Part shown: positions 1 through 64,000 of the stretch, piece after piece
Position numbering within the stretch: position 1 is the stretch's first letter
Layout of the letters: each line of letters opens with the position of its first letter
DNA from: Simmondsia chinensis
Taxonomy: Eukaryota > Streptophyta > Magnoliopsida > Caryophyllales > Simmondsiaceae
Assembly: GCA_018398585.1 (NCBI GenBank)
Contig: JAGTTD010000022.1
Coordinates: 3,003,501-3,067,500 of the forward strand
Reading direction: 5' to 3'
DNA: 64,000 nucleotides
Translations under genes and position numbers: made by a program
The notes under the pieces: generated by a model
The model's input: only the letters and a program-made list of their open reading frames with translations
Told to the model about the DNA's origin: nothing
Databases searched by the model: none

Positions 1-99
1 CACGTGATTTTTTGTGGTGCCCCCCTAACCACCTCCTAGGATGGTCAAAAAGGTGTCATGTCCCCTTTTTTTCTTTTTTATTTGGCCCTTTTTTTTAAC

Positions 100-460
100 T
101 AAAAAATTACCTAAATTATAAATACGGTTTCAAAAAAGAATCAAAATTTTTTTATTTTTTCAATATCAAACTTAAAATTTTCAAAAAGTTTCAATATCAC
201 ACCTTTATATGACGTCGTTAGTTTTTGCCTATGCGGTATTTTTAAAGAAAGAGAAAAGTATTTACATTCCTCAAAATTTTGTAAATATTTAAAAAAATAA
301 TTTATATATCTTTTTAAATGTCATGTCAATAAAAGAATTAAGGTATGACGTTAAAAATTTTTGAAAAGTTTAAACGTGACTTTAAAAAAAATTAAAAAAT
401 CTAAACAAAATTTTTAAATAGTACTTAAAATTTAAATAATTTTTAGTAAAATATCCAATA
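100..460. repeat. Foldback MITE, family F3 (copy 1)
   Basis: The two halves are imperfect reverse complements: the left arm with a cacacctttatatgacgtc-type segment mirrors the right arm near aaggtatgacgttaaaaa. The same arms recur near 44.1-45.5 kb and 48.85-49.47 kb, which makes this a dispersed family. No coding potential and no clear TSD seen; ends are approximate. Confidence 0.5.
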
Positions 461-1613
461 GAAATATGGGTAAATAAATAGTTTTGTTTTGGTGAACTGG
501 TAAATAAATAGTTGAACAATGAACAAACTAATACTATACGTTGTAAATGTGTCCTCGTATGTTAAGTACACCTATACCCGACATTTGTACTGTGTTTGGG
601 TCCCTACATTTTCAATGGTTTTTCTTTTTGTCATGTCTTTAATTGCTGATTCTCATTTTTATTTCTTTTTTACTTTACAACTAATTTTTTTTTGGATGAT
701 GATAATAAGGATAATACTAATAATAATAATAATCACTAGCGTATTATATTTCGAAAATACAAAACAGAAAGGACTAAATGCAACTATAACAGTTTATTAA
801 AAGACTGATTATTTACTATGGTAATAAAGTAACTTAATTTTGAAAAAGAGTTTAGGCCCGGGTTAAGTGGTGTGATGTGGTGACTCCTATGGTTGATATG
901 ACAGAATATTATTCTGAGAAAGACCATCCAGTACGTCTTGGGTAAGGGGAATAAATTTCGAACTTCTAGCTACTGCACGAAACCTAACAACTCTCCTATG
1001 ACTTCACTTACCTTTCAAAGAATGAACAATGAATATTTTGTTAAAATTTGGTGTCGAATGTTTTTTCTCATAACATGTTATTGTTCGAGAAATTCCCAAT
1101 AAACCGGGAGTCGGGTAACCACACAATCTCAGGTGTCGAGATGTTACACCAATTGATAGTGTAACCTAGATTATTAGGGTTAGGGTTAGGGTTAGGGTTT
1201 GATAGTTTGAGAAAGAGAATTTAGATGAGAGAGAGAGTTAGAAGAAGGAGATGAGAAATGTTGTTTTATTATTGTTATTGAATTACTCAATTTGCATATG
1301 TATTTAAAGAGTTACATAGTAACTTATCACAAGAATATCCCTAATCGACTTAATCAACTCAACTACAAATTCTTTATCTATACTAATAAACTAATTATCT
1401 AAAGAAACTACAATTGCATGTAACATGAGACCATGTAATCACTTTCTTTAAGGCTTATTTTGGAGTACAAAATATCCTCGAGGATACAATGACAACCAAA
1501 AATAAAGTGAAGATATGTAAGCGGAGAGATAAATTGAGATAAACGAGAATGAAGGTTTTCAAGATTTTCACAACACTTTCTTATGAATTTATTCAAGTTT
1601 TTCTTGCAATTAC
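461..1613. other. Non-coding AT-rich stretch with a short TTAGGG run
   Basis: No gene is supported here. Open frames such as 519-800 are low-complexity products of AT-rich DNA. At about 1170-1198 there are about four head-to-tail TTAGGG units, which is the vertebrate-type unit and not the usual plant TTTAGGG. GA-rich sequence follows at 1205-1255. Confidence 0.5.
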
Positions 1614-1775
1614 TAATAGACTATAATCTAGAGTATTCTAGAATGTTCCTAGGGTTTAGGGTTTTACCCTTTTGTCCTTTGACTTATGTAATCTATATGG
1701 ACATTATATTGTACTTTGCCTATATATTGAGGCATCCTATGTACTCGTTTATTCATTCAAATATAATATTTCTCA
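1614..1775 (+). repeat. 5' LTR of Copia-1
   Basis: It matches 6316-6489 almost base for base. The 3' copy has about 12 extra bases in the middle (agtcttttggtcatt region). It ends in CA immediately before the primer-binding site. Confidence 0.92.
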
Positions 1776-1787
1776 TGGTATCAGAGC
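1776..1787 (+). other. Primer-binding site of Copia-1 (initiator tRNA-Met)
   Basis: TGGTATCAGAGC, the complement of the 3' end of plant initiator tRNA-Met, starts at the first base after the 5' LTR. Confidence 0.93.
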
Positions 1788-2238
1788 AATACCCTTGATA
1801 CCCTCTTCTCTCAAAAAAAAAAAAAAAAAAAGAAAAAAGAAGGGGAAAATCGTTCCATCAGAACCCTAACTCCCTCTTCTCTCTGGCGCAGCCACACCCC
1901 TCCCCTCGGCCTCCTCTCTCCACCGCGCTCGACCCTAGTGCCTTCGCACGTCCGTCCTGCCTCCCCTAGTGCTGTGCACCTCGCCCTCCTCTCTCCCGCA
2001 CGAACGACCTCCCGTTCTCCCAACCGTCTCTTCTCCGGGCGGCTGCTCCTCCCTTGCGCCGCCACCTCTTCACTCCCCGCTGCGGCCGCCTCCCTTGGCT
2101 CTGATTCTCTTCTCTTCTGCTGTTCTTCTTTGTCGTTTGTCGGGTTTTCTTTTTCTCTTATGCGCGTGAAGTGTTGAAATCCCTAGTAAGTACTTCTTTT
2201 CCCCTCCTTCCTTCTGGTTTCAAAATTTATTTTGAGTA

Positions 2239-3120
2239 ATGGCAACTAATCCGAATCGATCCTACGCTAATGCCCTCCCCTCCTCCCCTCCAAGCGCCGA
2301 CCGCACGGTGGTTGGTAGCCCATCGAGGGCGATGGCCGACACCCCTCTTGTCGGAACCACCACCACCGCTATTTCTTTCTCTCGGTCGGTGGATGCCGGT
2401 GTCGCCATCTCCGGTGCCCCACCACCTCTTGGGAGATCATTGTCGACCCCGGCACTTAATCTGGGCATCCCACCTCTACCGAACCCCTTCCCTTCGCTCG
2501 CCCCATCCACGGCTGGTTTCGTCGGACCCCTCTTATCCGGCGGCTTCCTGTCGATGGAAGGTGGTTCCGCACCAATCCTCCCTCCGGCCCTCTCTCAGGT
2601 CGGTGGTGATGGTGCGGCGCCGCCAGCCTCCCTCCCACACTATCTAAACCCTAATTACTTAAACCCTAATTATTTAAACCCTATTATTTACAATCATCCT
2701 ACTTCTCCAATTGTTCTCCCTTTATCAAATATAACGAGCTTTGTTACAATCAAACTCGAATCAACTGCCGATTATCCACCATGGAAAGAATAATTTAACA
2801 TGCTACTACTTGTGCACCAACTATTAGGGTTCATTGATGGGTCTTAGCCCTGTCCCCCTGCCCAAATAACTCTCCCCACAGGATCGACTTATTCTAACCC
2901 GGATTACATTCCATGGTTCCGCACAGATCAGAGTCTCCGATCTTGCATAGCCGCCACACTCTCCCGCCCTCTTATTAAGGATATTGTTCGTCATCCAACC
3001 TCTAAAGTCATGTGCGATGCCCTGGCTAAGCGTTTTCGGGATCACTCCATGGCTAAGGAGTATGACCTCCGAACTCAACTCATAAACTTACGAAAAGATG
3101 GCAAAACCATGGATGCATAC
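2239..3120 (+). pseudogene. Copia-1 gag remnant
   Basis: An open frame of 184 codons starts at 2239 with a Pro/Ser/Ala-rich N-terminus and three copies of a YLNPN-type repeat. After a stop near 2791 the gag homology resumes in another frame at about 2880-3115, with NPDYIPWFRTDQSL, a KRFRDHSMAKEYDLR-like segment and a TMDAYLSD segment. These align with the gag of Copia-3 (NPDYTSWTCTDQSI, KRFRDHSLAKEFDLR). The match stops abruptly at about 3125, so the C-terminal half of gag with its zinc knuckle is lost. Not functional. Confidence 0.85.
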
Positions 3121-3124
3121 CTTT

Positions 3125-4290
3125 CTGACGCCTAACCCAGGTATTCTCTATAACCTTCTTCCTTATTCTGGTCATAAAAGTGTGCTTGTTGGAAATGGGG
3201 CATTACTGCCTGTCACACATGTGGGCTCTATCAAAATACCAAAAACATCCCTTCATTTAAACAACGTCATACTAGTTCCCAACTTAACCCACAACCTTCT
3301 ATCAATAAAGCAACTATGTCGTGACAACAAGTGTCGAGTTGAATTTGACTCCAACTCTTTTTGTGTTAAGGACCAGGTTACGGGGACACCGCTTCTACAA
3401 GTGTCAAGTAATGGACCACTATATAACTTCTCACCTCATGATGTTAGGCTTCTTGCTCGGGTCACTCACGGCTCATTATGGCATCAGCGACTAGGGCATC
3501 TAGGGAATTCAGTTCTTAATACTTTATGTAAACAACATTTTTGTCCTTCTGTCAAATTTTTGGATAAATGTTCTTCCTGCTATTTGGGTAAATCTAGGAA
3601 ACTATCTTTTGAACATGTGCAGTCGCCTCATGATGTTTGGTAGTCGCCTGTTTACTCTAATTCCGAATATAAGTACTATGTTTCATTCGTTGATGACTTT
3701 TCCCGCTTTACATGGCTATATCCGATGCGACGCAAATTTGAGGTTTATGACATTTTCACCTATTTTAAAACTTTAGTTGAAAACCAATTTAATCAGAAAA
3801 TTAAGGTTTTTCAAAGTGATGGTGGAGGTGAATTCGATCATCGGCGCATGAATGCGCTATGCCAGGATGCTGGGATTCACTTTCGACTATCCTGTCCTGA
3901 TACCCCCGAACAAAATGGGGTGGCGGAACGCAAGCATCGACATTTATCTGAAATGGCACGGACTCTCCTCATTCACTCCAAATTTCCTTAAGAATTTTGG
4001 GATGACGCCTTCTGCACGGCATGTTTTACACTTAAACCGTCTTCCAAGCCAAATCTTTCTAATTTTTCTTCTTTCCAAAAGTTTTTTCATATCAATCTTG
4101 ATTATAATCGTTTTAGAGTCTTTGGGTGTGCATGCTATCCTAACATCATATCCCGTGCCCCTCATAAATTAGCCCCCTGCTCCATTCCCTACATTTTTCT
4201 TGGGTATGCGGCTCGATATAAAGGTTATCAGTGTTTTAATGTTTTAAACAAACGAATGTACGTTAGTAGGCATGTTGTATTTGATGAAAC
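3125..4290 (+). pseudogene. Copia-1 protease end, pre-integrase and integrase remnant
   Basis: The frame at 3098-3643 begins inside the region after the protease active site (GHKSVLVGNG, HNLLSIKQLCRDN) and runs into the pre-integrase domain with LWHQRLGHL and a Cys pair. The integrase core follows at about 3650-3990, with the second catalytic Asp in FQSDGGGEF and the Glu in QNGVAERKHR. Stops lie between the parts (for example at 3641 and 3989). The C-terminal integrase region to about 4290 is readable only in shifted frames. The protease DSG active site is absent because the deletion removes it. Confidence 0.85.
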
Positions 4291-4689
4291 TTGATTCCCT
4301 TATCCTGAACTTGTTCGCTCTCAGATGCCCATAACTGATGCTTCCCATAATGCACCGTTAGTCATCTGTACTTCCCCCTCTCCGGGTACTGCCTGGGGAA
4401 CCCTGAGTCAGGTCACTGCCGCGACCCTGCCGCCCAACACTGGGCAACCACCGCTGTTGCAAGCGGCTCACCCCCCCCCCCCTCGCCTGCTGGTGTTGGG
4501 GCTCCAACCCGGCCACCCTCGCAACCCTTGCCTACGCCGCTCTCGCCCGAGCCCACAACCCCTTCCCCCTCTGTTTCCCCGAGCCCCGTCCCTACCGATG
4601 ACGCTGCCTTGTCATCCATCCCGGGTGTCGTGTCCGACCCAAGCTCCGAGCTTGCCCCACCTCCCTCCCCACAATCACCGGTTTAAAAT

Positions 4690-6300
4690 GTGCATCCTAT
4701 GTGTACTAGACTTAAGGACAGAATCCGCGAACCTCGATACCCACATTCCCTGTCCTCCATTATAGTTATCCAGGAGCCCACATGTAAGTCGCAGGCTGCT
4801 AAAAATCCCCAGTGGCAGCAAGCCATGGAGGATGAATTTAATGCCCTCCTCCTTAACCACACTTGGGACCTTGTTCCCCATGATCCCCCGAAAAATCTTG
4901 TAGGAAGTACTTAAAAATATAAGGTGAAGTATAAAGCAGATGGTTCGGTCGAACGGTTCAAAGCTCGCCTTGTTGCTCAGGGTTTTCACCAACGTGAAGG
5001 CCTTGATTATAAGGAGACTTTTAGCCCTGTTGTAAAGCCCACCACCATACGTTTTATACTCACATTTGCTGTCACTTACAACTGGCCTATACAGCAGTTG
5101 GACGTTAAAAATGCCTTCCTATATGGTCATCTTAAGGAAGAAGTTTATATGAAACAACCACAGGGTTTCATACATCCGAAATACCCTAATCACGTATGTC
5201 GCCTTCGCAAAGTGTTGTATGGTTTGAAACAGGCTCCCCGGGCATGGTTCCAACGGTTTAGTACGTTCCTTATTAGTCTTGGTTTTGTTTGTTGTTAGGC
5301 CGACCCCTCTCTTTTCATCCATAAAACCCGTTCCCATATCACATGTCTTCTCCTCTACGTTGACGATATCATCCTCGCTGGGTCTGCCCACTAGCACTTA
5401 ACAACCCTCATTAAGTCACTTTCCACCCAATTTGCGATGAAGGACCTTGGACCATTGCATTTCTTTCTCGGTGTCCAAGCCTCTCGCAACTCTAGTGGCC
5501 TCTTTCTTTCTTAACACAAGTACACCGTTGACCTCCTCACCAAACACAGTCTTTGTGATGCCAAACCAGTTAAAACCCCCCTCCCCACCCGAGCACATCT
5601 CTCCCTGAGTGACGGGGACCTTCTTGAGGATCCTACTGAGTATAGAAGTGCAGTGGGTGCTCTGCAGTACCCCACTATGACCCGCCCAGACATATGCTAT
5701 GCCGTAAACCTGGTCTCTCAGTTCATGCATGCTCCTCGCACCCCTCACTGGCAGGCTGTGAAGCGCATTCTTCGGTATCTCAAATCTACTCCTGATCATG
5801 GTCTCCTCATACAACCTGCTCCGACTCTCTCTCTCACCTCCTTCGCTGATGCCGACTGGGGTGGATGCCCTGACACTCGTCGCTCTACCACTGGCTATGC
5901 TGTCTACCTTGGCCCCAATCTTATCTCTTGGCATGCCAAAAAGCAGATAACTGTCTCTAAAAGTACGACAGAATCTGAGCATCGGGCTATGGCTCAAGCT
6001 GTTGCCGAAGTGACTGGCTCCGTTACATCATGTGCAACCTCGCTCTTCGGCACCCAGGTCCTATCATCGTTTACTGTGACAATGTTTCCGCCTCGTACCT
6101 TGCCGCTAATTAGGTATCCAATGACCGTAGCAAGGATGTGGATGTTGATTTTCATTATGTTCGAGAGAAGGTCCTCAAGGGTGATCTCCAAGTTCACTAT
6201 ACGCCGACCAACGAACATGTTGCAGATATCCTTACTAAGGGTCTTGCCATTGATCGCTTCTTTCAACACAAGGCCAATCTTCGCGTGCTACCACCCCGCT
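4690..6300 (+). pseudogene. Copia-1 reverse transcriptase and RNase H remnant
   Basis: RT begins near 4690 and continues at 4924 with [20 protein letters not shown] and [13 protein letters not shown]. After a stop at 5296 the YVDD catalytic motif is still readable at about 5353-5370 (LLYVDDIILAG). RNase H follows from 5653 with DADWGGCPDTRRSTTGY and STTESEHRAM, then runs out of frame after about 6000. Multiple stops and frameshifts make it non-functional. The linker at 4325-4700 is a C-rich, proline-rich stretch typical of copia between integrase and RT. Confidence 0.88.
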
Positions 6301-6315
6301 CAGATTGAGGGGGCC

Positions 6316-6489
6316 TATTAGACTATAATCTAGAGTATTCTAGAATGTTCCTAGGGTTTTATGTTTTACCCTTTTGTCCTTTGACTTATGTAATCTGTAG
6401 GGACATTATAGTCTTTTGGTCATTGTACTTTGCCTATATATTGAGGCCTCCTATGTACTCGTTTATTCATTCAAATATAATATTTCTCA
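6316..6489 (+). repeat. 3' LTR of Copia-1
   Basis: Second copy of the LTR. It follows the purine tract ending gggggcc and is followed by ATTAC, the same five bases that precede the 5' LTR. Confidence 0.92.
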
Positions 6490-6768
6490 ATTACTTTCCA
6501 TAATCTCATCTCCTAAACATGATAATGAAGGGATTATTTATAGTTTATAAATGTCTCTTCATGAAGGGATACAACCCTTCATAAAGTAACACTTTCTTTT
6601 TAATTTTTTACAATACTTGCAAGCAAATACATTTCATGTGTATTTTTTCAAATGAATTAGAAGGAACTTTTATATAAAAGAGGGTTTAAAGACGCTCTAA
6701 AACATCACCCAAAGAACCGCAAAAAAAGACCAGAAAAACCCGTGCAATAACTGTCAAAATTACCCTGT

Positions 6769-6910
6769 GTTTCGACACACACATCAACACTCAGGTTTCT
6801 ACACTTCTGTAAGATTTGTGTGTCGACACAAGAGCCCTGTGTGTCAACACACAGCTGTTCCAGTTCGGTTCTGTCTATGTGTCGACACACAGCCTTGCGT
6901 CTCGACATAC
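6769..6910. repeat. Cluster of palindromic TGTGTCGACACA units
   Basis: Five related units lie in about 140 bp. Two are near-perfect palindromes centred on GTCGAC (6817-6830 and 6878-6892), one is a variant with GTCAAC (6837-6854), and two are diverged (6769-6782 and 6897-6910). They open short frames on both strands, but those look like by-products of the repeat. Confidence 0.6.
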
Positions 6911-7882
6911 TTTCTATGCAAGTCAAATACACTTAAAATTAAGTATTGGGATAATCTTTAATACTTTATTTATCATATATATTTTAAAAATACACCAATA
7001 ATTATTATGCATGTTTTTATAATAAATATTATGACTTTTTCGTTCTTTGTGATGCGAGTTGCAATTGATTTTTTTTTTTTTTTTTGGCCAATAGTTTCCC
7101 TTTATTTGAGGGAAGTTGTCATTTTTCCAGTTTTGTCCCTTTTTTATGTTATGGTCTATTTTGTTACACATTTTTAGATATCAAACACCAAAAAAAAAAA
7201 AAAAAAAAAAAAGAATTAAAATTGCATTTTTCACATTTAGATAAATAAGTCTAAAATTTAAGATATGCACATTAAATTTAATTGGAAAGAATGTAACTTT
7301 TTGTTCCTAAAATAGGATAAATACAAATATTTTGTATATATATAATTTAGATACATAAAATTATTTTGTATATAATTTGAATATATAAATTTATAAGTAT
7401 TATATAATAAAATAGGATTTTGTTATAAAATTATATTTGTTAAAATAATTTTATGAGTACATATGAAACATAAATATTTACATAATTTATAGGGTTATTT
7501 AAATCAAAGGTCCTTATATTTTATTAATTGTGTTAATTTAGTCAGTGTACTTTAATTGTGTTAATTTAGTCTATTTACAATTAAGATTGTGTCAATTTTA
7601 TTTTTAGGGTGAAATTTATGTTTAGCTGTTAATAAAATTTTCAATAGTCCGGTCTTGAGTTGTGTTAAATTGAGTTAACGCATGAATTTGTAATGGTTTG
7701 ATATCCAACATGATTGTATTTTAAAAAATTATGTTAATAACTTAACTTAAATTTAATCAAATAACTAAATTAAATATTATAAATTAAGACTAAATTGATA
7801 TAATTAAAAGGATATAGGAATGAAAGTGCAAGTGGACAATCACAGGGAAAGGACACCGTTGTTCCTTGAGACCTAGGACTTG
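6911..7882. other. AT-rich intergenic DNA
   Basis: No gene or complete element recognised. It contains homopolymer A and T runs (about 7070-7085 and 7188-7212) and repeated gtgttaatttagtc segments near 7530-7590 that look like a decayed direct repeat. Confidence 0.4.
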
Positions 7883-7892
7883 TACTAGATGA

Positions 7893-8942
7893 AATTTTTT
7901 ACCAACTTGACACCTTTTTAAAAAAAAATTATCGCAATGGTATCATTGTAAAAATATTTATTAAAATAGTACTATTTATTGTAGCATACTCAATGTACGC
8001 CTTTTGAAACGGTGTACGCCCATCGTTGATCACTGTACGCCGTTTCTAATGGCATACGGTGAATAGTAATTTTTTTTTTCAGAAGTACAGGTAATTTGTA
8101 ATTTAAAATTATTACATTAAAACTATTCTAATAAATAATTTAAATTTTTAATAATTTTTTAAATTTTTTTAAGAAAGTATATTAACTTTGTCATAAAATT
8201 ATATGTGTCATCCTTTTAATTGTCACGTTATCTACCACATATTCTTTTTGAATGTCATGTTATTTTTTTAAGTAATTGTCCTGGTCACTTATAAGTAGTT
8301 GATACCTTTCGTGTACTTTTCTAAATAATATTTTCTTTCTGGTCGTTTTTGCAAAGTATGTTGCCCTTACTATGTAATATATCATTTTTCAAAACTTTCA
8401 TCATTTATGTTTTCATCCAAAAAGTAATGCATAATTTTCATTTATATAATATTGGTTCAACAAAAATTTAACGAGTACCTAAATGATGAAATGACCTGTA
8501 TATATTATCGTTATTATTCACTATATTAAATATAGTAAATAGAAAGCAACATACATTCCCAGTGCCCCAATGGCTCCCGCCTATGCAAGGTTTAGAGGGG
8601 TGGATGTACGCAGCCTTCTCTCTTCAGGGTGCTACCCTGAATAGAGGCTGTTTCCGAGTACCCAAACAACATACACTGTTATGACGAAGTTAATATACTT
8701 TTTTAAACAATTTTAAAAAAGTATTAAAATTTTAAATTATTTATTGGAATAGTTTTAATACAATAATTTTTAAAATACAAATTAGCAATGCTTCCATAAA
8801 AAAATAAATAAATAAATTTATTGTTCACCGTACGCTGTTACGTTGAGTATGCTACAATAAATGGTGTCATTTTGGTAAATATTTTTACAATTGTGCTATT
8901 TTGGTAATTTTTTTTAAAACGTGGCAAGTTGGTAAATAACTC
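7893..8942. mobile_element. Foldback / long-TIR DNA element (MULE-like)
   Basis: The left arm (about 7893-8200) is the imperfect reverse complement of the right arm (about 8680-8942). Both arms carry TTTACCAACTTG near the ends, a segment equivalent to tttattgtagcatactcaa, and a long AT-rich inner part. TACTAGATGA occurs at 7883-7892 and again at 8943-8952, giving a TSD of 8-10 bp. Long TIRs plus a TSD of this size suggest a non-autonomous Mutator-like element, though hAT is possible if the TSD is 8 bp. No transposase is present. A separate SINE or LINE tail is inserted in the loop. Confidence 0.72.
8556..8666 (-). mobile_element. 5'-truncated SINE/LINE tail inserted in the foldback loop
   Basis: Read on the minus strand it has the window's shared tail: cggaaacagcctc, then ccctgaag, gaaggctgcgtacat, then a gcgggagcc segment and gcactggg. 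The 9-bp TSD CAACATACA flanks it (8547-8555 and 8667-8675). It has no 5S head. It could be a truncated SINE or a truncated RTE LINE. Confidence 0.75.
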
Positions 8943-8952
8943 TACTAGATGA

Positions 8953-9555
8953 GGGTTTGTACCAAGGTGAAGTATTCGCAAGACCTGGTAAAATTTAATA
9001 CGATGCAAAAATACGATACGAATATGAAATGAAAATAGCGGGTTTAGGTTAGAGTTTTTAAATTCGGATTGAATTTGGGTCGGCTTATTTAGCCTGTTTA
9101 AGTATTTGGGTTGAATTTGGGTTTGACCCATTTAATCTGTTTTTAACCCGCTTGACCTCTTTATATAATTATATTAGGTATCTGAATGGTCCATTATTGT
9201 TATTATATATAGAATTTGGGTAACCTATTCCACATAAGATAATTTAAATATATTTAGTAATATTAATTTGACAGTTTATTATAAATACATTGTGTATTTA
9301 TTGCTAGTATCAACCATTAGGTGTATTATTGACATATCTGTAAGTTAGAAACAAGCATTTATTAGAAAAAAGTCATTGATATAATTAAATGGGTAACCCA
9401 TGGATTACCCGTTTAATAATCAGGTTGGGTTAGGATTGAGAGTTCCTAGCCCGTATAATAAATGGGTCGGGTTCGGGTTGACTTCATTTCTAAGACCCTT
9501 CACATAACACGAACACGAACACAACACGACATGACACATTTGCCACCCCTAGCAT
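8953..9555. repeat. Decayed hAT-type MITE
   Basis: The right end ttgccacccctag, preceded by a run of cgaacacgaacacaacacgac-like sequence, is the usual end of plant hAT MITEs of the GGGTGGCAAA type. The left end (aggtgaagtattcgcaag...) is badly eroded. The interior has inverted gggttgaatttgggtttgaccc / gggtaacccatggattaccc motifs. Boundaries are approximate. Confidence 0.4.
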
Positions 9556-9582
9556 TCACTATTTATTGAAAATATTAAATAT

Positions 9583-10085
9583 AATTATTTATATTTTAGT
9601 ATTTGATAATTATTAAAATAATAAAAAGTTGTTTAGCCTTTTAATATATTTTTTTTTTTGGGTATCTTATATTTTTGCCGCATTAATAGATAGGATCCTG
9701 TATGGCATGATGACATCATACTTCGTATGAAAAGTTGTTGTTACAGGTCACTTTAAATACCCTGTATAATATACTAATAAAAATACCCCTCTTGACGGAG
9801 CATGTCATTTTAAATACTCACTAAAGTAAAGGGGTATTACCGATTGGCAATAGGTTTTTTTTTTTTTTGAAAAAGGAGGTCAAGAGGGTATTTTCGTTAA
9901 TATATTGTGGTGGCTATATAAAGTGACCCAGCACGTTAAGTTTTTTCGTAGAATATAATATCGATACAGTGAAGGGTGTCCTCTTTATAATACGGAAAAA
10001 AATCTAAGGTACTAGAAATATAAATCAAAAAGGTACTTTTTATTATATCCACAAATATCGGGATACTAAAATATAAATAAATAAC
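9583..10085. repeat. Foldback MITE, family F2 (diverged copy)
   Basis: The left end aattatttatattttagta mirrors the right end actaaaatataaataaataacc. Next to the ends both arms carry ataataaaaag-type and attaatag/ttataa segments, as in the better copy at 43180-43720. No clear TSD remains. Confidence 0.45.
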
Positions 10086-11288
10086 CTTAAAAATAAGAAG
10101 TTATTATTGTTAGAGTAAAAATTATTATTCTCACAGTAATAATTTAACTTTAAAAAAATGAAAATTATAAAGCTGTTTTAAAAACTAACAATTTCTCTTT
10201 AATAATATAAGTGTATTATGATAATCACATTACTCAAAAAGAAATGTCTAATTGAATATGTGTATAATAATGATTTGAGTGACCTACAAGAGCCTTGTCT
10301 TAGTAGTAAGACACAAGTGAAGGGATAGAATATTACTTTACATCAAAAGATTTAGAGCTCGTTTTTTCCTTGAATCTCTTTTTGAGAAATTTTTAAGTTA
10401 ACTGACTCGTATAATGTATAAATAGTTGCATAAGTCGAGATTTATCGAATAATCGGTTTAAAGAAGTAATGATTTGGGTTGGGGGAGTGGGTGGGAGGCT
10501 GCTTTTGGAGGAGGCAGGGCATGTGGTACACATGGTTTGGAATGTAAAGTGGAAAACGCATGACTTCTTCTCCCCATCTTGCTTCCACGTGGCGGTCAAA
10601 GTCAAACTTCTACCCATTTCTCTGCCACCACTCTTTTTTTTCTTTCCAATTTTGTGCATAATTTTATTTAAGGGTAAATTATAGAAAATTTTTTTAATTT
10701 TTATTTTAAAAATAGAAAATTTGTTTTAAAAATAAAATTACTTATTAAACTATCTCACTTTTAAAAAATTATTATTTTGTCTTTAAATAATTTTTTTGAC
10801 CATTTTGTCTGTTAAAATACAATAGTTAAATATTTAATTTTATTTTTAGGTAGGATTTTATGTTTTGAGGACAAAAGAAGATTTTTTTCAAATTTATAAA
10901 AAGGAACTTTTTATATTTATAAAAATAATTATTTTAATTAATTATATAGTAGTAATATTATAATATCAAAAAAATATTATATTTTATCTTATAATATTTT
11001 TTATAAAAATTTTAAAAATATTTTTTATCTTCTAAATTTATAATATTATTACTATAATTAACTAAAAAAATTATATCTGTTATAAATATATAAAATCTTC
11101 TTAATTCTATTACGAAAAATATAAATTTTTTTTAATTTTTTCCTAATAATATAAAAATTCTTCTAAAAATGTAATTAAACATTTAACCCCTCACTTTTGA
11201 GGAGCAAAATGGTCAAAAAAAGTTTCATGGGGATAATGATAAATTTTTGAAAATGATGGGGTTTTTTGAGTGCTTTTATTTGTAAGAA
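10086..11288. other. AT-rich intergenic DNA with a short G-box/W-box patch
   Basis: No gene supported. At 10100-10220 there is a fragment of an AT-rich repeat (attattattgttagagtaa...) also found near 47.2-47.5 and 52.3 kb. Around 10470-10640 the composition becomes balanced and includes CCACGTGG followed by two GTCAA (W-box core) sites. This could be a relic of a promoter, but no adjoining coding region is visible. Confidence 0.35.
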
Positions 11289-11329
11289 ATTTTTTTTTTT
11301 TTTTTTTTTTGCCAAACAACAAGAGCATA

Positions 11330-14300
11330 TATGTATAAATTAAAGAGAGAAACCACAAAATACAACGCCAAACGAAGACAAGATGCTCAAACTAGCCCAC
11401 ACCAAACCAACACCAACACAAAACCGCACTACCCCCTAATCAAGAAATTGACACGACACCAAACAATTGAGATAATTGACTTAACCAGAACATCCACGCT
11501 AGACTTAGAATAACAAAAAATTCTCCTATTTCTTTCTGTCCAAATAGCATAGAAAGAAGCAACAACAACAATCCTTTTGACCTTATTGCACCTGAACCTG
11601 TTGCGCACTCTATTCCCGAGCCACCCCATAATCTCCTTCATTGAAAAAAATCAAGGAGAGGTCAAAAATCTTGGCAACACCCATCCAAACCTGCAATGAA
11701 AAAGGGCAACGAAAGAAGAGATGCTCAAGGTCTTCACAACTCATCTCACACAAACTACACCGGCTAGGAAACGACCAACCCATCCTACAGAGTCTGTCTT
11801 GGGTAAGGAGCCCCCCAAACAGTGCACGCCACATACAGAACCCATGACGCGGAATAGGAGAACTCTAGAAAGACCGACACCAATGCCTAATCGTATCTCT
11901 CACATGAAGATGCTCATAAGCTATCCGAACCTTGAAATTACCGGCTAGAGCACAGTCAACGAAGTCTTTTATCAGCCAACTCCCGATTTCCCTAAACCTT
12001 GACCTAAGCATCTCTACAGTACAAGATAGCTTTCCATGAAGCAGAGTCATGAACCCGACTATCCACATCCCAAATATCTCTCCCTTTCATATAGACACCA
12101 TGAAACCACACAATCCAAAGAGAATCCTTCTTGTACTGAATTTTCCACACATAACGGAGCAAACAAGACAGATTCTCAATATCAAGCTGCTTGAAAGCAA
12201 GCGCGCACCCCCCCCCCCCGCCCGCGGCTTTTGGTAAACAAAGCTTGCACTAGGCAATAGGGGTCAAGGATCAAGCGCCCCCCTCTTCCCCCATAAAAAA
12301 CAAGCATAGATAGACTGTATCGCATGAACAACAGACTGAGGGAATAAGGACGAGTTGCACCAAAAATACAAGATACCATATAATGTGCTATTAATCACTT
12401 CACATCTACCAGCATGGGAGAGACTCCTCACATGAAAACTAGAGACAACATCTCTAACTTTTTGAACCAGAGACACATACTGATCAACATGAGGTCTCGA
12501 ACCCACTAAAGGGAGTCCAAGATATCGGAGGGGCAAACAGAGCTCCTGGAAACCCAAAGATTGAAGAATATCAACCTTATTTGAATCCTGTATGCTCGCA
12601 AAGCAAATCCTAGACTTTAACGCATTAGCCTCTAACCTAGAGACCTTCGCAAACTGTTGCACAGCTCCCCACAATGCAAAACTGAACCCTTATCCCCATG
12701 AGAGAAGAGTGACAAATCATCCGCTAACATGATATGCGTAATGCTAAGTTTTTTACATTTTGGATGGAACCAAAATCCCGAGACACTAGCTTTAAGCATG
12801 CGAAAAAGGTTCTCCATACATAAAATGAATAGATATGGGGACATAGGGTCACCTTGTCTCAGCCCATGACGGCCCTTAAAAAAACCCACTGATCCACCGT
12901 TAATTTGCAAGGAAAAGGATGGGGAAGTGACACAGGCACAGGCCCACCTAATGAAGCACGGGAACACCAAAATTGCTCAACACATCAAACAAAAAGTCCC
13001 AACAAATATAATCATAAGCTTTCCGAATATCAATTTTCATACAACAGCGGGGAGAAACATTTTTCCTAGTATACTGGCTAATAATTTTATTGCCCAAGTT
13101 GACATTATCAAAAATCATATGCCCCTTCACAAAAGCAGTTTGAGAAGAAGAAGTGGGCTTACCCAACACAGTCTGTAGCCGGGCCGCAAGAAGCCTAGGG
13201 ATGATTTTGTAAATCACATTACAGCACGCAATAGGACAAAAATCACCCACAAACTGTGGGCTGCTCATTTTCAGCACAAGAGGTATGACCGTGGCATTGA
13301 TAGATTTAAGAAGCCTGCCTGATCGAAAAAAATCAGATACAGCTTGAAAGACATCACTGCCCACGATACCCCAACATTTTTTAAAGAATGCCGAGGAAAA
13401 ACCATCAGGGCCCTGAGCTTTAGTCTCGGGAATTGACCAAACCACATAATGAATCTCTTTAGCAGAGATAGATCTCAACAAAGCACGAGAATCACCCTCT
13501 TAGAGCACATAACCCAACCGAGAAACCGAACTATCAATCTTCTCCTGGGGACCCCCATCAGACCCAAGCAAATCGATAAAGAAGTTAATGAATTCACGAG
13601 CAACACCCGCTCAGTCGGTGATCACTCTCCCATCAGGATAACATATAGACCAAATAGAATTCTACTTACCCCGCTTTTTGATAGAATTATAAAAAAAAGC
13701 AGGAAGGCATGTCCATCTGGTTAATACCCGCAATCTTAGCACGTTGAGAAAGAAAAGAATACTCAACATCCATCAGGTGCAACAACCGATTCTTTAGATC
13801 GGTCACCACATGTTCCAAAGAAGTATCCCCAAGCACTTTCTCCTGAGCCTCAATCAAAGCCCACTCTTAGTAGCTTGCAAATGCTTCTGAAGACAAAACA
13901 TAGGAGTGCCAAGCACAGGGGTAGCCCAAGCATCACGAACGACCTCAGAAAAGCCACTCATAGGAATTAACTAGTTCCCAAACTTAAAGTAGCCCCTAGC
14001 AATTCTCTCCCGAGCACCCAACATTAACAGCAACGGAGAATGATAAAAAATGCTAGGATTAAGAGTCACTGCTTTACATTCAATGCCAGCAAACCAGTGA
14101 GAATTGATCAGCATACGATCAATTTTAGACCAAGCCCTATCAACTCCAACCTGTTGATTACACCAGGTGAAGAAAGGCCCCTCATTCTCAATGGAGGTAA
14201 GAGAGAGAGATCAGAAATACAATCAGTGAAGTCACGAGTCTTAGAACTAGTAATAGGAGCACCACCAAGTCTATCCGACATCTCAAGGATTGCATTGAAG

Positions 14301-14725
14301 TCACCCAAGAGAAGCCATGAACAATCTATAATACAGCCCACCCTATGGAGATTATTTCATAAACTTGAACGCCCAGCTAAAGCATTTAACCCATAATAGA
14401 AGGAACAAAGCAGAGACCCCATCTCCCGCATTTCATTCAAAACAATCTCCAAACGAACGATCTGAGGAGACACAAATATGACATGAGACCTCACATAACA
14501 AGGGTCCCAAAGGACCCAATCCACCCAACACCACCTTCCATATAATTAGCAAAATAAGACCAGCAAGAGAAGAAACGCTCTTGTATCAACCTGGCGTTGC
14601 ATTCCTTTATTCGGGTTTCAAAGATACCAAAAAGACGAATGGAAAACTTAAGGATAAGCCTCCTAACCTCAATTGCCTTGCAACCTTTATTCATATCTCT
14701 AATATTCCAGCAACCAATCATAAAA
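11330..14725 (-). pseudogene. LINE-A ORF2 remnant (endonuclease, RT, zf-RVT)
   Basis: It starts near 14721 with MIGCWNIRDMNKGCKAIEVRR, the exonuclease-endonuclease-phosphatase N-terminus, followed at 14108-14341 by LLLGDFNAIL (catalytic DFN region). RT occupies about 13480-12260, with KAQGPDGFSSAFFKKCW, KIDIRKAYDYICWDFL, GLRQGDPMSPYLFILCME and the catalytic MLADDLSLFS. The zf-RVT tail is at 11834-11429, with CSLCEMSCEDLEHLFFRCPF and a WTERNRRIF segment. Stops and frameshifts separate these blocks, including one at the C-run near 12208-12222. Not functional. Confidence 0.85.
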
Positions 14726-14868
14726 AACTACTTAATAACATTGGAACCACCCACCCCAGCATCCTCCATCACCCTACTATCCATCACACTAGCAGCAAAG
14801 ACCTGATGATCAGCATCAGCCTCATTCTGCTCAATGGACACATCAGAAGCATCAGCCAGAATATCAAA

Positions 14869-16370
14869 TCAGTTGCTAGATTGAATAGCCCGAGAAGCAG
14901 GACCTGAGCTTTGAATTGTAGCTTGGGAAGTATGAGTCTTAGGAGCACAAGTAGCTACCCAACCATCTCCCTCATCCACAATTGCAGCACCAGGGCCATC
15001 CTTCTCTTGAGTACCAGCCGCAGCTGAACTTCTCACTGCCTTGTTCCGAGGACATTTAGCTTCACTATGATTGAAGGCACCACATTTAATACACTTTTGG
15101 GAAACCATTCATACCAAACTGGTTGAGTAAAAAATTCCCCATCTGGCAAAGCAAATATCCACTTCTTTCTTAAGTGGCTTAGAGATGTCAACCTCCACAA
15201 GGATTCTAGCATACTAAACCCTTTCCCGCATAGCAATCATATTATCCGCATATAAAGGAGTACCAATAACACTAGCAATCTTGCCAAGCACAGCAACATT
15301 CCACAGATGTAATCTGAAATTCGGCAAATTAATCCAAATTGGCACTCTATTCATTTCCTCAGCCTCAAAACTAAAAGCCAGAGTGCACTTCTTCAGCACA
15401 AGGGGAACCTTACCCATCGAATATGGACCCTCATTCAAAACAGTCTCACATTCATCAATACTTTCAAAAACAAATACAATCTAGCCCTTGTCATGAAGAA
15501 GGACTTTAGGTTCAACAATTTTTGGCCACAAAGTTTTGACACAATCACATATCGTAGCATAGGAAAGATTACCACCAACAAAATAACCCACAAGAGCATG
15601 TTCCCAATATTGCATACCTTCAGAAATATCAACCTCTGAAAGCTCAACCACCTGAGAGCTAGCTGCTTCCGGGAAGAACCGCAATCGAAGACCCTGATTA
15701 GGCGCTGGATTAGTGGAAAATAGTTGCCTCCACTTCCCACCTCCTTCCTGCCCTTTAGCTGCTGATGGTGCCATAGGCATGGGCACAACATCAGCCTCCT
15801 CACCCCCTGAAACATCTGCTTCGATCAAGGTGCCGAGCTCTCATCAGCCCAACGCCTAATCGACGCTTGAAGGATTGAAGAGAGCCCTATGAAATCACTT
15901 ACCCTTTGCGTCTCAGACGAACCCGCTGTTAGAGTATAAAACCAATCATTGGCCTTCACCCATTAGCTTAAGCTTTTAGGAAAGATGGTTCCTTACCATG
16001 GTATTAGAGCCTTGATGACCAAGAGGTCAGGAGTTCGAATTTCAACGGTCCCCACTTTCAATATTAAAATAATTAAGTACAAGGTATGAGGTGGACCTGT
16101 GCATTGTCCACGCTTCAAACCCAAACGGGCATTTGCGTGAGGGGGCATGTTAGAGTATAAAACCAATCCTGGGCCTTCACCCATCAACTTAAGTTTTTGG
16201 GATAGATGGTTCCTTGACACCCGCCTCTTGCTCCTCACTCGCTGATTGCACCATAGGAACCTCATTACCAATAGGAGAATGTAGCCCGTGTTCCAGAGGT
16301 GACAGTACAATCTCTCCCAACCCTGCAGAGACACCAGTAGAACCTTGGCCCTGTAAACCTCGAGCATGTA
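14869..16370 (-). pseudogene. LINE-A ORF1 remnant (DUF4283-like, CCHC knuckle)
   Basis: Minus-strand frames at 15828-15481, 15438-15214 and 15236-15033 read through consecutive parts of a plant LINE ORF1: an N-terminal region with MQYWEHALVGYFVGG, then RVPIWINLPNFRLHLWN. A CCHC zinc knuckle follows at 15108-14869 (CIKCGAFNHSEAKCP: C-x2-C-x4-H-x4-C). Stops separate the pieces. Beyond 16219, past the inserted SMART element, low-complexity codons consistent with the N-terminus continue to about 16370. The role is nucleic-acid binding for LINE RNPs by family knowledge. Confidence 0.75.
15927..16219 (+). mobile_element. SMART/TRIM miniature LTR retrotransposon
   Basis: Two 72-bp LTRs (15927-15998 and 16148-16219), each starting TGTTAGAGTATAAAACC and ending CA, flank about 150 bp of non-coding DNA. 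A primer-binding site TGGTATTAGAGCC follows the 5' LTR at 15999-16011, and a purine tract gagggggca precedes the 3' LTR. The 5-bp TSD CCCGC is perfect (15922-15926 and 16220-16224). It is non-autonomous and has no ORF. It interrupts LINE-A ORF1, so it is younger than LINE-A. Confidence 0.92.
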
Positions 16371-16400
16371 AACTTTTAATTATGTATGTTAAAAGTTTAC

Positions 16401-17086
16401 CCTTTATTTAATTATATATGTTAGTGTTATTCCGTGGGAGCATGTAAACTTTTAAAATTTCAAAGACGTAAAGTCAACAATACTTCTGATAAAAAAAAAA
16501 AAAAATCAACACCACCACACTAATATCTCAAATTGGTTCCCGTTAAAATAGGGATAGCACCTTATAGAGAGGCTGTTTCTAAAATTTTAAAAATATAATT
16601 TTCTATATTATTATATTAAAATTTTATTGAATCTTATTGTGATTTTATTTCTCCACATTTTTCTATTTTTTTCTTTTTTATTATTTTTAACTTTTATGTA
16701 AGACTTTAAAATTATAAGATCTGAAATTTGAGAGACTTTAAGAGAGGAGAAGATTTATCAATAACATGTAGATTTATTAATTTATTATTAATATAATATG
16801 GATAATAAAATTTTAATAACTTTTAAATTGATATAGGCAATTATTAATGCCAAAGTTTATTTTGTTAATGTCAAAGCAAAATGGAGAATTGTTTTGATGT
16901 TAATAAATTCATCCTTGAAAATAATATTATTTGTAATATATTTTAAATTTGTTATGTTGTTAAATATGAAGAACACGTTATTTGTTTTGCTCAATATTTT
17001 AGTAAGTATGAACTCAAAAGCTTAGCTTGGCTGAATAGTTGATTTTCAAGGTTTTGACATGCATGAATAGTGCATTCGGGCCTCGT
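16401..17086. other. AT-rich intergenic DNA
   Basis: No gene seen. GAGCATGTAAACTTTTAA occurs twice (about 16363 and 16439), and an A-run lies at about 16487-16504. The rest is low-complexity AT-rich DNA. Confidence 0.4.
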
Positions 17087-17420
17087 TTAGTATAAAGGAA
17101 GTAAATATGAAAAGTAAAAATTTATGAGAAGTGTGGATTTTAACTCTTGTTTGGTTGGTAGGAAGTAGGCAGAATGTGGACAGTAAAAATTGCTCAGCAA
17201 TTTTTAATTTCTTCAAAACGCAAGAAGTAACTTACCTTGCCTCCTAGGTAAGTTTTAATTCTCTTGTTTTTAACTAGCCTATGGAAAGAAGTTTTATTTT
17301 CAAATCTTGGCAACCAAACCTGTTTTACCTACTTTCTGAAAAGTTGACGCAGGAATTAAACTCTTAGGAATACAACTTTCAGCAGAAATTTAGTTCATGT
17401 GGCAACCAAACGAGACCTTA
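17087..17420. repeat. hAT-like MITE (GGCCTCGTTTAG type)
   Basis: The left end GGGCCTCGTTTAG mirrors the right end CAAACGAGACCTTA. The interior has gtaaaaa / tttttac and aggaagtaggcag / cctactttctg inverted pairs. A related element with GACCTCGTTTAG and CAAACAAGAGCC ends lies at 47935-48210. No coding sequence; TSD not clear. Confidence 0.5.
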
Positions 17421-17939
17421 GAGTTACAAATAATTTAGATCGAGCTTGACTCATACAGGCCCTCTTATCAATAAAATTTGGTATGTGAATCAATCGTGAT
17501 CTGATACATATATGTGTTATTTTCCTTAATACATGAAATTTTTGGTCAAATTTTGTTAACTTAGTTATAAAGATTAAGAGTAGTATTAGCCACAGTAGTG
17601 TAGTAGAAGAGTAAAACATAGTAAATGATAAAGTATAATCAACAATTTGAGAGTTAAAGCGACTAATTTAGCAAATGTGGATTGTAGATACTTAATTTTG
17701 GTGTAAGTATTGATTATTTTTAATTATATTTCACTTTTTTAATGGAAAAAATATAGATACATGTTATAAATGCTTGTGCTACATAGATAACATCAAAGAC
17801 ACATATGTTACCATATTATTAATAATTATATGTAAATGTCCTTTTATATGCGTCCAATATTTGTATTGTATGTGCCTTAACTGTACGGTAAATAGACTTA
17901 TATGGACTTACAATTCGTACAACCCTAATTTTGTTAGGC

Positions 17940-18730
17940 TAGGCTCCATTCATGTTGCCTCCCACCAGACCTGTTGTCAAGATTAATGTCGATACTGCTT
18001 GAGATAAGAGTCAGGACAAGCCTTCCATTGGTGTTGTAGTGCATGATCATCTCGGTACGATCATTGGTGGATGGTGCAGCTCACTCATGACGCCTTCCCC
18101 TTTGGTGGCAGAGGCTAGTTGTCACGGGATGAGCGCAGATCACCCGTGCGGCGCCCGGGCCCTGAGGCTAGGGCCGGGCCAGCCTACCCCCTATGGTCAA
18201 CAAGCAGCAATATGCACCTTCAGGAGATGAAATACACGGCATACCACGGACATACCTGAACACAATCAATGCGCATTAGTATCGGACAGGCTTAGGAGAC
18301 CCCATATGGCATATGTCTGCTTATTGAGCACCGGAGACAGTGTCAGCCAAAGGCGGCCCGTGACATAGTGCTTTCCAATGGGGGTGCTTTTTAGCTTTAG
18401 CATACGATTGGATTAATGTTTGCGTTGAATCTGATTGATTAGTTGTTGTGTTAGCAATGTATAATAGGCCTTCCGAACCTCCTTGGGAATTCTAAGCCTT
18501 CACCCGAGGTATTTGGAGGCTTTATGCTTGCTTTGATTACATTTCATGTATATGGGTCCCTCGCTCATGCAACAGGGCAACCCATACAGTCGCTAAGCTT
18601 CACTTTTCTCATGTTTGTAGTCACTGGTGGTGGTTCAATTCTCCATGAGAACTATCTGATATTCGCAATAAAATGCTATTTAATTCAATTGTGGCCTGAA
18701 GCTATTTTCTTTTAATAGGAAAAAAAAAAC
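17940..18730 (+). pseudogene. RNase H domain fragment of a LINE-type element
   Basis: Before the insertion at 18120 the plus strand reads an RNase H-like core with an IGVVVHDHLGTIIGG segment (about 18020-18070) and PSPLVAEA. After the insertion it resumes with INVCVESD near 18415 (the second acidic position of plant RNase H_3 domains) and NRPSEPPWEF. Stops and frame changes abound. An A-run at 18720-18730 fits a retroposed 3' end. Only the last domain of the protein is present. It could instead be a retrocopy of a cellular RNase H-like gene. Confidence 0.6.
18120..18365. mobile_element. Small TG...CA insertion, probable solo LTR
   Basis: It starts TGTCACGGG and ends CCCGTGACA, a perfect 9-bp terminal inverted repeat. 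TAGT occurs directly on both sides (18116-18119 and 18366-18369). It is GC-rich (cgcccgggccctgaggctagggccgggcc) compared with its surroundings and has no ORF. It cuts the RNase H fragment in two. TG...CA ends favour a solo LTR, but a 4-bp TSD is one short of the usual five, so a small DNA element is an alternative. Confidence 0.6.
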
Positions 18731-19502
18731 CGAGTTGGGCCAACTTGATTCGAACCCGAAAAAGTAGAACCTTTGCGTATGGTTTAGCTTATTTCAGATT
18801 ATATGTTTTCAACTCATCTGTTTCAATAAGATCTGTCCATTTAAGATCTGTATGTTTTTACAGTGAAGTGTTTGGTTGTGCAGATCTTTTTTATAAAATA
18901 AAACATTTCAATACAAGTTCAAAAAGTAACTTACCTACTATAATCACAAAAATGACTTAATAATATAAATTATCTAATTATATTAGGTAAGAGAGAATCA
19001 TGATAATAGTTAGTCATGGTAGTAGAAAGTGGTGAGTATAGCGACCCATGACCATAAAAGGTGTGGTGGTCAGTGGGAGTGGTGATAACAAGTAAAAGTA
19101 GGTCATGGTGCTGAATATTTAATGTTAATATAATTTTTTTAAAGCATTTCTCTGTAATAAGCAGTGAAAAAGATCAAGTTCTGCATCTTTTTCTACTCAG
19201 TTATAAAACAGCTTTTTCAGCTTTGTATTTAAGCTGTAAAAAAGATATGAAAAGATCTTTTCGGCCAACCAAATGCAAGCCCTGTACATCCTATCCAATT
19301 TCTATTTTGATATCTAAAAGAGAATCGATTTCATTCAATACCCTTCCTATTTATTTATCAAGACGAATGTTATTGAAAAAGATCTCAGGAGATGGTTTTT
19401 ATTTACTAAAAAAAAAAGTTATGATTTGGAACTTTAAGCTGTTAAAAAGCTGAATCAAACGCAGTCTAAATGACATGGCTTAGCTTATTTACACCAATAG
19501 AT
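18731..19502. other. AT-rich DNA with a probable hAT-like MITE
   Basis: GTGTTTGGTTGTGCAGATC near 18868 is mirrored by GATCTTTTCGGCCAACCAAATGC near 19253, and ttttttcagcttt repeats lie between them. This is compatible with a hAT-type MITE of roughly 400 bp. No gene seen. Confidence 0.35.
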
Positions 19503-19680
19503 TAATTTAATAATTTATTTAATTATTCTACAATAAAGTATAATTTTGGGGTTGAAAAAATAGAAGGAAAAATAAGGAGAGAGAAAAAGAGGTACCAAAA
19601 GATAAAATTTAATAATTTATTTAATTATTCTACAATAAAGTATAATTTTGGGGTTGGAAAAATAAAGAGAGAGAAAAAGA
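19503..19680. repeat. Tandem duplication next to the tRNA gene
   Basis: A unit of about 80-100 bp (tttaataatttatttaatta ... gagagagaaaaagaggt) is present twice, at about 19503-19596 and 19608-19684. The first copy ends gaggtacc, and the second ends gaggttcc, where GGTTCC is the 3' acceptor strand of the tRNA. The duplication breakpoint therefore lies at the 3' end of the tRNA gene. The A-run at 19674-19678 reads as T5 on the tRNA strand and would be its Pol III terminator. Confidence 0.7.
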
Positions 19681-19751
19681 GGTTCCACCCAGATTTGAAC
19701 TCGGGTTACTGGATTCAGAGTCCAATGTCCTGACCACTAGACCATGGAACC
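19680..19751 (-). tRNA. tRNA-Gln (anticodon CTG)
   Basis: The minus strand folds as a 72-nt cloverleaf. The 7-bp acceptor stem GGTTCCA/TGGAACC is perfect. The anticodon loop has CTG (19716-19718 on the plus strand), and the D-arm carries the A box (TGGTCTAGTGG). The T-loop TTCAAAT is normal, but the T-stem has a G-G mismatch at its middle pair. A T5 run just downstream can terminate Pol III. The sequence matches the plant tRNA-Gln pattern. The mismatch makes it either a slightly damaged gene or a young pseudogene. Confidence 0.85.
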
Positions 19752-19808
19752 TGTTTAGGTGCTTACGGCTGCGCATGTTTAATATTATATGCAAAATTTT
19801 AATATTAA

Positions 19809-20388
19809 GTGTAAGGAAAATTCTCACTTAGATACCTGGAGGTTTGGTAATTTATCACTTGTGTACCTTGATATTTTAATATATATAATAAGATATTCGG
19901 ATATTTTAAAATTTTATCACTTAGGTATCATATGTGAGAATTTGGTGAATTTTTGTGAAAATTTGAATATATTTTACTATAAAATGCTAATGCAATACAG
20001 GATTATAATAATACGTACGGGCTGTATTAATTTTTTTAGAGAAAACCAAATGGGATACAAAAAAATGTCATTAAATTATGACAGAAAATATTGGTGTATT
20101 ATTAAAATAATGTGGTATTTCACCATTTTATGGTAAAACAATTTATAATATTGTGATAGAGGACACCTAATTATTGCTATAACTATGTCCTATATTAGTA
20201 ATTTTCAATAAAAATATATATAATTTTAAAAAATGCTTTTAATTGATAAAATTTTTAAACTTGAAGGTGCCTAAGTGATAAATTTTTTAAATCTTAGAGT
20301 ATCACATTGTATACATTGAAATGTTAGAGTCCCTAAGTGATAAATTCTTATACCTCAGGATACTTTAGTCATAAATTCTCTAAGTTTA
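19809..20388. repeat. Foldback MITE, family F1 (copy a)
   Basis: The left arm (ttctcacttagatacc, then tttatcacttgtgtacc) is mirrored by the right arm (cctaagtgataaattctt, then gtcataaattctctaag). Each arm contains repeated cacttaggtacc-type modules. The same arms occur at about 29420-30110, 42965-44095 and 62345-62984. Confidence 0.55.
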
Positions 20389-20579
20389 ATTAATAAGTTT
20401 TACATATAATTCTACTAGTAATAATTTAAAAAAAATCAAAAATTTAAAACATGAATTAATATAATTAACAAAATAGTATAATTACAAACACTAACCTGTG
20501 CTTTTTAATTTATGGTTTTTAAAAGGTTTTGAATAAAATTTTTTTTATAATTAAATTTATTTATTTCAAAAAAATGAGG

Positions 20580-20751
20580 GTTTTTTTTTTTTTTTTTTTT
20601 TATGATGATGGTAAGGATAGGGGGAGGGGGAGGGGATAATACCCATAAATCACCTCATAAAGAGGCCCACTTTGAGCTTAGTGGGAATCGAACCCGGGCC
20701 ACCCCGTTGGCACCCGGCGTTACAAACCACTTTGCTATGTCCCTAAGGGAC
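20580..20751 (-). mobile_element. tRNA-derived SINE
   Basis: On the minus strand a Pol III A box (TAGCAAAGTGG) is followed by a perfect B box (GGGTTCGATTCCC). Then comes a body ending ccccctccccctatcc and a poly-A tail (T-run at 20581-20600 on the plus strand). The 8-bp TSD AAATGAGG flanks it (20572-20579 and 20752-20759). Length is about 170 bp, normal for plant tRNA SINEs. This SINE has a poly-A tail and differs from the 5S-SINEs in the window. Confidence 0.85.
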
Positions 20752-21295
20752 AAATGAGGTTATAAAATAAGGTAAGTGCCTGCAATCTCATAACTAAGAG
20801 ACCATGACATTACTCGTTTTAGAACCATAATTGAATGCGCAATACACAACACTTGGTGTTGGAATTAGATATAAAAAATATCATATAAAATATATAAGAT
20901 AGAAGGATATTACCTGGAATGTGCGAAAATGACAATATACCAATAAAGTAATAGCTGAGAGAAGCGTGGATCACGCTCTTTTTAAGATGATTTCGCGCCC
21001 CTATCGGATCTATGCCGGTGCAGCAGGTACCGGCATGCCACCTCCATGATACAACACTGAACTAGACTTAACACTTTCTTGGTCTGCACAACTATAAAAG
21101 CTAAAGCCTTTTCCACACCTTACGTGACCAAAGTAAAGACAAACTCATAAAAATGGATACAAGAGTAATATTGTTTTTTTAAGAGAAAATTGTGATTTGA
21201 ACTCTCATTTTTTGCTCGTAAATTAGTCCAGACATCAAAACCATTTATATGCATTTTTACTGTTACCATTCCCATTATATGCTCAGGCATATTTA

Positions 21296-21530
21296 GGAGG
21301 AACATACCCAATACTTTAAGGGCTCCCACCTATGCAGGGTCTGGGGGGCAGATGTACGCAGCCTTCCCCCTTCAGGGTGTTAACCTGAAAAGAGGCTGTT
21401 TCCTAATGCTCCTAACCTGAGGGTGAGGACTTCCCAGGAGGTCACCCATCCTGGTATTACTCTCGCCCAAGCACGCTTTACTTCGGAGTTCTAATAGAAT
21501 CCGGTGACGGCGTGTTGGTACCCTATTTGG
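21296..21530 (-). mobile_element. 5S rRNA-derived SINE, full-length (copy A)
   Basis: Minus strand, 5' to 3': a 5S rRNA-like head including AACTCCGAAGTAAAGCGTGC, TTGGGCGAGAGTA and GGATGGGTGACCTCCTGGGA (A box, intermediate element and C box of the 5S promoter). The shared tail follows, with gaaacagcctc, ccctgaagggggaaggctgc and gtacatctg. The 18-bp TSD TATGCTCAGGCATATTTA is exact (21278-21295 and 21531-21548). Length is 235 bp. Intact internal promoter blocks plus a long perfect TSD suggest a recent, LINE-mediated insertion. Confidence 0.88.
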
Positions 21531-21548
21531 TATGCTCAGGCATATTTA

Positions 21549-22264
21549 TTCATATAATTTGCAACTTACCATATGGTCAATGCTTTATTAGTACCATTTA
21601 ATACCAAGCATTTAGTCAACAGTTTAATTTAAAAACTTAATTTTTTTCTCTTTGCAGTAAAATTAAAAAATCATAAATAAGATCACTAAAAGCACACGTC
21701 CCCGTTTTGTTACGGTCGGATTCAGGCCTCGCCTAGCCAGTGGTCTGCTTGTATCGCGATTTTGTCGCAACTTATCGAAAAAAATTAAAATATCTCACAC
21801 TTGGTTTACGTAGTGAAGCCCCATCGACTTTCCATTGAAGGGCACTTGTGAAGGCTTGACCTACTCGATACCCGGCCTACTCCTAATGACACTCAACTAT
21901 CGTAGGATATACTCAATACTAGAAGCTAACTGGCTGGGCGAGTAATGAAAATTGTCAAAACAATTAGAAACCAGAAATCCCAATCTATTTTTATCGTTTC
22001 AAACACTATGTAGAGGGGGAGGCAACAAACCTTGAGGTTTTGAATACTATATTTTTGTTTCAGTTTTCTATTTTTAACTTTCTCTTAAAAACTTTTTAAA
22101 TAAAATATAGTCAAACAATATTAGAATTTGGTTCCTATATAGTCTAAACTATATCCCTGAATAAGGCATGAGATCTAAGTTATAAATGTTATAATCAGCA
22201 TTTTGTTAAAAAAAGTGTTTTAAATTAAGTAAGTGAAAAAGTAAAATAAACTAAATTAATATTA
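21549..22264. other. Intergenic DNA with an LTR-like segment
   Basis: No gene. A stretch at about 21700-21790 (gcctcgcctagccagtggtc, gcttgtatcgcgattttgtc) is a diverged reverse-complement match to about 23010-23110. This indicates pieces of one repeat family in opposite orientation. The rest is AT-rich. Confidence 0.45.
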
Positions 22265-23480
22265 TTTATTAAACGGTATTTTGAACCGTTGGCTTTTATC
22301 CGTGGCTTTTGTCATTTTCAGGTTATGGGGTACAGCTGTACCCCACCCAACGAAGCTCCTCCAGGAAGCTTCCTTCTCCTGTCCTTTTAGCGCCCATGTT
22401 TGGGACACGTGTCGTGCTCCCTATGGCAGGTCTTGTGGCCTCATCTATGCCGTTCGTTTTGTGGTGGATCTGAGGGCCTACAAAGGCCCACGTGTCCCTC
22501 ATCCGGGCCCCCCTTGTGTGTTTGTTTGTGTGAGATCTGAGCCATTCATCTCGCATCATCCAACGGCTCTCGTGGGGCCTCACACGGATCGCTTTTGCTT
22601 ATAAATAGAGGAGAAAATGAAGAGGGAGAAAGGATTTTGGTTTTGGGTTAGGGTTTCAGCCGTTTCTCTTTCTCCTTTTTCTCTCTCTTCGTCCATCCCT
22701 TCTCCTCCCCTTTAGAGGTGTTTTCCTTAGGGTTTCTTGAGGGCTTTTAGAGCCAAACCCTAGCTGGTAAGAAGAGGACTCACTAGGAGCTGGAAACCAT
22801 GAAGGCTGGTTCAACGATGGGACTTAGGATCGTGTCACTCACAGCCTCTAGCTTTGGAGTTAGTATAATTTCTTACTCCTTTCTCTTACTTTACTGTTTC
22901 GTTTTGTAAAGTTCATTTTGAGAAAGGATTGTATCTTAATAGCTTAGGTCATTTTGGAAGCGCCTTATAACATTTACGCGATTTGTAATATGGTTTGTAA
23001 TACTTTTTTTTTTTGATAAATTGCGAAAAAGTCGCTACACAAGCCGGCCACCCGCTAGGCATGGCATGAGTCTGACCACGTTCGGGGGACTGTGGAGTAG
23101 GTCATTTAGGACCGAACCATGTTAAAAAATATCGTATGTACTTTGCATTTCGTTATTTTCTTCTATTGTCGCGTGTTTTCAAGACCACTGTTTTCACCGA
23201 TCCTTAAAAGAACTAAGTTATTGTTGAAGTTAAAAGCGGATTTAAAGAAGTCACTTAAAACAGTAAAGTTAAAAACAACTGGTTTTGAACTTAGGCTGTA
23301 AAAGAGCACGGTTTTCTCAAATCAATATTAACGGGAAGCGTTTTGAGAACTTTAACCAGATAGGAATCGGTTATAGGACCCTTTGAAGCGCAACAAACAG
23401 AAAACAATGTCATACGTGACTAAGGATCTAGTTTGAGGTTAAGGGGACTACTAGTTAATAAGCATAGTTTAGGTTTTGTT
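22265..23480 (+). promoter_or_regulatory. Promoter-like block with G-boxes and TATA, possibly an LTR
   Basis: It is unusually GC-rich for the area. It carries GACACGTGTC near 22406 and CCACGTGTCC near 22490 (ACGT-core elements), then TATAAATAGAGG at about 22602-22613, then GGGTTAGGGTTT (telo-box-like) and a pyrimidine-rich leader at 22660-22720. About 300 bp further is a Gly/Arg-poor, ORF-less region. At 23010-23110 is the segment that also occurs inverted at 21700-21790. No coding exon follows. This could be the U3-R-U5 of a gypsy-like solo LTR or a host promoter; I favour the LTR. Confidence 0.4.
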
Positions 23481-23584
23481 ATTTTTAGGTATACAAAGTA
23501 GTTAGTATAAATTGATTACTTTATTTAGTTACCTTATTAATTTATAGTTTTGTTCTACTATATACGTTATTTTTAAACCGATAA

Positions 23585-23690
23585 TATTATAGGAAGGGGG
23601 TTAATGTCGTTCGAACTCACGTCCCAGGGTTGGCTCTCGGCCACCTCAACCATTGGGATTAATCGGAATTAGTTTGTTTTGCTGCACATA
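23585..23690 (-). repeat. tRNA-like SINE head (tentative)
   Basis: On the minus strand TGGTTGAGGTGG fits the Pol III A box, and GAGTTCGAACG about 40 bases later fits the B box. No tail or TSD could be delimited, so this may be a SINE fragment or a degenerate tRNA relic. Confidence 0.35.
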
Positions 23691-23914
23691 TATGCACCAA
23701 TTAATATTTTATAAGACAACTAATTAATCTTCTCAAAAATGTAAAACTAGAAACAATTCGGCTAAATTCACACTCTCAAAGTTAGTTCTCTTGTGATGAA
23801 CTAGTAGCTTAAGTAAGTCTAACACGTGCCTATCACATTTTATGAAAACTATATATAATAAGTATACTCTTGAACTAGGTTTTTTTTTTTTTCCCGTAAT
23901 GCACGCTCTGTATG

Positions 23915-24363
23915 TGTTAGGAAAATGTTTCAAAATTCCTTGAAAAATAAGCGAGGAGGCCGTGAGGGCGCCGATCGATCGGGCAGATAAGCAGAATTAA
24001 AGTCTGAAGCCGTAGCAGCGCCGATCGATCGGCTATCGATCGGGAGCCGCGTTTTCACGCTTGTATATATAGTGACGTAGGGTTCGTCCGGTTTGAATGT
24101 AATTTTATTCTTGAGTGTTCCCCGGCGGCGCCGCACCAAAAGAGTGTGTGAGAGAGAGAAAATGAGCGATTGTAATTCTTCTTTTCGATTCAATAATAAA
24201 AGTTTCAATCTTCGCCCGTGGTTTTCTCCCTTCTCGATTGTAGAGGGGTTTCCATGTAAATCCTTGTGTCATTTATTTCTTTTCTCTTTTTAGTCTATTT
24301 ACTTCTCGTATTGTCGTGGTATTTGATTCGGATTGCATACTGGGAGTAGAGTTTTTCCGCACA
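23915..24363 (+). repeat. 5' LTR of Copia-2
   Basis: It begins TGTTAGGAAAA and ends TTTTTCCGCACA, which are imperfect inverted repeats. It contains a TATA-like TGTATATATAG at about 24062 and two GCGCCGATCGATCGG-type palindromes upstream (about 23967-23982 and 24017-24032) in the U3 position. Boundaries are inferred from the ends and the primer-binding site at 24367-24378 (TGGTATCAGAGC), since there is no second copy to compare. Confidence 0.7.
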
Positions 24364-24402
24364 GATTGGTATCAGAGCCTGATTATTCGAATTGGTACAA
24401 TA

Positions 24403-25279
24403 ACATTGGGTATTAAGACCGAAGTCGAGAAGTTCGGAGGTCAAGGAAGCTTTATGGCAGGTCCGTGTGAAAGGACTCTTGACTCAGAATGGCTTGAAGA
24501 AAGCACTAGAGCGGAAAGAGAAGAAACCCGAGAATATGACCGGGGCACAGTGGGAAGAGTTGGATGATAAGGCTCTCACGGCGATACAGATGTGTTTAAC
24601 AGATGATGTTTTGACAAAGGTCTTGGAGATGAAAACCGCTAAGGAGTTATGGGAGAAATTACTAGACATGTTTTGCCACAAGTTAGTCTCCAACAAACTC
24701 CCAGTGAAGCATTGGTTATTCACTTTCAATATGACAGAAGGTACATCTCTTAAAAACCATCTTAGCAAGTTTACATCTATCATACAAGAATTAAAAGAAT
24801 TGGATGATGTCCCTAAGGACGAGGACCAAGCTATGTTGTTACTGTGTTCACTCTCTAATTCGTATAAAAGCTTTGTAGAAAGCGTGATATACGGGGGTAG
24901 GCCGGGCATTACTATTGATGAGGTGAAAAGAAACCTTGTGAGTAAAGAACGGGTAGATAGGGAGTTATCTGACTCGGTGAATGACTCAAGTAGTGGTTTG
25001 CATGTGAGAGGTAGAACAAAACATAGGGGATCTGATAGTGGGAAGAAGTCTAGGTCTAAATCTAGACATAAGAACGTGTTGTGCCATTACTGTCACAAGA
25101 AAGGGCATATAAAGAAGAATTGTTATAAATATAAAAATAAATTGAAAGAACATAACAGGAGTGACCAGGGTAAAGATAAGTCCGCTGAGGCTAGTGTTGT
25201 AGAGGATGATAGTGATGGGGAGTTTATTTTAGTTGCTGATTCTCAGTCCAGGTCCAAGGATAAGTGGGTCATGGATTAG
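24403..25279 (+). pseudogene. Copia-2 gag remnant
   Basis: The N-terminus KTEVEKFGGQGSF (about 24412-24450) is in a different frame from the rest, which opens at 24467 with KGLLTQNGLKKAL. The body has the copia gag core (KALTAIQMCLTDDVL, TAKELWEKL) and a long Arg/Lys/Ser-rich segment. A CCHC knuckle follows, CHYCHKKGHIKKNC at about 25081-25122. The frame ends at 25277 with a TAG inside the protease start. The early frameshift means no full gag can be made. Confidence 0.85.
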
Positions 25280-26510
25280 AATTGTTCACATCACGTCAGT
25301 CTAAATAGAGACTGGTTTTTCACGTATAAGTCTATACAGGGTGGAGTTGTCTTGATGGGTAACGACGCTGCTTGTAAGGTAGTGAGGATTGAGACAATTC
25401 ATTTGAGGATGTTTGATGGGACTATTAGAACTTTGAGTGATGTGCGTCACGTCCTGGATTTAAAGAAAAACTTAATTTCTCTAGGTATCCTTGAATTTAA
25501 TGGGTATAAGTACACTACTGAAGGTGGAGTCATGCGGGTCAGTAAGGGTGCCTTAGTTGTAATGAAGGGGAAAAGGGTAGGTACTTTGTATGAGCTTGTA
25601 GGTATTACTGTGACAGGTTTAGTTGCTGTTTCCACATCCACTATGACAGATGCAGAGAGCACGAGATTGTTGCACATGAGGGTCATATTGGTGATAAGGC
25701 GTTATCTGAGTTGAGTAAAAAGGGACTGCTTTGTGGTCAGTCAACAGGACTGATGCATTTCTGTGAGCACTGTGTGTATGGGAAGCAGAAGAGAGTCAGC
25801 TTCAAGCCAGCAGTGCATCAGACAAAGGGAGCGTTAGATTATATACACGTAAAGTTTGAGTCTATTTTCTAAAACAAAAAAACGAAGTGTATGAAGTCTT
25901 CAAGAAATGGAAGATTCTGCTTGAAAAACAGACAGGGAAGCCGATAAAGAAGTTGAGGACTGATAATGGTCTTGAGTTTGTTGAAGGTGACTTCACACGG
26001 TTTTGTGAAGATCAGGGTATAGTTACACACAGGACATGTACAGGTCGACTTCGGCAAAATGGAGTGGTTGAAAGATTGAACAGGACGTTACTTGAGAAGG
26101 CTCGATGTATGCTTTCAAATGCAGGCTTGAAAAGAGAATGGTGGATAGAAGCAGTTAGCATGGCTTGCTACCTTGTGAACAAGACACCGCATTCTTCATT
26201 GCAGATGAAGACACCTAAAGAGGTATGGTCTGGTTCTACTTCTGATTATTCTCAGATAAAAGTATTTGGTTGTCCTGCATATGCTTATGTTAATGATGGA
26301 AAGCTGGAGCCTATGGCCAAGAAATGCATCTTTCTTGGTTATTCGTTAGGTGTGAAAGGATATAGGTTGTGGAATCCCAGTGCTCAAAAGTTTCTGATTA
26401 GTCGAAATGTTACCTTTGATGAGTCTGCTCTACTACATCCACCACACACACCCTCCATTGACAGTGATTTAGTTCAGGTTGAGGTACCTGATGTTACACA
26501 AATATAGTCA
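25262..26510 (+). pseudogene. Copia-2 protease and integrase remnant
   Basis: The protease should begin with the aspartic D-S/T-G motif. Here the sequence reads MD-stop-N-CSHH at about 25270-25290, so the active site is lost. The following frame (25352-25714) has the protease end and LDLKKNLISLG. The pre-integrase has [11 protein letters not shown] near 25770. Integrase resumes at 25887 with EVFKKWK, LRTDNGLEF (catalytic D) and QNGVVERLNRT (catalytic E). The stretch with the first catalytic Asp, expected between about 25850 and 25885, is deleted. Confidence 0.82.
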
Positions 26511-26597
26511 AATCAGCAGGTACTTCAGCTAGAGAGTATTCCGGCACCTTAGGTACGGGTTTCTGATGTTGTTGATAATGCAGAAACAGGTCAGCAG

Positions 26598-28195
26598 GTG
26601 GAGAATAATACTATAGCTGATGGTAGACAGAGGCAACAAATCAGGCCTCTAGAGAGATATGGGTATGAGGAGCTGGTTGCTTATGCCCTTACAACTTCTG
26701 AGTCTTTAGATGGCAGTGAGCCGACTTCGTATTCAGAGGCTATATCGAGATCCGATGCTGAGAAGTGGCTCATTGCTATGAATGAAGAGATGCAGTCTCT
26801 TCATAAGAACCAGACATGGGAATTGGTGAAGCATCAAACAGGGAAAAGACTGATTGGTTGCAAATGGGTCTTTAAAAGAAAGGAGGACATTCCTGGAGTT
26901 AAAGATGCAAGATACAAGGCACGTTTGGTAGCTACAGGCTACAGTCAGGTACAGGGTGTAGATTTTCATGATATATTTTCACCTGTAGTTAGACATACTT
27001 CGATTCTTGCACTTTTGTCTTTAGTAGCCATGCATGACTTAGAGCTTGAGCAGTTAGATGTAAAGACTGCATTTTTACATGGTGAACTAGAAGAGAGTAT
27101 CTATATGCATCAGCCCGAGGGCTTCGTTGTAGAAGGAAAGGAAGACCATGTATGTTTGCTTAAGAAATTTAGCAGTGGTATGGGAGATTTTATCAGTTCA
27201 TGACAGGTCATGGGTATATCAGGAGTAAGTACGAAAGCTGTGTGTACTTCAGAAAGACTGATACAGGCTCCTTTGTTTATTTGCTTTTATACGTTGATTA
27301 TATGTTGATTGCAGCACGAGACATGAAGGATGTTGATGACTTGAAATCTATGTTGAAGAGTGAGTTTGTGATGAAATATCTTGGAGTAGCTAAGAAGATT
27401 TTAGGAATGTAGATTCATAGAGACTGAAAAGCCGAAAAATTATACTTGTCACAAGAGAAGTATATTGAGAAGGTATTAGATAGGTTTCATATGAAGGATG
27501 CTAATCCAGTTAGCACGCCCTTTGCAGCTCACTTCAGACTTTTAGCACTTGATTCGCCTCAGACTGAGGAGGATGTCAGGTACATGTCTCAAATTCCCTA
27601 TTCTAGTATAGTGGGCAGTATTATTTATGAAATGGTTTGTACGCATCCAGATATTGCTTTTGCAATGAGCAGAGTCAGTAGGTACATGGTGAATCCAAGT
27701 AAAATGCATTGACATGCGGTGAAATGGATTCTCAGGTATCTTCGTGGAACTTCTGATGTTTGTTTGGAATATGAGAAAAGTAAATGTTGCTTGGTTGGGT
27801 ATGTAGATTTTGATTATGGTGGAGACCTCGATAACAGAAAGTCCACATCAGGGTATGTGTTTTGTTTAGGGGACACAGCTATCAGTTGGAGAGCGTGTCT
27901 ACAGTCTGTTACAGCGCAGTCTACTTCCGAGGCCGAGTATATGGCAGTGACAGAAGCATTCAAAGAAGCCGTCTGGTTGAGGGGTTTGATTAGTGAGATC
28001 AGTGCTGAGCAGGGCACTGTTAAAGTCTACTGTGATAGTCAGTCTGCCATTCACCTAGCGAAGGATCAGATGTCGCATCATGACAGAACGAAGCATATAG
28101 ATGTGAAGCATCATTTCATTAGATATCTGATTGATAAGTGGCAGGTGGAGTTGAAAAAGATAGGGACAGAGGGCAATCCTGCTGACATGTTCACC
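26598..28195 (+). pseudogene. Copia-2 reverse transcriptase and RNase H remnant
   Basis: RT begins about 26720 (EAISRSDAEKWLIAMNEEMQSL) and has QLDVKTAFLHGELEE. A short deletion/frameshift at about 27163-27199 removes the YGLKQ segment. The catalytic motif near 27290 reads YVDYM where copia RTs have YVDDM, so the second catalytic Asp is Tyr. RNase H runs from 27719 with DFDYGGDLDNRKSTSGY, TSEAEYMAVTEA, VYCDSQSAIHLAKD and a KHIDVKHHFIR segment. Internal stops at 27411 and 27711 confirm it is dead. Confidence 0.87.
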
Positions 28196-29195
28196 TCGTC
28201 CGCATCGGGTTTTCGGGACGATGTAGCGGGCTTCGTGATTGGAGTGGTAACACAAGGTAGAATAGTCATGGGCTCTACCCGTGGTGAGGACTCCACCCTC
28301 TTTATTAAGCTCTGAGAGCGCGGCCTCGTGGATGGCTCGACACAGCGTTACGGACCGAGTCCCTTTGTAGTGTGGTAGGCCACCCTGCGGGCTGTGTGCA
28401 TGGAGCGGAACGCCCAAGGCATAGGGGTGGAGCTGCTGGAGCAAGCCTGTTACGTGCCCCATTGCCTTGAAAGTGAGCTTCGTGCGGGCGGCCCAACCGC
28501 TAAATTACAAGGCGACCGCCCGCTAAATTACAAGGCGGCCCTGTCCTCCCCGGCGTGTTGGGACGTCCCAATGGGATTCGAGATTGGAGCGGGAACGCGT
28601 GGCGAGGCGAGCTGCAGGCCTAGCCTTTTGCGACGACTTAGCCTCGTTAGTAAGCTTCTGGGGACAACTCAACGCGGTTTGGCGCACCGGGCATCTTCGT
28701 GGAGCGGCAGGGCGGATCACTTCCGGGAGTGCTTGTCTTCTCCGGGGTGCCGGGATGCCTAGTGGGATTCGGTATGGGAGCCGGAAAGCATGGCATGACG
28801 AGCTGTGGACGAAAGCCTGTGGCGACGACTTAGTAGCCTCGTTGGTACTGCTTCTTAGGCGTCTTAGCACACCAGGGCGGAGCGGGCCTCTTTGTGGTGC
28901 GGTGGCTTTTTGTGTTTCTGCATGCGTAGTGGCACTCATTTGACGCTGCGGAAGGGCATCGCGGTCCCATGTCTTTTGGGGTTGCGACGCTCGCCTCGTA
29001 GTGCTCTATTGAGAATGTGGGCGCGTGTGAGTTGCGTAGGGGTCACTGTTGGCAGGTGGGCTTGCGGTTTGTGCCTTGTACCCTCAGCTCGTGTCCCCCT
29101 CCAGATGTGCTCCAAGGGCGCAATGCCTTGGGCCGCGTCTCCATTCGTTACTCGCCATGTTCCTATGGCGCCATCTATCTATGGGCTGCATCATA
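28196..29195. other. Unidentified GC-rich kilobase with internal repeats
   Basis: GC-rich on both strands and sharply different from its AT-rich neighbours. It contains CCGCTAAATTACAAGGCG twice (about 28498-28514 and 28520-28537). It also has an approximate tandem duplication with a period near 190 bp: about 28540-28731 and 28732-28905, sharing tgtcytctccgg, gggattcg, gcgacgacttag and gcctcgttrgta. Long open frames exist on both strands, but they look like products of high GC, with no protein motif that I recognise. It may be internal or LTR sequence of another retroelement inserted at the Copia-2 3' end. Confidence 0.5.
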
Positions 29196-29417
29196 TGTTA
29201 GAATTGTAAATATTGGTAGGTGTAATATTCTTCCATGATCTTAGGCTAACCATTTTAGGATAGTAATCATTCTAAAATTATATTATGTTATTTTTTCATC
29301 TCCTTCCACATTTCGTCTTATTTATCTTGTATAAGTATGTCTATATTTCAGTTCGGTAATGTATACAAAAGATTACAATTCTCTTCCTTCATATTCATTT
29401 TCTCAATTATTCTAACA
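29196..29417. repeat. Candidate solo copia LTR
   Basis: It begins TGTTAGAATTG and ends ATTCTAACA (perfect 8-bp inverted ends TGTTAGAA/TTCTAACA), 222 bp long. The interior (ttgtataagtatgtctatat... gattacaattctcttcc) resembles copia LTR R-U5 regions. The flanking five bases (tcata and atata) do not match, so a TSD is not proven. It may instead be the 3' LTR of whatever element contributed the GC-rich block. Confidence 0.5.
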
Positions 29418-29419
29418 AT

Positions 29420-30110
29420 ATATACAATAAATACCCCGAGATTTTTTTTTTATTTTTATTGGCGCCATACTCATGCATTTGTTGCTTCTCTTGTTGCTTC
29501 TCCTGTTGCCAGGTTTTTGGCTCATTGCTACGGACCAGCTTTTCAGGCTAGGGGTCCTCGGAAACAGCCTCCTTTCAGGGTAGCTCCCTGAAGGGGGAAG
29601 GCTGCATACATCTACCCCCTAGACCCTGCTTATGCGGGAGCCCTTGGAGGCACTGCGTCTGTTGCTAATGTTGTTGTTGTACCCCGAGATTTTGATATTT
29701 TACCACATAGATGCCCTATGTCTTGATAATTGTTTATAATAAATTTACCAACTTATGCAAAAAAATGCTAATGTAGTACATAATTAACAATAATACGTAT
29801 AACCCATGTCAACGATTCAACAAAAATTTAGTAAATTACAATTAAAAAAAACAATGAGTTTAGATGTAAATTACCTATATATTTCCAGAATCATGTACTA
29901 TTGGCATAAAAAATCAAATTCTAATAGATGATACTTGGACAATGTCATTCATATTCCACTTTAACATTTTATATGATTGATAAAATTTTACGCCAAAATA
30001 CCTAAGTGATAAAATTTTTAAACATCATAATAGTCTATTATATATATTGAAATATTCGGAATACTTGGATATTAACTGGTACCTTAAGTCATCTAAGTGA
30101 TAATTTTTTT
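29420..30110. repeat. Foldback MITE, family F1 (copy b), interrupted
   Basis: The left arm (taccccgagattttgatatt, ttaccacatagatgcc) pairs with the right arm (acctaagtgataaaattttt, gtcatctaagtgataatt). A LINE 3' fragment is inserted in the left arm and duplicates 14 bp of it. Confidence 0.5.
29446..29679 (+). mobile_element. 5'-truncated RTE LINE 3' end
   Basis: It is flanked by the 14-bp TSD TACCCCGAGATTTT (29432-29445 and 29680-29693). Its first part (catgcatttgttgcttctc, ctgcggaccagc-like gctacggaccagc) matches the 3' UTR of the RTE LINE at 63.1-63.25 kb. The second part is the shared tail (gggtcctcggaaacagcctc to gcgggagccctt), ending in gttgttgttgt. The match upstream of the tail shows it is LINE-derived, not a SINE. 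Confidence 0.8.
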
Positions 30111-30330
30111 TAAAAAAAAAAGATCATTTAACTTGCTCACAACGAACATGCCTTTAAAACTCTTCGTTGGCACTGGGCCAAGGAGGCCCATCATTTTGAG
30201 TTGGGCCTTGACCAAGAAGCCCATGGGCTTGAGGAATGTTGGTGTCGTTGTTTTTTTTTTTTTTTTTATAGACTATCTGGTCCGAAAGCCCACGTGTGGC
30301 CATAGACTATATGACTATGTTAGTAAGGAA

Positions 30331-30555
30331 CAATACCCAGTGCCTCAAGGGCTCCCGCCTACGCAAGGTCTGGGAGGGCAGATGTACGCAGCCTTCCCCC
30401 TTCACGGTGTTAACCTGAAGAGAATCTATTTCCGAGTGCCCTCAACCTGAGGATAAGGACTTCCCAAGAGGTCACCCATCCTGGTACTTCTCTCGCCCAA
30501 GCACGCTTAACTTCGAAGTTTTAATGGGATCCGGTGGCAGCGTGTCGGTACCCTC
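30331..30555 (-). mobile_element. 5S rRNA-derived SINE (copy B)
   Basis: Minus strand: head with CCGGATCCCATTAAAACTTC, GAAGTTAAGCGTGCTTGGGC and GGATGGGTGACCTCTTGGGA, closer to plant 5S rRNA in this part than copy A. The shared tail follows (gaagggggaaggctgcg, tacatctgcc) and ends at gcactgggtattg. No convincing TSD was found, so the ends are approximate. Confidence 0.82.
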
Positions 30556-32581
30556 TTTTGACGCCTCTGATACTATTATACTTAAATATTCATAGGACGG
30601 TCTTGTACTCTACTATGATTAACTTTGTTGATATGGCGTTGTCTTTCCCCGATTTTGTGCTCGTTTATGGGGATGGTTAGTTCACTTCCCCGCCACGACT
30701 ATTACTAATGGAAGTTGTATTTTCAGACCGAATCTTTCTGTTGATTGCTTTATTTAAAGGGGTGTTCGAGCTAACTTACGTACAACTTCGCAAATTTTCA
30801 AAGTCTAAAGTTTGCTCAAAACATGCCCTACATGGAGTAAGGTAAGTCCAGGTCCACTAGCCCAATGGACGGCTCCAACGATAGATAATAAGATTTAGGG
30901 CATGTTAGTTGGCCAATTCTTTTTATGGAAAAAAAGTGCTTTTTTAAGGGGAAAAAAATACTTTTTCTTGATTTAACGATACTTGGCCAAAAAGAACAGT
31001 GCTTTCAAATAGCAGCAAAAGTTTGTTTTTCTCTGTTCAAGTAAAAGTAGAAAAAATAATACATTTTCTTTAAAACAGAAGTAAAAAATTAAAAAAATTT
31101 CAAACAAATGTACCCTTATTGAAAATACTATTTATAAAAGTATTTCTATAAAAGTACTTTTAATAAATTATTTTTTCACGGGTTGACAAACAAGTACTTA
31201 AACTCCATATACCCAATACTTTATGAGTCCTTTATGTTTTCTATAAGGCTTCGTGCCAAGTATATCTTACTATCATAAACTTTATGAATTTATATACTAG
31301 TTACTTTATCGTACGATTTGTTTTTACACAGTAAAAACAAACTCCTTAACCATGCCCTCTTTTTAGAAGGTACTTAAGGTATCGACAAGAGTAAAAGGAG
31401 AGGTCGTGTGCGAAGTAAAATCCTCAAACAAAATGCCAGAACCCCCATGACCTGGGTTTGCTAACCAATATGTCGATCTATTTGTTCTCTAGAGTATTGT
31501 TTCAAACGGGCTCATACTATGATACATAACAGAGGAGGCTTTATCCCAAGACTAATTGACAATAGGTGGAGTAACTCCTAGAGTATATATATTGGCATTT
31601 CTGTAGTTAACCAACTAATGTGAGATCCTTATTCTCCTGTATCATACTAAGTGTTTAAGATCTTAATATCATCAATAATAGTAATAATATCCACTGAAGC
31701 TGAATACGATCAGATAGCTGCCTTGATAACTACCTCATTATCTCATATAGAATAATTTTTCTTGTTCTCGATTGCTATAAAAAAAAAAAAAGCCTAATTT
31801 CATCGTACGATTTTCCATGGTCTAAACATTCTTTCACCACTTACGTCGGTTTGTAAGTCGTGTTAGAACTATGCTCAATTTGTACTCAATTTATATACCT
31901 AATTTAAATGTCAAAAATTTTATAGAAGTCATTCTTCTCAATATTTAATAAATGGATATTGAATTAAACATTTAAAATAACGAAATGATATATATATTCT
32001 ATTTATTTATCCAATTTAAATATTCATAATATGATGATTTATAGTTGAAATATTAGTTAAATAATATTTATCCCAACATAACTATTTCAAAATTGAACAC
32101 TTTGATTTTTAGGTGCTCTAAGCTTTAGTAACTTTTCTATCATCTACCGTCTTCGTAACTTCGTTAAATTTCGTTAATTGTACTAATATGAAATTTGAAA
32201 AATAATTTACCAAGAGTAACAAGGTCATTTATATTTAAAATAATTTCAATTTAAAAAAAATATTCTAAAAATGAGCATATAAGTTTTGAAATTTTTTCAG
32301 TTTTAAGAATTATTTATTGGGAGTTTAAGAAGTTTAATATTTTTTTTAGTTAGTCTTAATGTTTAAATATTTAAAATTATTTTCAATATATATAATGTTT
32401 TAAGCATTTTCTTTCCTGTATGTGACACATCTGCATAATTTAACATACCCTACAATTATGGGGAGAATACCTTAAAAAAAAGTTACTATAGCATAGGTTA
32501 TTTAAAAAATATTTTAAAACCTCAAGTTTGGGAACCGAACTAATTTCAATTAAGGTAGCAGGGCTCCTTTGATTAAATTAG
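30556..32581. other. Intergenic DNA with a MITE and a copia relic
   Basis: No gene supported. About 30895-31200 looks like a MITE (ggcatgttagttggccaatt left end; ttgacaaacaagtac right end). At about 31693-31745 the plus strand reads STEAEYDQIAAL, the RNase H STEAEY signature of copia elements, as an isolated remnant. The rest is AT-rich. Confidence 0.4.
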
Positions 32582-32723
32582 TATTAGGATATAATATATT
32601 TGTGTGTTATTTATTCTTGTACTTATAGTCCTATCTGGACTTTATTTTATGTACTCTTCCTCTCTTATAAATATAAGCCTGGGCCACCATGTTATGCACG
32701 TCACTCAATCATAGGGTTTCACA
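32582..32723 (+). repeat. 5' LTR of Copia-3
   Basis: Matches 39678-39828 and ends CA directly before TTGTATCAGAGC (32724-32735), a one-base variant of the initiator tRNA-Met primer-binding site. Confidence 0.9.
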
Positions 32724-32868
32724 TTGTATCAGAGCAAATAAACCCTAATTACTTTCACCAACCCTAATTTCAAAAAAAAAAAAGGAAAGAAAAGGGGAGA
32801 AAAGTGTCGAATACCTATTCGACCTTTCATCTCCCCTAAGGTAGTGCTGCTGGCAACCCCATGTAGTG

Positions 32869-33283
32869 TGTTGTGTACCTAGGGTTTAGGTTAAATTCCC
32901 AATAAAAATGAATTTAGAAGTTAAAATACCTAACTAACTTTTAAATGGCATTCCGGGGAGGGAAATCGGTTAGGAGCCGTTGGCTATTTTGGCGCACTAT
33001 GATTGTTTTCAGATTTTACCAAATTTTTTGTAATTTTGATAAGTTGTTTCCCTCTTCCCTCATCCCTCAAGTCTATATAAAGGGATGTTATGGCATGTAT
33101 TGATTAATTTTGATGATAATAAGAATTTATAATTCCAATTTCTCTCTCTAACTCTCTCTTTCTCCCTTACTTTCTTCTTCAATTTTCTAATTCTCCCTTA
33201 ATTCTCTTCTTCTCCTCCCTCTTTCTCTACAATTCACTATGATTTACAAGTTATGATCCAAGATTAAGTGTTGGGTCATAGCA
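32869..33283 (+). repeat. 5' LTR of the nested element
   Basis: Pairs with 34437-34829. The 5' copy has about 20 extra bases in a CT-rich tract (ctctctctaactctctcttt) plus scattered substitutions. It contains TCTATATAAAGGG at about 33073, a plausible TATA box in both copies. Confidence 0.9.
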
Positions 33284-33328
33284 ACTTAGTATCAGAGCAC
33301 GTTAACCGATCCTCGAAGGCACGAATTA

Positions 33329-34351
33329 ATGGGTTCTGAGTTGCAAAATGTTGCCGCAGTCACTGAATATTGGTTGTATGATCAGCAATTATTCCGAATT
33401 GATATGTTTCTTGAAAAATTGGAGGTACTTCTCAGTAGTCAACATGTTGGGCAATCAACATATGAACTAAAACAGGTTGGTATGGATTTGATGTTACAAA
33501 AAATTGAATCTCAGGACAAAAAAATCGGTATTATTGTTTACATCAAAAATTTTCAATTTTGGGAAGACGAAAGGTTGGAGCATGTCAAAGAATGGAGGGA
33601 CAGAGCTTATGCTAATATAGATAAATTGATGGAAAATATGATTGCCATCCAAGAAAATCAGCCTCAACCCACAAATCAAGATCAAAAAAATCAACCAAGA
33701 AGTCCCCAATCACAACCAAAACATGAGTTTCTTTCACTTGTCCTAAGTTTGGAAAAGGATGTTGAAGAAACTCATGTAGGTGTCCAAGATTTGGGAGAAA
33801 TCCAAATGCTTAAATTGTCTCCAACCATTCCTAGTGAAATGCCTGAATCCATTAGAGAGTACATAGAAGAGAAATATCTTTTGCCAAGATTGGACCCTGA
33901 TGAATTCTCTCTGGACAAAGCTGGCAGAGGCTAGGACTTTGATTGGCTTGGTAAGGCTAAAATACCACTGGAACCAACATTACCTCAGTCAATTGCTGTT
34001 ACTGCATGGGAATTGCCATTTAGTCATTCAAAAGAGGAGGCACATCAAGGAATGTGGGAGTCTTGGGCTACTAATGGAGGCAGTGAACATATCGCAGAGC
34101 ATTTTCTTGAACTTTTTCTTGTTATGGTACTAGATTTCACTTTTGAATTAGAAGCGTTCCAAAAGGAGGCTATCTACTATCTTGACAAGGGGAAGTCTGC
34201 TTTTGTGACTGCATTACTCCTTGAATTTAGTGCTAAGGCTGCAAAAAACTTCAAGAGGAGGAAGAAAAGGAAAAAAAAAAGAAAAGAAAAGAAGATCAAC
34301 CAAGTTTGTATAATGTCGCAGTTGGTTGTTCATGATCGTGAAACCCGGTGA
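33329..34351 (+). pseudogene. Gag-like N-terminus fused to two captured SKI2 helicase segments
   Basis: One frame of 341 codons with a single TAG at 33932-33934. Residues 1 to about 155 start MGSELQNVAAV and are Gln/Lys-rich and gag-like, with no match I can name. From about residue 165 it reads ESIREYIEEKYLLPRLDPDE, then the TAG, then DFDWLGKAKIPLEPTLPQS and AWELPF. This matches the N-terminal region of plant SKI2 (DExH11), where a conserved Trp stands at the stop position (a one-base TGG to TAG change). Then GGSEHIAEHF and FELEAFQKEAIYYLDKGKSA match the start of the helicase core. The SKI2 match ends just before the Walker A motif. The C-terminus is a Lys/Arg-rich tail. The intervening part of SKI2, roughly 200 residues, is absent. 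No helicase activity is expected. Homology was recognised from memory and not searched. Confidence 0.75.
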
Positions 34352-34436
34352 TTTGAAAAAGTGAAGACAATCCTTAAGGTCAAGGATTAACTTTTTTTTT
34401 GGGGGGGGGGGGGGGGGGGGGGGGGGTTGGGTTTAA

Positions 34437-34829
34437 TGTTGTGTACCTAGGGATTAGGTTAAATTCCCAATAAAATAGATTTAGAAGTTAAAATACCTAA
34501 CTAGCTTTTAAATGGCATTTTGGCGGGAAAATCGGTTAGGAGCTGTTGGCTATTTTGGCTCGCTATGATTGTTTTCAGATTTTACCAAATTTTTTGTAAT
34601 TTTGATAAGTTGTTTCCCTCTTCCCTCATCCCTCAAGTCTATATAAAGGGGTGTTATGGCATGTATTGATTAATTTTGATGATAATAAGAATTTACAATT
34701 TTAATTTCTCCCTTACTTTCTTCTTCAATTTTCTAATTCTCCCTTAATTCTCTTCTTCTCCTCCCTCTTTCTCTACAATTCACTAGGATTTACAAGTTAT
34801 GATCCAAGATTAAGTGTTGGGTCATAACA
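34437..34829 (+). repeat. 3' LTR of the nested element
   Basis: Second LTR copy, ending GTCATAACA at 34829. It is followed by TAGAG and then by Copia-3 leader sequence (caccaccaccaccagcgg). Confidence 0.9.
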
Positions 34830-35025
34830 TAGAGCACCACCACCACCAGCGGTCACCCTCAACCGCATTGACCGTCGTCCTCTGTTCGACCGTGTCACCT
34901 TCATCGCCGTTGTTCCCTCTCTTCGGCAACCCCGCCTCTGTTCTCGATTCTTTCTCTCTCTAAATTCGGTGGTCCTAATTCCGATGCTCTCTCTCTTCTC
35001 CTCCTCAATTGGTTAGGGCTTCTCC

Positions 35026-36200
35026 ATGGCAGTAAGGGAATCAATCTCCCAAACCAGCAATCTTTGGCTATGTCCTCCCCTGCTCATCCCGCCAGCAACG
35101 CCATCCCTCGTCGCTCCGGTCTCCTTCTCCAACCGCTCGTCAGTGGCTCTCCCCTTCTTCAGCACGGTTCTTGCACCTCTACCGACATCCGTGCCCACTT
35201 CGGGCACTGGTGATCGTCTTTCCCAATTTACAGCCCTAGATTCTACTCCTTAACCCCCGATGTCTACACCCATGGCTGATTTTAGTCCAAATACACCTCC
35301 TATATCGCCTTCCTTATCCTCATATCTTCCCTCTCTACCTCCTTCTCTACGTCCACCGTTACTAAGCTTGTTACCGTCAAATTAGAGCAACCACTAACTA
35401 CTCTGCCTGTTGTGACAAATATCCATGATTTTTCGAGCACCCTGACTGATGGGATTTGTTGATGTTACCCTCCCTTGTCCGTCTCCCTATCTCCTGCATA
35501 TTGATGGCTCATCTATTCTGAATCCTGATTACACCTCCTGGACGTGTACTGATCAAAGTATTAGCTCTTGTATTGCAACTACCCTTGTCCGGTCTGTCCT
35601 CTATGATGTCATCCGTCAAACCACTTCCAAAGATATGTGGGGCGCTCTCAATAAACGCTTCCGTGATCATTCCCTTGCCAAGGAATTCGACCTACGTAAC
35701 CAACTAGCCTATCTTTGCAGAGACAACGAAACAATGGAGGCCTACCTTTTTGAACTTAAATCCATTGCTGATGATCTTGCTACCATTGACTCCCCTATCT
35801 CCAATAGGGAGCTTCTTCATTATGCACTATTTGGTCTTCCTCCTGAATATGACACCTATGGTACTCTCATACGCCATTACCCAATCAATCTCACATTTGA
35901 AGACTTAAAGACGTTCCTCCTTAATGAAGAAGCCGTTTATGCTCGAATCTAGAATCGACAACCATCTGAAGCTTCTCACGCACTAGTGGCTCATGGACAA
36001 TCCCTTGATACATCTGGTAGTGGTCGAGGTCGTGGTAGAGGTGGTCGAGGTAATCGTAACAATTATCGTTGTGGGAAATCTGGTGGGCAACATAATGGGG
36101 GTGCTGGTCAATCTGCAATGGGGGGTATGGTCAGCCACCCCCTACGCCTAGTCATGGGAACTGGGTCTCTAGCTTTGCTCCTCCACACTAAAATCCAATG
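35026..36200 (+). pseudogene. Copia-3 gag remnant
   Basis: The proline/serine-rich N-terminus (35026-35253) is out of frame with the main gag frame at 35449-35952. That frame has NPDYTSWTCTDQSI, ALNKRFRDHSLAKEFDLR, ETMEAYLFELKSIADDL and LLHYALFGLPPEYD, a copia gag core. A TAG at 35950 cuts it off from the Gly/Arg-rich tail at 35986-36080 (SGRGRGRGGRGNRNNYRCG), which keeps only part of a zinc knuckle. It is similar to Copia-1 gag but less deleted. Confidence 0.85.
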
Positions 36201-36299
36201 GTAAGACCTTCAGGTAACTTTTCTCGTCAATTTTGTGATAGTATGTTGGGACCCGGACCAAGTTCCCATAAGATTTGCCAACAATTTGGGTGCACTGCT

Positions 36300-37866
36300 C
36301 TTCAAGGCCCTCATTGCTACTCTCAACTAGATATTTCCTCGTCTCTATCTGTTATGTCTGTTACTGAGCCTGACTACACGTGGTACCCTGATTCTGGGGC
36401 ATCTAACCATTATGAATTCCAACTCAAGTATCCTTCTTAACTCATGCCCGTACTTAGGATCTCACTCTATTTTAGTTGGTAATGGGTCATTACTACCTGT
36501 TAAACATGTTGGTTCATCTATCATACCCATTGCAACTCGTCCTTTACACTTGTCTAATGTTTTCCATGTGCCACAACTTACTTTATGTTAAACAACTGTG
36601 TCGTGGTAATAATTGCACTATTGAATTTGACTCTGACTCTTTTTGTGTTAAGGACAAGGCAACGGGGACACCTTTACTTCATATGCACACTAATGGGACG
36701 TTATATGGCTCCTCCCCACATCACATTGGATTAGTTGCCCATTCGGTACCCACTGACACTTGGAATAGACGATTAGAACATAGAGGAAAAACAATTTTGG
36801 ATGTTTTACATAAACGTTGTTTAGTTTCTTTTAATAGATCCGCTCTTGGACATTGTTAACTAGGTTGTTTAGGGAAATCTCATCGTTTATCTTTTGATCA
36901 TGTGATGCATACATGTACTCGTCCTTTACAGTTATTACATTCTGACGTTTGGCAAGCCCCCATCTCCCCTAACTCTGAGTACAAATATTATGTTCTTTTT
37001 ATTGATGATTTTTCATGCTTTACTTGGTTGTATCCGATGCGTGGGAAAGATAAAGTTTACAACTTGTTTTCTAATTTCAAAACACCTGTTGAAAATTAAT
37101 TTAATTGTAAAATTAAATGTTTTCGGAGTAACGGTGGTCGTGAGTTCGACAATAGAAAAATGGCTGCCCTATGTCGTTCCCTTGGCATCCACTTTCTTCT
37201 TTCCTGTTTTGGTACTCCACAACAAAATGGAGTAGCGAAACGCAACTATCAGCATATTAGTGAAATGGTGCAAAAGCTACTTTTTCAAGCTCATTTACCT
37301 GCAAAATTTTGGGTTGATGTGGCATGTACGGCCTGTTTTATTATTAATTGACTTCCCACACCACTTTTAACTAATGTTTCTCCTTTTGAAAGGTTGTTTT
37401 ACATTGTTCCCAACTACTCCGCTTTTCACGTTTTTGGGTGTGCATGCTACCCTAACATCACACCCTGCACCGCTCATAAATTGGCTGCTCGAGCTATTCC
37501 ATGCATTTTTTAGGATATGTTGCATGCTATAAAGTGTATCGATGTTTTGATCCTAAAATTAGTCGCATACAGGTTAGTCGCAATGTTCACTTCGTTGAAA
37601 ATTTATTTCCCTATTCGTCTATCATATCAAGAGTCACATATTCTTTTGACTCTTCTCCCATAACATATGAGGTCCCTCTTATGATAACCGTCTCGGGTCC
37701 CCCTTCCCTAGGTTCCACTCATGCACGGCCTCATAGTGAGACTAACCACATCACACACCTTACTCATGTGGTCCCAGCTAGCCTCCCTAGGTCCTGCACC
37801 TCTTCCATTCAGTCTGATTCGGACTTAGTCATCAATCCCATGTCGCCAACCCCTTACCTTTGCTAG
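36300..37866 (+). pseudogene. Copia-3 protease and integrase remnant
   Basis: The protease active site WYPDSGASNH is visible at about 36382-36412, so the DSG triad is retained, but a stop follows at 36440. Pre-integrase has WNRRLEHRGKTILD with the expected HRLGH altered. The integrase core starts near 36902 with YYVLFIDDFSCFTWLY (catalytic D). It continues in other frames through [15 protein letters not shown] (about 37212-37255), where the expected catalytic Glu of VAER is Lys (VAKR). Frames change at least four times. Confidence 0.82.
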
Positions 37867-38079
37867 GAGAGTTGTCTAGTGCACACTCTAACACATCACA
37901 AGCACTTTTCTCATCTCGATCTCCCCGTGATACTGTTCCACCCTCACCAGAGGTAACCCCACCGCCGCTCACTAATGTGCATCCTATGCGTACTCGTCTC
38001 AAAATGGTAATCAAAAACCAAAATATATCTTGTCCTTATCTACAATTACGGTAGTACAAGAGCGCGCATGCTTTTCTCA

Positions 38080-39660
38080 AGCTGTTAAGAATCCTTAGTA
38101 GCAAGAGGCAATGGCTAAGGAGTTCAATGCTCTTTTACAAAATCAAACGTGGGATCTTGTTCCGCCTACTTCAAATCAAAATGTAGTTGGCAGCACGTGG
38201 AAATACATGGTTAAGTATAAGGCAGATGGTTCTGTTGAATTGTTTAAGGCTAGGCTCGTTGCTCAGGGATTCCATCAAAGGGAAGGTATTGACTACTTTG
38301 AGACCTTTAGTGCTATGGTCAAACCTACAACTGTTCGTTTCATTCCCTCTTTAGCTATCACATATAACTGGTCTATATGCCAACTTGATGTCAAAAACGC
38401 GTTTTTTACATGGTCATCTCACTGAGGAGGTGTACATGAAACAACCTCAAGGTTTTGTTCATCCTAGATTTTCTAACTATGTTTCTCGTCTTCGTAAGGC
38501 ATTGTATGGACTTAAACAGGCTCCGGAGTGTGGTTTCATCCGTTTAGTACTTTTCTCCTTAGTCAAGGTTTCCACTGTAGTCATGCTAACCCATCTTTGT
38601 TTGTTTTTCGCTCATCTTATGATCTTGTTTGTCTGCTTTTGTATGTTGATGAAATTATTTTTACTGGCTCTAGCACTAACTTGCTCATATCTATCATTAA
38701 AATATTTTCACACCAATTTTCTATGAAAGATCTTGGTCCTCTTTACTATTTTCTTGGTATTGAGGCCAAACAGAGTGTTAATTGGCTGTTTTTAACTCAA
38801 CATAAATACACAATTGTTCTCTTACTTAAACATGATATGCGTGACTCTAAACCTGTTCAAACTCCCCTACCATCTTGAGTCCAACTATCCCAAACTGAAG
38901 GTTACTTGCTGATCCTACTGAGTATCTTAGTACTGTAAGTGCACTCCAATACTTAACTATGACTATGCCTGATATCTGTTATGCAGTTAATCGTATTTTC
39001 CAGTTTATGCATGCTCCCAAGTCTTCTCATTGGCAGATGGTTAAGCGGATTCTTCGCTACCTCATGCTCACACATTGATCATGGCCTTACCATCCAACCA
39101 GGCTCTTATACCAGGATCATAGCATATGCTGATGCTGATTGGGGTAGTTGTCTAGATACTAGACGGTCTAGTACTGGTTATGCCCTCGTCCTCATACCTA
39201 ATTTTATTTCTTGGCCAGCAAAGAAGCAACATACTACTATTGCTGAATCAACTACCGAGTCCGTGTATCGGGTAGTGGCCAATGCTGTTGCCGAAAGTGA
39301 CTGGTTGCGCTACATCACGCGTGATCTTGATATTCGCCTTTCAGGTCCAATCATTCTTTATTGTGACAATGTCTCTACTACGTATCTTCTCTAATGACCG
39401 CACCAAACATGTTGATGTTGACTATCACTATGTTCGTGAGAAAGTTCTCTCCAAAGATACGTAGTGATGTTGACTATCACTACGTATCTTCAGGTTTGTT
39501 ACAATCCTACTAACAAGCAAGTTGCAAATATCTTCACAAAGAGACTTTCCTTAGATTGCTTCCGCACTCGTAAAGCCAATCTGCACGTTGGTCTCTCCAA
39601 AGAGACTTTCCTCAGATCACTTCCGCACTCGTAAAGCCAATCTGCACGTTGGTCCCCCCG
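38080..39660 (+). pseudogene. Copia-3 reverse transcriptase and RNase H remnant
   Basis: RT frames: 38111-38425 ([29 protein letters not shown]), 38385-38520 ([23 protein letters not shown]) and 38528-38878, where the catalytic motif reads YVDEI in place of YVDD. RNase H is at 39115-39394 with YADADWGSCLDTRRSSTGY and STTESVYRV. Past 39394 the end is scrambled by local duplications. Several stops and frameshifts; not functional. Confidence 0.85.
39410..39660 (+). repeat. Local tandem duplications at the Copia-3 RNase H end
   Basis: GATGTTGACTATCACTA occurs at about 39413 and again near 39467, with a mirrored aagatacgtagtgatg/cactacgtatctt around it. A unit of about 62 bp (ctccaaagagactttcc to cacgttggtc) is repeated head to tail at about 39536-39597 and 39598-39658. 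These duplications lie just upstream of the polypurine tract. Confidence 0.7.
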
Positions 39661-39677
39661 TTCAGATTGAGGGGGCG

Positions 39678-39828
39678 TATTAGGATATAATATATTTGTG
39701 TGTTATTTATCCTTATTTATCTTTTACTTATAGTCCTACCTGGACACTATCTTGTGCATTCTCCCTCTCCCATAAATATAAGCCTGGGCTACCATATTAA
39801 GCACGCCACTCAATCGTAGGGTTTCACA
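39678..39828 (+). repeat. 3' LTR of Copia-3
   Basis: Second LTR copy; differs from the 5' LTR by an extra tatttatcctt-like stretch and substitutions. Followed by ATTAA. Confidence 0.9.
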
Positions 39829-39982
39829 ATTAAAAATTGGGATGTCACATACATTTTAACCAACAGTTCCCATATATATTGTCTAAAATGAAATTAAAAG
39901 TATAGAGGCTATTTAAATTTGATCAATAATTCGAAGGTGTATATAATATTTATATCGTATATAATATAATATAACATATATA

Positions 39983-42905
39983 TTTTTTTTTAATATGGTA
40001 AAACCCGAGAAATGTGCTTCAGCGTCCACTCCTTAAAGAGGGGCATCTTGAAGCTTCGGCTATTGAAATGAGAAGGAGGGATCTAGTTGGCTCCTTGATA
40101 TGTAGCTGGAACCCTGTCATCCCGAATCCTTCACTAGCCATGAAGTCTGCTGATCTGTTTGCCTCGCGGAAAACATGGGAGAATTTTATACTGGAAGCTC
40201 TACCCGCGAGGGTCCGGATATCCTCTCTGATTGTTCTGATATCCCTGGGCAGAGTACTCATCATTCAAGGTTTTAATGACCACCTCATTATCCCCTTCAA
40301 CAATAATCCGAGTGGCGCCCATAGACATGGCCTCGCAGAGGCCATCACGCGCTGCAACGGCTTCCGCCACAATGACTGGGGCGTTGCCCAGCTTTGTGGT
40401 TCCGCATCTGACAATTTGACCATTATGGTCCCTGATGACAAAACCAGACGCAGCCTGAGTTCCTCTCTTTGCTCCATCAAAGTTGATCTTAAGCCATCAT
40501 GTTGCCAGAGGGGCCTAGGTTATCCATCTATACCTGATCCATGCTGAGGTTCTGTCGTGGTTATGGTCGACATTGTTTTCATCGATTTTTGCTCTGCATA
40601 ACCAATCTAAGCTCATAGTTTTGGCTCGGTTGAGGGTCTAGGCTGGGGAGGGATTCTCCTTTCTAAATATCACGGTGTTTCTGTCTTTCCAGATTTGCCA
40701 ACATACAACCACGAATTTCTCAATGTCTTTGTTTTTCCTTCTTGCTCTAAGTTCCTCCCTTAGATCCAACCTCGACGGTAGGGCAGGGATCCACTAGGAT
40801 ATGGCCGCCGTGTCCCAGACTTGCTTCGAGCGAGGGCACCTAAGGAATAAGTGCGACACATTCTCGCAGTTACTTTTGCACCATGTGCACGTGTCGTCCC
40901 AATCCGGAAGGCGTTTCTTCATCTGGCTTCCTATTGCCAAATATCCGTTAAGGGCTTGCCACAGGAATATCTTGATTTTCGGTTGGAGATCCAGGTTCCA
41001 AATCCACCGGAACTCCCAACCATTTTCTGTCCTTCCAGCTCACGTTGTGAGCTAGCCAGGTTGCCGATTTCACACTAAAGTCACCCGAGCTAGTGTAACC
41101 CCACCCCAATTGGTCCTCCGCCCAGGTGTGAGGGATAGGGACTCCCATGATGGCGTTAAGGGTCTCATGAGAGACCAGATCACTCAAACATTCGCGGTTC
41201 CATCCCCCATTAGTTATCACCTCTGCTACATTAAGGGATGGGTCCACCCCGTCTAAGTTTTCACCCTGTCCCTCGATCAGAGGAGCCTTTGCCACCCACC
41301 AGTCCTTCCAAAAGTTTATCTGGTTTCCATTGCCAACTCTCCACTTTAAGCCTTTGTGAAGGATTTGTTTAATTGACAGGATGCCCTTCCATGCAGGTGA
41401 GTCCGTAGATTTTGCCTTGTACTCAAAGAGCGATTCTTTTTTTAGGTACCATTCCTTGATGAATTTGATCCACAGGTTGTCCTCGTTCATCAGGATCCGC
41501 CATCCCAGTTTGCAGAGGAACGCCTGGTTAACAGATTCCAATTTTCGCAGACCCAGTCCCCCGGCCTCTTTTTGCCGGCAAATGGAGTTCCACGCTGCAA
41601 GAATGATTCCATTCTTTCCTGTCTTATTCCAGAAGAACCGTCTGCTTACAGTGTCTCCCTGTTTACAAACTTTTTTGGGGAGCTTAAAGCATTGCATCAC
41701 ATGGCTTGGCAAAGATTCAACTGAGGCTTGAATCAACGTGGCTCGCCCCGCCTTAGAGAGGGAGCCAGCTTTCCACCGAGAAACTGTATTCTCCATTTTG
41801 GAGATCAAGTCTCCCGCAACTTGAGATAAGAATCTTCCTGTTCCGAAGTTGCATCCTAGGTCTCGTCCCAGTGCCGAGTCGCCTGGGATGCCTCGGATGT
41901 CGGAGATACGTTGTTTTTGGCTCCTATCCATATTGGAGGAGAAGACAGCTGCAGACTTTGCACGATTTACCCGAAGTCCCGAGTCTTCACAGAAACGGCT
42001 CACCGTCCTGTTCAAGCGTTGGGCGACTTCAACCTTTGCTTCACAGAAGAGAAGACAATCATCAGCAAAGAATAAGCATGGGATTGGACTGATTCCCCTT
42101 GCCAGCTTGATTGTTGTTCCTGACTTCTTTTCTTTACAGATATCCTGGAGGTTAGTAGCTAATACTTCCATACATAATATGAACAAATATGGTGATAGGA
42201 GGTCACCTTGCCGAAGTCCTCCGGAGGGGGCAAACCATCCAATAGGTTTATCTTCAATCAAAATAGAGAAAGATGTTGATGAAACACATTCCATAATCCA
42301 GGACACCCATTTGTCATGGAAGCCTATTTGTTGTAAGATGCATTTCAGGAAGCCCCATTCCACTCCATCATTTGCCTTTTCCATGTCTAGTTTTGCCGTT
42401 ACCCAATCAGACGTACCTTTTTTCTTCTTGAAGGTAGCAAGGACGTTATGGGCGATGAGAATATTATCCTGAATATTTCGTCCTGGGACAAAGGCAGCCT
42501 GCTATTGAGAAATAAGCTCGGGCATTAGAGATTTCATTCTGTTGACAAGGACCTTGGCAATGATTTTGTAAAGTACATTGCAAAGGCTGATCGGTCGAAA
42601 TTGGTTTACAGTTTGAGGCGCATCCACTTTTGGGATGAGGGTAATAAAGATATGGTTGATCTCCCGCAAGAGGGATCCACCCTTAAGGGTAGCCCTAATA
42701 GCGTTACATATATCTTTGCCAATAATATCCCAATAGTTCTAGAAGAAAAAGGCCAAAAACCCGTCCGGCCCAGGGGTTTTGTGGGGGTTCATGACAAAGA
42801 TCGCTTCTGAGATTTCCGACACGTATAGTAGGGATTGAAACTTTGGAGGGTAAGGAGTAAACGAGTTCCGACGCGTAGACTCATGAATTGGCGTTCAGTT
42901 TGCCA
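39983..42905 (-). mobile_element. LINE-B: 5'-truncated L1-type LINE
   Basis: Minus-strand RT, zf-RVT and RNase H domains end near a T-run at 39983-39991 (poly-A on the element strand). The endonuclease and ORF1 are missing, as homology begins inside the RT at about 42900-42830. 5' truncation is typical of target-primed reverse transcription. No clear TSD was found. Confidence 0.85.
40010..42850 (-). pseudogene. LINE-B ORF2 remnant (RT, zf-RVT, RNase H)
   Basis: From about 42830 downward: NPHKTPGPDGF, then FRPISLCNVLYKIIAKVL and KLDMEKANDGVEW. The frame at 42384-40948 (478 codons) is open and holds GLRQGDLLSPYLFILCME, the catalytic LFFADDCLLF, and ending RT/zf-RVT blocks with WRILMNEDNLWIKFI and WRVGNGNQINFWKDWW. 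A shifted frame continues through zf-RVT. RNase H is at about 40510-40200 with INFDGAKRG, GFVIRDHNGQIV and AEAVAARDGL. Stops upstream of 42384 and after 40948 break it. The 478-codon frame keeps the catalytic residues, so this is the least decayed LINE frame here. Confidence 0.85.
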
Positions 42906-42964
42906 CTTCAGACTTGTGTCCCCCTCTTATGTACCTGCCATTATGAAACGCGGTTTCTACTTAA

Positions 42965-44095
42965 CATCACAAAAATTTGAAAAATTATTACTTAAAAATC
43001 TGAAAGTTTAAGTATTTATTATTTATATATTTTAATATATATAATAAGATATTTTGAATTTGAGACATTTTATTATTTATGTACCCTAAGTTTTAAAATT
43101 TTCTCAATAAGGAATCCTTTTGTCAAAAATTTGATAAATTTTAGTTAGAAAATACTAAAATTGAATATGGTTTCAACAAGGGTTATTTATATTTTAGTAC
43201 CCTAATATTTTTTTGAAATAATAAAAAGGATATTGACCTTTTTGAATTATTAAAAAGGCCCTTGAGTTTTTGTCGTATTAATAAAAAGACCCTTCTCAAG
43301 TATGTGGATGTCATTTTCCATCGACAGAGCTAACATGGTTACTTTTTTTTGTTAATATTATAATAAAATGACGCAAAGTACACTTCAACACCCTTATTCT
43401 TACTTTATAAAAACAAAATTCGAGATGTTGTATTATATAAAAGCTATCTATTCTCACTTAATTTATTTCAAAATATGGTTATTAAAAAGTACTTTTGTCA
43501 TTTTATTATAGCATTAATGAAACTGTAGCTGTCAAGTCGGCTCTGTCAACTAAAAATGACATTATCATGTAGGAGAGGAGTCTTTTTATTAATACGATAA
43601 AAATTTAGGGGCATTTTTATTAGTATGGCAAAAACTTAAGGGCCTTTTTATTAATTTGAAAAGATCAAGGTCTTTTTTATTATTTCTAAAAACGTCAGAG
43701 TACTAAAATGTAAATAATCCTTTCAACAATCAATAAGTATCTTAATTATAATTTGATAATTTTTTGCCAAAAATACGAAAATGATACATAATTATGAAAA
43801 TTTTTAGATTGGTGTACACCAACATTCGGTGAATATTTTATCATAATTTGTTGAATTTTTTGGAAACATTGGTACTAAATTAAATATATTATCATAATTA
43901 TGTATTATATCAACCTTTTTTTGTATAAAATTGATCAAACTCTTATAAAAATTTATCAAATTCTGTCATAAGGTATCTAAATGATAAAATATTCAAACCT
44001 CATGGTACCCCTTTTGAATATATTGAAATGTCAGGGTATACCTAAGTAATAAATGTTCAAACCTCGCTTACCTAAATGATAATTTCCGCAAAAAA
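42965..44095. repeat. Foldback MITE, family F1 (copy c), interrupted
   Basis: The left arm (ttattacttaaaaatctgaa, taatatatataataagatat) pairs with the right arm (cctaagtaataaatgttc, ttacctaaatgataattt). A complete F2 MITE sits inside it. Confidence 0.55.
43180..43720. mobile_element. Foldback MITE, family F2, with 9-bp TSD (MULE-like)
   Basis: Ends GGGTTATTTATATTTTAGTAC and GGATTATTTACATTTTAGTAC (reverse strand) are near-identical, and the pairing continues through ataataaaaag..., attaataaaaag and tgatgtcattt/aaatgacattatcat. The exact 9-bp TSD TTTCAACAA flanks it (43171-43179 and 43721-43729). Length is 541 bp, with no ORF. A 9-bp TSD with long TIRs is the Mutator signature. Nested within an F1 element. 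Confidence 0.8.
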
Positions 44096-45540
44096 TTTAG
44101 ATATAGTTTCAAAAAATCATATAAAATTTTTAATATTTTAATATCATACCTAAAATTTTTAAAATATTTTAATGTCACTCCTTTTTCTGATAAGTAACAA
44201 GTGAAAACCTGAATTACAAAGCAGGACGCACCTACAAAAAGTAGGCTTTAGAAAACAAAAGAGAACCAAAAAAGAAGCAGGCATCCGATAAAAGTACATA
44301 ATATTAAGAGCAAAACAACAAAATACAAAGTCATCAAAAAGGGTGTTTGACATGAAAAAACATTTTTTTATTAAAAATAGAAGTTATTTTTCTGCTTTTT
44401 AAAAAAGTAAAATATTTAGAAAATATTTTAATATTTTAAAATATTTCAATTTTTTTAAAAAAATTAAATATTGAAAAAATATTTTGCAAACACTGAAAAT
44501 TTAGTTTAGAAATATTGAAAATTTATTTTAAATTAAAATAAATTTCATATATTTAGAAAATATTTTAAATAATAAAACAAATATTTTAAATATTTAAAAA
44601 ATATATTAAACATTTGGAATGGCTTTTTGGACGATTTTTAAACTATAAAAGACTTTTATTAGTGTCCTTTCTGACAATTTTAGAAAAAAAATACTTGTTA
44701 AACACTAGCCAAACCTTCACAATAATACCTTAAGCGCTTCTTTACTAATTGAGCCAAATACAAACTACTTATATAAAACAACACTTTTGAAAAGTGTTCT
44801 TTCAAAAAGTATTTCTGAAAAAAATAATTTTTTTCAAAACAATGCCAAACAGGCCCAAAGACTAACTAGCAAAAACCTAGCCAAAAAGGGAGCAACCTCC
44901 TACCTACAACACCAGTCTCCAAAGGAGAAGAGGAGGGGGGGGGGGGGGGGGGGGGGAGCTACCCAGAAGGATCTCAAGACAAACCAAGAAAACCCCACCA
45001 TTCAAGACAGTAAAGACGAACGCCCAAAAGCAAAGACAACTATCAAACTCTAAAAGACTGAAATGGAACAAAAAAGAAATGTCGAAGCATGGACCAATCA
45101 AGTAACAAAAAATCATTTAACTGCAGGCAACTTAGACTCGATCTACTCATCCTCCTCATGAATCACGTCACTAAGGAGCTCTAGAGGCAAGTGTTTTGCT
45201 TTCTTGTCACACTTTTTTCTAGCTCTCCGATTCTTCATAGTTTTTAATGTCACATCTTAATGTGACGCCATTAACATTTATTAGTTTTTGTTGACATAAC
45301 ATTTTAAAATTATTTTTTGCAAACATAAAATTATTTTTTAATACACAATTTTTATATATTTTTAAATTATTTTAAATATAAATTCAAATTTTTAAAAAAT
45401 TATTTTCTCTTTTGTATCAAAAGCCACAATGAAAAAAAATTAATGGATGTCAATGGCATTAACATTAAGACGTGATTTTGAAAAATTTTGGTGTGACATT
45501 GAATAATTAGAAAATCTAGATAATTTTTTGGAATCACACC
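44090..45540. repeat. Foldback MITE, family F3 (copy 2), interrupted
   Basis: The left arm (tatagtttcaaaaaatcata, ttttaatatcatacctaaaa) pairs with the right arm (gaaaaattttggtgtgacat, aaatctagataattttttgg). A LINE fragment of about 1.06 kb is inserted in its left arm. Confidence 0.5.
44179..45241 (-). mobile_element. 5'-truncated LINE 3' end with a nested MITE
   Basis: The 12-bp TSD TTTTAATGTCAC flanks it (44167-44178 and 45242-45253). Minus-strand sequence ends ttttcacttgttacttatca, a common plant LINE 3' end, followed by a short A-rich tail. The start codes KNRRARKKCDKKAKHLPLE, possibly the last residues of a LINE ORF2. Inside it, 44341-44856 is a hAT-like MITE with ends GGGTGTTTG and CAAACAGGCCC. 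A G-run of about 22 lies at 44936-44957. Confidence 0.65.
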
Positions 45541-46160
45541 CGTTGATGATTTCGATCTGAAAACTTGAACGAAGATATAATTTGGGTTATCTTTTCAAGA
45601 CAAAGGGGAACTTGACCTTTGGCTTGAAGGTTTATATGGTTTAATTCTTCGAGGTAGAGGCTAGAAGGCATAAAGTTCGATCCTTGACTCGAAGGTAGAT
45701 TTAGTTTGAAGGCTCGCTTACAGAAACTGCTAGAAAAATTCTAGTTGCCTGCCTTTGTATTTCTCCCCGGGGGGGGGGGGGAGGGGGGGTTGGTTAGTTA
45801 TTTGTTTTTAAGCCCTCGAAAAATGAGGCTTAGATTTGACTTATAAGCTATTCGGTTTTCATATTCGACTTTAGAGTCATTTGGGTTTGGCTTGACTCAA
45901 ATTATTTGGACTTCAAATTCGATCTATAAGTCATTTGAGTTTTAGGCTTGAGAATCATTCGTACTTGGACTTGAACTTCATTTGAAAGTCATTCTTGAGC
46001 TCAGATATGGAAGTCGCCTTACAATTGGGCCTAGCCCTTTAAGTTTTCTCTGAAACCCTGTACTTGACTTAGTAATTATTAATCAGGGCTTTACTTGAAG
46101 TCTTTTAGACTTGCATTTGATAATCTTTCGGGACTTTCGTTTTGTTGTGGTTTAGACCCC
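45541..46160. repeat. Decayed minisatellite-like DNA
   Basis: The motif rAGTCATTTGrGTTT recurs imperfectly (about 45870, 45930 and 45970), with related gacttgaact and ttcgactttag pieces. No ORF. A G-run of about 20 bp lies at 45769-45788. Confidence 0.35.
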
Positions 46161-47934
46161 TAAATCCAAACCAATTGACCACTCAAGTCAATATTAGTGA
46201 CAGATATAAATAACAGAGCACATCAATATCACCAAATATCAACAAGAAATAAATATGCGGAAATTAAATTAACGCCAGATATAACGTGGAAAACTTTTTA
46301 GGGCAGAGGAAAAAACTACGGGGCAAACCAACAACAAAATCCACTATAGAAAAATAGTAATTACAACGTTTATAATTTCAAAATGTTTGCTCCAACTTAG
46401 CTATATATCGACTTTCATTATTGAATTACTTCCACTTTTAGAACGCTTCTAATTTATAAAGTATGAAAATTTTAACGCCTATAATAATATAAAAAAAAAG
46501 ATCCAATTACAAAAATTGACTTAAAAAGACTAAGTAATTATTTTTATGAATTAAATAATTTGTAATGAGTATATAATATAGAACTAAATATTAAATATAT
46601 GCGTTGATTATAGATTTTTTGAGCATCTAAAACATTGTGCTTGGAAATAATATCGAGGCGCGGATTCCCATAAACCAAACAACCAAATCAAGTTTTTAAT
46701 GCAACTCCCACCATATCATATATTTTATACATAATATATGGTTTAAATATATATTATATATATAAGATGACGTTTTTATAGGAGGGTGGCAGTATGAAAA
46801 GGGCGAATCCTGACCCTCTATTGTAATGGACTGCCAAAATTTGTGGGACATTAAAAAAAATAATAATTTACGGCCAAAATTTATTCTGTATTTTAAAAAA
46901 GTAATTTTCTTTCCTTACCCTTCTTTCTTTCTGCCATGTAAAAGGGTATGGACTGTAAATTGTTAATTTTTTTTAAGGTTTAACAAATTTTGACCGTGCA
47001 TTATAATAAAAGGCAAGGCTTCGCCCCTGTTACGCTCTCACTCTCTCATAAGAACGTCACTATATATATATATAAAGTTTAATATTCATTAGTGAATTAC
47101 ATAATTAAATGCATTTTTATTGGCTGATTAAGTGCATATGAACGTGGTATTTACATATTATGAGATATTAATAGAGAGTTGTTACCATTAAGATAAAAAT
47201 TATTATTGTCAGAGTAATAATATAACTTACAAATAATAAAAGTTATAAAATTACTTATAAAATGTAACTAGTAGATTCATAGGCAGTAGACATTTGAGTG
47301 AAACTGAAGTCAACAAATTTTCAAATCAAGCGAAATACCGCCAAACCTACACCTTGTCAAACAACAAATGTTATAAATTCTATACTACATTACATAGATT
47401 TATTATTATCAGTACAAAAATTATTATTGTTACAATAATTATATAATTTATAAATAATAAGAGTCATAAAATTATCTTAAAAGCTGTAATCTTATTCTTG
47501 CAATAATAATTTTACTCTGATAAAAATATTATTTATATTATATTATAACATACTTTAATATGTACAATATATCTGCAAATTATTGTCCAATATATATATA
47601 TATATATAATATTATTGTCAAATTTCTCTCTTTAAAGCCTTTCAAACCTGAGCCTGTGTTTTTCGAAATATAAAAATAATACAATATTAAATTATATTGG
47701 CATTAAGACATTGCATTTGTATAATGATTGAATCACTTCATTTATCTATACAATAATGTAAAAATTAACATAAATTATTATAAAACAAAATAGTTAAAAA
47801 TCAATTGAATCGAAAGATACAGCTTTAAAAGGACTCTCAACTTTAAAAAATAAATAAGTAAATAGCAAAAGCAAATAACAAATAAAGAAGCAGCACAACA
47901 TTTATAAGTCCAAGTCAAAAAAAATTACCAAGAC
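46161..47934. other. AT-rich intergenic DNA
   Basis: No gene seen. About 46200-46420 (ataacgtggaaaactttttagggc... acaaaatccactatag) resembles widely repeated copia-flanking sequence. About 47170-47560 holds inverted attattattgtcagagtaat / attactctgataaaaat modules shared with 10.1 and 52.3 kb, a probable MITE family. TA repeats at 47060-47080 and 47590-47610. Confidence 0.4.
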
Positions 47935-48210
47935 CTCGTTTAGTTACCAAATAAATTGCGTTATTGTGAGAAATTATATTTTATGAGAATTCAATTCCTA
48001 TATTAATTTTTCAGAACGTAGGTAAATTATAAGAGGCTAGATAAGTTAATTCCTATGCCAGCATGAGAAAGAGAACTTCTTGGGAAGGTAGTTAAAAATG
48101 AAAGAATTAGAACTTACTTAGGGGGGCTGGATAAATTAATTCTAGCGTTTTGAATAAATTGAAAATTGCTTCCTACTTCTCTTCTATCAAACAAGAGCCA
48201 AAATTCTTAC
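47935..48210. repeat. hAT-like MITE upstream of the protease gene
   Basis: Ends GACCTCGTTTAG and CAAACAAGAGCC are inverted matches, and the interior has aattcctat / ggaagtag-type pairs as in 17087-17420. It lies about 200 bp upstream of the protease TATA box and could affect its promoter. Confidence 0.5.
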
Positions 48211-48374
48211 TTTTAATTAATTTCTACTTTATATGTTTAATTCGTACATACTAAATACAATCCAATTATACAAGCAGTAATACAACAACAACTATAATAC
48301 ATATACAATAATTTTGCACTGACACTAATACTAATCGAGATAAAAAATAAACGCACCGATAACACTGCAGATCC

Positions 48375-48382
48375 TATTTATA
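48375..48382 (+). promoter_or_regulatory. TATA-like box of the aspartic protease gene
   Basis: TATTTATA lies 50-57 bases before the chosen ATG, so transcription would start near 48405-48412 and leave a very short 5' UTR. This is an inference from position only. Confidence 0.45.
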
Positions 48383-48431
48383 CCTACACTCGCATGTGAC
48401 CTCTGTACACCTTTTCTCTCTCCTCTCCGCC

Positions 48432-51400
48432 ATGGAAGTAACTCTCTTCTCCTTCCTCTTCCTCCTCTCTTTTTCTCTCTCCTCCTCTCTACACTACCAA
48501 ACCCTAACCCTAACTTCTCTACCCGAACCCATTTCCCTCGACCCGACCCATCAACAGCAACTCTCAACCTCATTCGGGTCAGGTCAGCCCGACCCATTCA
48601 CCCTCCACCTGTACCACATCGACGCGCTTTCTCCCAACAACTTCACCGCCCAGGCCCTCTTCTCTCTCCGCCTCAAGCGCGATGCCACCCGGGTCAAATC
48701 CATCCACGCGCTTGAGGCCGCGCGTGTTGGGAGTGGCTTTAGCAGCTCTGTGGTTTCCGGGCTTTCTCAGGGGAGTGGCGAGTACTTCACGCGCCTAGGT
48801 GTGGGCACCCCACCAAGGTACTGATGCGTAATTGTACCTCAAAATTATTGGGTTATTTGCTAAAAACGATTCCAAAAAATCTCTAACATGTTTTAATTTT
48901 TCAATTTGACACCTAAATTTTTAAAATTTTTTAATATCACACTTTAGTTTAACGCAGTTAATATATGTTAGTTTTGGATGACATAAAGAATATACCTAGT
49001 GCCTCAAGGGCTCCCGCCTAAGCAGGTTCTTGGGGGGGGGGGGGGGCAAATGTACGCAGCCTTCCTCCTTCAGGGTGTTAACTTGAAGAGAGACGGTTTC
49101 CCAGTACTTTTAACCTAAGGGTGAGGATTTCCCATAAGGTCACCTATCCTGGTACTATTCTCGTCCAAGTACGTTTCACTCTGCTTAACTTCGGTGTTTT
49201 TGATGACATATGACATTTAAATAAATATTTTTTTTTAAAATGTGTAGTTTGTTTTTTTAAATATTTACAGATTTTCAATATATTTAAAATATTTTAAATT
49301 TTAAATATAGATTCGAATTTCTAAAAATTATTTCCCCTTTTTCAAAATCCAAGTCAAAAATATTAAGAAGAATTAACGGCGTCACGTGAAGATGTGACAC
49401 TAAAAAATTTAGTAAATTTTTTTTTAAATGCATTTGAAATTTAGGTAATTTTAGAGCCGTTGTACAAAATGATTCAAAATTAAAAAATATTACTTAAAAT
49501 AGCCCATTTAAAAATATATATTTTCAAATAGCCTCTATATTAGCAAATTTAAAAAAAAAATTGTTTAAAAATTTTAAACCCTAAACCCCAAAATAAAACC
49601 AAAAAAAAAAAAATTAAAATTTTAAAATTTGACGACGTGGAGATCATTTGAGGAAATCTTTTTTGAAATGTGCTATTTTGTGTAATATTTTTTATTTTAG
49701 GCTATTTTAGGAAAATGCTCTAATTTAAGTAAAAAGAACCCTTATTTTTATGTATAGAATGAAAATAGAAGTTGAAGAAAAAAAAATGAAAAATGAAAAA
49801 TAATATATAAAAGAAATTAGAAAAAAGGAGAGGAAAGATATATTTTTTCTTTCTTTTTTTTTTAATTAATAACCCACTTGGGAAAAAATTGAAGAAGTTG
49901 GGTAGTTTACTTTAATGAGATAAATAAAGGGGTTGTCAAGATTGAAGTGTGATAGTGTGGAAAAGGAAAAAATGTAGAGGGTGAGTGAATTTTGTAAAGG
50001 GGTAATGAGAGTCATTCGGGTCGGGGAGAGATCGAGAAAATGATTGTGAGTGTTCATTTGTGAGGTTGTTGTGTTTGATATCGAGTGAGTTTCATTCAAG
50101 CACGAAGAGCGTTATGCTTAGGTGGTTTGGTTGAGAGAACTTTTATGGCTTTCTCTATTGCAGGCTTGGCGAGATGACCATCTTGAAGGATTGGCAACAC
50201 GGGCCATAGAGCTTGAAGAAGTTTTACATTAATTAGGATACTTTAGCTTAGTTTAGAGTAGAAGATAATTATTAGTTATTTTTATAGTTGTCTTTTTAGT
50301 TTGGATAAATTAGCTCCTCTAGAGAGAGAGATTGATTCGCGAGGATTGGATCGAATTTCACAGGTGTCCATGAGGCGACGGAGACTTTCCTCTCAGGTTG
50401 GGGGTCCTCGAAAACAGCCTCTCTTCAGATTCACACCCTGAAGGGGGAAGACTGCGTACATCTACCCTCCTCAGACCCCGCTTTTGCGAGAGCCCTTGAG
50501 GCACTGGGATTGTTGTTGTTTGTTGTTATAAATTAGTTCCTCTATTCAAGGAAGAGTAACCCTTGGGTTTTATTTAGGGACAGTGCTATAAGACACGAGA
50601 GAGGCGGGGGACACAAGGACACGAGAGAGAGAGAGAGAGAGCTCTCTCGTGTCCTCGTGTCCTCCTCCCCTCTCGTGTCATCTATCATTTTCCATCCATT
50701 CAATTCTTAGATGTTTTCATACTTTTATGTGTTTCTTTCTAATTCTAAGTTATGAGAATTTAGTTAAAATTTTTTCTTTGTTTCTACTTGTTTTAGCAAT
50801 AGAAATTTAAAAAAAAGCCGTTGAATCTTCTGTTTTTCCATATTTTCCTTATCTGCCCTACATCACTGTGCAATAGTCACATCAATGATAATTGATTTTA
50901 ACACAGGATTGTAATATGATTGGAGATAGTAATTCTTAAATTTGATAGTTGATGAGATGTCCATTTAGATCCCGTGATTTTTCTTAATGTGTTATTTTTT
51001 GCTATGATTGTGGATTTTCGCATACACTGAATGTGTGATTTTGTCAACAGGTACATGTACATGGTGTTAGACACAGGAAGCGACGTCGTTTGGATCCAAT
51101 GCAAACGCTGTACAAAATGCTACTCTCAAGCTGACCCCATTTTCAACCCTTCTACGTCCCACTCTTACGCCACCATCCCTTGTGGGTCCCCTCTGTGCCG
51201 CCAGCTAGACCAGCCACCGTGGTGCCCCTCACGCGCCAGTAAGTGCGCATACCAGGTCGCCTACGGAGATGGGTCCTTCACCAGGGGTGAATACGCCACC
51301 GAAACGCTGACGTTTCGTGGCACTCGAGTCCCAAACGTCGGGCTTGGGTGCGGTCATGATAACGAGGGGCTCTTCATTGGCGCAGCTGGTTTACTGGGTC

Positions 51401-52053
51401 TTGGCCGGGGAAAGCTCTCTTTTATTACCCAGACCGGGCGCCGGTTTGGTTCTAAGTTTTCGTATTGTTTAGTGGACCGGTCCGCTTCGTCGAAACCATC
51501 GTCGTTGGTTTTTGGTGAACCAGCTGTGAGCCGGTCAGCGGTTTTCACCCCATTACTAACCAACCCAAAACTCGACACGTTCTACTACGTCCAACTCGTG
51601 GGGATCAGCGTCGGGGGCAACCGGGTACCAGGAATAACCGGTGAATTATTCAAAATAGACCAGACTGGTAGTGGTGGGGTGATAGTTGATTCGGGCACGT
51701 CCGTTACGCGGTTGAACCAACCCGCTTATGTAGCATTGAGGAATGCATTCCGGGTCCGAGCTAAATCCTTGAAGCCCGCACCAGGGTTCTCGTTGTTCGA
51801 CACATGTTACGATCTAAGCGGTAAGATGGTGGTGCGGGTTCCCACGGTGGTGATGCACTTCGCTGGCGCTGACGTGGCATTACCCGCGAATAATTACTTA
51901 ATTCCGGTGGATACTTCGGGCCGGTTTTGTTTTGCGTTTGCGGGTACAATGAGCGGGTTATCCATAATAGGGAATATACAGCAGCAAGGGCTCCGAGTTG
52001 TGTTCGATCTGGCAGGTCGTCGAGTCGGGTTTGCCCCAAAAGCATGTGCTTGA
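48432..52053 (+). CDS. APF2: Aspartyl protease family protein 2-like (pepsin-type, secreted)
   Basis: Two exons, 48432-48817 and 51051-52053, join to 462 codons; the intron is GT...AG (donor gtactg, acceptor tcaacag). I chose the ATG at 48432 (context gccATGG); an upstream in-frame ATG at 48396 would add 12 residues before the signal peptide. Residues 1-20 (MEVTLFSFLFLLSFSLSSSL) are a signal peptide, followed by a propeptide. The mature part starts near GEYFTRLGVGTP. First catalytic site DTGSDVVW (D136), flap YGDGSF, second site DSGTSVTRL (D342). About ten Cys fit the plant A1 disulfide pattern, and the end is FAPKACA. Length and motifs match Arabidopsis At1g01300/At3g61820 as I recall them. 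It has no plant-specific insert. Likely secreted or cell-wall; substrate unknown. It is the only intact gene in the window. Confidence 0.93.
48852..49475. repeat. Foldback MITE, family F3 (copy 3), in the intron
   Basis: The left arm (cgattccaaaaaatctctaa, aatatcacactttagtttaa) pairs with the right arm (gaagatgtgacactaaaaaa, ggtaattttagagccgttg). The 5S-SINE is inserted near its centre. Confidence 0.5.
48986..49201 (-). mobile_element. 5S rRNA-derived SINE (copy C), in the intron
   Basis: The 9-bp TSD GATGACATA flanks it (48977-48985 and 49202-49210). Minus strand: a shortened 5S head beginning near CCGAAGTTAAG, with a small internal insertion, then GGATAGGTGACC, then the shared tail. A G-run of 16 at about 49031-49046 replaces part of the tail. 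It is antisense to the host gene. More diverged than copies A and B. Confidence 0.82.
50321..50527 (+). mobile_element. SINE with tRNA-like head and shared tail, in the intron
   Basis: The 16-bp TSD ATAAATTAGYTCCTCT (one mismatch) lies at 50305-50320 and 50528-50543. The first 70 bases include GGATCGAATTTC, a candidate Pol III B box. The remainder is the shared tail (gggtcctcgaaaacagcctc to gcgagagccctt), ending in gttgttgtttgttgtt. The head differs from both the 5S-SINEs and the LINE 3' UTR. Same orientation as the host gene. Confidence 0.75.
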
Positions 52054-53464
52054 ATTCAGGGCAGAACACCGGGAACCAACGACACCACCCGGGTCCAATC
52101 CCGACTCGGGCTAAGTAAAAGAATGTGCTTGAATTTGGCGTTTGTGTGTTGGGGTTCGTGCGTTTTGCTTTACAGAAAGAAAGTCAAAAGGTTGAATTAT
52201 TGTTATGATAGTGGTGAAGTGTAAGTGGGCTCTTTCTGCAAAGTGAAAAGGGGGGGACATGAATACAAGCAAGAAAGTTAGGGTTTTGTTATTATCGAGA
52301 CAATAACTATTAATATTAAAATAATAATGCGACTTATAATAAATAATAGTCTGAATGTTTTATAAATTTGCTGGTATATCAGCAATTTTACTATGACAAA
52401 AACATAACCTTAGTAATAGTGTTATTGTCGGTGTAATTTTGTGACTATTATTCGTTTAAAGATGCATTGTATAACAATTTAGAATATTAGGCGGATATGT
52501 TGTAATTTTGTTTTTTGACCAGAGATATGTTGTAATTTGTGACCGGAAAAGTATGAAATTAGAGTTTAAAATATGGGAGTATAGAGTTTTAATTTTGTTA
52601 TTTTGGTTTACTAATTGAGATTGAAATTATATTTTTATTGTTTAATTTTATGAAGTTAGATTTTAGCTGAGAAATATACTTTTTAGTCCTTAACTGTGGG
52701 GGTAAGAATTTAATTTTATATTAATTTTATTGACTTGAAATTGACTAGCTCAAAATTGAAAGATTTAAAAATAATCTAAAATTTGACCTAAACTTTAAAA
52801 TTATTCAATTCAAATGACCGGAACTTAAAATGACTTAGATCAATTTGAATCAAAGTCTAAAGTGACTTAACCCTATTGACCTAAAACTTGAGATGACTGA
52901 AATTCAAAAATTAAAATTACCTCATTTTAATGTGATATAAATAAGTTGAATCAAAATGAAAATTATCCGACCAAATTGATCCAAGTCTTAATATGACCCA
53001 ATCCAAAATGACCAGACTCGTCTCAAACTTAGCTTAAGATGATTCTAAATTTGAAATGATACAACCCTTTGGTACAAAACTAAGATGACTCGAGTTTAAA
53101 ATAACCTAAATCAATTCAAACTTTATTGATTCTAGCTTGAATCAAGAAAAGACTTAAGTGGATTAACTAAGAATTCAAAATAACTTGGGACACCAACTAA
53201 TCTAACATAATATTCGACCCAATTTGACTTGAAACTTGAATAACTTGAAATCATAGTGAATCACTCAGACCATAATAACTCAAACTTAATGTGAACCGCA
53301 CTGAACAAAATTTGATTGTAACTATTTTAAAACCCGAAATAATCTAGCGCGGTTGACCGAAAACGCATGATGACTCGATTATAATTCCAACCTCAAAATT
53401 GTTTTGATTAACCAAATAATGGAATTTCAATTTCACAATCCAATTTTAATTTCATATGCCTAAC
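52054..53464. other. 3' flank of the protease gene and degenerate repeat DNA
   Basis: The 3' UTR should lie in the first few hundred bases; I see no certain poly-A signal. About 52290-52460 carries the attatt/gtcgg module repeat also at 10.1 and 47.3 kb. About 52770-53420 is a degenerate array of short units around aaaatgacc/cttgagatgact with irregular spacing. No gene seen. Confidence 0.4.
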
Positions 53465-53932
53465 TAGGGGTGTATTTGAGCCAAGCAGAGCCGAGCTCGA
53501 GCCTGCCAGGCTCGAGGCTCGGTTCGTTTGCATTAAGTTCGGCTCGGCTCGAAGCTCGCCGAGCTCAGCTAGTCAAAAGATCGGGCTTGGCTCGGCTCGA
53601 TCTAAGCTCGGCAAGCTTGAATTAAACTTGCAATATTTCGGCTCATTTAACCTCAATTTAGGCTTGTTTGGGCTCGTTTAAGCTCGGGCTCGACTCATTT
53701 GGGCTCAAATTTAGTTGTTGTTGGTCATATTTAATCAAAAATATTATATTAAGAAAGGCTCGTTTAGGCTCGCGAGCTTACGAACTTGAGCTTCACCAAG
53801 CTCGATAAGCTGAACAAGCAGGCTCGGCTCGGCTCGAGCTCGAAGCGAGCCAAGCCATTCGAGCTTTTTGACAAACCGGCTCACGAGGGCTCGCGAGCCG
53901 GCTCGGCTCATTTACACTCCTATGCCTAACAA
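53465..53932. mobile_element. hAT-type MITE rich in GGCTCG repeats
   Basis: Ends TAGGGGTGTATTTGAGCC and (reverse strand) TAGGAGTGTAAATGAGCC are near-identical TIRs, with the exact 8-bp TSD TGCCTAAC (53457-53464 and 53933-53940), the hAT signature. The interior is dominated by ggctcggctcg and its complement, which allow extensive hairpins. No ORF. A widespread type of plant repeat. Confidence 0.85.
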
Positions 53933-53940
53933 AGCCTAAG

Positions 53941-55136
53941 AAACATGGGCAAGTGTACCAAAGTAAAATCCGTTTTGCAAACTATTTTGAATGGGCACGA
54001 GTCCCTATGAGAGGGTAAGAGTGAGGGAACATTTTGGATCACTTATAACTGCTGAAATCATCTTCATTCCACCTGATATCACCCCCTTCCCCTATTTTAA
54101 TTAAATGTGTGGCTCATAATTCACCACGTCATCTCTCATCCGCTCATAAGAAGTTTGAAGCTGGATTAATAATTGACATGTTAGTAATCTTCTTGAACAC
54201 TATTTGTTGGGCATTTTTTAGATGTAGGAATTTGAAAACAATAATAACACCCTCCGAGCATGTAAAAGTCACTAACTATGAATAATTCGTCCGATGACTA
54301 AGTCATTTCTTGTGTCAAATTTAAGTTTATAAACACGATGTTATATTCTAACAGTGTGCACTATTGGTCATCTTATCAGGGATGAAAAGGTTGAACTATT
54401 TGGATTTGTTTGTTATGAATTAGTAATATACAGTAATAAATCTTGTGATTCTTCTTTTTACGGTGGAAAAAGATCCACAGTATATGTAAAGTTATTACAC
54501 GTAAAAATTATGCAAATCTTACTATCATGTAAATCTTAACGATTAAGTTAGTATTTTTAGGAAGAGTGTCAAGAGAATTTTATAGGTAACAACTTATACA
54601 GTATATTTATATGAAGGTAAAACCCCCATATTTGGCTATTGGCGATATGGTGATGGAATTTTCAAACTTGATACAACAAATCAATCTTGTGGATATTTTT
54701 TCAGTTACAACTTTTTAGATACAAAATTGTACATGAGTTGGCTTTTATATTCTAATTGAGGATAAGCTGAAATTACTAATCCATAGGCCCTACATTTAAA
54801 AACCGTACTGAAAATAGTGTTTGATTCTTCATGAACCAAAAAGTGAAAAATTCTAAAACTAGGCTTCTTGTAAAACTGTCATCTGAGCTGGATATTACGA
54901 TGCTTGGTAGTGAGGTGGTGGGGTTTCCAGATGGTGCTCTCAGGTTCTGTGACAAGCCTCTTTGAGCAATGATCGTCATTCTTTCATAAAAGGAAAGTTT
55001 CAGAATCAATTATGGCTCTTGCTATTCTCCATAATGATCTTGGTGACTTGACTTGGAACAAGAGGACAAAACAACTTTCGAGAATGAATTATGGAAGGAA
55101 TATGTGTAAAATAAAATACTTAAAAAAAATAAGGAA
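53941..55136. other. Intergenic DNA with a possible coding relic
   Basis: No gene supported. At about 54850-54963 the plus strand reads a short plausible peptide (SSELDITMLGSEVVGFPDG, then ALRFCDKPL, then a stop). It could be a relic of a cellular gene or retroelement; I do not recognise it. The rest is AT-rich. Confidence 0.3.
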
Positions 55137-55449
55137 TGCAATGGAAGAAATAATTTTTTATTGGATGATCAATCTAGTACATCAACTAAGCTATTTATAC
55201 TAGTAAGAAAATACATGAAAAGCCTCAACTCTATAGCTTCCTACTTATAATTTACAAAGAAATAAAAACTCTAGTAAATGGGCCTTAATGGCCGGTTTGT
55301 ATTGCAAGTGAAGGGAAGAGGAAATGAAACACTATCTACTTACAAAGAATGTTCTAGATTTACTTAATTACAAAGAATATTCTAGAGCACAAATACGTAC
55401 ATGTACGAAAATACAAAGTATTCACAAATACGTAAAACAAAACTCAACA
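55137..55449 (-). repeat. Probable 3' LTR of Copia-4
   Basis: On the minus strand it starts TGTTGAGTTTTG right after the purine tract and ends CCATTGCA, with AGTATAAATAGC (TATA-like) at about 55187-55202. There is no second copy, so the outer end is a guess. Confidence 0.55.
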
Positions 55450-55456
55450 CTACCCC

Positions 55457-56850
55457 TCAAGTTGGAGCATGTAAATTCACAATGCCCAACTTGCCAATAA
55501 AAGAAGAGTGCCCTGGATGGCCTAAGGCCTTGGTGAATAAATCCGCAATTTGTTCTCCACTCCGAATGTAGGCTATGGCGATCTCCTTGGACAGTAATTT
55601 CTCACGAACAAAGTGACAATCTATCTCAATGTGCTTCGTTCGTTCATGAAATACAGGATTATATGCAATATGAAGAGCTGCCCGGTTATCACAAAACAAT
55701 AAGGCAGGATTATCAGTGGGAACAATAAGATCAGATAATAACTGACGCAACCACACTATCTCACTAGTCGTGGTAGCCATAGATCGATATTCTGCTTCAG
55801 CTGAGGAACGAGACACCACAGTTTGTTTCTTGGACCTCCAAGAAATGGGCGACTCTCCTAAGAATATAACATACCTCGTTGTAGATCGTCTAATTGTAGG
55901 ACAACCAGCCCAATCTGCATCACAATAAGCTCGGAGTTTCAAATCACAATTAGAAGGAAGAAATATTCCTTGTCTCGGTGTCCCCTTAAGGTAACGTAGA
56001 ACTCGCATAGCAACATCGAGATGATGCATACGCGGATCATGCATAAATTGACTTAATATACGAACAGCATAACAAATGTCAGGGCGCGTAATAGTCAGAT
56101 ATAATAGACGACCAACTAAACGTCTATATTGACCACTATCAACAATGGGCTCGCCAACGCCATCTGCTAGCAAATGGTTTTGAACTATGGAAGTAGACAC
56201 GGGCTTAGCACCTAGGATCCCTGCTTCACTAACAATGTCAAGAGCATATTTTCGTTGACTAAGCATAATTCCCTTTTGAGAACGCGCAACCTCGATACCC
56301 AAAAAATATTTAACCGGTCCTAGATCTTTAATTCCAAAAGATCGATTCAAGGTGGCTTTGACCCCTTTATTGTGTTCTTCATCATTACCCGTTATGAGTA
56401 TGTCATCAACATAAATGAGAACTGCTGTATAGGTCGTCCCATTCATATAGGTAAATAATGAATAGTCAGCTTTAGATTGTTGAAAACCTATCTTAATTAA
56501 GGTCGAGGTGAATTTGTGATTCCAATTTCGGGAGGCTTGTTTAAGTCCATATAAAGATTTTCGAAGGCGACAAACTTTCCCTTCATTTTTACGTTCAAAA
56601 CCCTGAGGAAGCTTCATGTAGACCTCTTCATCTAGGTCTCCATGAAGAAATGCATTATTCACATCTAATTGTTGGATAATCCAACTTCGAGCCGAGGCCA
56701 CGGCCAACACACAACGAACAGTTACAAGTTTAGGTACCGGAGCAAAGGTATCATGATAGTCTATACCTTCTACCTGAGTGTACCCCTTAGCAACAAGACG
56801 AGCTTTATAGCGTTCAATTGACCCGTCGGATTTGTACTTGATCTTGTAAA
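55457..56850 (-). pseudogene. Copia-4 reverse transcriptase and RNase H
   Basis: A 417-codon open frame (56710-55457) holds QQLDVNNAFLHGDLDEEVYM, YGLKQASRNW, the intact catalytic LIYVDDILITG, the connection (YFLGIEVARS, TRPDICYAV) and RNase H (CDADWAGCPTIRRSTTRY, SRSSAEAEYRSMA, LFCDNRAALHIA). It ends GKLGIVNLHAPT. The RT N-terminus (about 56860-56711) is in the same direction but separated by a frameshift or stop, so the whole pol cannot be made. Catalytic residues look intact. Confidence 0.88.
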
Positions 56851-56869
56851 CCCACTTTGAGTCTATCGC

Positions 56870-58350
56870 CTACTTACCGACCGATAGTTCCTCAAGTGTC
56901 CACGTACGGTTTTGCTTAAGTGCCTTGATCTCCTTCTCCATAGGTTCTCTCCAATGTTCATACTGAACGGCTTGGTTAAAATTTTTTGACTCATCACCCG
57001 AGGTGATGGCATTCAAAAGTATCAAATGAGCGTTAGAAAAATGTACATTAGAGACAAAATTTGAGATTGGATAAAAGATACTAGAGTTAGCTGATGGAGT
57101 GGCAGTTGGAGAATGGCCTATAGAAGATGGTACCTCAGTGATGTAATCTTGATATTTAGCGGGCATAGAACGCACTCTACGACTTCTTCTCAATGTATCT
57201 TCCTCGATACGTGTACTACTCCCCCTGTCGGCTTGCTGCGGGCCCATTGCTGGCTCACTGTCCGGTTCAGCAACCGGTACAGTGGCCGGCTGAAGCTGCA
57301 GCTCACTGTCCGATAGTGAGCTGCTGTTTTGTTGCTGTACCGGTCCGACATGGGCTGGGTCTAACTCTACTTGTTCATTCAAGTGACTAATATGCTTTTC
57401 CGGTGTCAAATTTAACTCATCGATTTCAAAAAAGGCATGGAATCTTCATAAAACCGGACATCCCTAGACACAATGATCCTTTTATCATCCAAGCTTTATA
57501 TTTTATACCCCTTTTGACTGTGAGGATATCCCACAAAAATACCTGGTGAAGCTCGTTTGTCAAATTTTTCACTAGATCGATTTTTAACATGAAAATAACA
57601 TAAACACCCAAAAATCCTCAAATGATCATATGATGGGATTTTGCCCATGAAAACCTCATATGGGCTCCTAGTAGCAAGTAAAGGAGTAGGCATCAAATTT
57701 ATCAAATATGCAGCTGTTAAAATACACTCACCCCAAAATCTTTTAGGGAGACCGGCTTGAAATCGAAGTGCACGACCAACCTCCAACAGATGCTTATGCT
57801 TCCGCTCAACGACACCGTTTTGTTGAGGTGTCCCTGTCAACGAGGTTTGAAATTGGATCCCGTGCTTGGCATAGAAACTTAGCAATGGCCCATATTTAAA
57901 TTCTTGGCTATTGTCACTCCTTACTCCTTTCACCTGCAAACCAAACTGAGTTTGGGACTTCTCTCTTATGAGATAAACCCAAGTACAATGACTATAATCA
58001 TCAACAATCGTTAAAAATAACGAGCACCAGATAAGGATAAAGTCCTGTAAGGTCCCCAAATATCACAGTGTATTAATTCAAAACAACACTGAGTTATTGA
58101 AACTGACAAAGGAAAGGGCAAACGTGCTTGTTTTGCACGATGACAAGAATCACAAACAACATTTGTTCCTTTAATGTTCAAATGCGGAAAAAGAGAAAGT
58201 TTATTGAAAGCAACATGTCCCAACCGGCGATGCCACAAAACTGCTTCTTGGTTATTTCTGACCATGAGTGCCGAAGTCCCAACCGACCCAACTTCTAAAA
58301 GACATAGCCCATTTCTCAACTTACCCGCTCCAGTCAGCGTCCTCAAGTGA
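56870..58350 (-). pseudogene. Copia-4 pre-integrase and integrase remnant
   Basis: Pre-integrase at 58346-58100 has LWHRRLGHVAFNKLSL and a CDSCHRAKQ zinc-binding pair. Integrase at 58059-57496 has [14 protein letters not shown] (first D), [10 protein letters not shown] (second D) and [13 protein letters not shown] (E). About 20-25 residues normally found between the first two Asp are missing ([12 protein letters not shown] junction). A shifted frame then leads to the linker at 57409-56870, which has acidic and Ser-rich sequence and LRRSRRVRSMPAKYQDYI. Confidence 0.84.
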
Positions 58351-58371
58351 GGGTCCTGAAAGTAACAAAAA

Positions 58372-59217
58372 TCAGGAAAAAAATGTCAACGTACATTTTT
58401 CATCACGAGTAAGTTTGCTCACCGATAATAACTTACAATAAAAACCAAGCACGTACAATTCGTCATGAAGAACAATATTATCAAGAATCTGGACCTTTCC
58501 TATATGCGAGACTGATAAACTAGTCTCGTTGGGCAACTTTACGGGTCTAACGGTTTGGTTTGACACAACGTCAAACATTTGAGATAGACACGAAACCATG
58601 TGATCGGTGGCACCGTAATCTATAATCCAACTTTGATTTGAAATGAAAACCTGACCTGTTAGATTTATGCTAGGAGAAGCAGGAGCCGGGCTAAGTAGGG
58701 ACATGAGTTGTTGATATTGGCTTGCGGACAACCCGACGATAGGACTGTCTGGTCGCACTGGTCCTGCGCCGCAGGGGGCTGCCACTACAGCAGTGGCCCC
58801 ACTTCCAATTTCCTTTGGTTGTTCTCTCTTCCAACCGGGAGGATACCCTATCAACTCAAAACACTTGTCTTTTGTGTGACCCTGTTTCTTATAATAAGAA
58901 CAAGTAACACGGTTATTAGGATGAGGAAAATTACCCGAGGAATTTGGCATACCACCTCCCCCATTCGAACCCTTCACAGCAAGCGCAGCCCCTTCGGGTT
59001 GTACAATAGAACCTGCAGCTACGCTTTGTTGTTTCTCCTCTTGACATAAAATAGAGTAAGCACTACCAACATAAGTCAAGGGTTTAGTATTCATTAGTTG
59101 AGATCTAACGGTAGAGAATGACGGGTCTAAACCCATTAGGAGATCCAAAAGCTTCTCCATATCACGGATGGCACAAAAGGACTTAGCATGTCCACAAGTA
59201 CAAGGTGGACTTAGCAT
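58372..59217 (-). pseudogene. Copia-4 gag (C-terminal part) and protease start
   Basis: A 281-codon frame with CTCGHAKSFCAIRDMEKLLD, LLMGLDPSFSTVRSQ, a CCHC knuckle (CSYYKKQGHTKDKCF, with Y in the second Cys position) and a protease start SWIIDYGATDHM, where D-S-G is replaced by D-Y-G. So both the knuckle and the protease active site are altered. The frame begins at the 59217 junction and lacks the first half of gag. Confidence 0.84.
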
Positions 59218-59275
59218 ATCTCTCCCTTTCTTCTACATCTCTCCCTTTTTTCTTAGATCTTGTATCTATCTCTAT

Positions 59276-59324
<49 letters not shown>

Positions 59325-60360
59325 ATAGTAATCTAACTGTCTCATAGCCCTTTTGTTGATAGATTATATGTTTGATTGTGTAGATTTGAGTGTAGATTAA
59401 GCTCGTCGGATAGGATCAAATCCCGATCTGTATCAATTGGTATCAGAGCGGTCTTTCTTCGGCATCATTACCAGCGCTAGAATCATCATCATCATCAACC
59501 TCCCCTCACCAGTAGCTCATTCACCATTGTCACCATCAACTTCCCCGCCTTCAATCACCATCAACGTCAATTCCGATCATCACCTCCCCACTGTCATATT
59601 CACCAGAGAATCATATTTGAACAACCTCACCAACAACAGCACCATCACTGATTCTCACCTAACACCACCGATCATCAACCATCATCACCAACATCATCAC
59701 TGATCATCACCACCAGCAAAGAAACCTTCGCCAGGTCATCATCAACGAAGAGAACAAAGCTCACCATCTGATTTCCCAACCTGCACACAAGGTGTTGGAC
59801 AAAATGCCTTACAGAAATCCTTCAGCTTACCTACTAATTTTCGCTATCATGGCTGTAGAAACCTGGACCCAGACCTCGATAAGAGAGGAAGCGTCACTTC
59901 GCGTCAACCGAGCGCAACGTACAAAGGCTCACTGAAGTTGTGGGTGCCTTGTCGGTTCAATGCACTAGAATTGCCTAGTTAATCGCCCATGATAACTCCC
60001 TCATGAAGCTCAAGAAACTCCGCCAAATGGGAAGTTTTGGCAAGTACCTGAGCCGGTTTGAGTCCCTAGTGGACGAGTGTGGGTTGACGAAAAAATAGAA
60101 GATGGAAGTGTTGGTAGGCGGCTTGCGGGAAGATATAGCTGAAGGTGTTAGCTTGTTCGTGCCCCAAACAATTCGTGACGCCAAGTTGCTGGCCAAGCAG
60201 CAAGAATGCAATCTTGCCTAACTTGAGAAGCTAGCCGCCAAGGGTTCTCTGAGTACAGTGCCAATCCTTCCCATGCAAAGTACTTTGGGCGTTGTTTCTG
60301 CCAACCTTCCACCCCGTCTAACCCAATAGTTGTTAGCGCCAACATTCAACACATCTGGGA
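59218..60360 (+). mobile_element. Gypsy-like LTR element fragment, plus strand
   Basis: A primer-binding site TGGTATCAGAGC at 59438-59449 follows an LTR-like end (gatctgtatca). Downstream is a CA/ACC-rich leader (59460-59720) and a gag remnant. An (AC)19-type microsatellite lies at 59279-59317. No LTR start, pol or 3' LTR is seen. It meets Copia-4 head to head at about 59217. Confidence 0.6.
59960..60340 (+). pseudogene. Gypsy-type gag remnant
   Basis: The plus strand reads KYLSRFESLVDECGLTKK, a stop, then MEVLVGGLREDIAEGVSLF and RDAKLLAKQQE, then further stops. The pattern FVGGL..DI...V and A..LAKQQE is that of Ty3/gypsy gag capsid domains. Only about 110 codons remain. Confidence 0.65.
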
Positions 60361-62344
60361 GCCATTTGAGTGTAGATTGATTATATGTTTGATTATATGT
60401 TTCCAAAATGAAAAAAAAAAACACAAATAAAAATCATCTCAGATTGGGAAAAAAAAGCGGTTGCTTATGATATGTTGGGCAAGAGTTTTTTGTTTACTTT
60501 CATGTAACGTTTAGCGTTTTAACAAGTTAAATGGCTAAATGTGTTGATTATTGTATAATTGTCTTACTAGTTAAAATGCACCGCATTTTACGATTTTCGT
60601 TATCGGCATTTTTACCAACATTTAGCATTTAGCCCGAGCTTTTGGGAACCAAAAGCTATAGAAAGTAGTTTTTCGCTTTCAGAAGCTACCAAATAGGAAA
60701 AAATTATATTTTTATTCATAGTCGATATATATAAGCATGGGTTAAGTTTATATTTTTATTTTAATAGTTTATTTTTTAAAATTATTTAGCATATTTAATA
60801 TAATATAATTTAATGACATTTAATACTAAGATATATCAGTTATTACTAACTATAAGTTATCATCTAATAAACAACAATAACTATAGCTAATAGCCAATAA
60901 CTAATAGATATTAGCTAACAGACTACAATTAAGAGCGACACCTATTAGCCAACAGTCAGCAACAAACAATCAATCGTTAACGGCTGATGTGAAATATATC
61001 CCGTGGCATATTTGGTTCAATAAAAAATACTTTATCTATAAATATATTTTCTAATAAAATATTTTCAATTTAAGTAATGAATGTGTAATTATTTCTCTTC
61101 TATACTATACTACTATATCTTAATCTCAAGTTTCTTTGTGGATTTTTCTTAAAATTAAAAAAAAAAAAAAAAACTACCTCCAAATCTGCACAAAATCAAA
61201 TAGAAAATATAAATTAACCGCCCACTACTTTTTTTCTAACTACCACTACTTTAATCACCCCATAATATCTTTCAGAATATCAAAAAAATCAATAGGTGAC
61301 GTACAAAATCAAATAAAAAATATATTTATTGCCCACTAAGTTGTTTTCTCTAACTACTCATATTTTAGTCTCCCTATAATATCTTTCATATCTATTATCT
61401 TTATCAATAGTTCCACAAGATACGATCTTGAAAAGAGAGATAAATAGAGAAAAAATAAAGAATTCGTCAAGTTCTACTTCAAAATGTAAAAGGAGAAATG
61501 GGAGAAAGAGAAAGAGATAATAAAGTTGGAGTGTTAGGCTAACAACATTGATTCACCGATTATCGGCTCTACGTCTTATGCAACGTGATATTATTAGAGA
61601 GAAGCAACAAACCTTTTACAACGAGGCTTGGCAAACATCACACATCGATAAGTTTACTCTAAATCTTATCTATCATTTTCTTTATTTTACAATTTGGTTA
61701 TTAGCATATAAAGTTTAAAAATAATTAAATACTTTACACAATCTATTAAACGATATGAAGGCCAAATACAAAGTTAAAGCCTCAAAAAAATTATAAAGTT
61801 CAAATTTTAAATACATCACAATATAAATATAAATTGTCATTATTGTACAAAAAAAAGCAAAAAGAGTACATTGTGATTCAATAAAACAAATAAAAGAACT
61901 CAACCCTTACTATTATTTGGTTCTTACTGTAGCATTAAATATTTTTTTTGTAAAATTATAGTTTCTTTGGAAAGATTTTAAGAAAGGAAAAAATAACTCT
62001 ATGTATTGCATAAATATTTTTTTATAAAATTATAGTTTTTTATTTAAAGATACAAGTAGTCTAGAAAATAAAATATAAAAATTCATTACCAAAAATATTT
62101 CATTACATAGAACATTTTCAAACAAAAACATACAGAACATGAAAAAAGTATCATTAGTATTGCACATTGCCTACAAGAATCGAACTATTATGTGTTTGGC
62201 AGCGGGTCTTGGATGTAGGTGGATGAGGTAATGGTGAGCAGGCATTGTTGATGGAGCGAGTGAAGGACAACAAATAATAGTACTCAAAATTATTATGTAT
62301 TATAACTTTGTTAACTATAATTATATTTTGGTATATCATTTACA
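60361..62344. other. AT-rich intergenic DNA
   Basis: No gene seen. About 60890-60990 has repeated ctattagcc/aacagtcagcaac motifs of a decayed short tandem repeat. Two similar AT-rich segments near 61190 and 61310 (aaaatcaaatagaaaatata, cccactac/ttgtt) form an imperfect direct repeat of about 120 bp. Confidence 0.35.
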
Positions 62345-62984
62345 GGTTTGAGAATTTCTCATTTAAGTACCCTAGTGTTTCAACATATACATTAAGGCAC
62401 CCCGGGGTCTAAAAATTTTATCACTGATGTACCACTAAGTTTTAAAATTTATGAATTAGGTATTCTATTCCAAAATTTGATAGATTTTTATTAAAAATTG
62501 CTAACATGAAATATAATTATAACAATATTGGTGCCTCCATCATAATTATAACATAACTGTAACAATACATGAATAATCTACTCTTATATTTAGGAACAAT
62601 ATACTAAATAAAAAAATTAAAAAGTAAACAATAAAAGATGAAAACTGAAAAATAACAAAAAACTAAAGTTTGATAGAAATTTAATAACAATAAAGGATTA
62701 AAAATAATTATTTGTTAATTTTTAGTTTTAAATTTAAAGTTTGATAGAAATTTTATTTGTATAAATATTTAGTCAAAATTACAAACATTATATTTCATAA
62801 ATAACAAAACAACACTAGTATTTTGTTAAGAGAAAGTCATATTTCTCACTATAAAATAAATATTTTTTATATTTTTGAGATTCATAAAATTATACAAGAA
62901 AATAATAAAAAAAAATATTATTTAGATATCATGAGATTTAAGCATATATCACCTAACTATTCTAACATTTTAATATATATACAA
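62345..62984. repeat. Foldback MITE, family F1 (copy d), interrupted
   Basis: The left arm (gagaatttctcatttaagta, ttttatcactgatgtacc) pairs with the right arm up to the LINE insertion (tcacctaactattctaacat). The rest of the right arm should lie beyond the LINE, outside the window. Confidence 0.45.
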
Positions 62985-64000
62985 TACAACAACAACAACA
63001 ATAACAAACCCAGTGTCTGCAAGGGCTCCCGCAAAAGCAGCGTCTGGGGAGCGTAAATGTACGCAGCCTTCCCCCCTGAAGGGGGCTACCCTGAAGAGAG
63101 GCTGTTTCCGAGGACCCCCAACCTGAGAGGCTGGTCCGCAGCATAGAGCATGTGACTTGAAAGCAGGAGAGCAACAAAGCATGAATAGGGCAAAACACAC
63201 GGCGAGCAAGACAACAGACACAAAGCAAGCCACATCAAGCAAAAATCAAAGGATAGGTAGGCAGTTATGCAGGCAAGTAGTAGCTCATGAGAGCAAGTAC
63301 ATAAACTAAGTGCGCCAGAAGGATATCACGGCCTAACACTAGTAAGCTAGACTACCCCACTCCAACTGGAGCATCTATAACCCCTATATTTGCCCTCCAT
63401 TGGGCCCTATCTAAGGCCATCTCCTCCTTAAGGTTTAGGTGGGTGAGTTCTTGTCGGATCGTCTCCATCCATCTCTTCTTTGGCCTACCTCTTCCTCTCC
63501 AGTGTAGTGCAGTAAGGGGCTGTTTGCACCTCCTTATTGGAGCGTTGTCCAGTCTCCTTCTAACATGTCCAAACCACTTCAAACGTTGCTCTCTCAATTT
63601 ATCTTCAATGGGGGCTACGCCCAATTTGCCTCTTATGGCGTCGTTTCTTATCTTATCCTTCCTTGTGTGTCCGCACATTCATCTCAGCATTCGCATCTCC
63701 GCCACCTTCATCTTTTGTGTGTGCTATTGTTTTATCGCCCTGCACTCTGTCCCATACGTCATGGCTGGCCTCACAACCATCTTATAGTATCTTCCCTTTA
63801 GCTTCAAGGGGAACTTTCTATCATAAAGTATCGCGGAGTCCATCCTCCACTTATGCCATCCCGCTTTAATCCGGTTGTTGACATCCTCGTCGCCGTTGTT
63901 CTGTATCATGGACCCCAAGTACCTGAAGCTCTCCTTCTTCGCTATGGCCTTAGATCCAATCTTAATGTCTTCCCCGCTAGGCGTGGTGGAGGGATCGAAC
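62985..64000 (-). mobile_element. RTE-type LINE 3' part, runs off the window
   Basis: On the minus strand an RT C-terminal coding region (63999-63352) is followed by a 3' UTR of about 230 bp. It ends in the tail gggtcctcggaaacagcctc, gaaggctgcgtacat, gcgggagccctt and a (GTT)n end at about 62985-63000. That tail is the one shared with the 5S-SINEs and the short elements at 8.6, 29.5 and 50.4 kb. The 5' part lies beyond 64000. Confidence 0.85.
63352..64000 (-). pseudogene. RTE LINE reverse transcriptase, C-terminal part
   Basis: Minus-strand frames 63918-63724 and 63678-63352 cover the end of an RTE-clade RT. The first has GDEDVNNRIKAGWHKWR, LYDRKFPLKLKGRYYKMVVR and PAMTYGTECRA; the second has KIRNDAIRGKLGVAPIEDKL, LKWFGHVRRR and GRPKKRWMETI. 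Where they join (about 63680-63720) there is a stop where related proteins have LRWMCG, plus local frame disturbance. Not functional as it stands; the catalytic YxDD lies outside the window. Confidence 0.85.

Follow-up and report, generated by a model that had tools for sequence, protein, structure and literature searches.

Exons of several host genes inside a pol-less LTR retrotransposon family of a plant genome

In a family of LTR retrotransposons without pol, spliced host mRNA has very probably, and repeatedly, taken the place of the central part of the single reading frame. One copy lies in the window studied here, a stretch of 64,000 nucleotides (C15:3003501-3067500) of the 831-Mb plant genome searched; by its sequence features it is a non-autonomous LTR retrotransposon, one decayed, SKI2-carrying copy of its family, and SKI2 is the sole captured host gene that it holds. 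At least 40 places in the genome match the first ~327 nt or more of its 5' coding module (40 of 91 candidates were scored), and host-gene pieces are present in 29 of the 41 copies read, which comprise 36 of the 40 places and five copies from the SKI2 DNA search.

The window element and its SKI2 insert

The organization of the window element is given in Table 1. Both LTRs are direct and of the TG...CA form, as in LTR retrotransposons, and differ by 14 mismatches and 22 gap positions. The element that they bound (1,961 nt, 32869-34829) has no pol frame among the open reading frames between the LTRs, and no gag-pol was recognized by eye in the translations of the family copies. The 5' LTR is followed by a PBS-like stretch, ACTTAGTATCAGAGC, which we take to be of the iMet tRNA type and which reads GATTGGTATCAGAGC in sister copies such as L010. 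The LTR lengths, the primer-binding site and the lack of pol reported in the first-pass annotation are all borne out; the target-site duplication that it also reported agrees at only 4 of 5 positions in the window element (tagtg/tagag), but is complete (5 of 5, flanks read by eye) in sister copies L017, L018, L023, L026, L042 and L043, and on that reading the family would be a normal LTR element. One LTR end base is mutated in L017, L018 and L026.

Table 1. Features of the window element and the element that hosts it, in window positions.
Feature	Position	Strand	Basis or remark
Left target-site flank, tagtg	32864..32868	.	one base off right flank
5' LTR, 415 nt, TG...CA	32869..33283	+	LTR comparison
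PBS-like stretch, ACTTAGTATCAGAGCACG (TTGGTATCAGAGC in sister copies)	33284..33301	+	follows 5' LTR
Native 5' coding module (MGSELQNVAAVTEYW...EIQMLKL)	33329..33817	+	genome matches, translation
Captured SKI2 exon A, first 243 of 258 nt	33818..34060	+	5' join exactly at exon start
In-frame TAG in the window copy	33932..33934	+	
Captured SKI2 exon B, complete	34061..34168	+	deletion join to A with GAG microhomology
SKI2 exon C, first 39 nt	34169..34207	+	exact splice join to B; ends before Walker A
TTGTG microhomology of exon C and native tail	34203..34207	+	L046 tail as stand-in
Native Lys-rich tail of the frame (TALLLEF.AK..NFK...), in frame	34208..34351	+	
G-run just inside 3' LTR, polypurine-tract position	34401..34426	+	
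3' LTR, 393 nt	34437..34829	+	LTR comparison
Right target-site flank, tagag	34830..34834	.	
Older Ty1-copia element with the window element in its leader	32581..39828	+	

TRIMs are very small LTR elements with no coding capacity; the window element, with 1,961 nt, LTRs of 393-415 nt and a coding interior, is not one of them, and its bounding LTRs likewise set it apart from processed pseudogenes and LINE retrocopies, which have poly(A) and no LTRs. With intron-free host exons between its LTRs it resembles gene-transducing elements of the Bs1 type. The 5' module gave nothing over the cut-off in Pfam (best DUF6674, at 0.067), no homologue at E<=1e-3 among 17 candidates, and a single-sequence fold of helices only with a mean pLDDT of 49.9.

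The surrounding Ty1-copia element has repeat blocks in 32581-32723 and 39677-39828 and a gag at 35449-35952 (Retrotran_gag_2, 8.9e-19 in Pfam). The window region is seemingly dense in LTR elements, with frames that we take to be copia gag- or pol-like at 5653-6321, 24467-27203, 55457-56710 and 58372-59217. There is also a leftwards 478-codon frame (40948-42384), presumably of a LINE-like reverse transcriptase (FADDCLLF motif), and the clearest ordinary host gene seen in the window is an open, rightwards 340-codon frame at 51031-52053, presumably coding for a plant aspartyl protease-like protein (DTGSD...VDSGTS motifs).

A DNA search of the same genome with 33780-34250 gave 19 matches, all 19 candidates being scored, and three of these are exons of one gene on the minus strand of C11, with identities of 90% (33819-34060), 88% (34059-34169) and 90% (34167-34207). 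The C11 gene reads as SKI2, and it is the 88-90% DNA identity to this intron-containing gene that decides the identity of the insert, in agreement with the resemblance noted in the first-pass annotation. By protein sequence the nearest solved structure is yeast SKI2; SKI2 chains in the PDB match the second piece at E=1.4e-4, and the first 44 aa alone find no match there at E<=10. With the parent, introns included, on a contig other than that of the window, the insert is not a set of ordinary SKI2 exons in place. The first-pass annotation had described two pieces, and these prove to be three exons, namely 243 nt of the 258-nt exon A, the whole of the 108-nt exon B and 39 nt of exon C; they are spliced, as it had proposed, with an exact splice join between B and C, and they end just before Walker A, where the parent reads FVAAHTSAGKT.

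The join between exons A and B is a deletion that takes away 15 nt from the end of exon A together with the intervening exons, with GAG on both sides, and the first base after it is unlike the parent in all six full copies. We take exon A to be exon 2 of SKI2, a reading of our own rather than an annotation and one that partly presumes the plant SKI2 gene structure. The putative start exon, MDRVPVANELSFRVG..., ends ...GATTTCATTCTC and runs in frame into exon A. This end (read as ...TTCTC) has nothing in common with the element side of the join (...AAATTG; ...CTTAAATTG), so the 5' join is placed unambiguously at the first base of exon A.

Full coverage of 33329-34351 is found at six of the at least 40 places, and one more stops in exon A. 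The six full copies, the window element among them, share all SKI2 joins and are 90-91% identical to the parent, with their inserts in sense orientation, and the truncated copy shares the 5' join. The 5' join is the same in two further copies, L016 and L017, which then pass, via a shared CTAGGG, to middle SKI2 exons with exact splice joins (C1|C2 and C2|C3), and L023 has the later exons D and E, also exactly joined. The middle exons were therefore not lost at capture, as had been suggested from the window alone, and their absence from the window copy is a secondary deletion; one longer SKI2 capture followed by differing internal deletions would be the simplest history. No copy like the window element is present in the part of the SKI2 gene covered and the 5 kb upstream of it (C11:34974017-34985400), where there is one 34-nt purine-rich match, and no donor insertion thus survives there.

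Captured genes across the family

The copies were assigned to lineages by DNA similarity of their inserts (Table 2). SKI2 exons are present in 10 of the 41 copies read (L009-L017 and L023); with several other genes captured as well, the element is no specific carrier of SKI2.

Table 2. Host-gene inserts of the 41 copies read.
Insert	Copies	Loci
SKI2 A-B-C	7	L009-L015 (L015 truncated)
SKI2 middle exons	2	L016, L017
TM9SF-like + SKI2 D-E	1	L023
CPN60	4	L018, L021, L024, L049
Protein kinase	3	L019, L022, L025
RAD23-like	3	L020, L026, L028
Phosphoglycerate mutase	6	L042-L044, L054, L055, L061
Mutase + Sec24	1	L027
Beta-galactosidase	2	L040, L041
No host gene recognized	12	L045, L046, L050-L053, L056-L060, L062

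Pfam matches were obtained for CPN60 (1.4e-18), kinase (1.6e-13), mutase (2.4e-14) and Sec23/24 (1.1e-10), and PDB matches for mitochondrial HSP60 (2.3e-36), mutase (1e-27) and Sec24C (4.2e-12). The beta-galactosidase insert is weak in Pfam (0.014) but good in the PDB (6.1e-15). The RAD23-like and TM9SF-like pieces are weak in Pfam (UBA 0.044 and EMP70 0.048) and the PDB search with them gave nothing useful; their names are partly our presumption, and the kinase is presumably of the receptor-like cytoplasmic type. Three copies of the 5' module lie in the same orientation within 5 kb at C2:12274822-12279448, and at C31:16681168-16682962 there is an oppositely oriented pair with a spacing of about 1.1 kb.

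Among the copies without a recognized host gene, L056, L057, L058, L060 and L062 have a long open frame composed of the 5' module, an acidic middle and a Lys-rich tail, and are probably the native form; L056 and L057, with open frames of 373 residues, are taken for it here.

Many captures are stacked. Two or more host genes are present in 12 of the 41 copies (four of the CPN60 lineage, three kinase, three RAD23-like, L023 and L027), four of the 12 involving a weakly supported gene, and five of the nine insert types combine two or more genes, two of the five including a weakly supported one. Several host genes per element, a further Bs1-type feature, are seen in L027 (mutase and Sec24) and L018 (CPN60 and mutase). 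The tail of L018, L019, L020 and L026, from the CPN60, kinase and RAD23-like lineages, is a mutase piece with 79-83% identity to the C2 paralogue against 74-77% to that on C10, except for one of the two L026 segments (80.2 to C2, 80.7 to C10). The mutase copies and L027 are nearer to C10 (86-94%), the exceptions being a 57-nt segment of L042, equally close to both, and the short exon-5 pieces of L044, L054, L055 and L061 (73-79% to C10, 72-79% to C2), which may be what remains in the element of an older mutase piece. Mutase was thus taken from two paralogues.

Intron loss, joins and reading frames

The search for parents gave five genes with introns, one of SKI2 (C11), two of mutase (C10 and C2), one of Sec24 (C17) and one of CPN60 (C30). 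In the copies nine introns are absent, removed exactly at the splice sites, four from SKI2, two from mutase (joins 2|3 and 5|6), one from Sec24, with one base changed at the join, and two from CPN60, from which it follows that capture was from spliced RNA. Two other candidates for the Sec24 parent, L088 and L089, have no DNA match to the insert, and L090 was set aside as a weaker paralogue. The non-element loci taken up from the Pfam chaperonin search do not match the CPN60 insert, and no CPN60 was found in the region upstream of one of them; locus L073 (C11:19395025-19396509) is an apparently intronless chaperonin frame of 579 codons, CCT-type by eye.

The 5' joins that can be scored against a parent fall at exon starts without microhomology in two of three cases, SKI2 and CPN60. 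At the CPN60 entry the parent reads gcag|ACTGGGAG and the copies ...AGAA|GCTGGAAA, within 1 nt of the exon start, and the preceding exon, read as ATGTTCCGC...CGATTG, has nothing in common with the element side; we read the entry exon as exon 2, again our own reading rather than an annotation. The third join, of mutase, lies mid-exon with a shared TCCAA, so splice-trapping is not general, and capture always by splicing is ruled out as a rule. The CPN60, kinase-lineage and TM9SF-like inserts begin at one element position, to within about 2 nt, a coincidence that for the kinase-lineage and TM9SF-like inserts concerns the element side only. At the equivalent of window position 33817, the SKI2 entry, L045 reads AAATTA|GTGAGA, which is splice-donor-like, and the L045 sequence downstream of it may itself be captured; no splice donor is visible in the window element, and only L045 has such a site.

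Microhomology at the nine joins with both sides known, which are not a random sample and for which L046 supplied the native tail, is 6, 3, 5, 6, 9, 5, 3, 1 and 0 nt. The value of 0, assigned by hand, belongs to the SKI2 5' join, and the 1 to mutase 3|5 in L044/L055, computed against C10 exon 5 and thus possibly with the wrong right-hand side. Random sets of nine joins reached the observed sum in 292 of 200,000 draws when self-pairing at the same place was permitted, and in 0 of 200,000 when draws of overlapping positions were excluded. The result is also 0 of 200,000 without the doubtful join of value 1, and again when two joins inspected by eye are added (GAATT at Sec24|tail; none at SKI2|LTR in the truncated L015). 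Splicing into the host gene is likely for the SKI2 and CPN60 entries, to judge from these sequences, and most of the other scored joins share 3-9 nt, the pattern that template switching leaves.

The frame of the window copy, described in the first-pass annotation as one of 341 codons, is split by a TAG at codon 202 (33932-33934) into open stretches of 201 and 138 codons in the same frame, so it is not one intact gene. Other copies have long open frames across the joins: 456 unbroken codons in L019, where the frame starts in the 5' module and spans the kinase and mutase pieces, and 374 in L027, spanning mutase and Sec24, with open runs of 302 codons in L018, 287 in L017 and 303+96 in L026. Frame shifts and stops occur in others, for example L011, L022, L024, L025 and L028, and the frame scan did not locate the start of the 5' module in L040-L044. 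Founders would thus appear to have kept the frame across joins in at least these lineages, with decay in later copies. Differences from the SKI2 parent, summed over the six full copies, are spread 66/86/72 by codon position, counts that are not independent since the six are related, and five of the six have a stop in the SKI2 frame. These figures argue against a role for the SKI2 peptide once the copies had been amplified, and for a filter on founders that were active; avoidance of nonsense-mediated decay of the element's genomic RNA is the reason that we would favor.

Origin of the captures and relation to known systems

The history that we consider most probable is as follows. Elements would move by enzymes supplied in trans, and the material that they captured came from spliced RNA. 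For SKI2 and CPN60, splicing likely linked a site within the 5' module of an element transcript to the first acceptor, that of exon 2, of a downstream host gene. Template switching during reverse transcription would account for the mutase entry, the 3' returns to the element and the internal shrinkage, as the sequence pattern at these joins suggests. Founder chimaeras with no break in the frame between the 5' module and the Lys-rich tail would then have been amplified, either for protection of the genomic RNA from nonsense-mediated decay or from a need for the fused protein, and inserted copies would decay without coding constraint, as the SKI2 copies have.

Splicing need not have played a part, if all joins, the SKI2 and CPN60 5' joins included, are template switches between co-packaged element RNA and host mRNA and the exon starts are coincidental. 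We consider this less likely than not. Microhomology at most scored joins and the mutase 5' join, which is of just this kind, speak in its favor, and abnormal template switching is described for plant LTR elements in a 2026 review (PMC13317346). It has to contend with SKI2 and CPN60 5' joins that lie at exon starts and share no letters with the end of exon 1, with a chance probability for two exon-start entries that we estimate at about 1 in 2,000 (exons of 85-258 nt, the mutase miss allowed for), and with three inserts that start at one element position. The opposite extreme, in which the family is a dedicated exon trap with a fixed donor position in its module, picks up genes from exon 2 onward and amplifies only frame-preserving chimaeras, is a tentative possibility, held at much the same level.

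Two further explanations are improbable. Tandem and nested copies (C2:12274822, 12276285 and 12279122; L011 and L028 with extra LTR-like blocks) indicate that DNA recombination may act in the family, and host fragments might have been joined at the DNA level, when element copies and retrogenes underwent ectopic recombination or gene conversion, with the element merely amplifying the product; yet the exact loss of nine introns, from four kinds of gene, is what reverse transcription would directly give, and the parents are spread over C2, C10, C11, C17 and C30, which makes this very unlikely. Hardly better placed is the idea, raised in the first-pass annotation, that the family is a regulatory vehicle whose SKI2-derived sense or small RNA would silence or titrate the host SKI2. 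The presence of SKI2 exons in 10 of 41 copies, six of them full and 90-91% identical to the parent, is what it would have in its favor, but the inserts are in sense and differ from the parent by about 9-10%, many unrelated genes have been taken up by the family, and nothing seen favors silencing or titration over neutral hitch-hiking.

In the transduction of oncogenes by retroviruses, read-through and splicing operate at the 5' side and template switching at the 3' side. The 5' splicing route and 3' template switching proposed here are similar, with the differences that the copies lack pol and that the captured pieces are without known action.

Gene capture by LTR elements is itself known, as in maize Bs1 and the soybean TRIMs. 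Bs1 holds segments of three host genes (PMC13317346) and, by titles cited in that review, has a hybrid reading frame; Bs1 resembles the present elements in being an LTR element with host-gene pieces and a hybrid frame, and differs in that here one family has many lineages with differing gene sets, common entry points and older captures partly overwritten. The gene-carrying TRIMs of soybean and Medicago (PMC4717578) are likewise small LTR elements with exon-only fragments, and their 5-bp TSD has a counterpart in the sister copies listed above. They measure 1,172-1,449 bp, whereas the present captures sit between a conserved 5' coding module and a Lys-rich tail and have open frames running across their joins. 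A maize survey reports 425 LTR elements that carry gene fragments, a minimum of 189 captures and, under the conditions used, no element with more than one standard nuclear gene (PMC2774510); gene-fragment capture by LTR elements on a genome scale is common to both, but five of nine insert types here hold at least two genes (two of the five with a weakly supported gene). In pepper, NLR genes are retroduplicated by LTR elements according to PMC5664825, which also places spliced host mRNA inside LTR elements; there a single gene family is concerned, and here genes without relation to one another, whose exons form short runs fused to a module of the element. In the openly licensed PMC literature we recognized no report of this family or of a serial, frame-keeping, multi-gene variant with shared entry points, and it is serial, frame-keeping, multi-gene capture within one family that we regard as new.

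Captures by LTR elements are usually met one at a time, as accidents that leave the route hard to trace. Here many captures have legible parents, entry and exit points and overwriting, so that each join can be scored for splicing against template switching, the old question in the transduction of host genes by retroelements. Frames that stay open across the joins suggest a selective filter on the RNA of a non-autonomous retroelement, and the family is a natural shuffler of host-gene exons; were it indeed a dedicated exon trap, a plant genome would have in it a source of in-frame gene fusions that renews itself.
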